In this document: piece after piece, positions 1 through 64,000 of the stretch
How the letters are laid out: every line of letters begins with the position of its first letter
Position numbering within the stretch: position 1 is the first letter of the stretch
Source of the DNA: Proteiniborus ethanoligenes
Lineage (GTDB): Bacteria > Bacillota > Clostridia > Tissierellales > Proteiniboraceae
DNA: 64,000 nucleotides
Assembly (NCBI RefSeq): GCF_900107485.1
Contig: NZ_FNQE01000003.1
Coordinates: 1-64,000 of the forward strand
Direction: 5' to 3'
The notes under the pieces: generated by a model
The model's database searches: none
What the model saw: only the letters and a program-made list of their open reading frames with translations
Told to the model about the DNA's origin: nothing
Made by a program: the position numbers and the translations under genes

Positions 1-249
1 TTTCTGAATAAATTTGAATACTGCCATGGAGTTTGAACCCCAGTTATCTACTTTATCGATAATTATTTCTTTAAAATCATCAATTTTACTTTTAATATCT
101 CTAGGTTTTCTTGATTCAGCATTTGTACCATTAAGATATTTATCAACTGTTCTTCTATCACAATTAAATCTTCTAGCTAATTCACTTTTATTCAATACAC
201 TTATATCCTCCTTAATCAGTTTTAGTTGATTAAATACATCTTTTCGCAT
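1..249 (-). CDS. istA: IS21-family transposase IstA, N-terminal fragment (runs off window)
   Basis: Eighty-three residues are visible, beginning MRKDVFNQLKLIKEDIS and continuing without a stop through base 1. The N-terminus contains a helix-turn-helix of the IstA type (NKSELARRFNCDRRTVDKYL, residues about 20-39) followed by a charged linker. IstA is the DDE transposase of IS21 elements and works with the ATPase IstB. The catalytic core lies outside the window. The ATG at 247-249 is preceded by an AGGAGA ribosome binding site at good spacing. Terminal repeats of the element lie just upstream (301-335). The IS21 assignment rests on the HTH sequence and the repeats together. Whether the copy is intact cannot be judged. 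Confidence 0.7.
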   Translation of the reverse strand, partial: MRKDVFNQLKLIKEDISVLNKSELARRFNCDRRTVDKYLNGTNAESRKPRDIKSKIDDFKEIIIDKVDNWGSNSMAVFKFIQK

Positions 250-335
250 AATATTTCTCCTGTAGTTTTAGAAATATTATACAAGAAAAATGTACAAATC
301 TGTGCATTTTGAGATTCTAATTTTTGTGCATTTTC
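1..335 (-). mobile_element. IS21-family insertion sequence, left end (partial)
   Basis: The istA-like reading frame (249 to base 1) runs off the window. Ahead of it the sequence has two copies of a TGTGCATTTT motif (301-310 and 325-334), and the likely outer tip is TGA...TGCACA read on the minus strand, ending near base 335. IS21 elements carry multiple terminal repeats of this kind and begin with TG. Only the left end and the start of istA are present. The exact tip is an estimate, since no target duplication can be seen with one end. Confidence 0.65.
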
Positions 336-915
336 ATTTTATCATTTACACGGCCTTATAATTGTAAAAAATAGTACGAACGAAAAGAGTTTTGCGTAGC
401 TACCTCGTAAGCAATGGAAGCCCGTTGTAGTCGGACAAAGTGACGGACGCAATGACCGACGCACGAGCCAACAATATCATCTATGTCGTCTTCATTCAAA
501 GTGTATACTACTTTGTATTTGAAGTTTAGAACAAATAGCAGGAGAAACTACGGAAAAACAAGCGTTTTAAATAATAAGCGCTGGATAGATAAGTAGCCAG
601 TATGGTATTGTGGCGAGCACCCATCATATCTACTATCTAGGAGGAAGTCCTCTCCTCTCTATACTCCTCTACTAGGTGTCTCTCTACAACTTTTTGCCCT
701 TGATTAGATATATGAATAGGCCTAGATGCGGTTCATTTTATTGCAACATTTATATCCCAAGGAAACCTGTAATTATCGAATAAAGCTACACAGACGCAAT
801 GAGGACGCAAGGACTTACGACATCCTCTCGAATAGCCTCAGGTCTTTAATAATTGCAAGCCAAATTATAGCTTTTAATTGGATAATTAACCACTGTGGAC
901 ATACTAAAAATATCT
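336..915. other. Intergenic stretch, no supported gene
   Basis: No convincing gene is seen. A plus-strand frame at 726-917 has no ribosome binding site and no recognisable sequence. A minus-strand frame at about 360-550 encodes a short acidic run (NEDDIDDIV) followed by unlikely sequence and may be a decayed fragment. The motif GACGCAATGA occurs twice (447-456 and 798-807 approximately), each followed by a GACGCA-like block. The stretch looks like debris between island modules. Confidence 0.5.
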
Positions 916-965
916 AAAACTAGCAACAGGATACTCAGCTACCTAAGTATCCTGTTGCTAGTTTT
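916..965 (-). terminator. Long perfect hairpin, terminator-like
   Basis: The arms AAAACTAGCAACAGGATAC (916-934) and its exact complement (947-965) form a 19-bp perfect stem with a 12-base loop. It lies 7 bases beyond the stop of the minus-strand gene at 972-1295 and has A/T-rich flanks, so it probably terminates that gene. It could act on either strand. Confidence 0.75.
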
Positions 966-971
966 GGCTTC

Positions 972-1295
972 CTAATTAGTTAATCCCAAAGCCTTATCTA
1001 ATTCTTCCGCACTGACCTCATACGTATAGGGTCTTATAACTGCCTTACTTACATCAATACCATATATGCTATTTGATGCCCCTGTACTATATTTAGGTCT
1101 GTGGGTGTGCTTAAACTCATATAGAAATCCACCCTCGATTTTTTCATAAGTCCCTGTGATTTCTACATAAGTTCTATTTCCGTCACGGGATACCACCTCT
1201 ACTACTGTGCCGTTCAATTGCACACATCCTCGGATAAATGGCTTAAATTTACCATCATTCCCTCGTCTCCATGAACCTTGTTGTATGACCTTCAT
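972..1295 (-). CDS. Hypothetical protein, 107 residues
   Basis: The protein begins MKVIQQGSWRRGNDGKFKPF and is not recognised. It is rich in beta-prone segments with a repeated V/T/Y pattern, no membrane segment and no cysteine pair. The ATG at 1,293-1,295 was chosen because a perfect GGAGGTG lies six bases upstream; the in-frame GTG three codons earlier is inside that ribosome binding site. A 19-bp hairpin follows the stop. It is monocistronic and sits in the island between IS21 debris and the HTH gene at 1,548-1,880. It is probably a real mobile-element accessory gene, but no function can be assigned. Confidence 0.7.
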   Translation of the reverse strand: MKVIQQGSWRRGNDGKFKPFIRGCVQLNGTVVEVVSRDGNRTYVEITGTYEKIEGGFLYEFKHTHRPKYSTGASNSIYGIDVSKAVIRPYTYEVSAEELDKALGLTN

Positions 1296-1304
1296 ACTAA
1301 TCAC

Positions 1305-1547
1305 CTCCAGATATAATTTATTCTACATAGTTAATTAGTACATGCCTGATTTAGATACAATATTTGTAATATACGTTTAAAACGCCTTATAAAAGAACTT
1401 TCAAACCTTCAACAGGGATTTATACCTGAAGTAAGCTTCAGAACCTCTACGGGTCGTTTTAGACTGTTTTAGATATGATATAGCTCAACCCTTGAACCAG
1501 TGCCCGTTTGCGGTCTTTCCGATGACACTGTTTCCAAATAAAATCCT
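1305..1547. other. Intergenic, no gene seen
   Basis: There is no frame with a ribosome binding site on either strand. The motif TTTTAGA occurs twice around 1,461-1,475 without a clear architecture. Nothing else is supported. Confidence 0.4.
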
Positions 1548-1880
1548 CTAAAACTTTATTGTGCTTGATACAATATTTCTTTCACGTCCACTATCATCGT
1601 ACATTGCCAAAAATTTATGCAAGTCTTTAAGTGGAGGAATATCAACTGGGTCTGGTCTTTCACCGTCACCAAGAAACTCTATATATGATACTGACGGTTC
1701 AGCTACAAAGTTTGACTTCTTATCAATCAGCCTCATTAGATCTGAAGTCTTAATCCTTCTATGGTTTCCAGCACTACGATAAGTTCTAAGCTTTCCAGAG
1801 TTGGTCCACCTCCTAATACTCTCTGTACTTACTCCTGCAAGCTCACTTGCCTGAGCAACAGTTAATAGTTTGTCTTTCAT
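1548..1880 (-). CDS. MerR/BldC-type helix-turn-helix DNA-binding protein
   Basis: Of 110 residues, numbers 5-52 form a MerR-like or excisionase-like winged HTH (LTVAQASELAGVSTESIRRW, then the basic wing GNHRRIKTSDLMRLI). This resembles the DNA-binding domain at the front of IS607 TnpA and BldC-like proteins. Past residue 55 it diverges and is not a serine recombinase. The proline-rich tail (residues 64-110) is not recognised. The start at 1,880 has AAAGGTG ten bases upstream. It lies downstream of the res gene on the same strand but is separated by a hairpin, so it is probably its own unit. It may be a regulator for the island, and the partner site is unknown. Confidence 0.7.
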   Translation of the reverse strand: MKDKLLTVAQASELAGVSTESIRRWTNSGKLRTYRSAGNHRRIKTSDLMRLIDKKSNFVAEPSVSYIEFLGDGERPDPVDIPPLKDLHKFLAMYDDSGRERNIVSSTIKF

Positions 1881-2003
1881 AATATCAGCACCTTTCCATA
1901 ATCTTATATAAACTTAGTCAAGCTTAACGCACAAACCTATACTTAACTTTGCCTAATACTGTATAAGCTTGACTGGCCTCAGTAGGATTTTTAGGTAGTA
2001 GTA

Positions 2004-2055
2004 AACAATAATGGACTGGAGTATCGAATAAATCATGATACGCCAGTCCATTGTT
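2004..2055 (-). terminator. Rho-independent terminator of the defence operon
   Basis: A stem of about 15 bp with one mismatch pairs ATGGACTGGAGTATC with GATACGCCAGTCCAT, extended by AACAA/TTGTT arms. It lies about 40 bases past the res stop codon (2,096) on the minus strand, where transcription of the six-gene operon would end. Confidence 0.7.
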
Positions 2056-2095
2056 TTAGTTTTAATAATCTAAGTAGCAGCTAATTCCATTCTTC

Positions 2096-5068
2096 CTAGA
2101 CAACTACTTGCTCCTCTATAAACTCTTCAAATTTATCAATATCTTCAAAGGCTACTTCATTGCCCAGAGCTTCAAAGTGTTTTCTTCCACACTTTATTTT
2201 TGCCTCCTCTGTTGGTCTTAGGGTATCAAACATAGTATCTCCCTTAGTTTCCAATACAAAGTACAATTTATCCTTACCGTCTACCTCGATTAGTACAGCC
2301 CAGTCAGGATTGTAAGTGCCTATTGGCGTCGCTATTTTAAACCACCCCGGAAGTTTTGCATATAGCTTAACGCTATTATTATTTTCAAAGCTGGTAGCAA
2401 AGCTTTCTTCGTTGGCACTATCATATACCACATATTCATATACTGACTTTTTACTTTCTATCATGTTTTTAGATAGATAACCTGTAAGCTCCTCACTTTC
2501 AAATAGCTCTTGGGCGTAATATTCCTCGTCACCTAGCTTGGTATATTTAATGCCGTCAACAATCATTAACCTCATTTTAGCAGAAATAATTTGAACTGCC
2601 TGCTCCATATACCTTTGAGGGTTTTTCTTAAATAGGTTGATAGTCTTGCTTCTAAGCAGTATCTCAACAATAGTTTTTCTTGTTAAATTGGTTTCGTTCT
2701 GAAGATAAGCAATGATATCAGGTATATTCTCCTGTAAGTTATCTAAACCTACAGCATATCTATCTGATTCTTCTGCCACAACACCACCAGCACTAATATC
2801 AAGTCCAGCCTTAGTATATATTAGTTTGGCAGAGCTTACAGAAAGGCTATTCTGCATTTCTTTACAACATTCATCGATTAGCTTCTCACTATCAAAATCA
2901 ACAGAATAGGTGGTCTTATACTTAATTCTATCCCATAAATCCTTGAACTCAGGGTCTAAGTAAACCTGTTTATTGAGCTTGATGCTCTTTTTATCGCTAT
3001 TATTCTTGATATTAAGAGTACTACAAACTTTTCTTGCAAGAGCTGTAATCTCTGCTTTTACAGGTTCAAATTCTTTAGATATCTTTATGTCATTATTCTT
3101 TATGGCAATCTTTAGCTCATCTTGTACCTTTCCTGCCTCATCAATATATCCATTGTCTAGGAACTGTTTATAGATAGCTTCTGAAGCCTTCTGCCCTAAG
3201 TATTTTTCGCTTCCATCGTCCTGCTTTACTGGGATATTAGCGAATAAATGACTTTCTACTATACCAAACTTGATACCTGTTTCAGTTTCGTATTCTTTTT
3301 GTAGAGCCTCTGCAAAGTCCTCGTAGCTTTCATTAGCCATAACAGTCAGAGTGTTTATTGAAAATCCATGCTGACGTTCACCTTCCTGATTTACGGCAAG
3401 GCGTAGCCCACGCCCAATTTCCTGACGCTTTTTAACCTCACTCTTAGTTTCATTAAGGGTACATATCTGAAATACATTGGGATTATCCCAACCCTCACGA
3501 AGTGCTGAGTGGGAGAAGATAAACCTAAGCTTAGTATCAAAGGATAATAGGCGTTCTTTATCTTTCATAATCAAATTATAGGCATCCTCGTCATCCAGTG
3601 TCGAGCCACTGGTGTCCTTTAAAATGCCTTTTCTATCAGCTGAAAAATATCCATTATGAACATCTTCAGCGGCTGTATCCAAGTCAATATCCTTAAATAG
3701 GGTATTGTACTTAGGCTTTTTAATAAGGTCAGCATAATGTTTCTCAAAGAGTTCAGCATAAATACCCTTTTGAGGGTTACCATCCTCATCATAATAGCGA
3801 TAGTTGGCAACACGGTCTATAAAGAAAAGACTTAGCACCTTAATCCCATGCTTATTTAATACCAGTTCCTTATTTAAGTGTTCCTCTATGGTTTTCCTTA
3901 TCTGTTGCTCCTTTATAGCCAAATCGTCTACATCACCAATTGGCTTTCCTATACGTAAAATATCTGCCTTACTTGTAAAATCAACATATTCGTTTTCAGG
4001 TTCACAATAAATTTCATTGACTATATATCCTTCGTAGACATCACGACCTTTAGACTTATCATAAAGGTCATCGCCTTGTCTTACTACCACTGGTGTTCGT
4101 TTAACTACACCTTTCTTATCTTTAACATCCAGCTCTATTCTTGCTGTAATAGGAGATTTCTTATTATTTATAGATAAAAGCTTCATATAAGCATTGTTGT
4201 GGTAGTCCTTAGTTTCAAATCCTGCAACTTCAATTTGCTTAACAAGCTCCAAATTATAACTGTCTACTGCATCCAGCTTATAGACAAGATTATGCTTTTC
4301 CACATGAGTCGCAGAGTACCTTAAAGTACATAAAGGATTTAGTGACTTAATGGCTTCCTTAGACTTAGGAGTGGTATCTACTGATTGTGGCTCGTCTATA
4401 ATAACAAAAGGGCGAGTTTCCTGTATCAGTTCAATAGGTTTCATACCGTTTAATCTGTCATTAGGTCTATGAATGATGTTAGCCTTGGTTTCCTTGGTGG
4501 GGTCTGTAAAACTCCTTCTAAAGGCGTCTATATTGATAACCATAATCTCTATGTTATCGCTTACTGCAAAGCTTCTGACCTGTTCTAGCTTACCACTATC
4601 ATAGACAAAATAGTTGTAGATTGTATTATCAAACAAATCATTGAAATGGTCTTTTGTAATCTGCAAGGACTTGTAAACACCTTCTTTAATAGCAATGCTG
4701 GGAACAACAATAATAAACTTAGAGAAGCCATAATTCTTATGCAGTTCCAGTATTGTCCTAAGATAAACATAGGTCTTACCTGTACCTGTTTCCATATCTA
4801 CATCAAAGTCATACACTCCAGCCTTTAGGCTCTTTGTTTGTGCTAGGCCATTTCTTAGCTGAATAGCTTGCAAGTTTTCTAATATCTCATCTTCGTCAAG
4901 TTCAAGTCTGTTGCCTATACCATTGGTGCTATCATACAAACCTATTTGTCCATTATAAGGTGCTACGGTAAAGTTTGTCCGCATAGGGGTTTGACCTCTA
5001 AACAAATCAACAATGGAGGCTATGGCTTGGTGCTGATATTCTAAATTTTTATCAAATTGCAGTTTCAT
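2096..5068 (-). CDS. res: Type III restriction enzyme Res subunit (helicase-endonuclease)
   Basis: The 990-residue protein has an SF2 helicase core with Walker A METGTGKT (92-99) and a DEAD-box variant DEPQ (225-228). Later helicase motifs include EGWDNPNVFQI and QEIGRGLRL. The C-terminus carries a PD-(D/E)xK nuclease: NPDWAVLIEVDGK followed by ETKGD (about 913-935). In type III systems Res complexes with Mod and cleaves DNA 25-27 bp from unmodified, inversely oriented sites after ATP hydrolysis. Length fits the family. It starts 15 bases after the mod stop with a GGAGG-type site, and it is the last gene of the six-gene operon. All catalytic motifs look intact, so activity is expected. Recognition specificity would come from Mod. 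Confidence 0.93.
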   Translation of the reverse strand: MKLQFDKNLEYQHQAIASIVDLFRGQTPMRTNFTVAPYNGQIGLYDSTNGIGNRLELDEDEILENLQAIQLRNGLAQTKSLKAGVYDFDVDMETGTGKTYVYLRTILELHKNYGFSKFIIVVPSIAIKEGVYKSLQITKDHFNDLFDNTIYNYFVYDSGKLEQVRSFAVSDNIEIMVINIDAFRRSFTDPTKETKANIIHRPNDRLNGMKPIELIQETRPFVIIDEPQSVDTTPKSKEAIKSLNPLCTLRYSATHVEKHNLVYKLDAVDSYNLELVKQIEVAGFETKDYHNNAYMKLLSINNKKSPITARIELDVKDKKGVVKRTPVVVRQGDDLYDKSKGRDVYEGYIVNEIYCEPENEYVDFTSKADILRIGKPIGDVDDLAIKEQQIRKTIEEHLNKELVLNKHGIKVLSLFFIDRVANYRYYDEDGNPQKGIYAELFEKHYADLIKKPKYNTLFKDIDLDTAAEDVHNGYFSADRKGILKDTSGSTLDDEDAYNLIMKDKERLLSFDTKLRFIFSHSALREGWDNPNVFQICTLNETKSEVKKRQEIGRGLRLAVNQEGERQHGFSINTLTVMANESYEDFAEALQKEYETETGIKFGIVESHLFANIPVKQDDGSEKYLGQKASEAIYKQFLDNGYIDEAGKVQDELKIAIKNNDIKISKEFEPVKAEITALARKVCSTLNIKNNSDKKSIKLNKQVYLDPEFKDLWDRIKYKTTYSVDFDSEKLIDECCKEMQNSLSVSSAKLIYTKAGLDISAGGVVAEESDRYAVGLDNLQENIPDIIAYLQNETNLTRKTIVEILLRSKTINLFKKNPQRYMEQAVQIISAKMRLMIVDGIKYTKLGDEEYYAQELFESEELTGYLSKNMIESKKSVYEYVVYDSANEESFATSFENNNSVKLYAKLPGWFKIATPIGTYNPDWAVLIEVDGKDKLYFVLETKGDTMFDTLRPTEEAKIKCGRKHFEALGNEVAFEDIDKFEEFIEEQVVV

Positions 5069-5083
5069 TTAGTCCATACCTCC

Positions 5084-6934
5084 CTATATAGTTATAAATT
5101 CTTCAATTCCGCCAGATTTAAGAATCTCCTTGATATTGGTCTTGTTGCTATCTGTCTTAAATCCATTATCCTTAAAAACAACTCTAGTGCTTTCAGGAGC
5201 TAATTCTTTTACCTTTTCTAAAATGCCTTTAGCAACTTCTATTGTAATCTCGTTATCAAGGCAAATCATCAGCATACCAAATCCAATAGAATAAACCTTC
5301 TTCTGTGCAAGAGTAAACTCATCAACTGGATAGGTTAGGTCAAGACCGTATTTAAGCATTATCTCATAGACAACATCCAACTCTGTTCTACCTTCCATAT
5401 AGTTATCTACATAATCCAATAAAGATTGTTCCAAATTATCATAGTCGGGTTGCCATTTTCGGATATTAGAAGTGTCCAGTTTCAATACCTTAAAGCCTAT
5501 ATCAAGGTTTGCTATGTTCTCTTTATCCTTATTTTCTTCTTTAATTTTCTCACCTGCACGACGAATACGCTCCTTGCCTATCTCACAGATATTTGCAAAT
5601 TCAGGGTTATCTGTTGGTTCTGGGAGCTGGACCATAATAAATTTACGGTTGCCACCATCCTCTGCATTAAGTTGCATTACGGCATGGGCTGTGGTGGCGG
5701 AGCCTGAAAAGAAATCGAGGATTATATCATTTTTAGAAACTGAGTACTTAACTAGTTTCTCTATAAATAAAACTGGCTTCGGGTTGTTGAAAAGTTCACC
5801 TTCTAAAATTAGTTGAACTTCTTTTGTACCAACTTGGTTCATGTACTCGTTTTCTATTGGAAATAGGCTATTAACAGGATTGAATAAGCTCTGTAATTCA
5901 TTTTTATACCTTTTAAAAATAAATCCTCTTTCGTTATCTCTATATTCCTTTTTAAATTTTATTTTTCCATTTTCAATATATTTTTCTAAGCTGGCTTTTG
6001 AAAATGCCCAGAACCTCCCCTTTGGTGGCAAATCAGCTTTATTGGTAAATGGATTGATTATCTCAAAATAAGTCGATTCACTTCCACTTTTCGCACTAGG
6101 GTCTCCAGAAGTCCATTCACCCTTAGGGTCATTATCAGGATTCGTATAATTATTAAAGGTTTTTTCTTCACCGTTTAAAACAAGATTATCTTTGTTTTTT
6201 GCGTAAAAGATTAAGTTTTCATGCTGTAAATTAAAGCCTGCTCCTTCATCTCCAGTCATAGACTTAGTCTTTCTTATTATTTCTCCTGTAAAATTATCCT
6301 CTCCAAATATCTCATCACAAATTTTTTTTAAATTTGCTACCTCATTATCATCAATGCTAATAAAAATAACCCCATCATCAGCAAGCAAGTTCCTTGCGAG
6401 CCTTAGTCTTGGGTACATCATATTAAGCCAGTCAGTGTGGTAACGACCACTTGCTTCTGTATTTGTACTTAGTCTATTGCCTTCACTATCTACTTGTCCT
6501 GTGAGCTTCTTATAATTCTCAAGACTGTCGTGGAAGTCGTCAGGATATACAAAGTCTTTTCCGGTGTTATAGGGTGGGTCTATATATATCATCTTAACCT
6601 TGCTATGGTAGCTCTTTTGTAAAAGCTTTAGCACTTCTAGGTTATCCCCCTCTATGTAAAGATTCTGGGTTGTATCCCAGTCTTTGCTTTCCTCTTTACA
6701 TGGTCTAAGAGTACCTAGTGAAGGTGTCTGTGATAAACGCAAGGCTTGGCCTTTACCGTTCCATGTGAAGTTGTAGCGTTCCTTACTATGTTCTACATAT
6801 TCACCTAATACCTGTTGCAATTTTTCAAAGTCAACCTTGTCCTCCGTAAATACATCGGGAAATATTTGTTTTAGCTTTTGAATATTCTCCTCTGCAATAT
6901 CAGGGGTTTCACCACTTAGATTAATCTCCTTCAT
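5084..6934 (-). CDS. mod: Type III DNA adenine methyltransferase Mod subunit
   Basis: The protein has 616 residues. The beta-class order of methyltransferase motifs is clear: DPPY (IDPPYNTGKDF, residues about 119-122) comes first, and the SAM-binding FSGSATTAHAVMQLN comes near residue 410. The region between, about 170-390, is the likely target-recognition domain. Mod modifies the site and gives Res its specificity. The start at 6,932-6,934 was chosen because AAGGAGG sits about ten bases upstream; an upstream extension reading MNLCIILVKNF overlaps the previous gene and is rejected. The gene follows the membrane protein with a 1-base gap and precedes res by 15 bases, so expression is coupled. 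Confidence 0.93.
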   Translation of the reverse strand: MKEINLSGETPDIAEENIQKLKQIFPDVFTEDKVDFEKLQQVLGEYVEHSKERYNFTWNGKGQALRLSQTPSLGTLRPCKEESKDWDTTQNLYIEGDNLEVLKLLQKSYHSKVKMIYIDPPYNTGKDFVYPDDFHDSLENYKKLTGQVDSEGNRLSTNTEASGRYHTDWLNMMYPRLRLARNLLADDGVIFISIDDNEVANLKKICDEIFGEDNFTGEIIRKTKSMTGDEGAGFNLQHENLIFYAKNKDNLVLNGEEKTFNNYTNPDNDPKGEWTSGDPSAKSGSESTYFEIINPFTNKADLPPKGRFWAFSKASLEKYIENGKIKFKKEYRDNERGFIFKRYKNELQSLFNPVNSLFPIENEYMNQVGTKEVQLILEGELFNNPKPVLFIEKLVKYSVSKNDIILDFFSGSATTAHAVMQLNAEDGGNRKFIMVQLPEPTDNPEFANICEIGKERIRRAGEKIKEENKDKENIANLDIGFKVLKLDTSNIRKWQPDYDNLEQSLLDYVDNYMEGRTELDVVYEIMLKYGLDLTYPVDEFTLAQKKVYSIGFGMLMICLDNEITIEVAKGILEKVKELAPESTRVVFKDNGFKTDSNKTNIKEILKSGGIEEFITI

Positions 6935-6935
6935 T

Positions 6936-7637
6936 TTACAAGTCCTCCTTAAAAAGTTTTTTACTAATATAATACATAAATTCAAGCGATTTTTTATTAT
7001 TATTTTCAGAATTGTTTTTAATAAAACTCATTATTCCCTTGAAAGTATCTTCCGAACTATCACTATTGGTTTTTGTTACGACGCTTAAAATCTCGTTATA
7101 TTTATCCATAACATATTCTAAATACTTATGACTTGAATTGTCTTTGTCTATAAAAAGAAGTCTCCTTTTTATTCCTAATGCTTTTAGGTGGCTGCTCTTT
7201 ATTACATTATAAATATCCAAGTTAGTTCTACTTTCACTTGGTTTTCCAATCACATATATAGGGTCAAATATATTGCTAAATTCTTCAACATATGAAAAGT
7301 ACATCTCAAATAATATTTTATTTTCCCTGCTATTTTCTAAATTAACTAATCTTTCATTTGTTTTATTAGCCTTATTATTTTGCCATAATGCTAGTGCACC
7401 AAGTAAAACAGTTCCAATAAAAGCTAAGATAGAACCATAGAATGTCAGAGCATCGCCAACCCCTAAACTTGTATTTATCAACACAAAACCACAATCACCA
7501 ATAAAATATGTTCCCCAAATTAGAATAGGAAGGATTATTATTACAATAACTACACTTTTAATGTATTTGTAAATCATTGGATAATCCTTTCTTAATGCCT
7601 TTAGGTTATTTATTATTTGTTTTTCTTTATCGTTCAT
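6936..7637 (-). CDS. Two-transmembrane-helix protein inside the defence operon, unknown function
   Basis: The 233-residue protein has a basic N-terminus and two membrane helices, at about 26-50 (SVVIVIIILPILIWGTYFI) and 63-88 (ending TVLLGALALWQ). A charged coiled-coil stretch follows (NNKANKTNERLVNLENSREN, about 89-108), then a roughly 120-residue soluble domain probably in the cytoplasm. The layout, with two N-terminal helices and a cytoplasmic C-domain, is shared with membrane-linked phage abortive-infection proteins, but no family is named with confidence. It is tightly embedded, overlapping the DUF4391 gene by 11 bases and ending 1 base before mod. A membrane protein is not a standard component of type III restriction. 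Confidence 0.8.
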   Translation of the reverse strand: MNDKEKQIINNLKALRKDYPMIYKYIKSVVIVIIILPILIWGTYFIGDCGFVLINTSLGVGDALTFYGSILAFIGTVLLGALALWQNNKANKTNERLVNLENSRENKILFEMYFSYVEEFSNIFDPIYVIGKPSESRTNLDIYNVIKSSHLKALGIKRRLLFIDKDNSSHKYLEYVMDKYNEILSVVTKTNSDSSEDTFKGIMSFIKNNSENNNKKSLEFMYYISKKLFKEDL

Positions 7638-8355
7638 ATATCTCTCCTAAAATACCTTTTCGGTCCTGCTCTAATTTCTTAATTTTTATATTCAGTTCCA
7701 TCTTACGATTAAACTGGCTTTCTTTTTTAAGCTTAGCTCGTAAGCTTGCAATCTCTTGTTCTATATCCTCTATTTGTGCTGAAAGTTCTCTTGCTTCTAT
7801 ACCTGTTATATTTTCATCCGTCGGCATAATAGCTGATAGGTTATAAATACTGATAGCATCAACAATATCACTATAAAGTGCATAGAAGTTTGTAAACCTC
7901 ATTTGCTTTATATCAAGCTTAGCAAATAAAGCACTATCACTATCTAGCCATTCAGTGGCTATAAATTCCTCGATGGTATTCTTACTACTATCACTTTGGT
8001 TAATCCTCTGGTGAGCTACATAAAACTGCCTCTTATCTTCCAGCTTAAAAATCAGCAACATAGGGTAGGGTATAGTCCTCATAATGATTTCTGCTATTCT
8101 TTTAAGCTTGTAATCTTTATGCACAAGGACTTCTATCACTTCAATCTCAGGATAGTCTCGCATTTCATCCTTATAGGCTGGTATATTTATAGTTTCAGGT
8201 TTAAGGCAGTAAAGCCAAGTTATCTTGCTTACGGTATCTGTAAATAATGACTTATCCCTAGTAGACAAATCAGCATTTTCATAGAATAGCTTTTTGTAAA
8301 TAGTGTTACCGATAAAGCAGCTATCAGGTATATTAAGAAAATCGTAAGTATCCAT
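7627..8355 (-). CDS. DUF4391 domain-containing protein
   Basis: The 242-residue soluble protein has an N-terminal domain (1-170) that matches DUF4391 proteins commonly found beside restriction/helicase genes in Firmicutes (recognisable stretch KITWLYCLKPETINIPA). Residues 178-240 form a strongly charged coiled coil (EIASLRAKLKKESQFNRKME and similar), suggesting oligomerisation or a partner contact. It starts 11 bases after the helicase stop and overlaps the membrane-protein gene by 11 bases. The biochemical role of DUF4391 is not established to my knowledge. By context it is an accessory subunit of the helicase or the restriction complex. Confidence 0.8.
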   Translation of the reverse strand: MDTYDFLNIPDSCFIGNTIYKKLFYENADLSTRDKSLFTDTVSKITWLYCLKPETINIPAYKDEMRDYPEIEVIEVLVHKDYKLKRIAEIIMRTIPYPMLLIFKLEDKRQFYVAHQRINQSDSSKNTIEEFIATEWLDSDSALFAKLDIKQMRFTNFYALYSDIVDAISIYNLSAIMPTDENITGIEARELSAQIEDIEQEIASLRAKLKKESQFNRKMELNIKIKKLEQDRKGILGEIYER

Positions 8356-8366
8356 AGCTTCACCCC

Positions 8367-11300
8367 TTAACTTTTTAAGACTAGGAATGTGATTAGTTCA
8401 AAGTCTTCTATACCGTCAAATAGGCTTCTCTGCATTGTAGTACCACCTTTAGAGAAAAGACTGGCTACTCCAATGTCTTGCTTCTTACCTATTAGGTTTT
8501 CAATGGAAGCTTCCAGTAAATCCGAATAATGCTCCATTTTACGACCATCATTAGTTTCCTTGTTAAATTCCTCTACCAGTTCTTTTAACACTTCGTCTTT
8601 ACCTGAGCATAGCTTTTTATAGTAGTCTAATATCTTCTTGGAATGAAGGAAGGATAGCTGTACCTCTCCGTCATCTGTGATATAGACCATATAGTAAGGA
8701 AATAGAGGGTTCTGCTCTTTGCTCTGGTCTTTGCCTTTGACCTGTCTAAGAGTAAATATCACTCCGGGTTTTACTATGTCGCTAATGCTCTCGTCTATTT
8801 TTGTAACGGCATACATTCCATTTGGTGCTTCATCTAAGGCTTTTCTCTTGGTTTTCATATACTCCATTAATTCAATCTTAAAGTCATTAAAGGTCAGGTC
8901 TGTAATGGATATAGCTCCTGATATATCTTCTAGGTCTACAACCTCATTCTGTAGCTTTTTTAGTTGCTTCTTACGGTATTCAAGGTCCTTCATTTCCTTA
9001 CTTGGATTGTTTTCTATAACATTTTCTTCACCTGTGGCTGATACGTCCAATAAAACCATTCTGCCCTTAACTCGTTGTTGAAGGTTTATATACTCGTCTA
9101 AGTCCTTAGTTGGCCAGAAGTTTACTAGCTTAATATAATCGTTCTGAGAGCCTATACGGTCAATACGTCCAAACCTTTGGATAATCCTTACAGGATTCCA
9201 GTGTATATCATAATTTACAAGATAATCGCAGTCTTGTAGGTTCTGTCCTTCAGAAATACAGTCCGTTGCAATAAGAATATCAATATGTTCATTAACCTCT
9301 GGATATACCTTAGAACACTCCTTAGAAATAGGCGAAAATAGAGTCAGCACCGTATTTATGTCTGTCATCTTAACCGTCCTTCTCAGCTCCTTTGGTATAG
9401 GTAGGGTCGAGTGGTTATCTCCACTACCTGTTACAATAGCAGCGTAAATACCTCTATCAGCAAATTCCTCAGATAAATGCTTATATAAGTACTTGGCCGT
9501 GTCTGCAAAGGCTGTAAATATAATCACCTTCCTGTTTCCTGTATTGATAGGGTCCTTAATCTTATTTTCTATTAAGGTTCTAAGCTCTATAAGCTTTGCA
9601 TCTCTATCGGGTGTTACATTTATAGCTTCCAATAGGATAGTTTCTAGCTTGTCCTTATCAGCTAAAAGGTCTTGCTTCCACTTGATAAGGTCCATATCCT
9701 GCAGTAAAACCTTGACATTGTTACCAAACATCAGGTTGTCATATTCAGGGTCATCTATGTCAATATCACTAATATCCATTTCAGCATCATAGTCAAAATG
9801 CCTTTTCTCTATGGCCTCAAGGGTCTTATCTATTTTATAGAGAATATTCTCAACAGTTAAAGCAAAAGAATTAATAGAGCTTTCCATCCTCTTTAAGATA
9901 CCTACACGCATAAGCCCAACTAAGCTTTGCTCCCTATCTGTCTGCCTAAAGACGCTATTGTTCGTACCAACGGTCATATCGTACTTTTTCTCATAAGCAG
10001 CTCTCTTCTCGGGAAGAACATAGCCCAAGGGTGAATAGACACACAGGGTAAGCTTTTTAATAAGCCTATTGATTTCCTCTATAGGAGGAAACTCACCTTT
10101 AGTATCAATGATAGGATACCTGTTTTCAGGGGTTAGTCTTGTGGGGAACTTGCCTATCTCTTCCAAATTATAATACTTCTCTATATGTTTCCTAGAGCGA
10201 GCAATAGTTACGGTATCCAAAAGCTTAAAGTAGTCTAAATCCATCATATTGACAAAGCTTTCTGTTGTTCTTTCAGGGTCAGGAAGTTCAGACCACCTAT
10301 TAAATACAGCTTGAGCCTTTCTAAGTATAAGTTCAAGGTTATCTAAACCAACACTGGAAAAGGCATCATTTCTGCCCTCTGTTATAAATGCTATCTGGTT
10401 CTTAATATCATTCATCTTATTGTTTACAGGTGTTGCTGATAGCATTAAGACCTTGGTCTTAACACCTGCTTTTATTATGTCATTCATAAATCGTTCATAG
10501 CGAGTTATACGACCTTTGACTGGTGGATTGTTTCTAAAGTTATGGCTTTCATCTATCACTACTAGGTCATAGTTAGACCAATTAAGGGTGGCAAGGTTAA
10601 TCTCTCCTGAGTAGCCACTTGTCCTGCTCAGGTCAGTATGATTTAGAACATCGTAATTGAATCTATCACCAGAGAAGATATTACGCTTATCATTCATGGT
10701 GTATACAGTCCAGTTTTCACGAAGCTTCTTGGGTACGATAACAAGAACCCTGTCATTTCTTAATTCGTAGTATTTAATTACAGCCAGTGCCGTAAATGTC
10801 TTACCAAGTCCAACACTGTCGGCTATGATGCAGCCATTGTACTTTTCAATTTTATCTATAGCCCCCATAACACCGTCTTTCTGGAACTTATACAATTTAT
10901 TCCAGATAAAAGTTTCCTTGAAACCTGTACGGCTTTTAACAATGTTATCCTCGGTTAGCTCGTCAAGATAGTTGTTGAATATATTGTAAAGGGTAACAAA
11001 GTAGATAAACTCAGGTGTATTTTCCTTATAAAGAATACGCATTTGTTCAAGAACTTTCTCTTTTACATCTTGGACGGCTGTTTCGTCCTCCCACAGTTCA
11101 TCGAAGGCTTGCAGAAAACTTATGGTATAGTCTTTGCCATACAAACACATATTGCTGTCTAATCTATTGGAAGGAGTGATACCCAGTCCATCAGAAGTAA
11201 AGTCAACTGTTCCATTTATGGAAACATTATCGCCGGGGTTTTCTATGTAAACCAGCCTTGGTTGAGCTGGATTTGCTTGCCTTAGAGACTTAATTTCTGC

Positions 11301-11636
11301 TTTCTTTTCTAGCCACTGGGCACATTCCTTGGCTATGGCCGCCTGCTTCATTTCATTTCTAAGCTTTATTTCAAATTCGTTCCCTGACATCTTTTTCTCG
11401 GGGTTACGCTCTATATAATATTCCCGAATAAGCTCTTGGTCCTTATGTACAAAGGTGGGTTCTGTAAAAATGAATCTCATATTATCTATCTTACTAAGCT
11501 CCTTTTTAAGCTCTGCATAGGCATAAATTGTAAAGTAAGCTGATATAACTGATAGCTTTGAACCCTTGTTTAGTTCCACTTTTAACTCATCTACAACCCT
11601 ATATTTCTTATTATCCAATACCTTAGGTGGTTTCAT
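8367..11636 (-). CDS. SNF2-like helicase with degenerate phospholipase-D-like N-terminus
   Basis: The 1,089-residue protein has an N-terminal region (about 1-180) resembling PLD-family nuclease folds; NGTVDFTSDGLGITPSNRLD (141-160) matches the usual G-S-x-N-x-T-x-x-G-L...N motif. The HxK of active PLD enzymes is not seen, so this half-site looks inactive. The helicase part has Walker A DSVGLGKT (273-280), DESH (362-365), SATPVNN and a C-terminal lobe with DILIATDCISEGQNLQ and QRFGRIDRIGS. Such SNF2 motors translocate on duplex DNA and occur in several phage-defence systems, including DISARM. It is the first large gene of the operon, 35 bases after the small HTH gene. All ATPase motifs look intact. 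Confidence 0.9.
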   Translation of the reverse strand: MKPPKVLDNKKYRVVDELKVELNKGSKLSVISAYFTIYAYAELKKELSKIDNMRFIFTEPTFVHKDQELIREYYIERNPEKKMSGNEFEIKLRNEMKQAAIAKECAQWLEKKAEIKSLRQANPAQPRLVYIENPGDNVSINGTVDFTSDGLGITPSNRLDSNMCLYGKDYTISFLQAFDELWEDETAVQDVKEKVLEQMRILYKENTPEFIYFVTLYNIFNNYLDELTEDNIVKSRTGFKETFIWNKLYKFQKDGVMGAIDKIEKYNGCIIADSVGLGKTFTALAVIKYYELRNDRVLVIVPKKLRENWTVYTMNDKRNIFSGDRFNYDVLNHTDLSRTSGYSGEINLATLNWSNYDLVVIDESHNFRNNPPVKGRITRYERFMNDIIKAGVKTKVLMLSATPVNNKMNDIKNQIAFITEGRNDAFSSVGLDNLELILRKAQAVFNRWSELPDPERTTESFVNMMDLDYFKLLDTVTIARSRKHIEKYYNLEEIGKFPTRLTPENRYPIIDTKGEFPPIEEINRLIKKLTLCVYSPLGYVLPEKRAAYEKKYDMTVGTNNSVFRQTDREQSLVGLMRVGILKRMESSINSFALTVENILYKIDKTLEAIEKRHFDYDAEMDISDIDIDDPEYDNLMFGNNVKVLLQDMDLIKWKQDLLADKDKLETILLEAINVTPDRDAKLIELRTLIENKIKDPINTGNRKVIIFTAFADTAKYLYKHLSEEFADRGIYAAIVTGSGDNHSTLPIPKELRRTVKMTDINTVLTLFSPISKECSKVYPEVNEHIDILIATDCISEGQNLQDCDYLVNYDIHWNPVRIIQRFGRIDRIGSQNDYIKLVNFWPTKDLDEYINLQQRVKGRMVLLDVSATGEENVIENNPSKEMKDLEYRKKQLKKLQNEVVDLEDISGAISITDLTFNDFKIELMEYMKTKRKALDEAPNGMYAVTKIDESISDIVKPGVIFTLRQVKGKDQSKEQNPLFPYYMVYITDDGEVQLSFLHSKKILDYYKKLCSGKDEVLKELVEEFNKETNDGRKMEHYSDLLEASIENLIGKKQDIGVASLFSKGGTTMQRSLFDGIEDFELITFLVLKS

Positions 11637-11671
11637 ATAATCAACCCTCCGACCCTATTTATCGTAAACCA

Positions 11672-11854
11672 TTATTCATTAGCTTCTTTCTTTGTTTTTC
11701 TTCTATCTGCAGGTTTCTCTGCGTCCATAGGTATGAGCCAGATATAACTAAACTTAAAAGCTCCTTGTATTCTGCCTTCTTCACAAAGTATCTGAACTCT
11801 CCGTCTTGAAATATCCCACTTTTCAGCTACTTCCTTCGCTGATAGATACTCCAT
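11672..11854 (-). CDS. Small HTH protein, first gene of the defence operon
   Basis: The 60-residue protein begins MEYLSAKEVAEKWDISRRRV and has an excisionase/AlpA-like helix-turn-helix covering residues 3-45, with a basic tail (DRRKTKKEANE). The ATG at 11,852-11,854 has GGAGGTG seven bases upstream; an upstream in-frame start would lie in that site. It is the promoter-proximal gene of the six-gene operon and is separated from the helicase by 35 bases. By position it could act as a controller protein that times expression of methyltransferase and nuclease. Small HTH proteins of this type often precede Firmicutes restriction loci. Autoregulation is inferred only. Confidence 0.8.
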   Translation of the reverse strand: MEYLSAKEVAEKWDISRRRVQILCEEGRIQGAFKFSYIWLIPMDAEKPADRRKTKKEANE

Positions 11855-11889
11855 ACTAAACACCTCCAATTAAAGAAGTCTGTTAATTA

Positions 11890-11918
11890 ATTATATACCA
11901 CCTTGCGAACAATAGCAA
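11890..11918 (-). promoter_or_regulatory. SigmaA-type promoter of the defence operon
   Basis: On the minus strand TTGCTA (11,913-11,918) and TATAAT (11,890-11,895) are separated by exactly 17 bases. This lies 36 bases upstream of the first start codon. An AATTGTGAGAATTGTAA segment just upstream contains partly repeated TTGT/AATTGT words that could bind a regulator. Confidence 0.7.
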
Positions 11919-12002
11919 TATTTTACAATTCTCACAATTTAGACATTTCGCTTATTCTATAGAGTCAAATGCCCGTGGCACCAAATAAAACCCGAAAAGT
12001 TA

Positions 12003-12031
12003 TTGACTCCAGCTTGGGGGCGCGGTATAAC
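12003..12031 (+). promoter_or_regulatory. SigmaA-type promoter ahead of the RHH gene
   Basis: TTGACT (12,003-12,008) and TATAAC (12,026-12,031) are separated by 17 bases with an unusually G-rich spacer (CTTGGGGGCGCGG). It drives a leader of about 50 bases containing GGAGAGGAGG. The stretch is clearly more GC-rich than its surroundings. Confidence 0.65.
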
Positions 12032-12087
12032 ATCATCAAGTGGGGTCACTAAGCAAGGAAGCCCGACAGGAGAGGAGGTTCTGACGA

Positions 12088-12273
12088 ATTGCTAGGAATG
12101 GTAAAGGTAGACTAACAACAAAAGAAGAAACTGTCTCTATTAAAGTAAGGTTGCCAAAAAGTATAGCAGGCCAACTCGGAGATATGGCTGAGCAACTTGA
12201 CGTACCTATGGCAAGCATTATAAGACAGGGTATTATCAAAGCGTTAGAGGAACTATCTAAGGAAGCAAAATAA
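12088..12273 (+). CDS. Ribbon-helix-helix (CopG/Arc-type) DNA-binding protein, probable ATT start
   Basis: Translation from ATT at 12,088 gives 61 residues beginning (M)ARNGKGRLTTKEETVSIKV. The pattern, a basic tail, a short beta strand (TVSIKVRLP), then two helices (AGQLGDMAEQL and ASIIRQGIIKALEELS), is typical of RHH repressors such as CopG and plasmid partition regulators. The frame closes with TGA two codons before the ATT, and the only in-frame ATGs are far inside the fold. A strong GGAGAGGAGG lies nine bases before the ATT and a consensus promoter sits upstream. An ATT initiation is rare but fits; an alternative is a frameshift near the start. It lies ahead of the resolvase and its repeats, like a plasmid maintenance gene. 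Confidence 0.6.
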   Translation: MARNGKGRLTTKEETVSIKVRLPKSIAGQLGDMAEQLDVPMASIIRQGIIKALEELSKEAK

Positions 12274-12608
12274 AAAAAGTATGTGCCATAAACGACCGTT
12301 TTTGGTATAGATTTATAGTAGGCACAATATAGCTAGGTTGGTTGATATAAAGATGTACCATTAAAAGTGTCATAAACAAATTATATTGTGTCACCAGTAA
12401 AATTTATAAAACTATAACTTAGTCTATAAAAGTATAACTTAGTCTATAAAAGTATACATTGATGGGCTACCGAAAACAGTCTAAAAATAGGTTCATAAAT
12501 GTATAGACTAGGGTTTATAGAGTAGTCTATCGAATGTGTAGACATTTATAGACCACTACCACTATTTCATAGCCCAAATAAAAATTGCAAGAAAGGAATG
12601 ATTATATT
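12274..12608. other. Intergenic region with the resolvase recombination-site candidate
   Basis: No gene is seen between the RHH gene and the resolvase. The first 130 bases contain GTGCC...GGCAC words around 12,290-12,335. The rest holds the repeat cluster described separately. The region fits the position of a res site upstream of a serine resolvase. Confidence 0.5.
12411..12553. repeat. Tandem 20-bp repeats plus inverted GTCTATAAA motifs, putative res site
   Basis: The unit AGTATAACTTAGTCTATAAA (12,431-12,450) is preceded by a copy with one mismatch (12,411-12,430) and followed by a partial copy (AGTATACATT). Downstream, the core word recurs inverted or varied: GTATAGAC (12,501-12,508), AGTCTAT (12,523-12,529) and TTTATAGAC (12,545-12,553). 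Resolvases bind three such inverted subsites next to their own gene, which begins at 12,609. The repeats are seen directly; their role as a res site is inferred. Confidence 0.65.
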
Positions 12609-13268
12609 ATGGCTGTATACGGTTATCATAGAACAAGTACTGCCGACCAGCATTTAGACAGAGGTATTAAAGCTATCAATGATTATTGCATTGCTAACAA
12701 CATTAAGATAGATGAAATGTTTACGGACCAGAAAACAGGTAAAAATTTTAACAGGCCAGACTATCAAGCATTAAAAAGGATAGCAAAGAATAAATCTGAT
12801 ATAATTATAATATCAGAGGTCGACCGCCTTGGCCGCAATAAAGAAGAAACCCTAAAAGAACTCCAGCATTACAAAGCACTTGGTGTCAGGCTTATGATTT
12901 TAGAAATACCTACTACCTTGGTTGATTATTCAACTATGGAAAGTTCATTAGCCAGTATGCTAATGGAAACTATAAATAATATGTTAATCGAGATGTACGC
13001 TACTATTGCACACGCTGAGATGATTAAAAGAGAAAAACGCCAAGCTGAGGGCATACAAACTATGAAAGACCGTGGTGAGTGGGATAAATACGGTAGGCCA
13101 GCTGCTATAGATTATGATAAGTTTAAAAAAGAATACGGTAAAGTACAAGCAGGCCATATTAAGCCCTTTGAGCTAATAAATCAACTAGGTATGGCAAAGT
13201 CCACTTACTATAAGTATGCTAAACAAGTCAAGGATGAGCTGTATACTAAGGAGGTCTGTACAGTATGA
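12609..13268 (+). CDS. Serine recombinase, resolvase/invertase family
   Basis: The 219-residue protein has the resolvase catalytic domain at the N-terminus: MAVYGYHRTSTADQH (nucleophile serine in YHRTST), the acidic EVDRLGRNKEE helix with the conserved R-L-G-R, and a long dimer helix. A C-terminal HTH follows (FELINQLGMAKSTYYKYAKQ, about 180-200). Such enzymes resolve cointegrates and plasmid multimers at res sites. The ATG at 12,609 was preferred to an in-frame TTG 24 bases upstream because AAAGGA lies just ahead. The gene overlaps the next by 4 bases (ATGA). The repeats at 12,411-12,553 are its likely target. It suggests this module derives from a plasmid or a Tn3-like element. Confidence 0.9.
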   Translation: MAVYGYHRTSTADQHLDRGIKAINDYCIANNIKIDEMFTDQKTGKNFNRPDYQALKRIAKNKSDIIIISEVDRLGRNKEETLKELQHYKALGVRLMILEIPTTLVDYSTMESSLASMLMETINNMLIEMYATIAHAEMIKREKRQAEGIQTMKDRGEWDKYGRPAAIDYDKFKKEYGKVQAGHIKPFELINQLGMAKSTYYKYAKQVKDELYTKEVCTV

Positions 13269-13741
13269 TTACAATGTGTCCAAGCTGTCTTGAGCTTTTC
13301 AGTGAAATATGGTCAAAGCCCTGTTGTGATTGTGGTTATAAGACTGTTAGCGTAAGTGTTGAGCTTCTAGGGGTAGTGAAAGCGCTGATAAATCGAGGTT
13401 TTAAGGTGTCTTATGCTAATTGCAATACTCATAAGGACCAAGATGGTAGTGGTAAATTTACACAAATGTGTATTGATTTAGGAGCTGACTATCCACAGGC
13501 ATTATTTGATGAATTGCCACCTGACTGGATTGTTACTGATTCTTATCCAGTTATAGATAATGAAATATTGGAACCACCATTTACGGTTCTCAACTGTGTT
13601 TGCGAACATCCACCTAGTGAATGTGACCCTGAAAGCATAGACTTTGCCAAAGAAGTCACTATAAGCAATCTTGAATTATGGCTTGAAAGCAAAGACCCTG
13701 AAGCTTGTAAAGCTATATTTAGGCTTGCAGGCTGTAACTAA
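13265..13741 (+). CDS. Zinc-ribbon hypothetical protein, 158 residues
   Basis: The N-terminus has two cysteine pairs, CPSC (5-8) and CCDC (20-23 region), forming a probable zinc ribbon. The middle (VKALINRGFKVSYANCNTH) is alpha/beta, and the C-terminus is acidic with extra cysteines (NCVCEHPPSEC). No family is recognised. The start overlaps the resolvase stop as ATGA, so translation is coupled. A hairpin terminator lies directly after the stop. Genes coupled to resolvases on mobile elements are often maintenance or accessory functions, but none can be named here. Confidence 0.75.
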   Translation: MITMCPSCLELFSEIWSKPCCDCGYKTVSVSVELLGVVKALINRGFKVSYANCNTHKDQDGSGKFTQMCIDLGADYPQALFDELPPDWIVTDSYPVIDNEILEPPFTVLNCVCEHPPSECDPESIDFAKEVTISNLELWLESKDPEACKAIFRLAGCN

Positions 13742-13765
13742 CCAAAAGACCCTACGGGCTAATAT
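13735..13765 (+). repeat. Left copy of a direct repeat bracketing the ietAS cassette
   Basis: GTAACTAACCAAAAGACCC and the following ten bases match the copy at 17,828-17,858 at about 27 of 31 positions, in the same orientation. The 4.1-kb ietAS cassette lies between the two. Confidence 0.65.
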
Positions 13766-13781
13766 AAGCATTGTAGGGTCT
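13747..13781 (+). terminator. Terminator of the resolvase operon
   Basis: AGACCCTAC (13,747-13,755) pairs with GTAGGGTCT (13,773-13,781), and a T-containing run follows. It lies just after the stop at 13,741. The same sequence with its flank recurs at 17,840-17,874. Confidence 0.7.
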
Positions 13782-13930
13782 AAATTTGCAAGAAAAGCTT
13801 CCTTATTCTCCATAGCTAAGCCTATGCCTAGTTTGACACGGGTAGTAGTTTTGCTAACGCCGTTTTTTCGATTGACGATGGCAATGATTTATGCATTCGA
13901 TTTGGTTCCTACTTTCATTTTTTGAATAAA

Positions 13931-13958
13931 AAGAGCCAGTCATATGGACTAACTCCTT
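13931..13958 (-). terminator. Terminator of the ietAS pair
   Basis: On the minus strand a stem with G-T wobbles (AGGAGTTAGTC pairing with GACTGGCTCTT) is followed by TTTTT. It lies about 28 bases past the stop of the protease gene. Confidence 0.65.
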
Positions 13959-13985
13959 TTCTAAAAGATTTTATATGTTCAAATA

Positions 13986-16202
13986 TTATGCTTGGGAATC
14001 AAGACGCAATCTAAGCGTATTAATAGCACGATATCTATTTAATGCTTCTATTTCACTATAAACATCTAGGGTATTGCTGACATCTTCAATGGTTACAGCT
14101 AATGCATATGGAATATCCAAATTCTCTTCATCCCAACGTGAAAATAGTTCAAGCCAAATTTGCCAATCACCAGCTTCAAACCTTGAAAACAGTTTTGTGA
14201 ACTGGTGACAAACATCCCATTTTTGTCTTCCTACTTTAAAATCTTGTTGAACTGGTTTTAAACGTCCATCAGAGCTGCTCTTTTTTAATGATGCTCTTAT
14301 ATATGCCCCTAAATATTCTGTTCCTTTTGTTCTATCAACAGGTGGCATCGAAATACATGTTACTGTAACTTTTGCAACATTTCTGCCAACCTGAGCAGCT
14401 AAAATTTCAGGCATATAAATTGTTACACGTTCTTTAGTAACCTTATTTAAAGTCCCTGTTCTCACAAATGTTACTTTGGAAGGAGAAGAATATTTGCTTT
14501 CATCTATGTTCGATAAACCTCTACCGTATAAATTATGGGCATATTCCAACTCTTCATCTGTAATACTATCCTCATCCCAAATAGGCATAGCATTGTGATA
14601 TAATAAGGTTTTTGCCAATAGGATATCTTGGTTAGGGATAATTTCTAATATCTCTGCAAAGTCTCCTGCTACAACAGGAGCAGTAAAACTTGTTCCAGCA
14701 TCTGGCGTCAATTTACCATTCTTATCTAAAAGTAAAGAATATTTATCTTCAGGGACTGATACTGAACCCGCAACACTTGCTATACAGCCACCGTAAGCAG
14801 TCAAATCCGGTTTAGAAAAACCATTAAATCCCGCCCCTATACGGCTATATGATGAAACTTCATTTTTAGTAGAAAGACTATTAGGGTGTGTTTCGCCCGA
14901 AGTTGCCCCAACAACGATTGATAGCATAGAGTCAGCTGGAGCCGATACTCTTGAATCATCATCGTCGAGAATATCTTCCAAACACGATTCAGTGCTCCAT
15001 AATTGATGATTTCCCGCTGAAACAACAAACTGTACATTTTTCCTTAATTGTAATGCGTCTAACTCATAACCTAAAATACTCATTTCATCTCCTTCAATTG
15101 GCGATGAAGCATTTGCAGATAAATTATATATCTTAGATATATCACAAAATGTAGCAACAGCATTCTGGATTCTTTTGATAAACACATTTACAGGAACACT
15201 TCCATCTAAAATGTTACAATCAATAATACGAGTTCTTGGGGTTATCTTCGTACTAGGCAATTGGTCACATATATATTTAAATGCAACCCTACTAGCAACT
15301 TTTGTTCCATGCTCACTATCACCTCCAGAAGAACCATCTGTCCAATGATGAAGTATAAGGGGCTCTAATCCTTCTGGAAAATTCACTCCCGAGTCTAGTA
15401 CCGTGACTATGGGTAATTTATCAATAACAACACTATCGTCCAATTCCAATTCATTTAAATCAACTGCATCTTTTGATGCTGCATCTGCACTAAAAAAATC
15501 AGTTTCCTCAATCCTATAAATTGCTGAATCATTTTCGTAATGATATAAGGAATTAGAAGGTATTATTGCTCGAATCACTGGCGTGTTATCTGATAAATAA
15601 TATGGTTCTTCCTGAATAGTTCCATTTCTATCACCAATTTTTCCAACCAATCTTTTTATTGCCAAATTATAAATTTCTTCTCTTAAGTTAGGCACAAGCA
15701 TTAGCTGAATATCCAATGAATCAGGAACTACATCTAAACAAGTAGTTTTTTGTAAAGAGTTTGAATTCTTTTCACTACCAAGATATGGCTTAAAATCTTC
15801 GATATAATCAAAGTATGTTTTACCTGTTCCTGAACGAGTATAGTCATCTATTCTCTTTTTTAATGATTGGAACTGAGTCTTTGTTGTAGCAATTACAGCC
15901 TTATTCTCACTTTTAACAACTTTAACCTCCATACCAGTTGATGTAAACAAGTCCTTTTTGTCTTTGATTTTTTCTCCATCCGGCAATTCTACTTTGAATA
16001 TCATTAATCCTGCATCTGATAAAGAGTCATCCTCTGAAACATTTTCAATCGCTTGTTTTATTGATTGAAGACTACTACTTAATTTTTGTCCGTGCTCAGC
16101 AAAAGATATATTTCTTGGTGTTGTTCTCGCTGTTGGTTTTTTTTCAACCCTAGTAACTTCCTCATCAGGAATCCATAAATGGTTTCTTTTATTGCTCATC
16201 AT
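13986..16202 (-). CDS. ietS: Subtilisin-like serine protease, IetS-type
   Basis: The 738-residue protein has no signal peptide, so it should act in the cytoplasm. The S8 catalytic triad is complete: Asp270 in VTVLDSGV, His298 in EHGTKVA and Ser505 in AGTSFTAP, with the oxyanion Asn398 in SAGNH. The first 250 residues form an extra N-terminal domain and the last 200 a beta-rich tail. A subtilase gene fused by overlap to an AAA ATPase gene is the ietAS arrangement, first described as a stability/toxin-antitoxin system of an Agrobacterium Ti plasmid and later as anti-phage defence. The start codon overlaps the ATPase stop (14-base overlap) behind AGGAGGGG. The gene symbol is by architecture, not alignment. 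Confidence 0.85.
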   Translation of the reverse strand: MMSNKRNHLWIPDEEVTRVEKKPTARTTPRNISFAEHGQKLSSSLQSIKQAIENVSEDDSLSDAGLMIFKVELPDGEKIKDKKDLFTSTGMEVKVVKSENKAVIATTKTQFQSLKKRIDDYTRSGTGKTYFDYIEDFKPYLGSEKNSNSLQKTTCLDVVPDSLDIQLMLVPNLREEIYNLAIKRLVGKIGDRNGTIQEEPYYLSDNTPVIRAIIPSNSLYHYENDSAIYRIEETDFFSADAASKDAVDLNELELDDSVVIDKLPIVTVLDSGVNFPEGLEPLILHHWTDGSSGGDSEHGTKVASRVAFKYICDQLPSTKITPRTRIIDCNILDGSVPVNVFIKRIQNAVATFCDISKIYNLSANASSPIEGDEMSILGYELDALQLRKNVQFVVSAGNHQLWSTESCLEDILDDDDSRVSAPADSMLSIVVGATSGETHPNSLSTKNEVSSYSRIGAGFNGFSKPDLTAYGGCIASVAGSVSVPEDKYSLLLDKNGKLTPDAGTSFTAPVVAGDFAEILEIIPNQDILLAKTLLYHNAMPIWDEDSITDEELEYAHNLYGRGLSNIDESKYSSPSKVTFVRTGTLNKVTKERVTIYMPEILAAQVGRNVAKVTVTCISMPPVDRTKGTEYLGAYIRASLKKSSSDGRLKPVQQDFKVGRQKWDVCHQFTKLFSRFEAGDWQIWLELFSRWDEENLDIPYALAVTIEDVSNTLDVYSEIEALNRYRAINTLRLRLDSQA

Positions 16203-17343
16203 TTAACCCCTCCTTTTTAAAACGATAGTCCAATGTAGATTTTGGAATGCCTGTTATATCTTCTAATGTTCTTAAAGATATACCATTTTTTTTAAGTTTA
16301 TATAGTGCTTTCATAAAATCATCACTATTCTCACTAACAAAAAGTGTGTTTTGTTGCAACCATATTTCTGCAATTTCTTTTTGAGAAACAACCTTATTTA
16401 TATTCTGCAATACACAATATTTTGCAAGTGATTGCATAAAACTCTGAACTTCTGCACCACTCATGCCCTCAGACAATATTGATAAAGTCTTAATATCAAT
16501 ATCATACTCAGATAATTTTTCAGAACAAAATCGTTCAATAATTTGAATTCTCTGTTCCGTATTTGGTAGTTCTAACAGTATTGAAGAATTAAATCTTCGC
16601 CAAATGGCTGGATCTAAAAGATGATGGTGATTTGTTGCAGCTACTAAAAAAACGTTCGATGGCATAGCATCCATATTTTGCAAAAGAGTCGTCACAACTC
16701 TCTTGAGCTCTCCTAACTCATTAGAGTCATCTCTTTTCTTCGCAATAGCGTCAAACTCATCTAAAAACAACATAATTCTCTTATTCTTAACAAAATCAAA
16801 GATTTTTCTTATGTTTGTTCCTGTTTGCCCTAAATAAGAAGAAACTAAGCCATCTAGCTTTACGTATGCAATTGGCATTTGTAATTCCCCCGCTAAGGCA
16901 TTGGCAGTTAATGTTTTTCCACAACCTGGAGGTCCACAGAATAACAATCTGTTTGCGGGAGCTATACCTCTGTCAATAAGTTTTTCAACAGATTTCTGCT
17001 CTTCTACAATTTGTCGAACTGCTTGTAATGTTTTCTCAGGCAACGCAACATCTGACAATGTAACTTTAGGGGTTAGAATTTCTAACAATTCCAATGTGCT
17101 ATCCTTATCTTTAGGCATCGGAATAGCATTTTGGACAGAAAAAGACATTTCCGAAAGCGGACTATCATCATAAGCAATAGAACGTTTTTTATTATATACA
17201 TATGCGTTTCTCAATGACGAAGCCGTGGAATTATTTCCTTTCCTTTCTTCATCATCTGCTAAAATATTTAATGCATTTTTAAAAGCCTCTTCACTCCCAG
17301 AGCTATGAGCCTCTATCAATTTAACTACTAAACCTGATTTCAT
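16189..17343 (-). CDS. ietA: AAA ATPase with C-terminal HTH, IetA-type
   Basis: The 384-residue protein has an N-terminal helical region (1-60), then an AAA module with Walker A GPPGCGKT (137-144), Walker B LFLDEFD (192-198), sensor-1 VAATNHHHLLD and arginine-finger region AIWRRFN. The last 35 residues (SLRTLEDITGIPKSTLDYRF) look like a helix-turn-helix, which would let the ATPase bind DNA. In ietAS systems the ATPase is the partner of the protease and antagonises it. It is translated from ATG at 17,341-17,343 with AGAGGTG upstream, and its 3' end overlaps ietS. A consensus promoter with a palindrome lies just upstream. The HTH is my reading of the sequence and would need structural comparison. 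Confidence 0.85.
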   Translation of the reverse strand: MKSGLVVKLIEAHSSGSEEAFKNALNILADDEERKGNNSTASSLRNAYVYNKKRSIAYDDSPLSEMSFSVQNAIPMPKDKDSTLELLEILTPKVTLSDVALPEKTLQAVRQIVEEQKSVEKLIDRGIAPANRLLFCGPPGCGKTLTANALAGELQMPIAYVKLDGLVSSYLGQTGTNIRKIFDFVKNKRIMLFLDEFDAIAKKRDDSNELGELKRVVTTLLQNMDAMPSNVFLVAATNHHHLLDPAIWRRFNSSILLELPNTEQRIQIIERFCSEKLSEYDIDIKTLSILSEGMSGAEVQSFMQSLAKYCVLQNINKVVSQKEIAEIWLQQNTLFVSENSDDFMKALYKLKKNGISLRTLEDITGIPKSTLDYRFKKEGLNDEQ

Positions 17344-17376
17344 ATTGACACCTCTTTTTGGGACACTATTGTTTTT

Positions 17377-17414
17377 TACTATTTAATAGTACCACTTTTA
17401 TTCCATTTTGTCAA
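17377..17414 (-). promoter_or_regulatory. Consensus promoter and palindromic operator of ietAS
   Basis: On the minus strand TTGACA (17,409-17,414) and TACTAT (17,386-17,391) are spaced by 17 bases, a near-perfect sigmaA promoter. The -10 box is part of a 15-base palindrome, TACTATTTAATAGTA (17,377-17,391), placed where a repressor would block transcription. Two TTGGACA words (17,423-17,429 and about 17,433-17,439) lie upstream. Confidence 0.75.
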
Positions 17415-17689
17415 TGTTTTATTGGACACGATTGGACAGGTGATGGTAGTGACATTCTTACTTATCTCAATGACAATAACTCTGTGTTACATAATCACCT
17501 TTTATTTAAATAAAAAATCCAAACAAAGGATTCATTTTTAGTGCCGTATGTCATTTTCTAACGTACCAAGTCAACTATAGTTTTTGATTTTTCATATTCG
17601 CTGGGTATTCCTTTTGTTATATCCTTCATTACAGCATACTGTACAGGATGGATTTAAGCCAATCTACTGATACAGAATTTAAAAATCAG

Positions 17690-17839
17690 TTAGTGCATAC
17701 TCGTCAGTTCTTTCGTTGCTAACAAATGCCTTATTGTCAGATAAATTGCGTCATAATTGTCATACGGCTGAGCTACATAGCACAGTGTTGCTGGTATCAG
17801 GCCATAATCATTGTATGCGCGCTGAGTGTACCTAACCAA
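17690..17839 (-). pseudogene. Possible decayed coding fragment
   Basis: From a TTG at 17,837-17,839 the frame encodes 49 residues with protein-like composition (AYNDYGLIPATLCYVAQPYD, then DAIYLTIRHLLATKELTSMH). No ribosome binding site precedes it, and the start would lie inside the terminator repeat. It resembles the middle of a longer mobile-element protein, cut off when the ietAS cassette arrived. The family is not recognised. Confidence 0.3.
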
Positions 17840-17858
17840 AAGACCCTACGAGCAAATA
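17828..17858 (+). repeat. Right copy of the direct repeat bracketing the ietAS cassette
   Basis: GTACCTAACCAAAAGACCC and the following bases match 13,735-13,765 at about 27 of 31 positions, in direct orientation. Beyond this core the flanks diverge. Confidence 0.65.
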
Positions 17859-17874
17859 AAAACTCTTAGGGTCT
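17840..17874 (-). terminator. Terminator of the excisionase-like gene
   Basis: AAGACCCTA (17,840-17,848) pairs with TAGGGTCTT (17,866-17,874), and inner bases CGAG/CTC extend the stem. It lies 15 bases past the stop of the minus-strand gene at 17,889. Confidence 0.7.
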
Positions 17875-17888
17875 TAATTATTATGGCT

Positions 17889-18134
17889 CTATATTTGAAC
17901 CTTTAATGACTTCTTATAATCTTTGTAATGCTCACTTGTAACATAGTCAATAACACATTTCTTAGGTATCATGTAGGTATCTCTTATATAAAAATGTTTG
18001 ACTGCGTTTGTTCTTACAAGCTTTCGTGCTGTACTATCAGCAATGCCTCCTAGCATTTCTCTAAATTGCACGAGGGTTACCACATCAGGATAATCTTTAA
18101 ATAGTTCTTTGTAATGCTTTTTCCCTTTCTCCAT
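17889..18134 (-). CDS. Excisionase-like small HTH protein
   Basis: The 81-residue protein begins MEKGKKHYKELFKDYPDVVT. Residues 18-70 form a small winged HTH (VTLVQFREMLGGIADSTARK, then IRDTYMIPKKCVIDYV). Close relatives occur next to the tyrosine integrase of Gram-positive conjugative and integrative elements, where they regulate or direct excision. Here it lies 265 bases from the tRNA attachment site, the usual place for xis/int, but no integrase accompanies it. The ATG has AAGGAG upstream. It was probably left behind after loss of the integrase, or works with one encoded elsewhere. Confidence 0.75.
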   Translation of the reverse strand: MEKGKKHYKELFKDYPDVVTLVQFREMLGGIADSTARKLVRTNAVKHFYIRDTYMIPKKCVIDYVTSEHYKDYKKSLKVQI

Positions 18135-18349
18135 GTTTAAGCCAGCTCCTTATAATAATCTTGTCAGTGGTAGTGGCTGACTGCATTAACCAATGTTTTG
18201 GGAAATCCCCCCATATCCCTCCTAATATCCCTCCTAGTGGATTTTTTATAATCAAATCGTAGGTTTTAAACGAGCCTCGTATTGGTCGGACAAATCGCTC
18301 AGTAGATACCTCAAAGGCTTGATTTCACTAGGGTTTTAAGGGTTCTATA

Positions 18350-18382
18350 TTCCAATCCGTTCCACTGAGTTCCAAACAGTTC
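18350..18382 (+). repeat. 10-bp-spaced GTTCCA repeats next to the attachment site
   Basis: TTCCA, GTTCCA, GTTCCA and GTTC occur at 18,350, 18,359, 18,369 and 18,379, exactly one helical turn apart. They lie just inside the tRNA fragment and resemble arm-type integrase or excisionase binding sites. The binding role is inferred. Confidence 0.5.
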
Positions 18383-18398
18383 TTAATGCCCTAAATAA

Positions 18399-18449
18399 CT
18401 CAAAATCTAGCGGGAAACCATGCGAGTTCGACTCTCGCCTCGGGCACCA
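18399..18449 (+). other. attR: 3' half of a tRNA-Leu gene (CAA anticodon loop to CCA)
   Basis: The T-arm is perfect (GCGAG, loop TTCGACT, CTCGC at 18,422-18,438), followed by acceptor strand CTCGGGC and ACCA ending at 18,449. Upstream, CT-CAA-AA-TCTAG (18,399-18,410) fits an anticodon loop and 3' stem of tRNA-Leu(CAA) with a long variable arm. The matching 5' stem strand is absent, so this is a fragment and not a tRNA gene. Such a fragment is the duplication left when an element integrates into the 3' end of a tRNA gene. Confidence 0.8.
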
Positions 18450-18487
18450 AAAACAAAAAATCTAGGAACCCTAGATTTTTTGTTTTT
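18449..18487 (+). terminator. Native tRNA terminator
   Basis: An 18-bp perfect stem pairs AAAAACAAAAAATCTAGG (18,449-18,466) with its complement (18,470-18,487), with a 3-base loop and a T-rich tail. It directly follows the tRNA CCA end. Confidence 0.85.
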
Positions 18488-18502
18488 TTATTTAGTTAAT
18501 AC

Positions 18503-18670
18503 TTATTTTCTTTCTTCAAAGGTTACTGTAGCCATGTAGATATTTCCATGTTGTGAATATTCTATGTCTATTATCTCTAATATTCCATCTTCATTTTCAG
18601 CAATCCATTTAGCAACCTTATCCTTAAGTCCAGTTCCGTCATCATATTCTAAAAAAGTCATATGCTTCAA
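18503..18670 (-). CDS. Cse60-like small sporulation protein
   Basis: The 55-residue protein reads MKHMTFLEYDDGTGLKDKVA and ends ATVTFEERK. Pattern and length (short beta strand, amphipathic helix with WIAEN, then IIDIEYSQHGNIYMATVTF) resemble the Cse60 family of small proteins expressed in sporulation in Bacillus. The start is a TTG at 18,668-18,670, seven bases after AGGGGTG; the ATG at 18,659-18,661 is 16 bases away and an upstream ATG abuts the site. It is the first chromosomal gene right of the island. The family call is from general likeness only. Confidence 0.6.
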   Translation of the reverse strand: MKHMTFLEYDDGTGLKDKVAKWIAENEDGILEIIDIEYSQHGNIYMATVTFEERK

Positions 18671-18742
18671 GAGCATCCACCCCTCATATTTGTTTTAGTA
18701 AATTATATTATCTTAACTAAACTAATATGAAGGTCTTAGGTA

Positions 18743-18928
18743 CTAGTTTTTGTCTAAAGCCTGTTCGCCAAGTCTTTCCACTTTTATTACAATATCCCTC
18801 GCGGCTTTTAATCCTTCTCTGTACCAATATTGACTTTCTTTTAACTTTTTCCCTTCTCGTTCTTTTTGATTTAATTTGCTTATTGTAAAATTCAATTCAT
18901 CTAATATGATTTTAGTTTCTTTACTCAT
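18743..18928 (-). CDS. Small hypothetical protein, 61 residues
   Basis: The protein begins MSKETKIILDELNFTISKL and is almost entirely helical and charged, consistent with a short coiled coil. No membrane segment or metal site is seen. The ATG has GGGAGG upstream. It lies between the Cse60-like gene and the divergent LysR gene, and may be transcribed with the former. No function can be given. Confidence 0.6.
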   Translation of the reverse strand: MSKETKIILDELNFTISKLNQKEREGKKLKESQYWYREGLKAARDIVIKVERLGEQALDKN

Positions 18929-19038
18929 AAATTGCCTCCCGTTTTAATGTTCTTTAAAAATTATATATCCTTTATATAATTGACAAAAAAACATATTTCA
19001 AATACTATTTAATTATGAGTGTTTAGGATGGTGATATC

Positions 19039-19947
19039 TTGGATTTTAGACAATTAGAAACCTTTATAGAAGTAGTAAATAGAAAAAGCTTTTCTAAAGC
19101 CGCACAAAAATTATATCTTACACAGCCTACAATTACTAGTCATATCCAGAATCTAGAAAATGAGCTTGGTACTATTTTATTAAATAGGTCTGGAAAAAAT
19201 GTAACTCCAACTGAAGCAGGTAGTCTTCTTTATAGACATGCACTTAATATTGTCAATATGAGAAACATGGCTCAATTTGACTTAGGTGTTTATAAGGGTA
19301 AGGTTCAGGGCCATTTAGATATTAGCTCTAGCTCCATACCAAAGCATTATGTATTACCCTACTTACTAAAGAAGTTTACCAGTAAGTATCCTGATGTTAC
19401 ATTTTCTTTAACTGATTATGACTCTGAAAAAGTAGTTGAAGGTATTATTGATGGCATTACTGATTTTGGAATAATAGGAGCTAAATTCAATTCTCCACAG
19501 CTTGAATATATAGATTTAATTGAAGATCGTCTTGTTGCAATTGTGCCAAATAATAAGGATTATCCGTGGAAAGAATATGAAGAGCTACCTATAGATTTTT
19601 TGTTAAATAAAAAAATAATACTTAGAGAAAGTGGCTCAGGTACTCGAATATTGCTCCAGAAAAAACTTTTAGAAAAGGATTTGGATTTAGACTCCCTAAA
19701 TATAGTTGCATACATAGAAGATATTGAGGCTATTAAGAAATTTGTTGAGCTTGGTGTTGGAATAAGCTTTATTTCTGAAAGGGCTATAAAAAAAGAAGTG
19801 AGTATGGGATCATTAAAACCATATTATATAAAAGAATTAGATTTAAAAAGAAAATTTTATTTTGTGTATCATAAAAAAAGACAACTCTCTCCTTTGAGCC
19901 AAACCTTTAGAGATTTTGTAATTGATTCAATATCTACTATAGAATAA
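19039..19947 (+). CDS. LysR-family transcriptional regulator
   Basis: The 302-residue protein has an N-terminal winged HTH (MDFRQLETFIEVVNRKSFSK, with AAQKLYLTQPTITSHIQNLE) at 1-60 and a periplasmic-binding-protein-like effector domain at 90-295. The segment RESGSGTR is typical of the branch that includes selenium-metabolism and CysL-like regulators, which often sense small acidic metabolites. The start is TTG at 19,039 with GGATGGTGAT ahead. The gene ends in a bidirectional hairpin shared with the convergent M18 peptidase gene. Targets are unknown. Confidence 0.88.
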   Translation: MDFRQLETFIEVVNRKSFSKAAQKLYLTQPTITSHIQNLENELGTILLNRSGKNVTPTEAGSLLYRHALNIVNMRNMAQFDLGVYKGKVQGHLDISSSSIPKHYVLPYLLKKFTSKYPDVTFSLTDYDSEKVVEGIIDGITDFGIIGAKFNSPQLEYIDLIEDRLVAIVPNNKDYPWKEYEELPIDFLLNKKIILRESGSGTRILLQKKLLEKDLDLDSLNIVAYIEDIEAIKKFVELGVGISFISERAIKKEVSMGSLKPYYIKELDLKRKFYFVYHKKRQLSPLSQTFRDFVIDSISTIE

Positions 19948-19950
19948 AAT

Positions 19951-19971
19951 AAGCCGAGAAAAACTCGGCTT
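19951..19971. terminator. Bidirectional terminator between lysR and the aminopeptidase gene
   Basis: AAGCCGAG (19,951-19,958) pairs with CTCGGCTT (19,964-19,971) around an A5 loop. It lies between two convergent stop codons. Confidence 0.8.
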
Positions 19972-19974
19972 TTA

Positions 19975-21402
19975 CTATGCTTCAAAAAATACTTTATATC
20001 CCTTATACGTCATATATATATCTGCCTTGCTTGATATTTCATAAGGTGCGTGAACACTTAATAAAGGCACTCCGCAGTCTACTACCTCCATACCATATCT
20101 AGCTAATATGTAAGCTATAGTTCCACCGCCACCTTGATCTACCTTGCCAAGCTCTCCCATTTGCCAAACAATATTATTATCATTAAAAAGCTTTCTTATT
20201 TCTCCTAGGTATTCTGAATTTGCATCGTTGCTACCACCTTTTCCTCTTACGCCTGTGTATTTTACTAAGGTTATACCTTTACCTATAAAAGGAGAGTTTC
20301 TTTTATCTAATACCTCAGGGTAATTAGGGTCAAAACCAGCTAACGTATCCCCAGATAGTACTTTTGAATTAGCTAGAGCTCTTTTTACTATAAGCTCATT
20401 GTAGTTTTCCTCTGATAATGCTATAAGCTCTGAAACTACATTTTCGAAAAACATAGATTCCATTCCAGTATTCCCTACGCTGCCTATTTCTTCTTTATCT
20501 ACAAATAATGCAACTGCTGTCCTACTAGGATTATCTACATTTAATATTGCTTTAAGAGAAGTAAATGCACAAGCTCTATCATCTTGCCCATAGCCACCTA
20601 CCATGCTCCTGTCTATCCCAACATCTTTAGCTTTTCCTGCTGGAACTATTTCAAATTCTGCAGATGTGAAATCTTCCTCAACCATCCCATACTTTTCATT
20701 TAATATATTCAATATATTCAGCTTTACCTTATCACTTAAGTCCTTTTCCTTATATGGTATGCTTCCAAATAAAATATTAAGTCCTTCTCCGGTTATTCCT
20801 TCATCCATCTTTTTAGCCATTTGATCCTTTGCAAGATGAGGCAATAGATCTGTAATAAAGAATACAGGGTCATTTTCGTCTTCTCCAATAACTACATTGA
20901 CTTTTTCGCCCTTTTTATTAATGAGCACACCATGAAGAGCTAAAGGTAATGCAACCCATTGATATTTTTTAATGCCTCCATAATAATGGGTTTTTAGTAA
21001 TGCAAGCTCTGAATCTTCATAAAGAGGAAATTGCTTTAGGTCAATTCTTGGAGCATCAATATGAGAGCCAACGATATTCATACCTTTTTCTAGCTTTTCT
21101 TTTCCCATTACAAATAGTGCAACTGCTTTGTTTTTATTTTCAGCATAGATTTTCATCCCTGGCACTATTTGGTTTTTGTTTTCGATTATTTCATTTAATG
21201 AGATATATCCTTTTTCTTTTGCATATCTTATAATTTCATCTGCTGATTCTCTTTCAGTTTTACATTTGTCTAAAAACAGCTTATATTCTTCTCCAAAATG
21301 GAATACATCTTTTATTTCATCATCACTCAGTACTTGCCAAGTATTTTTCCAGTTATGTACTAGCTTTTCCTGCAATATTTTGCCCTCTGATTTTTCTCCC
21401 AT
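19975..21402 (-). CDS. apeA: M18-family aminopeptidase (aspartyl aminopeptidase)
   Basis: The 475-residue protein has the M18 metal-binding motif VGSHIDAPRIDLK (His114, Asp116), the catalytic DKEEIGSVGNTG (near 320) and the C-terminal VHAPYEISSKAD with a metal-ligand histidine. The enzymes are dodecameric cytosolic zinc aminopeptidases that remove N-terminal acidic or other residues from peptides. The length fits the family. The ATG follows GGAGGG. In a peptide- and amino-acid-fermenting organism this supplies free amino acids. It is monocistronic, convergent with lysR. Confidence 0.93.
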   Translation of the reverse strand: MGEKSEGKILQEKLVHNWKNTWQVLSDDEIKDVFHFGEEYKLFLDKCKTERESADEIIRYAKEKGYISLNEIIENKNQIVPGMKIYAENKNKAVALFVMGKEKLEKGMNIVGSHIDAPRIDLKQFPLYEDSELALLKTHYYGGIKKYQWVALPLALHGVLINKKGEKVNVVIGEDENDPVFFITDLLPHLAKDQMAKKMDEGITGEGLNILFGSIPYKEKDLSDKVKLNILNILNEKYGMVEEDFTSAEFEIVPAGKAKDVGIDRSMVGGYGQDDRACAFTSLKAILNVDNPSRTAVALFVDKEEIGSVGNTGMESMFFENVVSELIALSEENYNELIVKRALANSKVLSGDTLAGFDPNYPEVLDKRNSPFIGKGITLVKYTGVRGKGGSNDANSEYLGEIRKLFNDNNIVWQMGELGKVDQGGGGTIAYILARYGMEVVDCGVPLLSVHAPYEISSKADIYMTYKGYKVFFEA

Positions 21403-21475
21403 TTCTTATCCCTCCAAATAATTTAGTGTCTCTAATTAATATAATATAGTCATAGTATTTTATTGTCAATAAAAG

Positions 21476-23050
21476 CTACCATTTATGTGTTTTTCTTAAG
21501 AATTTTTCCGTTACAGCAAAATAGGTCATATCACAATAGTTCTTCGTATCAGGCACAGGATCCCCCCAGGTTGAGTCTATATATACCTTCTCTCCATCTA
21601 AATTCGCAAGAGTCCAAATATGACTTTCACCTCCTGCGGATCCAATTACACCTTGTACTTCTATACCTACTATTTTGCATAGCATATTATATAAAGAAGT
21701 ATACCCATTACATGATGCTAGCCTATTAACAGTTGCCCCATATCCTGTGTAGCCTTCCTTTGATAATTTTACATCATATTTTAAATTATGTGCCATCCAT
21801 ATATATAGCACCCTTGCCTTTTCTTTTTCAGTCATATCTCCAGTTATTTTGCCTTCCTCTATTAGTTTGTCTATTATATTATAAGCTTCCTCCTCAAAAT
21901 CGCTAATCATTTTTTCTGCTTCCTCAATACTGAATCTTGTATCTGTAAGCATTAGTCTAATTATTGTATTGCCCGAAGAATATGAACTATAATAATCAAG
22001 ATAGTTAAATAAAGAATAATATTCTGGGTATTTTCCCCAGACGTTTAGGTCTGCTATGTCTAGATTGTTAAATATTGTGTCTATAATATCATCATCAAGC
22101 CTTTCTTTGTAAATAACTTCATACTTATATTCTTTGTTGATAGCCATATTCAATAGAATTTTCTCAAAATCCTCAACCTCAGTTGATTCTTCTTTTATTG
22201 TGCCTAAAGCTAAAGCTTTATAGGGAATGTTCAATGCCATATTTACCTTGTGCTGTCTGATTAAATTATTACTATTGCTATAATCAGCTATTGTTGAAAG
22301 AGTTTCTATTGCAGAGTCCCAATCCTCAATATCTATCTTTTCCATTGCAAAATTGTACACGTATTTTTTTGCAAGTACTTCACTATTTAAATAGTTTTTA
22401 GCTTCCTTCATTAGATTAGATGCTGCTATCCAATCCTTATTGTCTGCTTTTTCTAAGGCAAGAAAATACTTACACTTGATTATTAATCTTTGACTATCTT
22501 TATAATCAGGAATTGTGTTAACTAGTTCCAAAGCCTCTTCCCATTTGCTAAAGTATGCCTTCTCTTCTGCAAATTTATATATATTATACTGTATTAGATC
22601 ATTGCTATCATTGTAATCCTTAATTTCTTCAAGGAGTTTTGTGGCTTCTTCCCACTTTCTTAAATGAGATAGTTCTTTAGCCCTTAAGTATATGCTTTCA
22701 TTAAGCATTTCTTCACTGTCTTTATAGCTGCCTAATTCCTTTAACTCGCTTATGGCTAAATAATATTCCTTTTCATCAAAATATGATTTAGCACTACCAT
22801 ATTTTGCAGCTAAGAGCATTTCTTCACTATCCTTATAATCTCCTAAGGATTTAAATGCTTCAACTGCTTCAATATAGCTTCCACTTTCATATAGAGCCAC
22901 TGCTTTATTATATTCAATATTTGGGATAATAACCTTTGTTCCTATAGCTAGTATAATTATTAAAAAGATAAATATAATAGGAATTAGCTTTTTCCAGCTA
23001 ATTGGGCTTCTTACCATATTTTCTGTTTGGGTTTTTTCACCTTCTGTCAT
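21476..23050 (-). CDS. Membrane-anchored repeat protein with transglutaminase-like domain
   Basis: The 524-residue protein has one transmembrane helix at 20-45 (KLIPIIFIFLIIILAIGTKV), so most of it is outside. Residues about 50-265 hold six repeats of roughly 42 residues, each with a D-Y-x-D/N-S signature (DYKDSEEML and variants), a TPR/Sel1-like array. The C-terminus is a transglutaminase-like fold with Cys447 (ASCNGYTSLY), His477 (GESHIWTL) and Asp492 (VYIDSTWGD), the complete Cys-His-Asp triad. Such domains act as peptidases or crosslinkers on extracellular proteins. The start has AAGGAGAG upstream. Substrate is unknown. It sits beside degSU, which may control it. Confidence 0.85.
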   Translation of the reverse strand: MTEGEKTQTENMVRSPISWKKLIPIIFIFLIIILAIGTKVIIPNIEYNKAVALYESGSYIEAVEAFKSLGDYKDSEEMLLAAKYGSAKSYFDEKEYYLAISELKELGSYKDSEEMLNESIYLRAKELSHLRKWEEATKLLEEIKDYNDSNDLIQYNIYKFAEEKAYFSKWEEALELVNTIPDYKDSQRLIIKCKYFLALEKADNKDWIAASNLMKEAKNYLNSEVLAKKYVYNFAMEKIDIEDWDSAIETLSTIADYSNSNNLIRQHKVNMALNIPYKALALGTIKEESTEVEDFEKILLNMAINKEYKYEVIYKERLDDDIIDTIFNNLDIADLNVWGKYPEYYSLFNYLDYYSSYSSGNTIIRLMLTDTRFSIEEAEKMISDFEEEAYNIIDKLIEEGKITGDMTEKEKARVLYIWMAHNLKYDVKLSKEGYTGYGATVNRLASCNGYTSLYNMLCKIVGIEVQGVIGSAGGESHIWTLANLDGEKVYIDSTWGDPVPDTKNYCDMTYFAVTEKFLRKTHKW

Positions 23051-23122
23051 TTAATCTCTCCTTTTAACCAAGTTGTATTATAAGTCCATAATTACACTGC
23101 CTTCATTTAATGCTAAATTAGC

Positions 23123-23146
23123 AAAAAAGTCTAGATACCTAGACTT
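23123..23146 (-). terminator. Terminator of degSU
   Basis: On the minus strand AAGTCTAG (complement of 23,139-23,146) pairs with CTAGACTT (complement of 23,127-23,134), followed by a T run (23,123-23,128). Confidence 0.75.
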
Positions 23147-23164
23147 AATATTGTGCATTTTACC

Positions 23165-23824
23165 TTATAGCTTTTTTATGTTGTTTTTAAATGTAAATAT
23201 GGCTGCTTGTACTCTATCAGTAACATCAATTTTTTTGAAAATCTTTGAAACATGGTTTTTAACAGTTTTCTCACTAATAAAAAGTTTTTCTGCTATTTCT
23301 CTATTATTCATTCCTTCTGCTATAAGTGTAAGTACTTCGTATTCTCTTTTAGTTAAGGATTCTATAAACGATGCCTCTTTGCTTTTACCTTCTATTGAAT
23401 TAATGTCTTTCACTAAAAGCTCAGATAAACTAGGTTGTATATAAGACTTTCCTTTATGTACATCTTTTATTGCACTTATTAAAGTATCCGAATCTGAATC
23501 CTTTAATACATAACCGTTTGCACCTATTTTTACTGTTTCGTATAAGTATTCTCTATCATCATGTATGGTTAGCATAATAATTTTAGAATCAACGCCTATA
23601 TCCTTTAATCTTCTCAACACATCTAAACCATTCATTTTAGGCATATTTATATCTAGTAATATTACATCTGGTTTGCTCTGTTGAGCATATTTAATAGAAT
23701 CTTCTCCATTAGATACTAAACCTACAACTTCGATATCATTCTCTAGCTCAAGTATTTGTTTAAGCCCTTCTCTCATTAGAGAATGATCATCTACTATCAT
23801 AACAGTTATTTTTTTGTCATTCAT
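23165..23824 (-). CDS. degU: DegU-type response regulator
   Basis: The 219-residue protein has a receiver domain (5-120) with phospho-acceptor Asp in DVILLDINMPKMNG and conserved Lys in YVLKDSDSD, and a LuxR/NarL HTH (LTKREYEVLTLIAEGMNNRE, then SEKTVKNHVSKIFKK) at 150-215. It is the partner of the histidine kinase encoded upstream, whose gene it overlaps by 8 bases. DegU controls exoenzymes, motility and biofilm in Bacillus. Targets here are not shown, but the adjacent surface protein and CheW are candidates. Confidence 0.9.
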   Translation of the reverse strand: MNDKKITVMIVDDHSLMREGLKQILELENDIEVVGLVSNGEDSIKYAQQSKPDVILLDINMPKMNGLDVLRRLKDIGVDSKIIMLTIHDDREYLYETVKIGANGYVLKDSDSDTLISAIKDVHKGKSYIQPSLSELLVKDINSIEGKSKEASFIESLTKREYEVLTLIAEGMNNREIAEKLFISEKTVKNHVSKIFKKIDVTDRVQAAIFTFKNNIKKL

Positions 23825-24983
23825 TTATAACTTCCTCTCTTTCTAAAGGTATTGTAAGCAAGACCTTAGTGCCCTCTCCTAGGGAAGAAATAATATCTAA
23901 TTTACCACTTAACAATTCAGCTCTCTCTTTCATGCCAATAAGTCCATATCCCCTTAAATCTTTGCTTCTTTTCAGTTTATCTTTTTCAAAGCCTATTCCA
24001 TTATCTTTGATTACGATAAAAAGCTTGTCCACAGCGTATTCAATTTTAATTAATACTTCTTTAGCTTTTGAATGCTTAGATACATTATTTAAGGCTTCTT
24101 GAATTATTCTAAAACACGCTATTTCAATAATAGGCTTAATATCTTCTGGATTATCTAGTATCATCAGGTCTACATTAATACCTGTCTCCTCCATAAACTT
24201 ATCAATATACCTTTGAAGTGTAGGGATAAGGCCTAAATCATCTAAAGACATAGGTCTTAAATCATATATTATTCTTCTTACATCTTTTATACTATTTCTA
24301 GCAATATCTTTCAATTCATTTAATTCATCCTTTGCTTGGCTTAAGTCTATATTGAGCAATTTCTCACATAGCTCTGCTTTCAATACCACATTTGCCATTG
24401 ATTGAGCTGGTCCATCATGTATTTCTCTCGAAACTCTCATACGCTCTTCTTCTTGAGCCTCGATAATTTTAATTCCTAAAGATTGTTTTTTATTCATATC
24501 CTCAATGGTTTCAAATATATCGTTTAGATTTCCCTTTAGGAAATCCATGGCTACACCAACCTGGGATACAAGTCTCTCAGCTTTTTCAACAATTTCAAAT
24601 GTTTTTCTTAAGGATACCTCTAAACTATTTCTCTTAGAAATTAGTTCCTTTTCTTCTTGTCTCTTTAAAACTAGCCTTACTTTTATGTTATTTGCCTCTT
24701 CATAGGCTAATCTAATATCCTGCTCAGAATATTTGTTAAAATCCCTGCTTACTACCATAAGCTTAGATTTTGTTCTTCTCTCTTCTCTGGCCAAATCATC
24801 TGTTTCTAATATTACTGCCGAGATTTTATCTTGAATAGCATTAATTTCATTTTTTATGCGTTCACATTCTTTACGAGCATTTTCAGCAATATCAAAAATC
24901 TCTTTTCTTCCACTATCTATTGTATTAATAGTTTTTTCAATTATTTCATTCATTCTTTTCAAATCTAACGATGGCTTAGACAA
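23817..24983 (-). CDS. degS: DegS-type sensor histidine kinase
   Basis: The 388-residue cytoplasmic protein has an N-terminal coiled coil (1-160) with no membrane helix, the DegS layout. The HisKA_3 phospho-site is REIHDGPAQSMANVV and the HATPase domain has IKDNGIGFEKDK and GYGLIGMKERAELL. It autophosphorylates on His and passes the phosphate to DegU. The start is TTG (24,981-24,983) with AGAGGTG six bases upstream; a GTG three codons earlier overlaps that site. It forms an operon with degU by an 8-base overlap. Confidence 0.9.
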   Translation of the reverse strand: MSKPSLDLKRMNEIIEKTINTIDSGRKEIFDIAENARKECERIKNEINAIQDKISAVILETDDLAREERRTKSKLMVVSRDFNKYSEQDIRLAYEEANNIKVRLVLKRQEEKELISKRNSLEVSLRKTFEIVEKAERLVSQVGVAMDFLKGNLNDIFETIEDMNKKQSLGIKIIEAQEEERMRVSREIHDGPAQSMANVVLKAELCEKLLNIDLSQAKDELNELKDIARNSIKDVRRIIYDLRPMSLDDLGLIPTLQRYIDKFMEETGINVDLMILDNPEDIKPIIEIACFRIIQEALNNVSKHSKAKEVLIKIEYAVDKLFIVIKDNGIGFEKDKLKRSKDLRGYGLIGMKERAELLSGKLDIISSLGEGTKVLLTIPLEREEVINE

Positions 24984-25030
24984 TATAAACACCTCTAAAA
25001 AATCCGTTTATTACTATACACAGTCTAATA

Positions 25031-25486
25031 CTAAACTTGGAGATTATCTATTTTTTCTTTTTCTTCTTCTGTAAGGACTCTTTCTAAGTCAATTAAGATT
25101 ATTAGCCTTTCATCAAGCTTACCAACTCCAGTAATGTACCTTCTATCTATTCCTGCTATTATATCTGGTGTTGGATCAATATTAGAGTCGTCAAGTCTAA
25201 CAGTTTGAGAAGCCTCATCAACTAAAAAGCCAATTTGTTTCTCATTTAAGTTGATTACTATTATTCTAGTATTTGCATCTGCTGTACGCCCTTCCATGCC
25301 AAATCTTTTCTTTAAGCATACTATAGGTATTACATTACCTCTAAAGTTAATTATTCCTTCAACAAACTTAGGTGCATTAGGTATTTTTACACTTTCTTGA
25401 TACTGGACGATTTCTCTAACATTCATTATATCTATTCCGTACTCTTCCCTTCCAAGTTTGAAAACAACATATTGATTTTCAGACAA
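25031..25486 (-). CDS. cheW: CheW-like chemotaxis coupling protein
   Basis: The 151-residue protein begins MSENQYVVFKLGREEYGIDI and carries the SH3-like CheW fold with VREIVQYQ, INFRGNVIPIVCLKKRFG and IGFLVDEAS. CheW links chemoreceptors to CheA. The start is TTG at 25,484-25,486, directly behind AAAGGAGG; a longer frame upstream lacks a good site. No cheA, receptor or flagellar gene is in the window. The gene lies 48 bases upstream of degS on the same strand, so it may be cotranscribed with it. Confidence 0.88.
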   Translation of the reverse strand: MSENQYVVFKLGREEYGIDIMNVREIVQYQESVKIPNAPKFVEGIINFRGNVIPIVCLKKRFGMEGRTADANTRIIVINLNEKQIGFLVDEASQTVRLDDSNIDPTPDIIAGIDRRYITGVGKLDERLIILIDLERVLTEEEKEKIDNLQV

Positions 25487-25591
25487 TTTAATATCCTCCT
25501 TTAACAATTGTTTACTTACTTTATTTCTACAATCTTTTCGTTTTTCCTTCAAAAAAATTATAAAACGTATTATTTAGTTCCAAATACCTCA

Positions 25592-25765
25592 CTATTCATC
25601 AACTACTTCTATATTTTCAAGCTGCTTTCTAAAATTTTCTCTAAAAATAGCTAAGTATTCCTGTCTTAAAAACTTTTGTTCCTCTTTTTCTAATTCTGAA
25701 AGTCCTGTTTCCTTTGCTTTTCTTGCTAAGTAGTTTATTCTATCTAATTTTTCTTTTGAAATCAT
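25592..25765 (-). CDS. DUF896/UPF0291 small protein
   Basis: The 57-residue protein MISKEKLDRINYLARKAKET, with EEQKFLRQEYLAIFRENFR, matches the DUF896 (YnzC-like) family, small helical-hairpin proteins widespread in Firmicutes with no clear biochemical role. The ATG at 25,763-25,765 is ten bases after AGGAGG; an ATG nine bases upstream abuts that site. It stands alone between cheW and the hut terminator. Confidence 0.85.
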   Translation of the reverse strand: MISKEKLDRINYLARKAKETGLSELEKEEQKFLRQEYLAIFRENFRKQLENIEVVDE

Positions 25766-25821
25766 CTTAAGCATTCCTCCTAAATTTTTATTAATATATT
25801 ATACTACTTCTATAATACTTT

Positions 25822-25851
25822 AAAAAGGGCTAATTGAATTTAGCCCTTTTT
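25822..25851 (-). terminator. Terminator of the hut operon
   Basis: AAAAAGGGCTAA (25,822-25,833) pairs with TTAGCCCTTTTT (25,840-25,851), a 12-bp stem directly after the hutI stop codon. Confidence 0.85.
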
Positions 25852-27111
25852 CTAATTACGCTCTATTACTATTTCTCCATTTTTAATTACTTTATCTACA
25901 TGATTTATTCCAAAATGATATATAATATAATTAATATTAGGCGAATCGAAAATAACAATATCTGCTTTTTTGCCTATTTTTATGCTACCTATGCTATTTT
26001 CTCTTTTAAGAGAGCAGGCACTATTTATAGTAACTGCTGAAAAAACTTCTTCTGGAGTCATCTTCAACATAATTGAAGCAAAGGACATTACCAGTTGTAA
26101 ATTTTCAGTTGGGCTACTTCCTGGGTTATAGTCTGTGGAAAGAGCAACAGGTACTCCTAATTCTATCATTTTTCTTGCATTTGCGTATTTCCCAGAGCCT
26201 AGATTAAAGGATGTAGCAGGTAGTAGATCTGCAATAACTCCATTTTCAGCCATCATTTTCATGCCTTGCTCACTTGCTGCTACTAGATGGTCTGCAGATA
26301 CTGCACCTATCTCTGCTGCCAGTTCTGCTCCCCCTATAGGTTCAATCTCATCTGCATGAAGCTTTGAATACATACCATATTCTTTGGCCTCATTCAATAT
26401 TCTTCTTGTTTCTTCTATTGTAAATACTCCTTCTTCGCAAAACACATCACAAAATTCAGCCAATTTTTCTTCTGCTACTTTTGGAATCATTTCATTTATT
26501 ATTATCTTAACAAATTCTTCTCTATTCTGTTTATATTCTAGGGGTATTGCATGAGCTCCCATAAATGTAGAGACAATATCTACAGGGTGGTTTTTATTAA
26601 GCTCCTTTGCTACTCTTAGCTGCTTAAGCTCAGTTTCTATATCTAATCCATACCCGCTTTTAGCTTCTAGTGTAGTTACTCCAAATTCAAGCATTATATT
26701 AAGGCTTTTTTCAGCTTTTTTGTATAGCTCTTCAAAAGAAGCATTTTGTGTAGCCTTAACTGTACTTAGTATTCCTCCTCCTGCTTTCAATATGTCCATA
26801 TATTTCATCCCATTTAGCTTCATAGGCAATTCATTTTCTCTTGAGCCTCCGTGTACTAAATGTGTATGAGGATCTATTAAGCCTGGAGTAACAGTTTTTC
26901 CCCTGCCATCGATTATCTTTGTTTTTTCATGACTTTCTATATCATCTGGTAGTTCGCCTTCTCCAACATAAATGATCTTATCTCTTGCTATGACAACTAT
27001 GCCATTTTCTATTAATCCAATGTTTTTCATTTCTTCTTTTATTCTAGGTTTATCAGGTCCTTCCATTGTAACTAACTGAGAAATGTTTTTTATTACAATA
27101 TCAGCCTTCAT
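25852..27111 (-). CDS. hutI: Imidazolonepropionase
   Basis: The 419-residue protein has the amidohydrolase metal motif DPHTHLVHGG (His82, His84), later metal ligands in KLHADEIEP and ADHLVAASEQG, and STDYNPGSSPTENLQ near the C-terminus. It hydrolyses 4-imidazolone-5-propionate to N-formimino-L-glutamate, step three of histidine degradation. The ATG at 27,111 has AGGGTGAT ahead. It is the last gene of hutH-hutU-ftcD-hutI, 9 bases from ftcD, and ends in a strong terminator. Confidence 0.95.
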   Translation of the reverse strand: MKADIVIKNISQLVTMEGPDKPRIKEEMKNIGLIENGIVVIARDKIIYVGEGELPDDIESHEKTKIIDGRGKTVTPGLIDPHTHLVHGGSRENELPMKLNGMKYMDILKAGGGILSTVKATQNASFEELYKKAEKSLNIMLEFGVTTLEAKSGYGLDIETELKQLRVAKELNKNHPVDIVSTFMGAHAIPLEYKQNREEFVKIIINEMIPKVAEEKLAEFCDVFCEEGVFTIEETRRILNEAKEYGMYSKLHADEIEPIGGAELAAEIGAVSADHLVAASEQGMKMMAENGVIADLLPATSFNLGSGKYANARKMIELGVPVALSTDYNPGSSPTENLQLVMSFASIMLKMTPEEVFSAVTINSACSLKRENSIGSIKIGKKADIVIFDSPNINYIIYHFGINHVDKVIKNGEIVIERN

Positions 27112-27120
27112 AAAATCACC

Positions 27121-28017
27121 CTATTCATATATTCTCTTTTCTAGTATCTGATCTTCTCTGAAGTTTTCAATCTTCAAATAATAATCTGCACAGTTGATTA
27201 ACGCCATCATAGGTACTAAGCCTATTATTTCGCTTCCAATCACATTTACTCCGTATCTATTAGCTTCTCTTTCAATCATGTCAAATACCCTATAAAGTGG
27301 CGTGCTTATATAGTCTACCATATTCATAGTGACCTGAACTATGTTTCTTTCTTTTATCTCTACGCCTAAAGCCTTGCAGGCTGTAAATCCTCCATTTCTA
27401 CCTCTTACGCTTTTAGCTATTTTATTCGCTATTTCTAAGTTATCAGTACCTAAATTAACATTAAATGCAACAAGAGGCATTCTAGCTCCAACTGCTGTTG
27501 CTCCTGCCTTTACATTTAGAGTATCTGGTCCATAATCGGGCTTCCATTCGTTATCTTTCATTTTTTCATTCATATTTTCATATTGACCCTTTCTCACAGA
27601 AGCGAGATTTTCTCTATGAGAGGCACTTGCAGATTTTTCATAAAGAAATACAGATATCCCTAGTTCTTCTCCTATTCTTTTCCCTATTCTTTTAGACATT
27701 TCTATACACTCTTCCACAGTCACATCAGTTATAGGGATCAAAGGTATCACATCTGTGGCTCCCATTCTAGGATGCTCACCCTTATGCTTACTCATATCTA
27801 TAAGCTCCGCTGCTTTTTTACATGCATTAAATGCTGCTTCTTCTACTGCCTCGGGAGTCCCTATAAAAGTAGTTACACATCTGTTATGATCCTTATCCAT
27901 TGAATAATCTAGTAGCTTTGTCCCTTCTACTTTTCTTATTTCATCAATGATTTTTTCTATAAGGATTTTATCTACACCCTCACTAAAATTTGGGACACAT
28001 TGAACTATTTTAGCCAT
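27121..28017 (-). CDS. ftcD: Glutamate formimidoyltransferase
   Basis: The 298-residue protein begins MAKIVQCVPNFSEGVDKILI and has the characteristic HPRMGATDVIPLIP and conserved basic stretches of the formiminotransferase domain. It transfers the formimino group from N-formimino-glutamate to tetrahydrofolate, giving glutamate and 5-formimino-THF. The length matches the transferase-only form, without the cyclodeaminase domain. The cyclodeaminase (fchA) is not in this cluster and must be elsewhere. The start follows a GGGGGAG site. It lies 16 bases downstream of hutU. Confidence 0.94.
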   Translation of the reverse strand: MAKIVQCVPNFSEGVDKILIEKIIDEIRKVEGTKLLDYSMDKDHNRCVTTFIGTPEAVEEAAFNACKKAAELIDMSKHKGEHPRMGATDVIPLIPITDVTVEECIEMSKRIGKRIGEELGISVFLYEKSASASHRENLASVRKGQYENMNEKMKDNEWKPDYGPDTLNVKAGATAVGARMPLVAFNVNLGTDNLEIANKIAKSVRGRNGGFTACKALGVEIKERNIVQVTMNMVDYISTPLYRVFDMIEREANRYGVNVIGSEIIGLVPMMALINCADYYLKIENFREDQILEKRIYE

Positions 28018-28033
28018 ACTATCTCCCCCTTGT

Positions 28034-30058
28034 TTATTTATATGCCTTTTCTACAAGAGAACTGATTAAGCCCTCATCTGGAATATATGGTAATGTTATA
28101 TGATCACTATCCTTGTGCATATTGTTATACTCTATACATGTCTCGATGGAGTTTTCATTCCTTCCCCATGCGCGTCTTGCCACACCCCCCATTACATCCC
28201 AAGGTATGGCCATTCTTATAATATTGTCTACCCTTTCACTACCATCTAATACCAGTCCGAATCCACCGTTTATTGATTTGCCTATTCCTACTCCACCACC
28301 ATTGTGAAGTGCTACTAAACTCATTCCCCTAGCTGCATTTCCTGCAAAGCAATGAGTAGCCATATCAGCCATTATGTTGCTTCCATCTTTAATATTTGAG
28401 GTTTCTCTAAATGGAGAGTCAGTTCCACCGGTATCATGATGGTCTCTTCCTAGCATTATAGGCCCTACTTCTCCATTTCTAACCATTTCATTAAATTTTA
28501 GGGCTATGTCTCTTCGTCCTAGTGCATCTTGGTAAAGAATTCTTGCCTGTGTACCTACTACTAGCCTATTTTCTTCTGCATCCCTTATCCATACATAATT
28601 ATCTCTATCTTGTCCTCTTCGATTAGGATTGATAGCATCCATAGCAGCATTGTCAGTTTTTATAAGGTCTTCATGATTCCCGCTTAAGCAAACCCATCTA
28701 AATGGTCCATAGCCATAATCAAATAAAAGTGGCCCTAGTATATCTTCTACATATGAAGGGAATATAAAGCCTTCACTTTCATCTGTACCATTTTTAGCTA
28801 TATCCTTAGCTCCAGCATCAAATACAGCTTTCATAAAGCTGTTTCCATAATCAAAGAAATAAGTACCTCTATTGGTCAGTTCTCTAATAAGATGAAAATG
28901 CTTTATAAGTGATTTATCTACTAACTCTATAAATTTGCCCTTATCACATTTTAAAAGCTCTGTTCTCTCTTCAAAGCTCAAGCCTTGTGGACAATATCCA
29001 CCATCATAGGGTGCATGACATGAGGTTTGGTCTGATAAAAGCTCTATATAAATATTGTTATTTACTGCATATTCAAGTAAATCCACTATATTTCCATGAT
29101 AAGCAATTGAAATAGGCTCTTTCTTTTTCATGTATTCATCTGCCCAACTGAAAATCTCTTTTAAATCATTGGAAGCTCTAGTTATCCAACCTTGGTCTAG
29201 TCTTGTTTGGATTCTAGAATAATCCACTTCTGCTATTATTCCTACACCTTTAGCTATTTCCACAGCTTTACCCTGTGCTCCGCTCATACCTCCAAGACCT
29301 GAAGATACAAATAAATGGCCTCTTAAATCTCCATCTTCAGCAACACCTAGCTTTATTCTTCCAGCATTTAATATGGTGTTAAAAGTTCCATGAACTATTC
29401 CCTGAGGTCCTATATACATCCAACCACCAGCGGTCATCTGCCCATAGTTAGCTACACCCATAGCCTGCGCTTTGTTCCAATGGTTTTGATCATCAAACAT
29501 TCCAATCATTAATGCATTAGTTATTATTACTCTAGGACTTTCCACGCTAGATTTAAAAAGCCCAACAGGATGACCAGAAGCTATTACTAAAGTTTGCTCT
29601 TCTGTTAATACCTCTAAATATTTCATGATTAGTCTATATTGCATCCAATTTTGACAAACCTGACCTGTTTCCCCATAGGTAACTAGCTCATATGGATAAA
29701 GTGCTACATCAAAATCAAGATTATTATCTATCATTACCTGAAAGGCTTTGCCTTCTATGCAATTTCCCCTATATTCATGTATAGGTCTTCCTTTAATATT
29801 GCCTTCTGGTCTATAACGATAGCCATATATCCTTCCTCTAGTCATTAATTCTTCTAAAAACTCCGGTGCTAGCTTTTCATGTAGCTCTGCTGGTATATAC
29901 CTAAGTGCATTTTTAAGAGCTATTTCCGTTTCCCTTTTCGTCAATGTGAATTCTCTCTTTGGTGCTCTCCTAACACCTTGAGTAAATTTAGGTGCAGGTG
30001 GTAGATGGTTTTCAAGCTTAATAGTCATTGCCTTTGAAATATTAAGATTATTAATCAT
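28034..30058 (-). CDS. hutU: Urocanate hydratase
   Basis: The 674-residue protein shows urocanase signatures: SSGLGGMSGAQGKA in the NAD-binding region, QTSCHAPYDGGYCPQG, and ALHNGGGVGIGKSINGGFG near the C-terminus. It adds water to urocanate, giving imidazolonepropionate, using tightly bound NAD. Length is in the range of long Clostridia-type urocanases, which have an N-terminal extension compared with the 550-residue Bacillus form. ATG at 30,058 has AGGAGGAGG upstream. It is 13 bases downstream of hutH. Confidence 0.95.
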   Translation of the reverse strand: MINNLNISKAMTIKLENHLPPAPKFTQGVRRAPKREFTLTKRETEIALKNALRYIPAELHEKLAPEFLEELMTRGRIYGYRYRPEGNIKGRPIHEYRGNCIEGKAFQVMIDNNLDFDVALYPYELVTYGETGQVCQNWMQYRLIMKYLEVLTEEQTLVIASGHPVGLFKSSVESPRVIITNALMIGMFDDQNHWNKAQAMGVANYGQMTAGGWMYIGPQGIVHGTFNTILNAGRIKLGVAEDGDLRGHLFVSSGLGGMSGAQGKAVEIAKGVGIIAEVDYSRIQTRLDQGWITRASNDLKEIFSWADEYMKKKEPISIAYHGNIVDLLEYAVNNNIYIELLSDQTSCHAPYDGGYCPQGLSFEERTELLKCDKGKFIELVDKSLIKHFHLIRELTNRGTYFFDYGNSFMKAVFDAGAKDIAKNGTDESEGFIFPSYVEDILGPLLFDYGYGPFRWVCLSGNHEDLIKTDNAAMDAINPNRRGQDRDNYVWIRDAEENRLVVGTQARILYQDALGRRDIALKFNEMVRNGEVGPIMLGRDHHDTGGTDSPFRETSNIKDGSNIMADMATHCFAGNAARGMSLVALHNGGGVGIGKSINGGFGLVLDGSERVDNIIRMAIPWDVMGGVARRAWGRNENSIETCIEYNNMHKDSDHITLPYIPDEGLISSLVEKAYK

Positions 30059-30071
30059 ACTTTTCCTCCTC

Positions 30072-31601
30072 CTAATAATATATTTCTCCTATGGATTTCT
30101 CTATGCTTTTTATAATTATACCTGACTTTACAATATCTTCGCATTTATTTATCTCTACATTCATTATCTGATCGTTCTCAAGAGTTTTTATTTTCTCTCT
30201 GATAATATGATATGCAACTTGAGTTCCCTTGCCAAGTCCTTTGTTTCCTCGTAAATCTATGGCTTGACATGCTCCCAACAATTCCATTGACAAAACCTTT
30301 CTTGCATTATCTAATATGGCTCTTGCCTTTCTTGCTGCTATAGTTCCCATAGATACATGATCCTCTTGATTTGCAGATGAAGGTATAGAATCTACACTTG
30401 CTGGGTGAGCAAGAACCTTATTTTCTGAAACTAAAGAGGCTGCTGAGTATTGTACAATCATAAAGCCAGAATTAAGTCCACCATTTTTCACTAAAAATGC
30501 AGGTAATCCGCTTAAGGCTGGATTTACCAATCTCTCTAGTCTTCTTTCAGAAACATTGGCAAGCTCAGCTAATGCTATACCAAGAAAATCAAAGCTAATT
30601 GCCATAGGCTGCCCATGAAAATTACCTCCAGATATTACTTCTTCTACATCTTCAAATATAAGAGGGTTATCAGTAGCAGAGTTAATTTCAATCTCTACTT
30701 TTTCTTTAACATATTTTATAGCATCCTTACTAGCACCATGAATTTGAGGAAGGCATCTAATAACATAAGCATCTTGAACCCTTATTTGACCTTGCTCTGT
30801 AGTCATTTTGCTATCCTGTAAAATTCTCAATAAATTTTTTGCTGTGTTTATTTGACCTTCATGAGGTCTTACCTGGTGTACCTTTTCATCAAAGGCTGTG
30901 ACTATTCCATTTAAAGCCTCTACAGTCATAGCAGCGCTAACATCTGCCATCTTGCTAATATTTATTGCATCATAAACTGCTAATGCACCTATTGCTGTCA
31001 TTACCTGAGTACCATTAATAAGTGCCAACCCTTCCTTAGATGTAAGCTCTATAGTTGGAACATTGGCTTTCTCCATGGCTTCCTTTCCAGACATTCTAGC
31101 ACCTTTGTAGAAGGCCTCACCTTCTCCCAGCATTACAAGTACCATATGTGAGAGAGGTGCAAGGTCGCCACTTGCTCCTAAAGAACCCTTTTCAGGAATT
31201 ACAGGATGAACTCCCTTATTTAGCATTTCAATTAAAGTGTTCAGAGTTTCAAGTCTTATTCCCGAATACCCCTTTGCTAAAGCATTTGCTCTTAGGAGCA
31301 TAACCCCCCTTACTATTTCTTCATCTAAAGGCTCTCCAACTCCACATGAATGGCTTATTATAAGGTTTCTTTGAAGGGTCCTTGCTTCCTTTTTAGAAAT
31401 AACCACATCACTAAATTTGCCAAAACCTGTCGTAATTCCATAAACAACTTTTTCTTCATTCACGAACCTATCAACTAGTTCCCTTGATTTTATTACTTTA
31501 TCTATAGCATCAGTAGATAATTGCACTTCATAATTATTTCTAGCTACGTGAACAATATCCTCTATCCTGAGACTATTTCCATCTAATATTACTTTTCTCA
31601 C
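30072..31601 (-). CDS. hutH: Histidine ammonia-lyase
   Basis: The 509-residue protein has the MIO-forming Ala143-Ser144-Gly145 in GSLGASGDLAPLSH, plus YGITTGFGKF and the conserved NALAKGYSG. It deaminates histidine to urocanate, the first step. The start is GTG at 31,599-31,601, seven bases after GAGGAG; an in-frame TTG upstream overlaps that site. It is the first gene of the hut operon. A promoter candidate lies 50 bases upstream. Confidence 0.96.
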   Translation of the reverse strand: MRKVILDGNSLRIEDIVHVARNNYEVQLSTDAIDKVIKSRELVDRFVNEEKVVYGITTGFGKFSDVVISKKEARTLQRNLIISHSCGVGEPLDEEIVRGVMLLRANALAKGYSGIRLETLNTLIEMLNKGVHPVIPEKGSLGASGDLAPLSHMVLVMLGEGEAFYKGARMSGKEAMEKANVPTIELTSKEGLALINGTQVMTAIGALAVYDAINISKMADVSAAMTVEALNGIVTAFDEKVHQVRPHEGQINTAKNLLRILQDSKMTTEQGQIRVQDAYVIRCLPQIHGASKDAIKYVKEKVEIEINSATDNPLIFEDVEEVISGGNFHGQPMAISFDFLGIALAELANVSERRLERLVNPALSGLPAFLVKNGGLNSGFMIVQYSAASLVSENKVLAHPASVDSIPSSANQEDHVSMGTIAARKARAILDNARKVLSMELLGACQAIDLRGNKGLGKGTQVAYHIIREKIKTLENDQIMNVEINKCEDIVKSGIIIKSIEKSIGEIYY

Positions 31602-31652
31602 AATATCACTCCTCAATTATTATCATAATTAGGTTTTATTATCTATTCTTTA

Positions 31653-31682
31653 ATTATACTAAATCTCCTCCTGTTTTTGCAA
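31653..31682 (-). promoter_or_regulatory. Promoter candidate of the hut operon
   Basis: On the minus strand TTGCAA (31,677-31,682) and TATAAT (31,653-31,658) are separated by 18 bases. No HutP-type or other known operator is recognised. The spacer holds AGGAGGAG, probably by chance. Confidence 0.55.
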
Positions 31683-31794
31683 AAATATTTTAACTCTTCA
31701 ACAAATTTTAGTAATGTGTAGTATTAACTTGATAAAGCAATAGAGCCCCTAATGGTAGAGACTCTATATAGATTCGTTTTCTAATATTAATTTA

Positions 31795-32175
31795 TTATGC
31801 AACATAGTACACTGCAGTAAATATTAACGACAATATAATATTGGCAGTGCCAATGATTAATAGCACTTTAGTCAGAAATTTTAGTAGCATTCTAGCATTC
31901 ATTGTATCAGTTTCACTAAAATTACCAGGCTTTAAAATAAACCTTTTATGTATTAGCCATGCAAAGATTCTCATTAATACACTACCAGATAATATAATTG
32001 TACCTACAACAAAATAATAATCACTTAAAATTACACTGCTCACTTGTTTTCCATGCTTGATGAAAGCTACTAAAAACACAATACCTATAAGAGCTAAGGT
32101 TACTATGGCTATTTTAATTAAAATTTTCTTTCTTAATAGCTTTATAGTTTCATTGTTACGATGTTTTTTTGACAT
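31795..32175 (-). CDS. Small integral membrane protein, unknown
   Basis: The 126-residue protein starts MSKKHRNNETIKLLRKKILI with a basic cytoplasmic tail, followed by three hydrophobic helices (about 17-40, 52-74, 98-123). It resembles DUF3899-type small membrane proteins only in length and topology. The ATG at 32,173-32,175 has GAGGTGG upstream. It stands alone between the hut promoter and the LacI gene. No function is proposed. Confidence 0.65.
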   Translation of the reverse strand: MSKKHRNNETIKLLRKKILIKIAIVTLALIGIVFLVAFIKHGKQVSSVILSDYYFVVGTIILSGSVLMRIFAWLIHKRFILKPGNFSETDTMNARMLLKFLTKVLLIIGTANIILSLIFTAVYYVA

Positions 32176-32235
32176 ACGCCACCTCAAATATATTATCTAC
32201 TTAATTTTACCAGTTTATAATATGTATATCAAGAA

Positions 32236-32262
32236 AAAAGAAGCTAGTAATTAGCCTCTTTT
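32236..32262 (-). terminator. Terminator of the lacI-type gene
   Basis: An 11-bp stem with one mismatch pairs AAAAGAAGCTA (32,236-32,246) with TAGCCTCTTTT (32,252-32,262). It lies about 33 bases past the stop at 32,295. Confidence 0.6.
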
Positions 32263-32294
32263 ATAAAAAAATCAAAGTTGAACTTTCCTATTCC

Positions 32295-33299
32295 TTATAA
32301 TATTTTAGCACAGCTTTCTCGTTTTTGTATTTGGAAAGGCAGGATAATAGTATCTTTATCCACTTTTTCTTTTTTTATTTCCTTTATTATTCTTCTTATA
32401 GCAACTGCTCCTATATCATAGAAAGGCTCCTTTATTGTAGTTAATCTAGGTCTAAATATTGATGCTGTCTTAATATCACCATAGCCTGCTACAGACATTT
32501 GATCTGGAACCTTAATATTGTTATCATGCAAATAGCTTAGTACACCAATTGACAATTCATCGTGACTACAGAATATTGCTGTAATTTCATCATTAGAGCT
32601 AATTATATCCTTGCATATTTCATAGCCATCATCTATGTTCCTTCCCTTAGCATAATATATTTTTTCCTCATAGCCTTCATTTTCTGATATAGCTTTCTTA
32701 TAACCTTCAAGCTTTATCATTTCTAGAGAGTTTTCTTCTTCACTAGATGATACATATGCTATATTTTCATGTCCTAGGCTGATTAAATAATTTGTCATTT
32801 CATAAGTTGCCTCAAGGCTATCAATGGTTACAGTAGGGAAATCCTCATTAGAAAAGTATCTATTTAGATAAACAAAGGGCATTTTAAAATCCTTTATTTG
32901 GTTATCTATTTCCTTATTTAAGGAGTCCGAAATAAGTATTATTCCTTCTGCTTGTTTTCTGCTTAAAATCTGCATGTATTTTATTTCTGCTGCTTTATCT
33001 CCATATGTACTACATAGTAATATATCGTAGTCGTACATTTTCCCAACCTCTTCTATGCCCCTTACTAATTGTGCAATATAAGTATCTCCTAAATCAGTTA
33101 CTATAACACCTATTAAGAATGATTTCTTAGTTACTAATGTTCTAGCAACCTCATTTGGTTTATATCCAATTTCATTTATTACCTCTAAAACCTTTTGCCT
33201 TATTTCTGGGCTTACTGGCTTGGAATTATTTATTACTCTAGAAACCGTAGATATAGATACTCCAGCCATTTTAGCCACATCTTTAATAGTTGCAGTCAT
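32295..33299 (-). CDS. LacI-family transcriptional regulator
   Basis: The 334-residue protein has an N-terminal LacI HTH (TIKDVAKMAGVSISTVSRVI) and a hinge around NEIGYKPNEVARTL. A type I periplasmic-binding-like sugar-sensing domain follows (60-330), with FCSHDELSIG and the C-terminal RPRLTTIKEP. The family usually represses sugar catabolic operons; none is adjacent, so the targets are elsewhere or global (CcpA-like). The ATG at 33,299 has GGAGG upstream. It is monocistronic. Confidence 0.9.
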   Translation of the reverse strand: MTATIKDVAKMAGVSISTVSRVINNSKPVSPEIRQKVLEVINEIGYKPNEVARTLVTKKSFLIGVIVTDLGDTYIAQLVRGIEEVGKMYDYDILLCSTYGDKAAEIKYMQILSRKQAEGIILISDSLNKEIDNQIKDFKMPFVYLNRYFSNEDFPTVTIDSLEATYEMTNYLISLGHENIAYVSSSEEENSLEMIKLEGYKKAISENEGYEEKIYYAKGRNIDDGYEICKDIISSNDEITAIFCSHDELSIGVLSYLHDNNIKVPDQMSVAGYGDIKTASIFRPRLTTIKEPFYDIGAVAIRRIIKEIKKEKVDKDTIILPFQIQKRESCAKIL

Positions 33300-33399
33300 G
33301 ATTTTTTCCTCCTGTTATTTGTATTTTTATACCTTCTTTATCCAATCATCACAACAATGTTAATTTTCAATTTTAGATAGATATAATAGCAGCTAAGGT

Positions 33400-36300
33400 T
33401 TATAGCATAGCTGCTATTATGTCACTAATAGTATTTACAAAGTTATAGCTATTATAGTCAAATTCTTTTTCTTTAATAGGAACAGTTATTTTAAGTACTC
33501 CTTTAATCTCACCATTGTTTATAAGTGGAACTGCTATAATTGATAACCAATTAGGCTTTCCAGTAACTAAATCTATTCCTCTTATATCCTCCCAATCAAT
33601 AAAGAATTTACCTATTTGTTCATTTATTATTTCATATATTACCTTATCGTTACATTCAGGATTCTCAGCCCATATATCCAAAAACCTCTGTCGACCATAA
33701 ATGTTTTGGATATTTTGGTCTTTATCCACTATAATAAGTGTTCCTTTTTCTGCTTCTAATATTTCTATTAGTCTTCCAAGTATTCTAAATATTTTATCTT
33801 CTTTTGATGATTTTTCTCTCATTAATTCTATTATTTCTACTAACACAAGTCCTATTCTTTGATCGTGAACAGTATTCCCTGTAATGATTCCTGCTAATTT
33901 ATCTAGCCTTTTATTAGATTTTCCTATATCATCACTCCAAATGATGCTCTTATTTCTACCAAGTTCTTTTGCATTATACAATGCCTGGTCTGCCTTTTCA
34001 ATAAGCTCATCTGGGGTCTGACCGTGATCAGGAAAAGATGATATGCCTAGGCTTATTGTAATAGGATAATCTTCATTTATCATTACTGTTTTTTCTACTG
34101 ATTTTCTTATTTTTTCTGCAATTTTTTTACCCTGATCCTTGTTAGTATTCGGTAATATAATAATGAATTCTTCTCCACCATATCTACCTACCATATCAGT
34201 TTTTCTTATATTTTTCAAAATTATATTCCCTATACGATTTAATATTTCATCCCCCATTCTATGTCCAAAAGTATCATTTACATTTTTAAATTTATCTAAA
34301 TCTAGCATAATAACTGAAAATTCAGTTCCACTTCTTCTTGCTAATAGGATAAAGTCTTTAAAAATACTATCAAAATACTTTCTAGTATAAGCACCAGTCA
34401 TTTTATCTATTGATGAGATTATTTTAAGGATATAATTATCAATATTAATAGAAATAAGATGAGAAAGGGCATCAATAATTTTAAGTCTTTTGTTATCAAA
34501 TTTATTAAATAGCTTATCAGTATCTAAATACAAATATCCAATAATATCTTCATTGTTAATATGAGTGTACGATTTACGTCTTTCAGCTACCTCTTCTATA
34601 TGATCTGATGCTTGTAGCTTGAATATAGGCATACATATAATGGCTTTTATGTTATCATCAGCATATTGTAATTGTTCCTGTTCTTCATAGTCAAAGGATT
34701 TATTAATAAGAATTCCTCTGTTTTTTTTCTTTACCTCGGACAAAATCCGTTCTTCTTCAGGTATAATATCATCTTCTGATGTTGACGCTACAGTAACTAG
34801 CTCTCCAGATTCATAATCATGAACACAAATTATCCCTCTATTTGCATAGGTCTTGTCCACTGCATACTTAAGTATCATATTTAAATTATGATTATAATTG
34901 TTGCTTAGTTGCAGTATTAGTTCTTCAAAGCTATAAACACCCTTTAAGGAAGGATCTGAGTCTTCTTTTATGTCGAAATTAAAAATATTTTCATTAAATA
35001 ATTCTACAATTTTTTTGATGTTAAAGTAATCTTCTAGTTCCATAGCCTCAGTGAATTCAATAGTATTAATATTTAATGCATTATCACCCTTTATGACTAA
35101 AACTATTTTATTTAGCTTTGATATAATTTCTGAAGCCATGTTCTTTTTAACAAAATTCACTTGCAACTTCTTATTAGGTATCTTTCTTGTTAGTCTATAT
35201 AGCAAATCTAATGCAGTTAAATAATAATTAGCTGATTTGTAATATTGTTTATTCTCAAAACAAATATCGCCAAGCTCAACATAATTGGATAACTCAACTC
35301 TATAATGTCCTGAGTTTTTTACCCTTTTAGATACATTAGTTAACTGTTCATAATTCTTGTTGAGTTTTCCTATTGTCATATCTCTCAATATGTCCAGATA
35401 TTTTGTAGTATACTTTCCTATCAGTTTATCGTCCTCTAAAAGCAAGTCTTCCGCTAATTTAGCATTATCATATATCATCAATGTGTTTGCAAGCGTTAAT
35501 AAAGCCCTTCTTCTTTCCCCACAGTAACCACTTAGTCTATATAGTTCTCTTACGTTCTCTATATTTTCTTCTGTTGCATTACGTTCTTCACAATATTCTA
35601 ACAAAACTTTTTTTAAGTAAGAGTCTAATTTTAAAATATTTTCAAGCTGATTGCAGCTCTCTATTGTCTTATTAAAATATTCTAGTGCTTTATCACATAC
35701 TCCAAATGTAAAATAAAATTCACCTAAAAAATAATAATATCTTGAAATGTACTGTTCTTCAACAAAGCCTTCATCAAATGTTTTTTTCACTTTCTCATAA
35801 AGTTTATAGCATTTATCAAATTGACCAATGCGCAAATATATCAATCCTAGATTAATATAAGACAAAAATAGTAACCCTTCATCTTCAATATCCTTAGCAA
35901 TATTTTCTACCTTCTTTATATAATCTTTAGCCAGAGCATAATCGTTTGTTCTAAAATAAAGCTCTCCAATATTATTGAGAAAGTTTCCTTCTGTTTCTAG
36001 GGATTGATATTTTTTTGTAATCTCTAAGCCTTCTTTAAAGTAAGCCATTGCAAGATCTATGTCGTCGAAATATTCAGAATATATGGACCCAATATTGTTA
36101 AGCGCTCTAGTAGACTCTGCAAGGTCTCCTGATTTTTGAAGATACTGGTAGCTAGTTACGAAGTAATCTAGTGCTTGTTCTATCTGGTCTGTAAAGGCCT
36201 TTATTATGCCTTTATGGTTATATAAATAACCTGCATATAAATCGAAATCATGTTCCTTAGCCATATCTAGGTATTTATCAATATGTTCTAGTACTGTATC

Positions 36301-38784
36301 GTATTCTCCCTTAGATATATATATTTTATAAAGATTCCTTATGGATTCTAACAATTCTTCAGTATAATCATGATCTTGTGAAATCTTCTTTGCTTGGTCT
36401 GCATGCTTCTCTGCTAAATCCATATCATATCTTCTAAGAAAAACGGAAGATAATCCATTATTACAAATTGCTATATATTTATTTTCCTTAAGCTCTTCAG
36501 CTATTTTTAATCCTTCTTTATAGCAATTTATCGATTTCCCAGTCATACCATGAAGTAAATATAAGCTTCCTAAATTAGTTAATACTTCTAGCTTGTGTAT
36601 GTCTCTTCTGCCCTTCATAAGCTCATTAGCATTTTCCCACAGATGAATACATTGAATATTTCCTACTAAGCCTTTCATTTTCTTTGCATTCAATATTGTA
36701 TGCTTAATAGCCTTATCAAGCTGCTTAGACATATTATAGTGATAGATGAGCTCGTCTACATTGCCTCTATCCTGCTGGATATAAGTTTGTTCTAAAATTT
36801 CAGCAGCTTTTCTGTGAAGCTCTTGTTTCTCATCTTCTTTAATATCACTATAAATAAACATCTTAATTTGTCTATTATAGAAATCATAAGTATAACCCCA
36901 ATCCTCTACTCTCTCGTCTAGTATTTTCATTGAGGCCAGCTTATCAACTAATTGATCTGAATCTATACCATAATCCTCAGCCAATTTTCTAATAATAGTT
37001 TTAGATACGGAAGTATTAAATATTGAGATATATTTAGCTATATCATATAATTCCTTATCTAATAGCTTAATCTGCCTTTTTATAGCATCTCCAATATTAG
37101 ATGGTATGTATAAGCTTGCATAGTTTTTCGTTGGCACATCCCAGTTTCCTTTTTCATTAATGAAAAGCTCTCCTGTTGCTACAAGGTTTTTTATGGCTTC
37201 CTCAATGTACCCAGGATTACCTAAGGTTTCATTCATAACTCTTGTTGAAAAATTAATAGCTTTATAGCTTATTCCTAAAATACTTTTTATTAAATCTGAA
37301 GTTTCGTTTAGATTTAAACGAAACAGCCTATACTCATGAGCTTTCCTAGATTTTATCCATGTATTAATTGTGTCATTGAGGGCCTTTTTCTTTTCCAGCA
37401 TGTCCTTATGATATGAAGCAATTAATATTAACGGAACTTGTCTGCCGCTATTTATTAAATAATTTAACAAATTAATAGTTTCTATATCACTGTTATGAAG
37501 ATCATCTATCAATATATAGGTTGGATTATTCTTTATGTTATCAATTATGAAATTAGTAATTCTATCATATAGTCTAAGTCTTTCCCTTGTGCCACTAAGC
37601 ATTGATGAAGGTTTAATATCTCCTGACTCAGAAATTTCTGGAATTATTTTAACTAATTCACAGCCGTATTTTTCTATAAGATATGAATCACAGTCTTTTA
37701 TCATGCTCCTAAGTATTTTAATAATTCCGCTTAGCTCTTTTGCATTTGAATCTGTAATGGAAGTATAAAATACAGTTCTTCCTCTCATTCTCAGTCTATA
37801 TTCCAGCTCTTCCAATAGTCTAGTTTTGCCTATACCATCTTCTCCAGTAAATGATATTAGTTTTTTATCTAAATTATTATTTCCAATGTTCTTGTCAATA
37901 TCTAAAACAATATTGATTTCTCTATCTCTACCAACTATAGGATGATTGAAAATCAATTTGTTTCTACTTTCTTTTAATTTTAATCTATAGTCTTTTCCAA
38001 ATATTTTGTTAATTTCATTAACTATTTCAGTTGGCTCAACAAGCCTTAAGGATAAATCCTTGTTTACTAATCTAGATATTAAATCATCAATTAGGTCTTC
38101 TTGATTTTTATTAAGCTTTAAATGGCTTGCAGCTTTAAAAGCATGTCCAATTAAATTCGGTGCTTTCCCTATTAACATAGTTTTAAGTAACATCCCAATA
38201 GAATATATATCTGAGCTATTATTAGCATTATTATATCTAGCCTCTGGAGCCATATAGTCACTGTACTCATCATTATAAATATTTTTTCTTTCTCTTAGGA
38301 TTATCTCTGCAAAATCATTTAATTTAATTTTAAAATTGTCCCTATCATCTATAACAAATATGTTGTCTGGATTTATATACCTATAAGGATAGCCCCTAAA
38401 AGCTAAATAAGACACAACCTCTAATAGCTGCACAACAATAGATAGTATTTGTTCAATATTCAATCTTCCGATATAGCTAGTGAGTTTATTGCTATTAACA
38501 TAATCCATAGTATAAAAGTATTGTTTAACTATAGTTGGCTTGTTATCGATAGAATTTACAATATCAAAGCTATGATTCGATATAATTCCTTTATGTTTTA
38601 AGCTGCTAATTTCAATAAAAACATGGATAAATTCATCAATAAGGGTAGCATTTTTGTCTCCACTAAGCAGCTTTAACAGTAGCTCTTCGTTATTATTCCA
38701 TAGGTCGTGTACTGTAAAAATAGTACTATCATCGTAGACCTTGTATGTATCTTTTATTCTATATCTATTGTTAATAAGTTGCAT
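33400..38784 (-). CDS. Giant signalling protein: pseudokinase, AAA ATPase, TPR array, GAF, GGDEF, GAF
   Basis: The 1,794-residue protein starts with a Ser/Thr-kinase-like domain (about 5-255). In its catalytic loop the HRDxKPxN motif reads YRYINPDN, losing both the catalytic Asp and the Lys. The metal loop is DFA instead of DFG, while APE is kept (YMAPEAR); it is therefore a likely pseudokinase. An AAA/STAND-like ATPase follows, with GEDGIGKT (314-321) and ILIDDLHNSD. A TPR array spans about 640-1,190 and a GAF domain about 1,260-1,420. The GGDEF domain has GGEEF (1,536-1,540) and an RxxD inhibitory site (RKTD five residues before). A C-terminal GAF-like domain ends the protein. It should make cyclic di-GMP in response to signals. 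The ATG at 38,782-38,784 has a weak GGGGGTAGGG site; no nearby partner gene is seen. Confidence 0.85.
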   Translation of the reverse strand: MQLINNRYRIKDTYKVYDDSTIFTVHDLWNNNEELLLKLLSGDKNATLIDEFIHVFIEISSLKHKGIISNHSFDIVNSIDNKPTIVKQYFYTMDYVNSNKLTSYIGRLNIEQILSIVVQLLEVVSYLAFRGYPYRYINPDNIFVIDDRDNFKIKLNDFAEIILRERKNIYNDEYSDYMAPEARYNNANNSSDIYSIGMLLKTMLIGKAPNLIGHAFKAASHLKLNKNQEDLIDDLISRLVNKDLSLRLVEPTEIVNEINKIFGKDYRLKLKESRNKLIFNHPIVGRDREINIVLDIDKNIGNNNLDKKLISFTGEDGIGKTRLLEELEYRLRMRGRTVFYTSITDSNAKELSGIIKILRSMIKDCDSYLIEKYGCELVKIIPEISESGDIKPSSMLSGTRERLRLYDRITNFIIDNIKNNPTYILIDDLHNSDIETINLLNYLINSGRQVPLILIASYHKDMLEKKKALNDTINTWIKSRKAHEYRLFRLNLNETSDLIKSILGISYKAINFSTRVMNETLGNPGYIEEAIKNLVATGELFINEKGNWDVPTKNYASLYIPSNIGDAIKRQIKLLDKELYDIAKYISIFNTSVSKTIIRKLAEDYGIDSDQLVDKLASMKILDERVEDWGYTYDFYNRQIKMFIYSDIKEDEKQELHRKAAEILEQTYIQQDRGNVDELIYHYNMSKQLDKAIKHTILNAKKMKGLVGNIQCIHLWENANELMKGRRDIHKLEVLTNLGSLYLLHGMTGKSINCYKEGLKIAEELKENKYIAICNNGLSSVFLRRYDMDLAEKHADQAKKISQDHDYTEELLESIRNLYKIYISKGEYDTVLEHIDKYLDMAKEHDFDLYAGYLYNHKGIIKAFTDQIEQALDYFVTSYQYLQKSGDLAESTRALNNIGSIYSEYFDDIDLAMAYFKEGLEITKKYQSLETEGNFLNNIGELYFRTNDYALAKDYIKKVENIAKDIEDEGLLFLSYINLGLIYLRIGQFDKCYKLYEKVKKTFDEGFVEEQYISRYYYFLGEFYFTFGVCDKALEYFNKTIESCNQLENILKLDSYLKKVLLEYCEERNATEENIENVRELYRLSGYCGERRRALLTLANTLMIYDNAKLAEDLLLEDDKLIGKYTTKYLDILRDMTIGKLNKNYEQLTNVSKRVKNSGHYRVELSNYVELGDICFENKQYYKSANYYLTALDLLYRLTRKIPNKKLQVNFVKKNMASEIISKLNKIVLVIKGDNALNINTIEFTEAMELEDYFNIKKIVELFNENIFNFDIKEDSDPSLKGVYSFEELILQLSNNYNHNLNMILKYAVDKTYANRGIICVHDYESGELVTVASTSEDDIIPEEERILSEVKKKNRGILINKSFDYEEQEQLQYADDNIKAIICMPIFKLQASDHIEEVAERRKSYTHINNEDIIGYLYLDTDKLFNKFDNKRLKIIDALSHLISINIDNYILKIISSIDKMTGAYTRKYFDSIFKDFILLARRSGTEFSVIMLDLDKFKNVNDTFGHRMGDEILNRIGNIILKNIRKTDMVGRYGGEEFIIILPNTNKDQGKKIAEKIRKSVEKTVMINEDYPITISLGISSFPDHGQTPDELIEKADQALYNAKELGRNKSIIWSDDIGKSNKRLDKLAGIITGNTVHDQRIGLVLVEIIELMREKSSKEDKIFRILGRLIEILEAEKGTLIIVDKDQNIQNIYGRQRFLDIWAENPECNDKVIYEIINEQIGKFFIDWEDIRGIDLVTGKPNWLSIIAVPLINNGEIKGVLKITVPIKEKEFDYNSYNFVNTISDIIAAML

Positions 38785-38976
38785 TTCCCTACCCCCAGAG
38801 TACAAACTACCTTAATTACCAATTTATATTCTACTTTCCACAAATAAATGTCACATCCATGATATTATAACATATATATAAAGTTTTTTTAACAATTTAA
38901 ATTATTTTTTTGATTTTTATAGACTTTTTAAATTATCTATATTTTATTTTACACATACATGAAAAGGCTAAGAGAT

Positions 38977-39022
38977 AAATAAGCGTTCAGATAACCCAAC
39001 AACCCAACCTGAACGCTTATTT
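38977..39022 (-). terminator. Terminator of the MarR-MATE operon
   Basis: AAATAAGCGTTCAG (38,977-38,990) pairs with CTGAACGCTTATTT (39,009-39,022), a 14-bp perfect stem. It lies about 35 bases beyond the MATE stop on the minus strand and could also serve the opposite strand. Confidence 0.8.
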
Positions 39023-39057
39023 CTTGCACAGTATGAAATTCAAACTAGTATTTTATT

Positions 39058-40479
39058 CTATACATTAACATATTTCCATTTTCCACCTTTAAATATAAAG
39101 AAATACAATGTACCTCTCACTATTAAATCTAAGCTCATAGCAATCCAGGCCCCTATCAATCCCCAATTAAGAACTATTGCAAAAAGATAAGCAAAAACTA
39201 GTCTAACCCCCCAAATTCCAGTAAGAGTTATTACTAAAACTCTCCTAGTGTCTCCTGCACCTCGTAGAGCACCAGAAAAGCCCATGACTGCTGCTAAGAA
39301 TGGTTGAGATATGGCTACGATTCTTAGACATATTCTAGCAATACTAAGTATTTCCTTATCTTTAGTGAAAATCATGAGAAAATAATCAGGCCATATAAAG
39401 AAAAATACTCCAACAATGGCCATTAAAATAGCTCCCATCTTAACAGCTATAAAACCACTTTTTTCTGCTAATTTAGGTTTTTCTGCTCCTAAGTATTGTC
39501 CTACTAATGTGGTTGCAGCAAGGGCAAATCCAAATCCAGCATTAAAGGATAAGGATTCAGCAGTCATAGTTATTCTATGAGCAGCAAAGGTTACAGTACC
39601 TAATGATGATACTATTCTACTAAACAATAGTTGTCCAAACCTCATAAGAAACTGCTCTATAGCTGCAGGAATACCTATGTTGAATATCCTTCTTATAATA
39701 TCTACATTTAATTTAAGCTTTTCTTTAAAATCTATTTTAACAAATCTACTTCCTTTTATTAGAATCACTACTATTATAACAAAGCCTACAAATCTTGAAA
39801 ATGTAGTAGCTATACCAGCACCGTCGACTCCCCATCCTGCTCCTGGTGCAAAAAAAGATATGCTTTTATCTATAAAAGGTATGTTTATATTCACTGTTCT
39901 ACTTTCATAAATTAGAAAAAAGTTTCCTACAATGTTTACAATGTTTGAAATACCATTTATATACATGGGAGTCTTAGTATCTCCACCACCTCTTAATACG
40001 CCATTCATTATCATAGTTATAATCATGAAGGGCAGGCCCCAAACATTGATTTTGAAATATGAAGCAGATATAGGAATAACATCAGGTTCTGCTCCCATAA
40101 GCTTTACAATTGGAGTAGCAAGCAATAAGCCTAAAATCATAAATACGGCAGACATTATTACACTCAATATTAGAGATTGTCTGGCTACCTCATTAGCTTC
40201 ACTTTGTTTTGAGGCACCAATAGCTCTTGCTACTAGAGCTGTTGTACCTACACTTATGGCAGCAAAAAAAGACATTGCTGTCATCATAGGCATATCACTT
40301 AACCCTACTGCTGCAATTGCACCAGCTCCTAAGCTTCCTACCATTGCCATATCGGCAAAGCCTAAAAGTGTTTGCATTAGCATTTCTCCTATTGCAGGTA
40401 AAGCAAGCTTTAAAGTGTTTTTTTCTAAATTGGTCTCAGGTAATCCCTTGTTTTTTATATCTAATGCTTCTTCAGACAT
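39058..40479 (-). CDS. MATE-family multidrug efflux transporter
   Basis: The 473-residue protein has about 12 membrane helices in two six-helix halves. Conserved MATE features include the start KLALPAIGEMLMQTLLGFADMAM, GLPFMIITMIMNGVLRGGGDT and the matching GFSGALRGAGDTR in the second half. These carriers export cationic drugs in exchange for sodium or protons. The ATG at 40,477-40,479 was taken because GGAGG lies 11 bases ahead; a TTG two codons earlier is an alternative. It follows the marR gene with a 6-base gap, so MarR probably controls it. Confidence 0.9.
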   Translation of the reverse strand: MSEEALDIKNKGLPETNLEKNTLKLALPAIGEMLMQTLLGFADMAMVGSLGAGAIAAVGLSDMPMMTAMSFFAAISVGTTALVARAIGASKQSEANEVARQSLILSVIMSAVFMILGLLLATPIVKLMGAEPDVIPISASYFKINVWGLPFMIITMIMNGVLRGGGDTKTPMYINGISNIVNIVGNFFLIYESRTVNINIPFIDKSISFFAPGAGWGVDGAGIATTFSRFVGFVIIVVILIKGSRFVKIDFKEKLKLNVDIIRRIFNIGIPAAIEQFLMRFGQLLFSRIVSSLGTVTFAAHRITMTAESLSFNAGFGFALAATTLVGQYLGAEKPKLAEKSGFIAVKMGAILMAIVGVFFFIWPDYFLMIFTKDKEILSIARICLRIVAISQPFLAAVMGFSGALRGAGDTRRVLVITLTGIWGVRLVFAYLFAIVLNWGLIGAWIAMSLDLIVRGTLYFFIFKGGKWKYVNV

Positions 40480-40485
40480 ATGCAA

Positions 40486-40944
40486 TCAATCCTCCTTGAC
40501 GCTTTCCTCAATCATTACGTTATATAAGTGTTTGAGACCTTTAAGTAAAAGCTCTTTTTCATTTTCACTTAAGTCTGTTAATTTCTCAGATAAATATTCT
40601 CTTCTCTTTTTTAATACTTGCTTAACAATTTCATTCCCCTTTGGCTGAACCTTTAATCTAACTACTCTTTTATCCTGCTCATCCTTTTCTCTAAGGACTA
40701 GCTCATTTTTCTCCATTCTATCTATTAAATCTGTTATTGTGCTACAGGCTAAAGACATCCTTTGGCTTAGCTCTCCTATTGTAAGCTGTTGATTATTTAC
40801 TATATGCTGAAGAGCAATAAACTGAGGATCCGTTATATTCATATGGCTCAATATTTCTCTACCTTTTTTTCTTATTATCCAATCTGTTTTTCTTAAGTAC
40901 TTTTCTATTAATTCTACGTTAGTTTCTACTCCATCCTTATGCAC
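40486..40944 (-). CDS. MarR-family transcriptional regulator
   Basis: The 152-residue protein begins MHKDGVETNVELIEKYLRKT and has the winged HTH (LTIGELSQRMSLACSTITDL, then wing NELVLREKDEQDKRVVRLKV with the D-x-R-x-x-x-V/L signature). MarR proteins repress adjacent efflux genes and are released by small ligands. The start is GTG at 40,942-40,944 behind GGAGGTGGAGAG. It is the first gene of the operon with the MATE pump. A promoter candidate lies just upstream. Confidence 0.9.
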   Translation of the reverse strand: MHKDGVETNVELIEKYLRKTDWIIRKKGREILSHMNITDPQFIALQHIVNNQQLTIGELSQRMSLACSTITDLIDRMEKNELVLREKDEQDKRVVRLKVQPKGNEIVKQVLKKRREYLSEKLTDLSENEKELLLKGLKHLYNVMIEESVKED

Positions 40945-40979
40945 CTCTCCACCTCCAAATATATTTCGTCTCACTAAAT

Positions 40980-41008
40980 ATATTAACCTATCCTAAATAT
41001 CTAGTCAA
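40980..41008 (-). promoter_or_regulatory. Promoter of the MarR-MATE operon
   Basis: On the minus strand TTGACT (41,003-41,008) and TAATAT (40,980-40,985) are spaced by 17 bases, 36 bases before the GTG start. The rest of the region to 41,295 is AT-rich with no gene seen. Confidence 0.65.
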
Positions 41009-41295
41009 TCTTTTCACTTTGAAAAAGTTATTATTTATTGTTAAATAAAAATTACTTTAATTCATTTTTACTGGTAATTCTATGTTTATTTATTATATTT
41101 TAAAATCTACATACGAATAAAAGCTTTATTATATGAAGTATATAGTTATTTTTTAAAAATACTATGCTAATCAATAATAAAGATTTAAAAAATAAAAGAG
41201 GATTTAGAAATTATTACTAGAATATATATTATTTAATGATAAAATAAGAATTAGTTTAATTATTGAAAGTTTATTTTTTTGAAAGGGGGGCAAAA

Positions 41296-42246
41296 GTGAA
41301 AACAGTACATATAAAAAGCAAACCACAAAAATCTATTTCCTTGCTCATAGTTCCCCATTCTAAGGAAATAAGTCAAATAAATATAGCCACCTGGATTCCA
41401 AAGTTTTTTTTAGGCTTAATCCTTGTAGTTTTATTGACTTCTGGCTACCTAACTTATGATTTATATTCTTCCCATAACAGACTAAAAGAAAGCTACGATG
41501 AAAAGGCTCATATACTTAAGGACCTAGAAGAACTAAATGAACAGCAAAAACGTGAAATCGAAAATTTAAGACTTAAATCAGCAGAAGTACAGGAAAAGCT
41601 TGACTCCATAGCTCAGTTACAGGAAACTGTAAGAAATCTTGTAGGTCTTGAAAAAACTTCGGAAGAGTCTACAAACAATGATGCAAGTCCGTCAAGAGGT
41701 GGACCAGCTCTTAGGAGAAGTAGTGTTATGGATTATGAAGATATTGATTTAAATACAAAGATGAAAGAGTTATCATCTCAATTAGATCAAAGTTCTTTAG
41801 AGCTTAGCACACTTATTGATGATGTTGAAAAAAGACTTAAATATTTAGATGCTAAGCCTAATCTTATGCCTACTAGTGGCCGAATTACTTCTGGATTTGG
41901 TAATAGAAAAAATCCATTTGGTAGAGGTACAGAGTTCCATAACGGTATAGACATTGCTAATAGCTCAGGAACTAAAATAAAAGCAGCTGGTAGTGGCGTA
42001 GTAACTTTTGCTGGTTACAGTAGTGGTTATGGTAGATATATAATAATAAGCCACGGGTATGGATACCAATCAATATATGGACATAACAGAAAGCTTTTAG
42101 TTAAAGTTGGAGACAAGGTAGAAAAAGGGCAAATAATAAGTGAAATGGGGAGTACTGGTAGAAGCACAGGTACGCATCTGCACTTTGAAGTCAGACTAAA
42201 TGGTAAGCCTGTAAATCCTATGAATGTTATAAATAATATGGATTAG
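41296..42246 (+). CDS. M23-family peptidoglycan endopeptidase, membrane anchored
   Basis: The 316-residue protein has one N-terminal membrane helix (about 37-57, FFLGLILVVLLTSGYLTYDL), then a periplasmic coiled coil (58-125) and a C-terminal LytM/M23 domain. That domain carries FHNGIDIAN with the first metal-ligand His, and HLHFEVR with the metal and catalytic His. It should cut peptide crosslinks in the cell wall. GTG at 41,296 is five bases after GGGGGG; an earlier in-frame ATG is not supported. The bactofilin gene follows 24 bases later. Such M23-bactofilin pairs control cell shape in several bacteria. Confidence 0.9.
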   Translation: MKTVHIKSKPQKSISLLIVPHSKEISQINIATWIPKFFLGLILVVLLTSGYLTYDLYSSHNRLKESYDEKAHILKDLEELNEQQKREIENLRLKSAEVQEKLDSIAQLQETVRNLVGLEKTSEESTNNDASPSRGGPALRRSSVMDYEDIDLNTKMKELSSQLDQSSLELSTLIDDVEKRLKYLDAKPNLMPTSGRITSGFGNRKNPFGRGTEFHNGIDIANSSGTKIKAAGSGVVTFAGYSSGYGRYIIISHGYGYQSIYGHNRKLLVKVGDKVEKGQIISEMGSTGRSTGTHLHFEVRLNGKPVNPMNVINNMD

Positions 42247-42270
42247 CTATATTTTTTTGGGGGGATACTA

Positions 42271-42675
42271 ATGTTTAAAAAAAATGAAGATACTATTGGG
42301 AAAATAGATACCTTAATTGGAAGCAATACAAAATTTAGTGGTAAAATTGAAGCTAAGGGAGCTATAAGAATAGATGGAGAATTAGATGGTGATGTTATAG
42401 TAGAAGGAAACGTAACTATAGGACCAGAAGGTAAAATAATTGGAAATATTACATGCAGTAGCATTTACATATCTGGAACTGTAAAGGGTAATATCCATTG
42501 TAGGGAACAGCTTAGATTAGGTAATACAGCAAAGCTAATAGGAGATGCTGAAGTAAAAACATTAATTGTAGATGAAAATGCAATATTTGATGGGAAATGC
42601 AAAATGGAAGGTACTAGTGATACCACTATGAATGATAGAGATACAAAAAAAGAAAATAAAAAGCATAATTCATAA
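42271..42675 (+). CDS. Bactofilin family cytoskeletal protein
   Basis: The 134-residue protein has a disordered start (MFKKNEDTIGKIDTLIG) and a right-handed beta-helix core with repeating Gly/Ile/Val rungs (KIEAKGAIRIDGELDGDVIV onwards to about 110), then a charged tail. Bactofilins polymerise without nucleotide into filaments bound to the membrane and recruit cell-wall enzymes. The ATG has a GGGGGG site nine bases ahead. It is coupled to the M23 gene and ends at a bidirectional terminator. Confidence 0.9.
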   Translation: MFKKNEDTIGKIDTLIGSNTKFSGKIEAKGAIRIDGELDGDVIVEGNVTIGPEGKIIGNITCSSIYISGTVKGNIHCREQLRLGNTAKLIGDAEVKTLIVDENAIFDGKCKMEGTSDTTMNDRDTKKENKKHNS

Positions 42676-42696
42676 AAGGAGCCTAAGGCTCCTTTT
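42674..42696. terminator. Bidirectional terminator between bactofilin and lipid kinase genes
   Basis: AAAAGGAGCC (42,674-42,683) pairs with GGCTCCTTTT (42,687-42,696) with a 3-base loop. It lies between convergent stop codons. Confidence 0.85.
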
Positions 42697-42702
42697 AATT
42701 TT

Positions 42703-43587
42703 TTAGCAAAATATTTTAAAACTTCTAGGGACTACTTCAAAAGTTGCAGGAAGAGTTCCACCATATTCGCCATCAATATCTACCTGAACCTTTTCATTAG
42801 ATTCAATAGTAATTTTTCTAGTCTTAAAGTACTCAACGTTTGGATGATTGACGTGTTCACCTGTCAATATGTTTATAAAAATTGATACTATATCCTGTAT
42901 TTCTGATTTTCTTATTATAATACAATCTAAAAGTCCATCCTCTACCTGTGCTTTAGGTGCAAGCATTTTAAAGCCACCTATTGAAGAGCTATTAGAAACT
43001 AAAAACAAAAATATCTCTTCCTCTGAAGTATATTCTTCACTACTTATCTTAACATTTATTCCATTAAACATTTGCTTAGGAATTTCCTTGAGCCCTTCCA
43101 AATAATAAGCCATTCTTCCTAAAGCATTTTTACTTTCAGTAGGAACCTGATGAGCTACATTAGTTAAGAATCCACCTGCGGCTACATTTACAAAATATTT
43201 GTCCTCCCATTTCCCTAGGTCTACATCGATAGTATTCTCATCCATTATCATATCACAAAATTCCTTCGAACCTTTTGGAAGTCCCATATAATTTGCAAAG
43301 TCATTTACAGTACCAGCAGCTAAGATAGCAACTGGAATTTTCCTCCCTCCAATAATGATGCCCGTTGCAACCTCATTTACAGTTCCATCTCCACCACAAG
43401 CTACTATAATATCCCAATCTTCCTTACAGCATCTTATGGCTTCTTGCATAGCGTCATTTTTTTCTTTAGTTGCAAACTTGCCAACTATATATCCATTATC
43501 TAAAAGTATCTTGCATATTTCATCTATTCTTCTCTGAATAACTTGCCTACCGGAAGAAGGATTATAAATAACCTTCACCTTTTTCAA
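42703..43587 (-). CDS. Diacylglycerol/lipid kinase (YegS/DgkB family)
   Basis: The 294-residue protein begins MKKVKVIYNPSSGRQVIQRR and has the NAD-kinase-like ATP-binding GGDGTVNEVATGI and the DAG kinase signature AAGTVNDFANYMGLP. These enzymes phosphorylate diacylglycerol to return it to phospholipid synthesis, important for lipoteichoic acid turnover. The start is TTG at 43,585-43,587 behind AAGGTGAG. It is monocistronic. Confidence 0.9.
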   Translation of the reverse strand: MKKVKVIYNPSSGRQVIQRRIDEICKILLDNGYIVGKFATKEKNDAMQEAIRCCKEDWDIIVACGGDGTVNEVATGIIIGGRKIPVAILAAGTVNDFANYMGLPKGSKEFCDMIMDENTIDVDLGKWEDKYFVNVAAGGFLTNVAHQVPTESKNALGRMAYYLEGLKEIPKQMFNGINVKISSEEYTSEEEIFLFLVSNSSSIGGFKMLAPKAQVEDGLLDCIIIRKSEIQDIVSIFINILTGEHVNHPNVEYFKTRKITIESNEKVQVDIDGEYGGTLPATFEVVPRSFKIFC

Positions 43588-43699
43588 TAAACTCACCTTC
43601 CCTATATGCAATAATTATAGCCTATTATTCAATGACTAAATCTATCTATATTACAGATATAATAATATATTATTTGCATTTTATCAATCAGTTTATAGC

Positions 43700-43720
43700 A
43701 GAAGGATAGAGTCTCCTTCT
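43700..43720 (-). terminator. Terminator of the GDPD-MFS operon
   Basis: AGAAGGA (43,700-43,706) pairs with TCCTTCT (43,714-43,720), about 14 bases past the MFS stop. Confidence 0.6.
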
Positions 43721-43733
43721 TAATATATCTATT

Positions 43734-44945
43734 TTAATTCCCTTTAGGCTTAGTAAAGAATATGAAAATAAATGCTAAAACAAAGGAAAAAGATGATACT
43801 ATGAACATGAATTCAAATCCTATAATATCTACGAAAAAACCAAACATCAAAGGTCCGAGTATGGCTGCTAGTGATGAAAAGAAATAATATAAGCCAGTGT
43901 ATGTTCCCACCTTATCTTCTGTGGTACATTCGACAACCATAGGATAAGAGTTAATATTTATAAGTGCCCAGAAGAAGCCACCTATACCCATAAGAATCAT
44001 CATTATTACATTAAAAGGTAGCGATAAAAAAGTAGTAGTAGCTCTAATAGTAGATAAAATAAGGAATACTACAATAAGCCCTGTTATCCCCATTAAAATA
44101 GTTCTTTTCTTTCCTACCTTTGATGCTATAAATCCACTAGGTATGGCAAATGCTAGGAACATACCAGCAAAGCTACTCATTATAATAGACCCTGTTTTAG
44201 TAGTTGTACCTAAAAAATAAACACTATAATTACTGAATGTTGCTTCAACACCCTGATAAGCCACAAACCAGAAGAAAATTGCAAACAATAAATAAAGAGC
44301 TGTTTTGTCTTTGTTTCTTACAACATCAAGCAAAGCACCGACAACATTAATTTTTTCTTCTTTACTAACTTCACCTTTATCTGGCTCTTTTATAAATTTA
44401 CGAAGAAGAATCAATGATACTATCATCAATATTGAAGTTAATATAAAAAGTAAATACTTATTAAATTCATAAACATATGCTCCTACAAACAAAACTAGTA
44501 CAGAAGCTAAACCACCCATAAAGTTAATAACCCCATTAGCCTTACTTCTAAGGGGAGCAGGTGTAATATCAGGCATAAGCGCAATTGTTGGAGCTCTATA
44601 TATAGCCATTGATAAGTTTAAGAAAAACAAAATAATTACTATACTAATAAAGCTAGTATAGAAAGGCAGTATGCTAAAAAGAACAGCAGATATTGGTATG
44701 CCTATTATTAAGTATGGCATTCTTCTGCCAAATCTAGTCCTAGTACTGTCGCTCATAGCACCAATAACAGGAATTAAGCTTACAGCTAATAGATTATCGA
44801 AGGTCATTATTGCATTTATCCAAAACTGACTATCTAAAAAGTCTCTTAGAAACAAAGGAACATAAAAATTGTACAATGACCATACTAAGCTAATAACAAA
44901 GAAACCAAGGCCTAGAATAAAGGTCTTTTTATAATTTAGTTTCAT
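43734..44945 (-). CDS. MFS transporter (GPH-like sugar or glycerol-phosphate carrier)
   Basis: The 403-residue protein has about 12 membrane helices, with the motif SDSTRTRFGRRMPYLIIG between helices 2 and 3. This is typical of the major facilitator branch including glycoside-pentoside-hexuronide carriers. It starts one base after the glycerophosphodiesterase stop, so the two are coupled. The substrate could be a glycerophosphodiester, sugar or product of its partner; this is inferred from the pairing. A terminator follows. Confidence 0.85.
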   Translation of the reverse strand: MKLNYKKTFILGLGFFVISLVWSLYNFYVPLFLRDFLDSQFWINAIMTFDNLLAVSLIPVIGAMSDSTRTRFGRRMPYLIIGIPISAVLFSILPFYTSFISIVIILFFLNLSMAIYRAPTIALMPDITPAPLRSKANGVINFMGGLASVLVLFVGAYVYEFNKYLLFILTSILMIVSLILLRKFIKEPDKGEVSKEEKINVVGALLDVVRNKDKTALYLLFAIFFWFVAYQGVEATFSNYSVYFLGTTTKTGSIIMSSFAGMFLAFAIPSGFIASKVGKKRTILMGITGLIVVFLILSTIRATTTFLSLPFNVIMMILMGIGGFFWALININSYPMVVECTTEDKVGTYTGLYYFFSSLAAILGPLMFGFFVDIIGFEFMFIVSSFSFVLAFIFIFFTKPKGN

Positions 44946-45692
44946 CTATACCCCTCCTATAATATTATCTCTAATTTTTATCCCCCTATCTGGGTAGTTT
45001 GTTATTATACCATTTACATTTAGTTTAATCATAGCCGCTATAAACTTATCATCGTCAACAGTAAATGGATTTAACATTATACCATTTTCTTGACAGCCTT
45101 TAACTATTTCAGGAATCATTAGATTATAGAAGAGTGGGTGCAATGCATCAGCTTTAAGCCTCTTTGCATAAACCCAAGGCTCTACTAAGCCTGCCATGTA
45201 TAATACTCCAGTCTTTATTTTAGGATTATACTTTTTAACTTCGATTAGGCTAAAATGATTAAAAGAAGATATTATAACTCTTTCTTCCATATTGTAGCTT
45301 TTGATTATATCAATAACCCTTTTTTCTATGCCTTCATAAAGTATTGGAGCATTTTTTAATTCTATATTAAGTAGCATATCCTTATCTTTGATAAGGTCCA
45401 TTACCTCTTCTAATACAGGAATTTTCTCTCCCCTAAACTGTTCTCCAAACCAACTTCCTGCATCAAGCTCTTTTATCTCCTGCAAAGTATGATCCTTAAT
45501 AAATCCATCACCATTTGTTGTCCTATTAACTGTTTCATCATGGCACACAACTAGAGCCTTATCCTTTGTCATATGTACATCTAATTCTATCCCATCTGAA
45601 TTCATCTCTATAGCCTTTAAAAAAGAAGCTATCGTATTTTCAGGAGCATAAGCTGAAGCTCCCCTATGTGCAATGATTAATGACCCTTTCAA
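44946..45692 (-). CDS. Glycerophosphodiester phosphodiesterase
   Basis: The 248-residue protein has the GDPD signature LIIAHRGASAYAPENT with the catalytic His, the acid pair in DGIELDVHMTKD and the second His in VVCHDETVNRTT. It hydrolyses glycerophosphodiesters to an alcohol and glycerol-3-phosphate. The absence of a signal peptide suggests a cytoplasmic enzyme fed by the adjacent MFS carrier. The start is TTG at 45,690-45,692 behind GGGGGAG; the GTG three codons upstream overlaps it. Confidence 0.92.
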   Translation of the reverse strand: MKGSLIIAHRGASAYAPENTIASFLKAIEMNSDGIELDVHMTKDKALVVCHDETVNRTTNGDGFIKDHTLQEIKELDAGSWFGEQFRGEKIPVLEEVMDLIKDKDMLLNIELKNAPILYEGIEKRVIDIIKSYNMEERVIISSFNHFSLIEVKKYNPKIKTGVLYMAGLVEPWVYAKRLKADALHPLFYNLMIPEIVKGCQENGIMLNPFTVDDDKFIAAMIKLNVNGIITNYPDRGIKIRDNIIGGV

Positions 45693-45761
45693 AATGACCA
45701 CTCCCCCTTCTCCATTAATTATATTCTACCTCTACAGAAAATTTCCTTTATTATACGAAAA

Positions 45762-45782
45762 AAAGGACTATAAAAGTCCTTT
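45762..45782 (-). terminator. Terminator overlapping the stop of the 45,781-45,975 gene
   Basis: AAAGGACT (45,762-45,769) pairs with AGTCCTTT (45,775-45,782). The stem overlaps the last codon of the minus-strand gene. Confidence 0.6.
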
Positions 45783-45975
45783 ATTTAAAACCCTCGTGTT
45801 TATCTACAATAGATTGTAGCTTCCTTGCCTGCATTCCTGATTCTTCTGCAAACTTTTTGAATGTATTTACAACTTCCTCATCATCAGTTTTTTTTGAAAA
45901 CATTTCATAATCTCTTACCATCTCTTGCGCATCTAATAGCTTTTTCTTCAGCATATCAAGAGTATTCATCTGCAT
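45781..45975 (-). CDS. Small helical hypothetical protein, 64 residues
   Basis: The protein begins MQMNTLDMLKKKLLDAQEMV and is almost fully helical, with FKKFAEESGMQARKLQSIVD at the end, like a small two-helix or ferritin-like bundle fragment. The ATG at 45,973-45,975 is eight bases after AGGAGG. It is a single gene between the GDPD operon and the ABC transporter. No family is named with certainty. Confidence 0.7.
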   Translation of the reverse strand: MQMNTLDMLKKKLLDAQEMVRDYEMFSKKTDDEEVVNTFKKFAEESGMQARKLQSIVDKHEGFK

Positions 45976-46157
45976 ATTTCTCACCTCCTATGCCTACACT
46001 AATTTATTCCTTACCTCTTTCGACTTTAGTTTTTTACATACAGAAAAAAATATTCCTTTTTATTAAAAATTAAAAAATAATTATTACAAAGAAGGTAATT
46101 TATTTTGAGTGTCGAAATATATTGTTTAGATTAATCCGACTAAAGAGGAGGTAAATC

Positions 46158-47912
46158 ATGCAGAATTTTAAGACTTTGAAGGAATTTTTCATTCAGTATA
46201 AGTGGAAGTATGCACTAGGTGTTTTGTGGCTTTTAATAGTAGATCTTGCCCAGTTACTAGTGCCCCAAATTCTAAGAACAATCACTAACTTGCTTGAGGC
46301 TGGGGAGCTAACTAATCAAGATCTTGTGAAGTATTGTTTTTATATGATTATGGCAGGTCTTTTCATAGGTGTGGGAAGATATTTTTGGAGGATATATATA
46401 AATGGAACATCAAGGCAATTAGAATATTACCTAAGAAACAAACTGTTTAACCATCTTCAAACTCTTTCAACTAACTATTTCAACAAGCATAAAACAGGAG
46501 ATTTAATGGCACATGCTACAAATGATGTTAACGCTGTAAGAATGGCTCTTGGTCCAGGTATCGTCATGCTGACAGATGCTTTTTTTATTACATTGTCAAC
46601 CATATATGCAATGATTAGAACTGCCAATTTAAGATTAACCCTCATTGCACTCCTGCCTTTACCCTTCCTAGCTTTCATGGTAATGAAATTTGGTAAGATG
46701 ATACACGGAAGATTTAAAAACGTTCAAGATGCTTTCTCAAAATTGACTGATAAAGTTCAAGAAAACTTTGCAGGAGTTAGGGTCATTAAGTCCTTCGTAC
46801 AGGAAGAAAAAGAAATAGGTAAATTTACTGATTCAAATCAGCATAATTTCAAGATGAATATTGATTTAATAAAGGTATGGGGAGCATTTTCACCATTAAT
46901 TCAGTTTATATCAGCAATTAGCTTTCTTATAGTAATATGGTATGGAGGTATGGCGGTCATTAACAACGAAATATCATTAGGAGATTTTATCGCATTAAAT
47001 AGCTATATTGCACTCCTAGTATGGCCTATAATGGCTATAGGCTGGGTCATAAACATATTTCAAAGAGGTATTGCCTCAATGGAAAGGTTAAATTCTATAT
47101 TCAATGAAAAGCCAGAAATAGTAGATGCTGAAAACCCTTTAGAGCTTGATAATATAAATGGAGATATTGAGTACAAAAACGTATCCTTTAAATACCCTGG
47201 AAGCTCAAATTATGCACTAAAAAATATTAGCATAAAAGTAAAAAGCGGGAATACCTTAGCTATTATCGGAAGAACAGGAAGCGGAAAAACCACATTAGTT
47301 AATTTGCTAATTAGACTTTATGATATTGATGAAGGAAGTATTTTAGTAGATGGTAATGATTTGAAAAACATTTCATTAATTACTTTAAGAGAGAATATAG
47401 GCTATGTTCCGCAAGAGAGCTTTCTCTTCTCCACAAGCATAAGCGAAAACATAGGCTTTTCCTTTGAAGAAGAGATTGATGAAGAAAGGATAATAAAAGC
47501 ATCAAGGCTTTCAGAGCTTTATAATAATGTGGTAGAATTCCCTCAAGGATTTAATACTATCCTGGGAGAAAGAGGAGTGACCTTGTCAGGAGGCCAGAAG
47601 CAGAGAACATCTATTGCCAGGGCAATAATCAAATACCCAGGTATACTGATACTAGATGATAGCTTATCAGCAGTAGATACCCAGACAGAAGAAAGAATAC
47701 TAGAAAACCTTAGGGAAATAATGAAATCACGCACTACCATAATCATATCCCATAGAATATCTACAATTAAAAATGCTGACGAAATAATCGTTTTAGATAA
47801 TGGAGAAATCGTTGAAAGAGGTAAGCACGAGGTTCTAGTAGGACTTGGAGGAATTTATAAGAATATTTACGAAAAACAATTATTAGAAGATAAAATTCAA
47901 AATTTATTATAG
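46158..47912 (+). CDS. ABC exporter half-transporter, degenerate-site subunit (YheI/BmrC-like)
   Basis: The 584-residue protein has a six-helix membrane domain (1-310) and an ATPase domain with Walker A GRTGSGKTT, signature LSGGQ and Walker B ILILDDSLSAVD. The catalytic Glu after Walker B is Asp (DDS), the mark of the degenerate partner in heterodimeric exporters such as Bacillus BmrC. It pairs with the next gene, 11 bases downstream. The ATG follows GAGGAGG. The pair likely exports drugs or peptides. Confidence 0.9.
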   Translation: MQNFKTLKEFFIQYKWKYALGVLWLLIVDLAQLLVPQILRTITNLLEAGELTNQDLVKYCFYMIMAGLFIGVGRYFWRIYINGTSRQLEYYLRNKLFNHLQTLSTNYFNKHKTGDLMAHATNDVNAVRMALGPGIVMLTDAFFITLSTIYAMIRTANLRLTLIALLPLPFLAFMVMKFGKMIHGRFKNVQDAFSKLTDKVQENFAGVRVIKSFVQEEKEIGKFTDSNQHNFKMNIDLIKVWGAFSPLIQFISAISFLIVIWYGGMAVINNEISLGDFIALNSYIALLVWPIMAIGWVINIFQRGIASMERLNSIFNEKPEIVDAENPLELDNINGDIEYKNVSFKYPGSSNYALKNISIKVKSGNTLAIIGRTGSGKTTLVNLLIRLYDIDEGSILVDGNDLKNISLITLRENIGYVPQESFLFSTSISENIGFSFEEEIDEERIIKASRLSELYNNVVEFPQGFNTILGERGVTLSGGQKQRTSIARAIIKYPGILILDDSLSAVDTQTEERILENLREIMKSRTTIIISHRISTIKNADEIIVLDNGEIVERGKHEVLVGLGGIYKNIYEKQLLEDKIQNLL

Positions 47913-47923
47913 GAGGATGACTA

Positions 47924-50011
47924 ATGACTAATTTTCACGAAGAAGAAACCTTAGGGAAAGCCTATGACTCTAAGCTGATGAAAAGACTTCTTACATATAC
48001 TAAACCATACTGGCTATATATATTAATATGTGTTATCCTCTTAATGGCAGTAACCCTAGGAGATTTAGCACGTCCTTATATATTGAAATATGCCATTGAC
48101 GATAGTATAAGAGGCTATCTTGAGCCAATGTATGTACTGCATAAAAATACCGTTGTTGAAGGTATTACATATAAGGACAAGCTATATGTAAGAGAAAAAA
48201 ATGCAATCAGTCTTTCTAAAGAGTTGCTAGAAGATGCTGAAATAAAAACTATAGTTAAGAGTAAAGGAGTCCATTATTTAGTAGATGGTGCCATTAAAAA
48301 TGATGCAGACGAATTTACAATAGAAAAAAAAGATAATAGTTTCCTTCTCTTAAAGGATGGAGATAGATATAGTGCTACTCTACTTTCAGATGAGGATTAT
48401 AGATTGTTTAGAGAAAATGATATATTTAATCTTAAATCCATTGGGAAAATATTTCTTTTAATAATCATTGTAAGCTTTATATTTAACTATACACAAGTAT
48501 ATATATTAAACTATACTAGCCAAAAGATTATCTTCAATATAAGGCAAGAGATTTTTTCTCATTTGCAAAAAATGTCGCTATCATATTTTGACAAAAATCC
48601 AGTTGGTAGACTAGTAACTAGAGTTACAAATGATACAGAGGCCTTAAACGAAATGTATTCTAGTGTATTAGTAACCTTATTTAAAGATGTGTTTCTATTA
48701 ATAGGTATTGTAATCACCATGCTTAATATGAATGTTAAATTAGCATTATTTTCACTCTCTGTCTTACCATTTATAATAATTGCATCTATAATATTTAGAA
48801 TCAATATTAGGAGAGTGTACAGAACAGTAAGAGTACAATTAGCTCGAATCAATTCTTCATTAAATGAAAATATTACTGGAATGAAAACTATCCATATATT
48901 TAAAAAAGAAAATAAAAAGTTTAGAGAGTTTGATGAAATAAACAAGGACTATTTAAATGCAACTAAAGAAGAAATCCAATTATATGCTATTTTTAGACCT
49001 ATTATAGAAATAATAAGATCCTTGGGTTTAACCTTAATAATTTGGATTGGGGGTAAAAACGTAATAAATGGCGCCATTGAGTTTGGTGTACTATATGCAT
49101 TTATAAACTATTTGCAAATGTTTTTTGAACCAATACTTGATCTAACAGAAAAATACAACATACTTCAAGCTGCTATGGCTTCATCTGAAAGAATATTTAT
49201 GATATTAGATACAGAAGAGGATATTAAAAATGGAGATAATCCAGTAGCTTTAGAATCTGTTAAAGGAAAGATTGAGTTTAAAAATGTCTGGTTCGCATAT
49301 GAAAAAGACAATTGGGTTCTAAGAGATGTAAGCTTCACCATAAATCCAGGAGAAACCGTTGCTTTTGTAGGAGCTACAGGTGCAGGCAAAACATCCATAA
49401 TCAGCTTAATAAATAGATTTTATGATATACAAAAAGGTCAGATACTCATTGATGGAATAGATATAAAATATTTAGACAAATACAGTCTAAGAAAACGAAT
49501 AGGCATAGTGCTTCAGGATGTATTCTTGTTTACAGGAACTATAAAGGATAATATTAGATTAAATAATATGGATATATCTGATGAGGAAATTGTAGATGTG
49601 GCTAAATACGTTAATGCACATAGCTTTATCGAAAAATTTCCTAAAAAGTATGAAGAGCCTGTGATGGAAAGAGGCTCTACCCTTTCAGCAGGTCAAAGAC
49701 AGCTGCTTGCTTTTGCTAGAGCCTTAGCCTTTAAGCCTGATATATTAGTACTAGATGAAGCTACTTCAAATATTGATACAGAAACTGAGCTCCTTATCCA
49801 GGATGCCTTAGACAAAATAGTAAAAGGTAGAACTACTATTGCTATTGCCCATAGACTATCTACAATTCAACGCTCTAATAAAATTGTAGTTCTTCACAAA
49901 GGTAGAATAAGGGAAATAGGTTCTCATCAGGAGCTATTAAATAAAGGTGGAATGTATTATGATCTCTATAGGCTGCAGTATAAGGAAGATTTTCAAGATA
50001 ATAATCAATAG
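47924..50011 (+). CDS. ABC exporter half-transporter, canonical-site subunit (YheH/BmrD-like)
   Basis: The 695-residue protein has a membrane domain with an extra 110-residue soluble insertion (about 62-170) between the first two helices, as in BmrD. The ATPase domain has GATGAGKTS, signature LSAGQ and ILVLDEATSNID with the catalytic Glu intact. Together with the previous gene it forms a heterodimer with one active site. The start lies 11 bases after the partner's stop with GGAGG. Confidence 0.9.
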   Translation: MTNFHEEETLGKAYDSKLMKRLLTYTKPYWLYILICVILLMAVTLGDLARPYILKYAIDDSIRGYLEPMYVLHKNTVVEGITYKDKLYVREKNAISLSKELLEDAEIKTIVKSKGVHYLVDGAIKNDADEFTIEKKDNSFLLLKDGDRYSATLLSDEDYRLFRENDIFNLKSIGKIFLLIIIVSFIFNYTQVYILNYTSQKIIFNIRQEIFSHLQKMSLSYFDKNPVGRLVTRVTNDTEALNEMYSSVLVTLFKDVFLLIGIVITMLNMNVKLALFSLSVLPFIIIASIIFRINIRRVYRTVRVQLARINSSLNENITGMKTIHIFKKENKKFREFDEINKDYLNATKEEIQLYAIFRPIIEIIRSLGLTLIIWIGGKNVINGAIEFGVLYAFINYLQMFFEPILDLTEKYNILQAAMASSERIFMILDTEEDIKNGDNPVALESVKGKIEFKNVWFAYEKDNWVLRDVSFTINPGETVAFVGATGAGKTSIISLINRFYDIQKGQILIDGIDIKYLDKYSLRKRIGIVLQDVFLFTGTIKDNIRLNNMDISDEEIVDVAKYVNAHSFIEKFPKKYEEPVMERGSTLSAGQRQLLAFARALAFKPDILVLDEATSNIDTETELLIQDALDKIVKGRTTIAIAHRLSTIQRSNKIVVLHKGRIREIGSHQELLNKGGMYYDLYRLQYKEDFQDNNQ

Positions 50012-50108
50012 TTGTATAAATGACTATAGTTAATGCTTATTTACTTTTAATTAAATATCTAGTAGAATAAATAGCAATGCATAATTTTTATAATTAGGAG
50101 TGGTTTTG

Positions 50109-50912
50109 ATGTATGACTATCATGTCCATAGTAGCTTTTCTGGTGACTGCAAATACTCTATGGAAGACATGCTAAAAGGTGCTTTAGAAAGGAACATTAA
50201 AACTCTTTCTTTCACAGATCATATAGATTATGACTATGGTAAAGCCCAGCTGGACTTTGTGTTTGATACAGATGATTATTTTAAGGAATTAAAAAGACTT
50301 AAAAGTAATTATAAGGGTAAAATTGAAATTCTTAGTGGAGTAGAGCTAGGAATGCAGCCCCATCTTGTTAGAAATATAAATAAAAAAATTAAATTAGATG
50401 AGCTTGATTTTGTAATCATGTCAATCCATACTGTAATAGGACATGAAATGCACGAAGGCGAGTTATATAAGGATAGAGACTTATTAGATGCTTATTTCCT
50501 ATATTATGATGAGATGCTGGAGGTCTTAGAAAACTTTAATGACTTCGATGTAGTTGGACATATTAACCTAATCGACAGATATATAGGACATATGAACAAT
50601 CAAAGTGTTGAATTCCAAGAATATAGGGAATTGCTAGAAAAGGTGTTTGAAAAAATAATTTCAAAGGAAAAAGGAATAGAAATTAATGCATCTGGCTTTC
50701 GCTATGGCATAGATTCTTTTCATCCATCTTTAGAAATACTTAGCTTGTATAAAAAGCTTGGTGGTGAAATCATAACCATTGGCTCCGATGCCCATAGTCC
50801 AGAATATATAGGATATAAATATGAGGAAGCAGTTCAGCTTTTAAGAGAACTTGGATTTAAATATATTACTACCTTTAAAAACAGAAAAAAACAATTCATA
50901 AAAATAGAGTAA
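50109..50912 (+). CDS. PHP-domain histidinol-phosphatase-like hydrolase
   Basis: The 267-residue protein begins MYDYHVHSSFSGDC with the PHP metal motif HVHSSFSGD, then SFTDHIDYD, MSIHTV and GSDAHSPEYIG. The class includes HisK-type histidinol phosphatases and related phosphoesterases. The ATG at 50,109 is eight bases after AGGAG; a GTG nine bases upstream lies in that site. No histidine biosynthesis genes are nearby, so the actual substrate is uncertain. Confidence 0.85.
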   Translation: MYDYHVHSSFSGDCKYSMEDMLKGALERNIKTLSFTDHIDYDYGKAQLDFVFDTDDYFKELKRLKSNYKGKIEILSGVELGMQPHLVRNINKKIKLDELDFVIMSIHTVIGHEMHEGELYKDRDLLDAYFLYYDEMLEVLENFNDFDVVGHINLIDRYIGHMNNQSVEFQEYRELLEKVFEKIISKEKGIEINASGFRYGIDSFHPSLEILSLYKKLGGEIITIGSDAHSPEYIGYKYEEAVQLLRELGFKYITTFKNRKKQFIKIE

Positions 50913-50933
50913 GGAAGCTAAATCCTTACTCTA
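50905..50933. terminator. Bidirectional terminator between the PHP and zinc-ribbon genes
   Basis: TAGAGTAAGGA (50,905-50,915) pairs with TCCTTACTCTA (50,923-50,933). It overlaps both convergent stop codons. Confidence 0.75.
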
Positions 50934-51160
50934 TCTATTTGTATTCGTTTATCATATTGGCACTTTTCACATGTGAATAGATGCATGCATTTGCTCCTAG
51001 GTGCTCCATCTACAAGCTGTGTAATATCATTTGATAAATAAGGACTATAATCATCTAAATAGTTTACAATAGCCCCACTATCTTTCATCTGTACTGAGCA
51101 TATAGGACAATTTATATTTACTTCCTCAATTCCATTGCAAAGAGGGCATACAAAATCCAT
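50918..51160 (-). CDS. Zinc-ribbon hypothetical protein, 80 residues
   Basis: The protein begins MDFVCPLCNGIEEVNINCPI and has three CxxC pairs: CPLC, CPIC, and CEKC near the C-terminus, with histidine between. It looks like a treble-clef or rubredoxin-like metal-binding protein. The start at 51,158-51,160 follows AAGAAGGTAA; an upstream ATG is an alternative. Function is unknown. Confidence 0.7.
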   Translation of the reverse strand: MDFVCPLCNGIEEVNINCPICSVQMKDSGAIVNYLDDYSPYLSNDITQLVDGAPRSKCMHLFTCEKCQYDKRIQIDRVRI

Positions 51161-51284
51161 TTTATTACCTTCTTCCATATTCAATATTAATTATTATGCC
51201 CTTTTCTGCCATCTTTATATAATTTATTTTAGATAAGCAATTTCAAACTATCACTTTCTGTAATTATAAGCTGAATAAAGTATT

Positions 51285-52748
51285 TTATTCTTGTAGTGCT
51301 TTATATGCATTAAGATGCCCAGCCCCAAAGAATTTTTTATCATTGCCCTTTACAGAATCTATAGCTTTTTTAACAAGCATATCTTTTATCTTTGCAGGAC
51401 TCATCTTGCCATATTTATCAATAATAAGTGCAGCTACAGCAGAAACTTTTGGTGTTGACATAGATGTGCCTATTGAATAGTAATAGTTTCCGTCTTCACT
51501 TGCACTTAGGCAAAACTCATTGTAATAAAGTTTATTAGCTAAATATTCATCAAATCTTCCCTCTTCTAAATATTGATCATATAATCTTGCATCTCCACCG
51601 ACTGCTCCTATATCTATAAAACCTGGCCCATAGTTTGAATAATTAGCAAGAACATCTTCAGGACCTGTTGCAGAAACAGTAACAACTTCAGGATATATAG
51701 CCGGCACATTAAAACCAGCTCCTACAAATATGATTCCATCTCCTCCATACTCACTATTTAGAAAATCTGTAACCTCTCTCTTATTTGTACAGTTTATTGC
51801 ATCATTACCTGCAGCAACCACAACTAGAGTACCTTTTTTAGTAGCATATTTTACTGCTCTCTTATAAGCAATAAAGTCAGCAACATCATTACCTAGATTT
51901 TCTCTCTTTCCCGTTTCAGGATCAATATAAAATACCTGACCTATAACATCAAATCCACCAAGACTCATAGACAATATATCCGCTCCATCATCTGCAGCAG
52001 CTATCATAGCATTAATAATCCATGCAGATTCGGCTGAGCTTGTTCCAAAGACACGGTACGCTCTTATACCTGTATTTGGAGCTACTCCTACCATATAACC
52101 ATTTGCAGCAATTGAACCTGCTACATGACTCCCATGTCCATGCTTATCATCAAATGCATTAGGATTTCCTGTTTCTCCTGGCTCTGTACCTCTAAATCCA
52201 CCTGAAGGTACAAAGTTTTTAGAACCTGGTAATATATTGTTTACCAAGTCAGGATGATCTCTATCTATTCCTGTGTCTATTATTGCGACTGCTACATCAT
52301 GGCTTCCTGTTCCAAACTCATAGCTGTTACCATTTTCGGTAATTCTCTTTATATCCCATTGTCTATCCCACCAGTATCTTTCCGTATAGCTATTATTTAT
52401 TTCATTTCCTGCAGCCCCTACCATTTCTTCTCTCGCATCTATTCTCTTACCTTCTGGCATTGTCCATTGCAAGGAAGGATTTGCTGCTTGTATCCCTTTC
52501 ATATCTTTTATCTTTGAAAGAAAATCTACCTTACCCTGAATCTGAACAAATCCCACTTCTGGAACTGAATAGATTGCTTTTGCTCCATAATTAGCTATTT
52601 CCTCATTAAAATCCCCTGGGATTTCATTAGATTTAAATACTACTGAATAATAATAATCTGCTTCGTCTGCATTAGCTCTTGCTCCCACACTGCTAATAGC
52701 TCCAATCACTAATGCTAGTGTAAGTACTACACAAAGTAACTTTTTCAA
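51285..52748 (-). CDS. Secreted subtilisin-like serine protease (S8)
   Basis: The 487-residue protein has a signal peptide (MKKLLCVVLTLALVIGAISS) and a propeptide (about 30-110). The S8 domain has Asp158 (VAIIDTGID), His205 (HGHGSHVAG) and Ser429 (GTSMSTP). It is an extracellular protease for nutrient peptides and may feed the M18 peptidase and hut pathway. The start has GGGGGTAATG upstream. It is monocistronic and unlike the cytoplasmic ietS-type subtilase of the island. Confidence 0.93.
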   Translation of the reverse strand: MKKLLCVVLTLALVIGAISSVGARANADEADYYYSVVFKSNEIPGDFNEEIANYGAKAIYSVPEVGFVQIQGKVDFLSKIKDMKGIQAANPSLQWTMPEGKRIDAREEMVGAAGNEINNSYTERYWWDRQWDIKRITENGNSYEFGTGSHDVAVAIIDTGIDRDHPDLVNNILPGSKNFVPSGGFRGTEPGETGNPNAFDDKHGHGSHVAGSIAANGYMVGVAPNTGIRAYRVFGTSSAESAWIINAMIAAADDGADILSMSLGGFDVIGQVFYIDPETGKRENLGNDVADFIAYKRAVKYATKKGTLVVVAAGNDAINCTNKREVTDFLNSEYGGDGIIFVGAGFNVPAIYPEVVTVSATGPEDVLANYSNYGPGFIDIGAVGGDARLYDQYLEEGRFDEYLANKLYYNEFCLSASEDGNYYYSIGTSMSTPKVSAVAALIIDKYGKMSPAKIKDMLVKKAIDSVKGNDKKFFGAGHLNAYKALQE

Positions 52749-52860
52749 AACATTACCCCCTTAATTAATTTTTCATTTGAAATATATGCAGACAAGCTTA
52801 TAAGTATTGCAAAAAATTATTATTTTATTTTTGGATTTATGTATATTAATTTTTCCATAA

Positions 52861-52896
52861 AAGAGCCCTCTCGTCTCATATGACGAAAAGGCTTCT
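52861..52896 (-). terminator. Wobble-rich terminator of the GNAT gene
   Basis: On the minus strand AGAAGCCTTTTCGTC pairs with GACGAGAGGGCTCTT through several G-T wobbles, followed by TTTT. It lies just after the stop at 52,905. Confidence 0.5.
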
Positions 52897-52904
52897 ATTT
52901 TTAG

Positions 52905-53420
52905 TTAAGCACCTTTTATTAATATTTTCTCAAAGGCAATTCTTTTACTCTTATCCTCTAAGTAAATTATTCCACAATACTGGAATCCATTTTTATACAG
53001 CAGTTTCTGCATAGGTATATTATCTTCATGTGTATCTACTTTAATACTATGTACCTTCTTTTCATAGCAAAGCTCTTCTACATAATTAAAAATTACAGAG
53101 GCTAAACCTTGCCCTTTATAGCTAGACTCTACAGCCATTCTATGTATAACTGCATATTTATCATTGCTTATCCATTCTCCATTATAAATAGAGTTATAGG
53201 TTATTTCTCCATCAAAAATAAGAGCTACATAGCTAACTACAACATTATCCTTTAATAAAATATATCCATAACTATTATCAATATCCTTTTTTATTATTTC
53301 AGGATTAGGGTAATTATTCTGCCATTGGTTAATGCCCTGCTCCTTAAACCAAGTCTGAGCCTGATTTATAATTTCCATAATACTATCAATATCTGCTTCA
53401 GTTGCTTTTCTAAACTTCAT
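52905..53420 (-). CDS. GNAT-family N-acetyltransferase
   Basis: The 171-residue protein has the acetyl-CoA binding motif SYKGQGLASVIFNYVEE (Q/R-x-x-G-x-G/A) and the tail NGFQYCGIIYLED. The substrate is not predictable. ATG at 53,420 has AGGAGG upstream. It is a single gene or loosely linked to the AlkD-like gene. Confidence 0.85.
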   Translation of the reverse strand: MKFRKATEADIDSIMEIINQAQTWFKEQGINQWQNNYPNPEIIKKDIDNSYGYILLKDNVVVSYVALIFDGEITYNSIYNGEWISNDKYAVIHRMAVESSYKGQGLASVIFNYVEELCYEKKVHSIKVDTHEDNIPMQKLLYKNGFQYCGIIYLEDKSKRIAFEKILIKGA

Positions 53421-53479
53421 ATAAAGCCTCCTTCGTATACTGTGTAATTCTTTATTATATATAAATATTTCAGCTGATA

Positions 53480-54124
53480 CTATATATATTTGCTTCCTTC
53501 TCTTATACTTAGCTTAGATAGATAATGACTCTCGATAAAATTCTTTACCCAATCCCTATCTGTTTTTGAATATTCTCTTAAAGCCCAGCCTATAGCCTTA
53601 TCTATAAAAAATTCTCCAGTTTGAGAGTTCTGTAATATTGCTTTGCTTAAAAAGCTAGTATCTGTATTTTCTTTATATCTAAGTTGAAAAATAATACTTA
53701 TTCGATTTAGCCAAATATTATCTGACTCTATCCATTGTAAAATTACATCTTCCTTTACTTCTGGATATTTCATTGCTATATGGCCTACTATTTTATTTAT
53801 AGCATCTACACTATCCCACCAAGATTTTGTAATTAATAGTTTCTCTATATTGTCCATATCATCTGGTACAAATAAATTAATTACTTTTTCCATATAATCT
53901 ATTGCTAAATATTGAAACTCCCTTTCAGACATATGGTAGCATTTGAATATAAAATCCCAATCAATTTCACTGTCTTTTTTCCTCTTATTAAAAAAATCCT
54001 TAGATAAAGCCCCTCTTTCTGGTTTTTTAAGACCTAGAAAAGGAAATAGATTTTTCATATATTTAGCCATAGGCTCTGCTTGTTCTTCGTTTCTATTGTC
54101 ATAAAACAACTTGAATATATCCAT
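53480..54124 (-). CDS. AlkD-like DNA alkylation repair protein
   Basis: The 214-residue protein has the HEAT-like helical solenoid of the AlkD family (WWDSVDAINKIVGHIAMKYP, IFQLRYKENTDTSFLSKAIL, DKAIGWALREYSKTD). The conserved Trp/Asp/Arg residues of the substrate cleft are present by pattern. It removes alkylated purines such as N3- and N7-alkylated bases. It starts with AGGAGG 4 bases after the downstream end of the next gene and is coupled to it. Confidence 0.85.
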   Translation of the reverse strand: MDIFKLFYDNRNEEQAEPMAKYMKNLFPFLGLKKPERGALSKDFFNKRKKDSEIDWDFIFKCYHMSEREFQYLAIDYMEKVINLFVPDDMDNIEKLLITKSWWDSVDAINKIVGHIAMKYPEVKEDVILQWIESDNIWLNRISIIFQLRYKENTDTSFLSKAILQNSQTGEFFIDKAIGWALREYSKTDRDWVKNFIESHYLSKLSIREGSKYI

Positions 54125-54127
54125 TTG

Positions 54128-54682
54128 CTACCTCCTATTGCTTAGAATTTTAATAATATTTTCTCTTACCCTTTTGGGTAAATTTGCCTTCAACAATCTT
54201 TCTAATAAATTAGGATTTTTAATACCATTTAATAATAGATAATTTTCTATAATCTCTACTTTAGCCTCTCTATTAGGAATTAATTGATATATTACATACC
54301 AATCTTCCAAAGAAGTTAAAGGTATTTGTACTCCATTTATTATTTTCATCTCCGAAATTGAATCCTTATCAAAAATATATTCAAATATACCATCACAATA
54401 ATTAATCTTAAATCCTGCCATTACATCCACATCAAAATCATTTATAACATACTCATAAAAGTATTCTGTTGAATATGTATCTGTCTTTTCGTATATTTTC
54501 TTCTCGCCAACACTTTTAAGAATTGCATCTACTTTCTTAATGTCATCTATACCTACTAATATATCAATATCATTAGGTTTGTCTGCTAAACCATAATGAT
54601 TTAGCATTATTGAAGCACCAACGCCCCAAAGAATATGTTCTTCATCAAAACTTTGTCCTATTTGACTTAAAGTGTTAAACAT
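54128..54682 (-). CDS. Nucleotidyltransferase-fold protein
   Basis: The 184-residue protein has a nucleotidyltransferase pattern: WGVGASIMLNHYG and the acidic pair PNDIDILVGIDD, then a third acid in DFDVDVMAGF. This is close to the family that includes minimal nucleotidyltransferases and aminoglycoside adenylyltransferases. The ATG at 54,680-54,682 has AGAGGTG upstream. The gene ends 3 bases before alkD, suggesting an operon. Substrate is unknown. Confidence 0.75.
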   Translation of the reverse strand: MFNTLSQIGQSFDEEHILWGVGASIMLNHYGLADKPNDIDILVGIDDIKKVDAILKSVGEKKIYEKTDTYSTEYFYEYVINDFDVDVMAGFKINYCDGIFEYIFDKDSISEMKIINGVQIPLTSLEDWYVIYQLIPNREAKVEIIENYLLLNGIKNPNLLERLLKANLPKRVRENIIKILSNRR

Positions 54683-54848
54683 GGTTGAATTCACCTCTGA
54701 TTAATTGTCTCATACTCATTTTCATAATATGTTCTTCCTATGATGCTCACATGCTATTAATTGTATTTTATAACAATTCTATCATATTTCACTAACAATA
54801 TTTCATAATTTCTCAATTTTTATCCCTGCATTAACCACACCTTAGCAT

Positions 54849-55157
54849 TTAATATATATTATAGCAATTCATTATATATTGACTCCTCATTACATCAAAT
54901 TCAAATCCTTCTTCTTTCAATTTTTCTAATATGTGCTTATCTAATGCATAAGCACTTCTTGCCTGCTTATTTTTAGCTTCAAACATAGTTATCATAGTTT
55001 CATACTGTCCTAAACTTATGTATATATACTGACCTGATATACAATTATCTGTTAAGACTCCAAATTCCCTCTGCAAACAAGTCATTACATGAGTTATAAA
55101 CTTTTTTGTTTCCATATTTTTCGCCATTATTCCTCTAATCCATCCTTGACTATTCAT
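54849..55157 (-). CDS. Hypothetical protein, 102 residues
   Basis: The soluble protein begins MNSQGWIRGIMAKNMETKKF. No family is recognised. The ATG at 55,155-55,157 has a perfect AGGAGG; a longer upstream reading frame is hydrophobic and overlaps a hairpin, so it is rejected. It follows the RelBE pair on the same strand, 400 bases later. Confidence 0.6.
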   Translation of the reverse strand: MNSQGWIRGIMAKNMETKKFITHVMTCLQREFGVLTDNCISGQYIYISLGQYETMITMFEAKNKQARSAYALDKHILEKLKEEGFEFDVMRSQYIMNCYNIY

Positions 55158-55220
55158 TTTTATTCCTCCTATAATTTGAATTTTTAATGAGGATATTACC
55201 TGCTTTACTATGAAAAATAA

Positions 55221-55248
55221 AATCTTCTTGCCAAATAACAAGAAGATT
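55221..55248 (-). terminator. Hairpin with T-tract upstream of the 54,849-55,157 gene
   Basis: AATCTTCTTG (55,221-55,230) pairs perfectly with CAAGAAGATT (55,239-55,248). On the minus strand it is followed by TTTTATTTTT. It either ends relBE transcripts or attenuates the gene 64 bases downstream. Confidence 0.6.
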
Positions 55249-55575
55249 AATATAAACATATAAAATAATATTCTCATTGTTCTTGGCATTAGCACCACAC
55301 AAATACAGTAGGTTGCTGCAAGATCATCAAGCCAAACCTCTCCCTTGCTCTAAATAAGAAATATTTTACTATTAAATTGTAAATACATTTTATCATATTA
55401 TTGTAGGTATACAAGCTGTTTATAAAATTTGGTTTTCAAAAATTAATTCTTTTTCAGCATCTTTATACGTGCCTATCTAAAAGTGGGACAAGGCTCCTGT
55501 CCCTGCGTCCCTGCTATTTCAAAATACATGTTCTATAATTTTATTATCTGTAGTTTCCTCACTCTTTAACAGGTT
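55249..55575. other. Intergenic between relE and the 102-residue gene
   Basis: No gene is seen. It contains a GGGACA...TGTCCC hairpin (55,485-55,503) of a kind dispersed in Clostridia genomes. Confidence 0.45.
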
Positions 55576-55848
55576 TTAAAGCCTTTCATAAATATCTTTT
55601 CTATGGCCTATTCCCACTACTATTATTTTAATTTCATCATCATTTATTTCTGTTATTATTCTATAATCCCCAATTCTATATCTCCAGTAGACTCTCAAAT
55701 TTCCTTTTAAGGCTTTTCCATGAATCTTAGGATTATCTATTCCTACCAAATTCTTTTCTATCCATGCTAAGATTATATGCCTTTGATTCACGTCTATTTT
55801 TGATAATTGTTTTATTGCTTTTTTTGTATATAAAACTTGGTATTTCAT
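55576..55848 (-). CDS. relE: RelE/ParE-family toxin
   Basis: The 90-residue protein has the RelE fold pattern (KYQVLYTKKAIKQLSKIDVN, then GNLRVYWRYRIGDYRIITEI and IIVVGIGHRKDIYE). RelE toxins cleave mRNA on the ribosome; the conserved basic and Tyr residues (R in YRIGDYR, H in GHRKDIY) are present. It starts 2 bases after the antitoxin stop, the classic TA layout. The ribosome-dependent role is inferred by family. Confidence 0.85.
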   Translation of the reverse strand: MKYQVLYTKKAIKQLSKIDVNQRHIILAWIEKNLVGIDNPKIHGKALKGNLRVYWRYRIGDYRIITEINDDEIKIIVVGIGHRKDIYERL

Positions 55849-55850
55849 AT

Positions 55851-56075
55851 TTACATACCTAGCATTTTTTTGACTTCTTCATGGGTAAAGGTTTCAGTAT
55901 AGCCATTTTCCAGACTTTTTTCATATTCTTTTATAATCTGCATATCAAGTTCATCTTCCATTTTTTCTTCAAGGGTTTTTTTGAATAAAGTTGACAATGG
56001 AACCCCATGTAATTTTGCATATTCATTAAATATTTTTGCTTCTTCCTCGTTCAATCTTACAGTAATAGTACTCAT
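55851..56075 (-). CDS. relB: RelB-family ribbon-helix-helix antitoxin
   Basis: The 74-residue protein starts MSTITVRLNEEEAKIFNEYA with an RHH DNA-binding domain (1-45) and ends with a toxin-binding helix (GYTETFTHEEVKKMLGM). It neutralises RelE and represses its own operon. Two ACATTGTG repeats upstream (56,109-56,126) are candidate operators. Confidence 0.85.
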   Translation of the reverse strand: MSTITVRLNEEEAKIFNEYAKLHGVPLSTLFKKTLEEKMEDELDMQIIKEYEKSLENGYTETFTHEEVKKMLGM

Positions 56076-56108
56076 ATCTACATCACCATCCTCCTATTTA
56101 TAGGGTAC

Positions 56109-56126
56109 CACAATGTAACACAATGT
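56109..56126. promoter_or_regulatory. Tandem operator candidates of relBE
   Basis: CACAATGT occurs at 56,109-56,116 and 56,119-56,126, two direct repeats ten bases apart, overlapping promoter-like TTGCAC and TACCCT/TATAAA words on the minus strand. RHH antitoxins bind such tandem short repeats. Confidence 0.5.
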
Positions 56127-56261
56127 GCAATATTAAAATTAATTTTATCTATTGAAATATTAATTAGCCTTATATTTTCAGTATTTCCTCTATGGAATCC
56201 AAAATATTTATAATAGTATTATACCCAATTTTATCATTTTTTTATTTTTCTCTTATTTATG

Positions 56262-56660
56262 TTATTCTAGACTACTGGCTACCCAATCTGGTAGTACCTC
56301 AAAATAATGGGCTAATGCTTCTATGGTTTTATAAACCATAATTTCATGCTGAGCTTTTTCTAATAGCTCAATGATGAGTTTATATGTATCTATATATAGA
56401 TTGTTATCTACTATATCTAAGGCTTCTTTAAAACTTGATACTGGTTTTGCCTTTTCAATGCTTCTTTCAATAGTGTTTATTTCTTATTCATCATATATAG
56501 GTACTTATACAATGTTAATAATTTCTCCTGTAATAAATTATTTTTCATGTTTTTTTATAACTGGCTTTAAATCTCTTTTCAATTTCTCTTATTTAATTTC
56601 TAATTCATCTGTTTCTTTGATATAATTTTCCTTTTCTAGCCCAAAATACTCCTCTAGAAA
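56262..56660 (-). pseudogene. Decayed gene with four in-frame TAA codons
   Basis: The minus-strand frame from about 56,660 to the stop at 56,262 encodes continuous protein-like sequence (LEEYFGLEKENYIKETDELE at the front, KAQHEIMVYKTIEALAHYFE near the end). It is broken by four TAA codons, at sites where CAA (Gln) would read naturally. No start codon is clear. This looks like a former charged helical protein inactivated by C-to-T changes. The family is not recognised. Confidence 0.55.
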
Positions 56661-56672
56661 TAAAAAAATAAA

Positions 56673-56698
56673 AACCTGTTAGAATTTCTAACAGGTTC
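56673..56698 (-). terminator. Terminator of the TspO-like gene
   Basis: A perfect 24-base palindrome, AACCTGTTAGAA joined to its complement, is followed on the minus strand by a T-rich run. It lies about 35 bases beyond the stop at 56,734. Confidence 0.8.
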
Positions 56699-56733
56699 TT
56701 CTGCATAATTTTCATAAAAATTTAAATTAATCA

Positions 56734-57549
56734 TTATTTACTATATTTTCTTTTCATTTGGTTTCTAGAAGTGATTAAAGAATACAATATAGCTACTAAG
56801 CAAAGGGTTATACATATAGATGTAGTAATAATTACGGCTGGATATTGTCCTGCAAATCCATCCCTTGATATATGCTTTACTAATATCCCTACATAAGCCC
56901 AGATAATTACTAGCCCATAATTTACATCATTATTATCTAGTAAGGTTAATATTCCTATTATGATTCCAACTAACAGTACAATTACAGTCCAAGCCACTTC
57001 TGAGATTCCAAAGCCGTTCCAATTAATACTTACTAGCCAAGTAGTTACATTTGCAATAGTTGCCACGGTTATCCATCCAAAGTAAACGCTAAATGGAAGT
57101 CTTATGAAAAGTTTTTCTCTTGTTTTAATTTCTTCTTGTTTTAATATTCTATTAATTATTATCAAAGAAATAAGAATAATAATCATTAATGATAATGATA
57201 CTCCTATAAAATCATAATGCCAAGCAAAAATCCAAAATACATTTGCTATAGAAGAAACAGAAAAATAAAATCCTATTTTATTTAATAAGCTATCTATCAT
57301 ATGATTATTTTTATTTCCAAAAAATCCTAGTTGATATAATGTATAGGCTCCTAGAAGTAAGTATATAAGTCCCCATATACTAAATGTGTAACCTGCAGGT
57401 GCAAATAAATTTGGATATGAATCTGAAACTTCTCCTGTATTTTGTCCGTTAATAGGTATAATATTAGCTAGCGCATTTACAACTACCATGGCAATATAGG
57501 TTATTGTCACAAGAACTTTTATATAGGCTTTTGAATTGCTATTTTTCAC
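56734..57549 (-). CDS. TspO/MBR-like tryptophan-rich membrane protein
   Basis: The 271-residue protein has about eight membrane helices. The front carries NLFAPAGYTFSIWGLIYLLL, the hallmark of long TspO/MBR-related proteins. The function of this long form is not known; classical TspO binds porphyrins and lipids. The start is GTG at 57,547-57,549 behind AAGAGGTGG. It is monocistronic, ending in a strong terminator. Confidence 0.8.
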   Translation of the reverse strand: MKNSNSKAYIKVLVTITYIAMVVVNALANIIPINGQNTGEVSDSYPNLFAPAGYTFSIWGLIYLLLGAYTLYQLGFFGNKNNHMIDSLLNKIGFYFSVSSIANVFWIFAWHYDFIGVSLSLMIIILISLIIINRILKQEEIKTREKLFIRLPFSVYFGWITVATIANVTTWLVSINWNGFGISEVAWTVIVLLVGIIIGILTLLDNNDVNYGLVIIWAYVGILVKHISRDGFAGQYPAVIITTSICITLCLVAILYSLITSRNQMKRKYSK

Positions 57550-57701
57550 ATAAACCACCTCTTATAGAGTATCTTATTTATAAAATTATAGTAAAGATTT
57601 TAAAGATTTATTACTAAATGTTTTTCTTTTAAAATCACAAGAAGAAGTTATTAGTTCTAATTATATTTTTTAAGTATCTTTAGTTCTCTTTAGACCTTAC
57701 C

Positions 57702-59870
57702 TCACTCCCCTATAACCTTATCCAAAAATACTTTTACTATTCTAGGATCAAATTGCTTTCCTGCTTCTTCTTTTAAAATTTTAATAACTTCACTTTTCTC
57801 TTTAGCCTTTCTATAGGGTCTATCATTAGTCATAGAATCATAGGCATCTGCAACAGCTATTATCCGAGAATTTAATGGTATCTCTTCACCTTTTAATCCT
57901 TTAGGGTATCCATTTCCATCATATCTCTCATGATGATATAGTACATCTTCAGCAAATATGCTGTATTCATTTGAAGAGCTTAGGATAGAATAGCTTACTT
58001 CTGGATGCCTTTTTATTTCTGTCCTTTCGCTTTCCTCTAGCAGCTCTATCTTTATAATAATGTCTTTATCTATGGCAATTTTCCCAATATCATGTAATAA
58101 TCCAGACATCTTTAATTTGTTTAATTCTAACTCGTTTAATCCTAGTGCCTTGCCAATACTTACACTAATTTGACTTACTCCATTTGAATGCATTTCTTCT
58201 AAAGGTATCTCATGAAATAGTTTCTCAAGGATTATTTTTATTGTCTCCCTACGCAAGTTTGTACGTTGTGAAGTTTTAAGCTTATACATATTAGTTTCAG
58301 CTATCTTAAAAACATCCTCCATGCTCTCGCTTTTTTTTCTTTTAGTATCACAACCATATGAAATAGATAGATTGATAGCTTCAATGTTTTCTTTTTCAAC
58401 TGCCTTATGAATTCTGTCCAGAATTATTACTGCATCAGAGTAGTTTGTTTTTGGCAATAATATGACAAATTCATCTCCACCAATTCTAGCTATAATGTCA
58501 TCAGTCCTACATTCTTTTTTAATTATTTGTCCAACCTTTTTTAACATCCTATCTCCTGATTTATGACCAAAAGCATCATTTACGAGCTTTAGCCCATTTA
58601 CGTCAATCATTGCTAAGCTCAAAGGTAGATTTCTCTCTGTGTCTAATCTTTTTAATTCTTCCTCAAAAAACCTTCGATTATACAGCCCTGTTAATTGATC
58701 GTGGAAGCTCAAGTATCTTATTTTATCTTCAATCTCTTTGAGATAGGTAATATCAATATCTATTCCACGAAAAGCTAATACTTCTCCATGCTCATCTAAG
58801 ATAGGAAACCCATTGCTCAATAACCAAATAACCTTATTGTTTTTATTCTTTATTCTATATTCATAGTCAGAAAGAATTCCTTTTTGTTTTAGCACAGCAT
58901 AACCATGCTCCATAATTTCCTCTCTATCTTCTTCCATGGCTAAATCATAAAAGTACATTTTACCTATAACTTCTTCTGGTTTGTATCCAAATACCTTTTC
59001 ACAAACAGGACTAATATAAGTATACATCCCTTTTTTATCTACTTCCCAAGCGACAGAACGACTAGCCTCTGCTAGCTGCTCATATCTCAATTGACTTTCT
59101 TTAAGCAATTCTTCTGATTTTTTTCGCTCTGTTATATCTTCATAAATTCCCATCATACCATATATATTATTATTGTTATCGTATAAAGGAATTTTACTAG
59201 TTCTAAGGAATCTTGTTTCTCCATCACTATTAATTAGACATTGTTCATAGTCGAGCATGGAACAACCTGTTTCAAAAACATATTGGTCTTCTTTATGATA
59301 TATATCCGCAAGCTTTCTCCAACTCATTTCATAGTCATCCTTGCCAATGACTTCTTTTGACGAGGAGAATCCTGCATCCCTTGCAAAGCTTTTGCTACAA
59401 CCTAAATATTTAAAATCTAATCCCTTCCAAAATATTCTAGTGGGAATGGTATCCATTACATTCCATAGCATTCTTTCAGATGATTCTAGCTTTTCATGTA
59501 ATAATTTTTGTTTTGTAATTTCAATAATGCTAGTAATAAAGTAATATTTTTCTGGTGAATAAACCTGAATTTTATACCATTTGCCAAAAGGCTCAAAATA
59601 CTGCTCGTATTCTTCCTCTCCACCATTTAGAGCAATATTCCCATAGATTCCAACCCAGTTAAATTCACTTTCATATATTTGAGGTAATACTTCACTAATT
59701 CTTTTGCCTATGATATCTTCAGCTTTAAATCCTGTGTATTTCTCAAAGGCATTATTAATCTCAATATATTCATAGTCACAAGGGTTGCCTTTAGAATCGC
59801 ATACTATTTTATGATAAGCATATCCTATAGGCGAATTATAAATTACACGTTTATAAAACTCTTCTCTCAT
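57702..59870 (-). CDS. PAS-PAS-PAS-GGDEF-HD-GYP cyclic di-GMP protein
   Basis: The 722-residue cytoplasmic protein has three PAS domains (about 8-118, 133-248 and 263-378), a GGDEF domain with intact GGDEF (464-468) and RxxD I-site (RTDD five residues before), and a C-terminal HD-GYP domain. The latter has LLHDIGK and HHERYDGNGYP, where GYP is present. It could both make and degrade cyclic di-GMP depending on signal. The ATG at 59,868-59,870 has GGGGG six bases upstream. Confidence 0.9.
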   Translation of the reverse strand: MREEFYKRVIYNSPIGYAYHKIVCDSKGNPCDYEYIEINNAFEKYTGFKAEDIIGKRISEVLPQIYESEFNWVGIYGNIALNGGEEEYEQYFEPFGKWYKIQVYSPEKYYFITSIIEITKQKLLHEKLESSERMLWNVMDTIPTRIFWKGLDFKYLGCSKSFARDAGFSSSKEVIGKDDYEMSWRKLADIYHKEDQYVFETGCSMLDYEQCLINSDGETRFLRTSKIPLYDNNNNIYGMMGIYEDITERKKSEELLKESQLRYEQLAEASRSVAWEVDKKGMYTYISPVCEKVFGYKPEEVIGKMYFYDLAMEEDREEIMEHGYAVLKQKGILSDYEYRIKNKNNKVIWLLSNGFPILDEHGEVLAFRGIDIDITYLKEIEDKIRYLSFHDQLTGLYNRRFFEEELKRLDTERNLPLSLAMIDVNGLKLVNDAFGHKSGDRMLKKVGQIIKKECRTDDIIARIGGDEFVILLPKTNYSDAVIILDRIHKAVEKENIEAINLSISYGCDTKRKKSESMEDVFKIAETNMYKLKTSQRTNLRRETIKIILEKLFHEIPLEEMHSNGVSQISVSIGKALGLNELELNKLKMSGLLHDIGKIAIDKDIIIKIELLEESERTEIKRHPEVSYSILSSSNEYSIFAEDVLYHHERYDGNGYPKGLKGEEIPLNSRIIAVADAYDSMTNDRPYRKAKEKSEVIKILKEEAGKQFDPRIVKVFLDKVIGE

Positions 59871-60045
59871 AGCCATCCCCCTTTTAATGTCCCAATAGCT
59901 GTTAATTATTTTAAGTATCGTTTGCCTAAGGAATTATGTCGAATATGATTGTTATATCTTTACCCTATTAATGCTATTTTAAATAACATTTACAGTAATA
60001 GTTCCCTTTATTTTAAGTCAAGTTAAATTGCTTCTTTGCAATAAA

Positions 60046-60079
60046 AAAACTTCAATATGAATATTCATATTGAAGTTTT
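60046..60079 (-). terminator. Terminator of the acetate carrier gene
   Basis: A 34-base perfect palindrome (AAAACTTCAATATGAAT and its complement) lies 10 bases past the stop at 60,089. Confidence 0.75.
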
Positions 60080-60088
60080 AGGTAGCTC

Positions 60089-60703
60089 TTATTTGAAAAT
60101 ACCAAAGGGTTTTCCTACTGGTAAAAATATCTTTCCAAAGTGTTCATTTAGTACTGAAGCAGCTGAACCATAAAAAGACAAAATAGCTATGATTAGTTCT
60201 GAATAAGCTGCTAATTTATGTGGAAGCTCGCCCATAATGCCAAAGCTGTCAAGGGTAAGTCCTATAAATAATAAATCAATAAAGAAGAAAATAATAAACA
60301 ATACCTTGTGTGTCTCCATAGCACCTATAGTCATAAATATAGAGAATATCAAATAGCCTAAGAATGCAAAGCCTAATTGTTTTGGATCCACATTTAAAGC
60401 TAATTTTTCACCAAATACTCCCATTTTTATCATCCAAGATACAGCCATTCCCATCCAAAAGAATGCATATCCTCCAAAAGCCGTTGTACCAAAGACATTA
60501 TTTTTCTTAGAGTCACCAATGCAAGCAAGTAGTTGCGCAAAAGCACCTAAAAATATTGCCCAAGGAATTACAAAGGATAACCCAGTTGTTATACCTAGCT
60601 TCTGTGATGATGCGACTAATGTTACCATTGCCAATCCAAAAAGACCTAGTGCTGATGGATCTGCAGTTACAATTTTGATGTTTTCTGTTTGATTTTTTAC
60701 CAT
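60089..60703 (-). CDS. satP: GPR1/FUN34/YaaH (SatP) family acetate/succinate carrier
   Basis: The 204-residue protein has six membrane helices and the family start ADPSALGLFGLAMVTLVAS (N-P-x-P-L-G-L variant). These carriers move acetate and succinate with protons. It is divergent from sspH. Because citrate lyase makes acetate and its operon lies 400 bases away, a role in acetate export or uptake during citrate fermentation is plausible but inferred. ATG at 60,703 has AAAGGAGG ahead. Confidence 0.88.
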   Translation of the reverse strand: MVKNQTENIKIVTADPSALGLFGLAMVTLVASSQKLGITTGLSFVIPWAIFLGAFAQLLACIGDSKKNNVFGTTAFGGYAFFWMGMAVSWMIKMGVFGEKLALNVDPKQLGFAFLGYLIFSIFMTIGAMETHKVLFIIFFFIDLLFIGLTLDSFGIMGELPHKLAAYSELIIAILSFYGSAASVLNEHFGKIFLPVGKPFGIFK

Positions 60704-60855
60704 GATTTCCTCCTTTAGAATAACTTAACCTCATCAATAATACCATCTTTAAATATTTTTGCAAGTAAATAATTTCAAGATATACATACTCTGTGCTTTT
60801 ATCAATGATATGATAGCTCCTGTCAAAGTTTTACATAGCATATTATGTTTAAAAA

Positions 60856-60886
60856 AGAATAAGTATTGGTTTTAATGTAGATAATA
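60856..60886 (+). promoter_or_regulatory. Possible sigmaG promoter of sspH
   Basis: AGAATA (60,856-60,861) and GATAATA (60,880-60,886) are separated by 18 bases. This resembles the sigmaG consensus (TGAATA and CATACTA), fitting a spore gene, but two positions in each box deviate. Confidence 0.4.
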
Positions 60887-60917
60887 TAGATGTTTAAATC
60901 ACTAAGGAGGTAACTTT

Positions 60918-61097
60918 ATGGATAACAAACGTGCAAAAGAAATTGTTTCTTCACCTGTTATGGTTAATGTCACATATGATGGTATTCCAGTTTATATCGA
61001 CTCAGTAAACGAAGGTAATAATACAGCTAAAATTCACTTCCTTAATCAACCAGATTCTAAGCAAGAAGTATCTATTACAAATTTGGTAGAACATTAA
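60918..61097 (+). CDS. sspH: Small acid-soluble spore protein H-type (SspH)
   Basis: The 59-residue protein reads MDNKRAKEIVSSPVMVNVTY and ends SITNLVEH. The motif xxRAKEIxxSPxMVNVxYxGxPVYI matches H-type SASP, which is made in the forespore. The ATG at 60,918 follows AAGGAGG. It indicates that the organism can form spores. A hairpin terminator follows. Confidence 0.9.
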   Translation: MDNKRAKEIVSSPVMVNVTYDGIPVYIDSVNEGNNTAKIHFLNQPDSKQEVSITNLVEH

Positions 61098-61107
61098 AGG
61101 TCAATAA

Positions 61108-61155
61108 GAAAAGCCTTCAACATCATGCCTTTAAAAGAGCTGTTGAAAGCTTTTC
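61108..61155 (+). terminator. Terminator of sspH
   Basis: GAAAAGCCTTCAACA (61,108-61,122) pairs with TGTTGAAAGCTTTTC (61,141-61,155) with one mismatch, followed by TTTGT. It also lies just after the citG stop on the other strand. Confidence 0.65.
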
Positions 61156-61178
61156 TTTGTATTTGAAGCTTTATAATA

Positions 61179-62051
61179 TTAGGAATAATTTTCCAAAAGG
61201 TAGAGCATTAATGTAACAGCTAAAAGATCTGCAGAGCCTCCAGGACTAATATTTCTATAAATAAAATCCTTATCTACTTCAAGAATTTTTTTCTTGCCTT
61301 TCTCTGTGAATATACCACCTAGAGCTAATACTTCCTTTGCTTTTGATTTAACATATTCTAGTGCGTCTACGCCATGTCTTCCTAATATGTTTACATCTTC
61401 TGTAATAGTCATAAGATGAAATATAACCTGTACTAGGTTGTCGTTTAAATTGCCTTCCCCTTTCATAAGCTCTCGAAATATGGGTAAAGAGTGGTATCTT
61501 ACGGTTGAAAAACCTGATTCTGCTTCTCCTCGAATTCCTTTGATACCATGATTTTTATATAATATCTCTCCATAGGTTAAAGAATCCTTATTGTCTAATT
61601 TCCCTAGCTCTCTGCTGACAATGCCTTCTGCTATATCCTTCACTTTGTGGCAAATATCGTCTATATCCATTTTTTGTTTTTTTGTTTCTTTATGCTGTAA
61701 TCCTGCAGCTGCTGCAATAATTCCTAATGAAAATATCAAGCCTTTATGGGTATTGATGCCCCTAGTTGCATTAAACATTTTATTCTCCCCCTCAATACCT
61801 ATAGGACGAATAATATTTAATAACTCTTTATTTTCTTTGCCTTCAAATTTTAATCCTTCTAGTGCACAATTGTAGAAGGTATATACTTGGGATGCACTGC
61901 TTTCCATAAATGTATAAAAATCCATGTCCTTATGAGCCCCCGAATTATTACGATCTACAAGACCTGGCTTGGGTGTAGCGGCGACTTCCAGTAACATGGA
62001 TTTAATAGCTATTTCACTAATATACTCACAAAACCCATAATTTATAGACAC
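61179..62051 (-). CDS. citG: Triphosphoribosyl-dephospho-CoA synthase
   Basis: The 290-residue protein has the CitG features LLEVAATPKPGLVDRNNSGA, FNATRGINTHKGLIFSLG and the Gly-rich end NISPGGSADLLAVTLML. It makes 2'-(5''-triphosphoribosyl)-3'-dephospho-CoA, the precursor of the citrate lyase prosthetic group. The start is GTG at 62,049-62,051 with GGGGGAG upstream. It is the last gene of citF-citC-citX-citG. Confidence 0.93.
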   Translation of the reverse strand: MSINYGFCEYISEIAIKSMLLEVAATPKPGLVDRNNSGAHKDMDFYTFMESSASQVYTFYNCALEGLKFEGKENKELLNIIRPIGIEGENKMFNATRGINTHKGLIFSLGIIAAAAGLQHKETKKQKMDIDDICHKVKDIAEGIVSRELGKLDNKDSLTYGEILYKNHGIKGIRGEAESGFSTVRYHSLPIFRELMKGEGNLNDNLVQVIFHLMTITEDVNILGRHGVDALEYVKSKAKEVLALGGIFTEKGKKKILEVDKDFIYRNISPGGSADLLAVTLMLYLLENYS

Positions 62052-62103
62052 TTTATCTCCCCCTGTAAACTCTACAAAATTGCCTTAGTTTATTAGCTTC
62101 TAG

Positions 62104-62592
62104 TTATATATTATAATGAATTAATTGATTGACCCTGTCTACGACTTCCTGAAGGCTATGGCATCCTGTTCTCATGCATATCCTAGCATCATCGCTACAA
62201 ATAATGCATCTTCTTGATTCAATACCTAAGCTTTCTCTGCTTATAGGACTTCCATCTGTTTCATAAACATCTATATCAAATATTCTGCCTAGTGAATGAT
62301 TTGCTTCTAAGGATACTGCAATTTTTTTAGCTTCCAGTGATTTAAAATTAGTTGCAATTAATATACTACTTCCGTCATGACCAGATAATACCTGTATATG
62401 CTTACTATTTTCAGTAAATCTTTCCCTTAATAGCTGCTGCAAAATTCTAAAAGCACTTTGGGCTTCAATAGTGTTTTTGTTATCTCCAGGGTAATTTATT
62501 TTGCCACAAACTACAGGCATTGAATATTTGATTATTAAAGATAGTATTTCACAATATCTCTTCTCTCTATCTTGTAAAATATTATTAATCAA
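62104..62592 (-). CDS. citX: Holo-ACP synthase of citrate lyase
   Basis: The 162-residue protein has QDREKRYCEILSLIIKY and the CitX signature LGRIFDIDVYETDG followed by CIICSDDARICMRTG. It attaches the prosthetic group from CitG to the acyl carrier CitD. The TTG start at 62,592 overlaps the citC stop by 4 bases, so translation is coupled. ATTGA overlap and AGGAGTG site support this start. Confidence 0.92.
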   Translation of the reverse strand: MINNILQDREKRYCEILSLIIKYSMPVVCGKINYPGDNKNTIEAQSAFRILQQLLRERFTENSKHIQVLSGHDGSSILIATNFKSLEAKKIAVSLEANHSLGRIFDIDVYETDGSPISRESLGIESRRCIICSDDARICMRTGCHSLQEVVDRVNQLIHYNI

Positions 62593-63626
62593 TGGGGAGT
62601 TTCACTCCTTTTAGCTTTTTCTATAATTGGTCTAGCCTGAGTGGACATTAAATAATCATAGGTAACTTTAGGAACTAGATTTTTTAATATATAATAGTCT
62701 TCAGTTTTAATGAGTCTTCTTACATATGAAGCACTGATAGGTATGTTTTCTGAATTTAATCTGTTAACTTCTACTACTTCTATGCCATGCTTTGGCAATA
62801 TATTTATTAGGGCTTCATTGTATCCATTTGTAATGCTACAATAGGGTTCTGTTCCTACATACCTCTTTTCTATATTGAAGGCAGGTCTTATGTATTTGCC
62901 AAATATCTCTGCATCTAGTTTAGCATAAGCATCCATCTTTATATCTTCTTGTCTTAAAAAATAGGATGGAAAGGTAGCAGATGAAATAATATAGCTACCA
63001 CCAGACAAAACATGGACATTGTTCAAGTCCTCTGTTCCTGCTTTCACTAGTTTTTTTCTTACTTCAAAGGGAAATAGAGAACGATCCTCTTCAACAATAA
63101 AAACAACTACTTCATCATTTTCTATAGATGCCCTTTCTATTAGATATCTATGACCTAAAGTAAAAGGATTGCAGTTCATCACAAGAGCCGCTCTTTTCCT
63201 TTTATCTAAGCCACTATCCTTAAACATTTTTTCCACATATCTATTAACATTAGACATGCCACCCTCTAATAAAGCAACTTCCTCCACCCTTTCCACTTCG
63301 CTATAATTAAGCTCTTTAAATAAAGAAAGGTTTTTAGGCTCTGTGAATATAAAGGTTTCATAAATCCCCTTGTCAAAAAGTTGATCCGTAAGATAAGTTA
63401 TAAGCTTAGAAGCTATGCCTTGCTCTCGAAATTTTTCACTTACGGCAAAACACTTTAATATTTTCCCAGCACTAGAGCAGGTTCCTATTATTTCATCCCC
63501 ATACCTTGCTACAATTGTATGCTCTACATCTTTATCTAAAAGCAGATTAAAAGTTGATAGGAAGCTCTCAACTTTTAACCTTTCATCAGTATTTAAATCA
63601 ATATTCCCAATTTTGATACTATACAT
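62589..63626 (-). CDS. citC: [Citrate (pro-3S)-lyase] ligase
   Basis: The 345-residue protein has an N-terminal acetyltransferase-like domain (about 35-115, with SEKFREQGIASKLI) and a C-terminal nucleotidyltransferase domain with the HxGH-like NPFTLGHRYLIE. It activates citrate lyase by acetylating the thiol of its prosthetic group with acetate and ATP. ATG at 63,626 has AAGGAT upstream; it lies 4 bases after citF and overlaps citX. Confidence 0.94.
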   Translation of the reverse strand: MYSIKIGNIDLNTDERLKVESFLSTFNLLLDKDVEHTIVARYGDEIIGTCSSAGKILKCFAVSEKFREQGIASKLITYLTDQLFDKGIYETFIFTEPKNLSLFKELNYSEVERVEEVALLEGGMSNVNRYVEKMFKDSGLDKRKRAALVMNCNPFTLGHRYLIERASIENDEVVVFIVEEDRSLFPFEVRKKLVKAGTEDLNNVHVLSGGSYIISSATFPSYFLRQEDIKMDAYAKLDAEIFGKYIRPAFNIEKRYVGTEPYCSITNGYNEALINILPKHGIEVVEVNRLNSENIPISASYVRRLIKTEDYYILKNLVPKVTYDYLMSTQARPIIEKAKRSETPH

Positions 63627-63630
63627 AATA

Positions 63631-64000
63631 TCAATCCTTTATCTTTCTTACAACATCTATGACAGTACCATCTCTATATTCAATAACAGCTACTACTTCG
63701 TCATATAGCTCTACTTTTTCTGGAACCCCTGTCATTTCCTCAGCCATATTTTTTAGAGCTTCAATAGACATAATTGGTAGGTTAGTCTTTTCTAATTTTT
63801 GTATCAAATCCTTCCTTGAAGGATTGATTGCTATGCCTCTTTCTGTAACCAGCACATCGATAGTCTCTCCTGGAGTAGTAACAGTTGTAACACGGTCAAC
63901 TACAATAGGAAGCCTTCCCTTTATAAGCTGTGTAACCACAATAGCTAGCTTTGCTCCAGCAGCTGTATCGCTGTGACCTCCAGAACCTCCCATAATCATG
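63631..64000 (-). CDS. citF: Citrate lyase alpha subunit, C-terminal fragment (runs off window)
   Basis: About 123 residues are visible, with GGSGGHSDTAAGAKLAIV and VTERGIAINPSRKDL, the C-terminus of CitF, the citrate:acetyl-ACP transferase. The rest of the operon (citD, citE, perhaps transport) should lie to the right. The gene is open at the window edge. The order citF-citC-citX-citG differs from the common citC-citD-citE-citF order. Confidence 0.92.
   Translation of the reverse strand, partial: MIMGGSGGHSDTAAGAKLAIVVTQLIKGRLPIVVDRVTTVTTPGETIDVLVTERGIAINPSRKDLIQKLEKTNLPIMSIEALKNMAEEMTGVPEKVELYDEVVAVIEYRDGTVIDVVRKIKD

What the first reader, a model, noticed from the sequence alone, without database searches (positions are those of the whole stretch)
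33400..38784. Giant pseudokinase-ATPase-TPR-GAF-GGDEF-GAF protein
The kinase-like domain lacks the catalytic HRD Asp and has DFA, while the GGDEF output and I-site are intact. The combination suggests that a pseudokinase and STAND-like ATPase gate cyclic di-GMP synthesis. No phosphatase or other partner is adjacent.
Basis: partly seen in the sequence, partly recalled or inferred. Interest (0 to 1): 0.55.

Follow-up and report, generated by a model that had tools for sequence, protein, structure and literature searches.

The report
Dead-kinase sensor fused to c-di-GMP maker
A very large clostridial protein joins a protein-kinase fold that has lost its catalytic residues to a switch-type ATPase, a repeat sensor and an apparently intact enzyme for the signal molecule cyclic di-GMP, and its relatives show the same "dead kinase, live cyclase" pattern.

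Summary
In detail: a 1794-aa ORF (33400-38784, minus strand) has a protein-kinase fold reading YRY-INPDN for HRD-LKPxN and DFA for DFG, then a STAND-type ATPase (P-loop, GxP, winged-helix His), TPRs, a GAF-like region, an intact GGEEF cyclase with I-site RKTD, and a C-terminal GAF-like domain.

It is not a one-off. Relatives occur in 60 of 249 genomes of the order and elsewhere in the class. In this clade Lys, HRD-Asp and DFG-Asp are together in 0 of 81 kinase domains, while the GGDEF catalytic residues are intact in 79 of 79 cyclase domains. The kinase domain is under purifying selection (dN/dS 0.08-0.24, seven pairs). Relatives with the set intact (9 of 16 rows) form a separate branch with histidine-kinase or GGDEF outputs.

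The gene sits at a fixed place, with LacI directly downstream in 48 of 60 genomes; empty sites and a remnant point to vertical descent with losses, not to partnership.

The architecture was reported in 2005 (C. thermocellum) as a kinase; kinase-COG3899 pseudokinases (CP1) were reviewed in 2025. New is the clade-wide loss beside a conserved cyclase. Gating of the cyclase by the pseudokinase is inferred, not shown.

The parts
33400..38784 (-). Giant pseudokinase-STAND-TPR-GAF-like-GGDEF-GAF-like protein, 1794 aa, ATG start
37999..38784 (-). N-terminal protein-kinase fold (residues about 1-262), catalytically degenerate
   Evidence: Pfam Pkinase 49.9 bits; AF2 model and PknB fold match
38671..38673 (-). 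K38, the VAIK-lysine position, kept
   Evidence: alignment with own PknB
38362..38385 (-). Catalytic-loop position: YRYINPDN in place of HRDLKPxN (residues 134-141)
38308..38316 (-). DFA in place of DFG (residues 157-159)
36685..37989 (-). STAND nucleotide-binding oligomerisation region (AAA_16/NBD, helical domain, winged helix, start of arm), residues 266-700
   Evidence: Pfam AAA_16; signature columns
37822..37845 (-). P-loop GEDGIGKT (314-321)
   Evidence: Lys in 96 of 99 rows
37213..37221 (-). STAND GxP motif GNP (522-524)
   Evidence: Gly 99 of 99, Pro 94 of 99 rows
36814..36816 (-). Winged-helix histidine H657
   Evidence: His in 98 of 99 rows
35098..36684 (-). TPR sensor region (residues about 701-1229)
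   Evidence: Pfam TPR_12, TPR_MalT, TPR_8
34450..35097 (-). GAF-like region ahead of the cyclase (1230-1445); not called by Pfam in this protein
   Evidence: position of GAF in relatives; Foldseek to sensor-GGDEF proteins
33925..34437 (-). GGDEF diguanylate cyclase domain (1450-1620)
   Evidence: Pfam 157.8 bits; fold match 3ign TM by target 0.92
34165..34206 (-). I-site RKTD and active-site GGEEF
   Evidence: family columns
33403..33912 (-). C-terminal GAF-like domain (1625-1794), just under Pfam cut-offs
38864..38892 (-). Promoter-like TTAAAA-17-TATAAT with TG, ahead of the gene; consensus match only
   Evidence: 72 promoter-like sites found in the region, 60.2 expected in shuffles
40486..40974 (-). 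MarR-family regulator, conserved upstream neighbour
39058..40485 (-). Multidrug-efflux-like (MATE, named by eye) gene lying between MarR and giant in this lineage
   Evidence: no family search was run on it
32295..33299 (-). LacI-family (CcpA-like, below the CcpA cut-off) regulator, conserved downstream neighbour
25852..31616 (-). hutH, hutU, ftcD, hutI (histidine degradation), downstream on the same strand

Best explanation
It is most likely a cytosolic, STAND-type signalling protein whose output is c-di-GMP. At rest the STAND core (NOD) holds ADP and is kept closed by its arm/TPR sensor and by the docked pseudokinase. An unknown ligand or protein binding to the TPRs, GAF-like domains or pseudokinase opens the NOD, ADP is replaced by ATP, and protomers assemble. 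Assembly brings two GGDEF domains face to face, which is what diguanylate cyclases need, and c-di-GMP is made; product bound at the I-site shuts it off. The kinase fold no longer transfers phosphate and serves as a binding and autoinhibition module. Shown here: kinase catalytic set absent across the clade, cyclase residues kept, STAND signature kept, kinase domain under purifying selection, gene at a fixed place with losses. Inferred: NOD switching, assembly-driven cyclase activation, the regulatory role of the pseudokinase, cytosolic location.
For: Kinase Lys + HRD-Asp + DFG-Asp together in 0 of 81 clade rows, against 9 of 16 rows of the other branch. GGDEF metal Asp pair, Asn, Asp, GG and second E in 79 of 79 domains, I-site Arg 74 and Asp 77 of 79. 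P-loop Lys 96, GxP Gly 99 and Pro 94, winged-helix His 98 of 99 rows, matching the NOD features described for STANDs with TPR sensors (PMC6468293, passages). Kinase-domain dN/dS 0.08-0.24 in seven pairs, within the span of the other domains, 0.036-0.237 apart from a 0.239. Confident 700-residue model of kinase plus NOD, pTM 0.84. The clade is one side of a branch with SH-aLRT support 100 in a tree made without kinase columns. The genome has c-di-GMP-I riboswitches (3), EAL domains (2) and a PilZ domain (1), so c-di-GMP has readers there.
Against: No experiment. The window protein itself keeps K38, catalytic-loop Asn and DFG-Asp (as do 28 of 81 rows), so nucleotide binding or an unorthodox transfer reaction is not excluded for it. 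HRD-column Asp occurs in 3 of 81 rows, never with DFG-Asp, and 6 of 81 rows have Asp two places on, in the catalytic-loop Lys column, among them the presumed C. thermocellum protein. The tree is unrooted, so that the set was lost in the clade (rather than the branch being otherwise related) is inferred; on it the intact set changes at least 5 times and the HRD Asp at least 7. The GAF ahead of the cyclase is weakly supported. No ligand is known. The dN/dS pairs are few and hand-picked, and in two of seven kinase comparisons dS exceeds 1.3.
Confidence: 0.6

Rival explanations
1. The kinase domain is an unorthodox active enzyme: it binds nucleotide with K38, Asn141 and Asp157 and transfers phosphate or AMP without HRD-Asp, and this modifies the cyclase part or another protein.
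For: The window protein keeps Lys, Asn and DFG-Asp; 28 of 81 rows keep all three and 37 keep Lys and DFG-Asp.
Against: Gly-rich loop and alphaC Glu are lost in this protein; 53 of 81 clade rows lack at least one of the three and 18 lack both Lys and DFG-Asp, so this set is not conserved in the clade.
Confidence: 0.12
2. The N-terminal domain is a passive relic and the protein is simply a STAND-regulated diguanylate cyclase; removing the pseudokinase would change nothing.
For: Kinase motifs drift between lineages.
Against: dN/dS in the kinase domain is 0.08-0.24, much like the other domains; the clade has its own conserved positions, e.g. Tyr in the HRD-His column in 61 of 81 rows.
Confidence: 0.18
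3. The protein works with its conserved neighbours (MarR and LacI regulators, hut genes), for example reporting histidine or carbon status through c-di-GMP.
For: MarR, giant and LacI on one strand with mostly short gaps; LacI directly downstream in 48 of 60 giant-bearing genomes; a HutH-cluster gene on the same strand in 31 of 43 loci.
Against: Around the same LacI in genomes where the giant is missing there, MarR lies directly beside LacI in 9 of 20 loci, and the LacI orthologue is found in 212 of 249 genomes. Gene order here is a stable background. Some giant copies lie elsewhere (G205, G246 second copy, G581).
Confidence: 0.15

Closest known systems
C. thermocellum 1826-aa 'STYK' with TPRs and GGDEF (Krupa & Srinivasan 2005, PMC1262709; section 16 and passages read)
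   Same: Same order of kinase-like, TPR and GGDEF regions. G581 has one contig of 3,843,301 bp, which I recall as the ATCC 27405 genome size, and its ORF from the first ATG is exactly 1826 aa; it lies in the same clade.
   Different: It was listed as a Ser/Thr kinase. Here the G581 motifs read LKNLDHKSV and GMP, so it too lacks the catalytic set. The ATPase region and the family-wide pattern are not described in what I read.
CP1 kinases/pseudokinases fused to COG3899 (O'Boyle et al. 2025, PMC12599244; abstract, sections 10 and 14, part 2 of section 4, and passages read)
   Same: Non-membrane Ser/Thr-kinase fold fused to a predicted ATPase, with GAF or PAS sensors; about 40% of CP1 kinases are classed as pseudokinases.
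   Different: [quoted passage not shown] the main text has no occurrence of GGDEF or TPR. Here the clade is clostridial, 81 of 81 rows lack the catalytic set, and the output is a cyclase.
STAND ATPases with TPR sensor (MalT, PH0952; PMC6468293, passages read)
   Same: NOD with P-loop, GxP and winged-helix His, followed by TPR sensor.
   Different: MalT is a transcription activator; here there is an N-terminal pseudokinase and a C-terminal GGDEF.
Kinase-ATPase-TPR-GAF-histidine kinase fusions (other-branch rows L119, L121, L124)
   Same: Same N-terminal half; open frames of 1709-1771 aa.
   Different: Intact Gly-loop, HRD and DFG, and HisKA_3-HATPase output.

Membership tests
Protein kinase fold (Hanks type) | Bilobal kinase fold by profile and structure | tested here: met
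   Pfam Pkinase 49.9 bits; Foldseek PknB 5u94, rank 2, TM by target 0.75
Active Ser/Thr kinase | VAIK Lys, HRD Asp, DFG Asp | tested here: not met
   Lys and DFG-Asp kept, HRD Asp is Tyr, DFG Gly is Ala, Gly-loop absent
STAND ATPase | P-loop, helical-domain GxP, winged helix with phosphate-contacting His, then arm and repeat sensor | tested here: met
   Columns and helix/strand order; features as in PMC6468293. The His is placed by order and conservation, not by a superposed structure
STAND ATPase | ADP/ATP switch with multimerisation | not testable with these tools
   needs purified protein
Diguanylate cyclase | GG[DE]EF loop, metal Asp, N and D of guanine binding (roles recalled) | tested here: met
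   all present; 79 of 79 family domains
Diguanylate cyclase | Product-inhibition I-site RxxD five residues ahead of GGDEF | tested here: met
   RKTD-MVGRY-GGEEF
Diguanylate cyclase | Makes c-di-GMP from GTP | not testable with these tools
   needs assay
CP1 pseudokinase family | Kinase domain linked to COG3899 ATPase with family constraint pattern | tested here: inconclusive
   Architecture fits (AAA_16 taken as the COG3899 part by recall); the CP1 residue pattern was not in what I read
GAF domain, C-terminal | Pfam GAF above gathering score | tested here: not met
   24.3 against 28.6 and 22.2 against 22.4 bits; GAF-like only

The most novel reading that the evidence does not exclude
A clostridia-wide family in which a Hanks-type pseudokinase, once the catalytic front end of a kinase-STAND receptor, was turned into an allosteric input that controls second-messenger (c-di-GMP) synthesis through a STAND assembly switch; a bacterial counterpart in logic to pseudokinase-gated receptors.
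Probability: 0.5. Interest if true: 0.7.

Novelty: new variant of a known kind. Interest (0 to 1): 0.47.

Why it matters
Bacterial pseudokinases are largely unexplored by experiment (abstract of PMC12599244). Here a clade keeps a kinase fold without the catalytic set while the fused cyclase stays intact, so the output of a pseudokinase could be read by a simple c-di-GMP assay. The branch with intact kinase motifs gives a natural comparison. It would also join STAND switching, known mostly for transcription factors and immune proteins, to c-di-GMP signalling. If the pseudokinase is passive, the finding shrinks to a large STAND-type cyclase with an ornamental domain.

Tried and rejected
Catalytic Asp elsewhere: looked for by aligning 97 family kinase domains with the genome's PknB. 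Three of 81 clade rows have Asp in the HRD column (L042, L120, L123), none with DFG-Asp; 6 of 81 have Asp in the catalytic-loop Lys column two places on. The window protein has neither. An earlier top-8 column listing did not show L042's Asp, so I use the exact count.

Neighbour-based function: the MarR-giant-LacI-hut order looked at first like a functional cassette. Relatives without the giant at that place keep much of the block, so I dropped it as evidence of partnership.

Named relatives by pattern scan: the single-protein scan of genome contigs found none; the A2 scan kept 80 loci, of which one (Tissierella sp. P1) matched over most of the query and the rest mainly over the GGDEF part.

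Rows dropped: of 59 matches outside the own genome and order, 40 were fetched in full and 19 were not analysed. L129 (stop inside, kinase not in the same open frame) and the partial second ORF of L114 were left out of the kinase alignment; fragments without the kinase region (L028 second piece, L058, L060 both pieces, L061, L068, L069) are not in the 81. The 43 neighbourhood loci very likely hold one genome twice: L143 (Tissierella sp. P1) and L251 (G235) share contig length 103,710 and gene order.

GAF as a firm call: not made, weak in this protein.

Full report
What is there. The gene runs 38784 to 33400 on the minus strand: ATG with GGGGGTAGGG ahead of it, 1794 aa, no stop inside. Pfam finds Pkinase, AAA_16, several TPR families and GGDEF above their cut-offs; the C-terminal GAF is just below, and the GAF ahead of GGDEF is not called. 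An inverted repeat at about 38978-39025 between the upstream MATE-like gene and this gene is visible by eye, and a promoter-like site lies at 38892-38864 (a consensus match only), so it may have its own promoter here.

Kinase state. Aligned with the PknB of the same genome, the window protein has no Gly-rich loop, keeps K38, has YRYINPDNI for HRDIKPHNI, DFA for DFG, and keeps APE. The alphaC Glu is Val. The model of residues 1-700 is confident (mean pLDDT 87.4, pTM 0.84); its top fold matches are PknB structures, with JAK2 pseudokinase domains among the top 50. So it is a kinase fold without a complete kinase active site.

Family. A search of the order found matches at E <= 1e-60 in 60 of 249 genomes; 52 rows besides the window exceed 1700 aa. 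All 3 genomes of the genus, the own one included, have one. A profile of the N-terminal 700 residues matched 50 of 391 genomes of the class sample, own genome and 3 of the order included. Of 59 such matches outside the own genome and order I fetched 40. A tree of the ATPase region, kinase columns left out, splits 99 rows into 83 and 16 with SH-aLRT support 100 (quick method). In the 83-row clade, 81 rows have an alignable kinase domain. Lys + HRD-Asp + DFG-Asp are together in 0 of 81. Singly: Lys 48, HRD-column Asp 3 (L042, L120, L123), DFG-Asp 52, DFG-Gly 2; 6 rows have Asp in the catalytic-loop Lys column. In the other 16 rows the set is intact in 9. The tree is unrooted; the fewest changes on it are 5 for the intact set and 7 for the HRD Asp. 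That the set was lost in the clade is the natural reading, not a proof.

The other branch. L119, L121 and L124 have textbook motifs and a histidine-kinase output (HisKA_3, HATPase); L127, L128 and L135 have PAS-HisKA-HATPase; L126 has LuxR; L131, L133 and L137 have GGDEF, and L132 and L134 match my GGDEF profile too. The nine rows with the intact set carry histidine-kinase (L119, L121, L124, L128, L135) or GGDEF (L131, L133, L134, L137) outputs; six of them (L128, L131, L133, L134, L135, L137) have lost the Gly-loop and the catalytic-loop Lys. So GGDEF output alone does not go with loss of the set. The strict rule is confined to the 83-row clade, nearly all of whose complete members also have the C-terminal GAF-like domain.

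Cyclase state. In that clade the metal Asp pair, the guanine-binding Asn and Asp, GG and the second E are present in 79 of 79 GGDEF domains found; the final F in 73; I-site Arg in 74 and Asp in 77 (residue roles recalled). The C-terminal model is moderate (pLDDT 79.3, pTM 0.44), but the GGDEF part matches solved cyclases well (3ign, TM by target 0.92). One row, L118 (G545 second copy), has no GGDEF match.

STAND test. P-loop Lys in 96, GxP Gly in 99 and Pro in 94, winged-helix His in 98 of 99 rows (these rows include the other branch). The paper on PH0952 and MalT names the NOD, the GxP motif and a winged-helix His contacting ADP, and describes ADP-to-ATP exchange followed by head-to-tail multimers (PMC6468293, passages). 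That is the basis of the proposed switch. That GGDEF domains act as dimers is general knowledge of the family.

Selection. In seven pairs, dN/dS of the kinase domain is 0.080, 0.239, 0.169, 0.137, 0.089, 0.154 and 0.179; the ATPase has 0.070-0.142; the kinase value exceeds that of GGDEF in five of seven pairs. The last pair (window and L009) has kinase dS near 1.9 and another 1.37, so these two should be discounted. The domain is constrained rather than decaying, though less tightly than the ATPase in five of seven pairs.

Place in the genome. Among 43 loci examined (one genome very likely twice), MarR is the immediate upstream gene in 30 and present in 36; LacI is the immediate downstream gene in 31 and present in 32; the YegS-type lipid kinase is present in 40; the HutH cluster in 31; the HutU, FtcD and HutI clusters in 18, 19 and 18 (clusters by BLAST, family names tested on the window's genes only; ORFs of 100 aa or more). 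From search coordinates, LacI lies directly downstream on the same strand in 48 of 60 giant-bearing genomes, gaps 23-223 bp. The LacI is CcpA-like but scores 284 bits against a cut-off of 442. It is widespread in the order, 212 of 249 genomes at E <= 1e-75. In 20 loci around that LacI, from 19 genomes without a giant at E <= 1e-60 and from G205, whose giant sits elsewhere, MarR is directly beside LacI in 9 (G158, G005, G025, G188, G189, G190, G204, G205, G006); in the other 11 MarR was not seen beside it. In G158 a 74-residue piece of the giant's C-terminus, 53% identical to the window protein, survives directly upstream of LacI. So the gene is old at this site and has been lost more than once; the neighbours do not depend on it.

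What is in print. Krupa and Srinivasan 2005 (PMC1262709; section 16 and passages read) name a C. thermocellum ATCC 27405 protein of 1826 aa with kinase, TPR and GGDEF. G581 (contig 3,843,301 bp, which I recall as that genome's length) has an ORF of exactly 1826 aa from its first ATG, with LKNLDHKSV and GMP at the two motifs: it too lacks the set. O'Boyle et al. 2025 (PMC12599244; abstract, parts of the text) review bacterial pseudokinases; their CP1 family is the nearest, fused to a COG3899 ATPase, with no occurrence of GGDEF in the main text. A full-text search for 'pseudokinase' with 'GGDEF' gave 2 papers, a Caulobacter CckA study and a Caulobacter polar-microdomain visualisation (listing only); 'pseudokinase' with 'c-di-GMP' gave 18, 15 listed, none on this by title. 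Papers outside the open-licence library are not covered.

Judgement. Observation confirmed; interpretation right on anatomy, unproven on gating, incomplete on context. Filed as a new variant of a known kind (kinase-ATPase fusion receptors, STAND switches, diguanylate cyclases), set apart by clade-wide absence of the kinase catalytic set beside a strictly kept cyclase.

Noticed in passing
L109/L114 (G398 contig 12): 8 of the 16 matched genomes of family f39 gave two matches; in G398, the only one looked at, two giants lie next to each other on one strand (257535 and 263123), a tandem pair.
   Followed up: partly
L118:3343-8071: A giant relative (G545 second copy) with kinase, ATPase, TPR and C-terminal GAF-like regions but no GGDEF match; output lost or replaced.
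   Followed up: no
L028 and L060: Broken giant copies: G241 has one in-frame stop splitting it in two ORFs; G199 has many stops.
   Followed up: no
L264:6240-6461: 74-residue remnant of the giant beside LacI in G158, while three other genomes of that genus (G157, G159, G160) keep the gene.
   Followed up: yes
window 57702-59876: PAS-GGDEF-HD protein on the same strand, a further c-di-GMP protein in this window.
   Followed up: no
window 55271-55360: SAM riboswitch, 60 bits.
   Followed up: no
window 23165-25552: CheW-like protein, DegS-like histidine kinase and LuxR-type response regulator in a row; their clusters occur in 12, 13 and 17 of the 43 neighbourhood loci.
   Followed up: no
L223 (NZ_CP154629.1): A 2.63-Mb record filed as an Acetoanaerobium noterae plasmid; its size suggests a chromosome. 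It holds a giant homologue at 27% identity.
   Followed up: no
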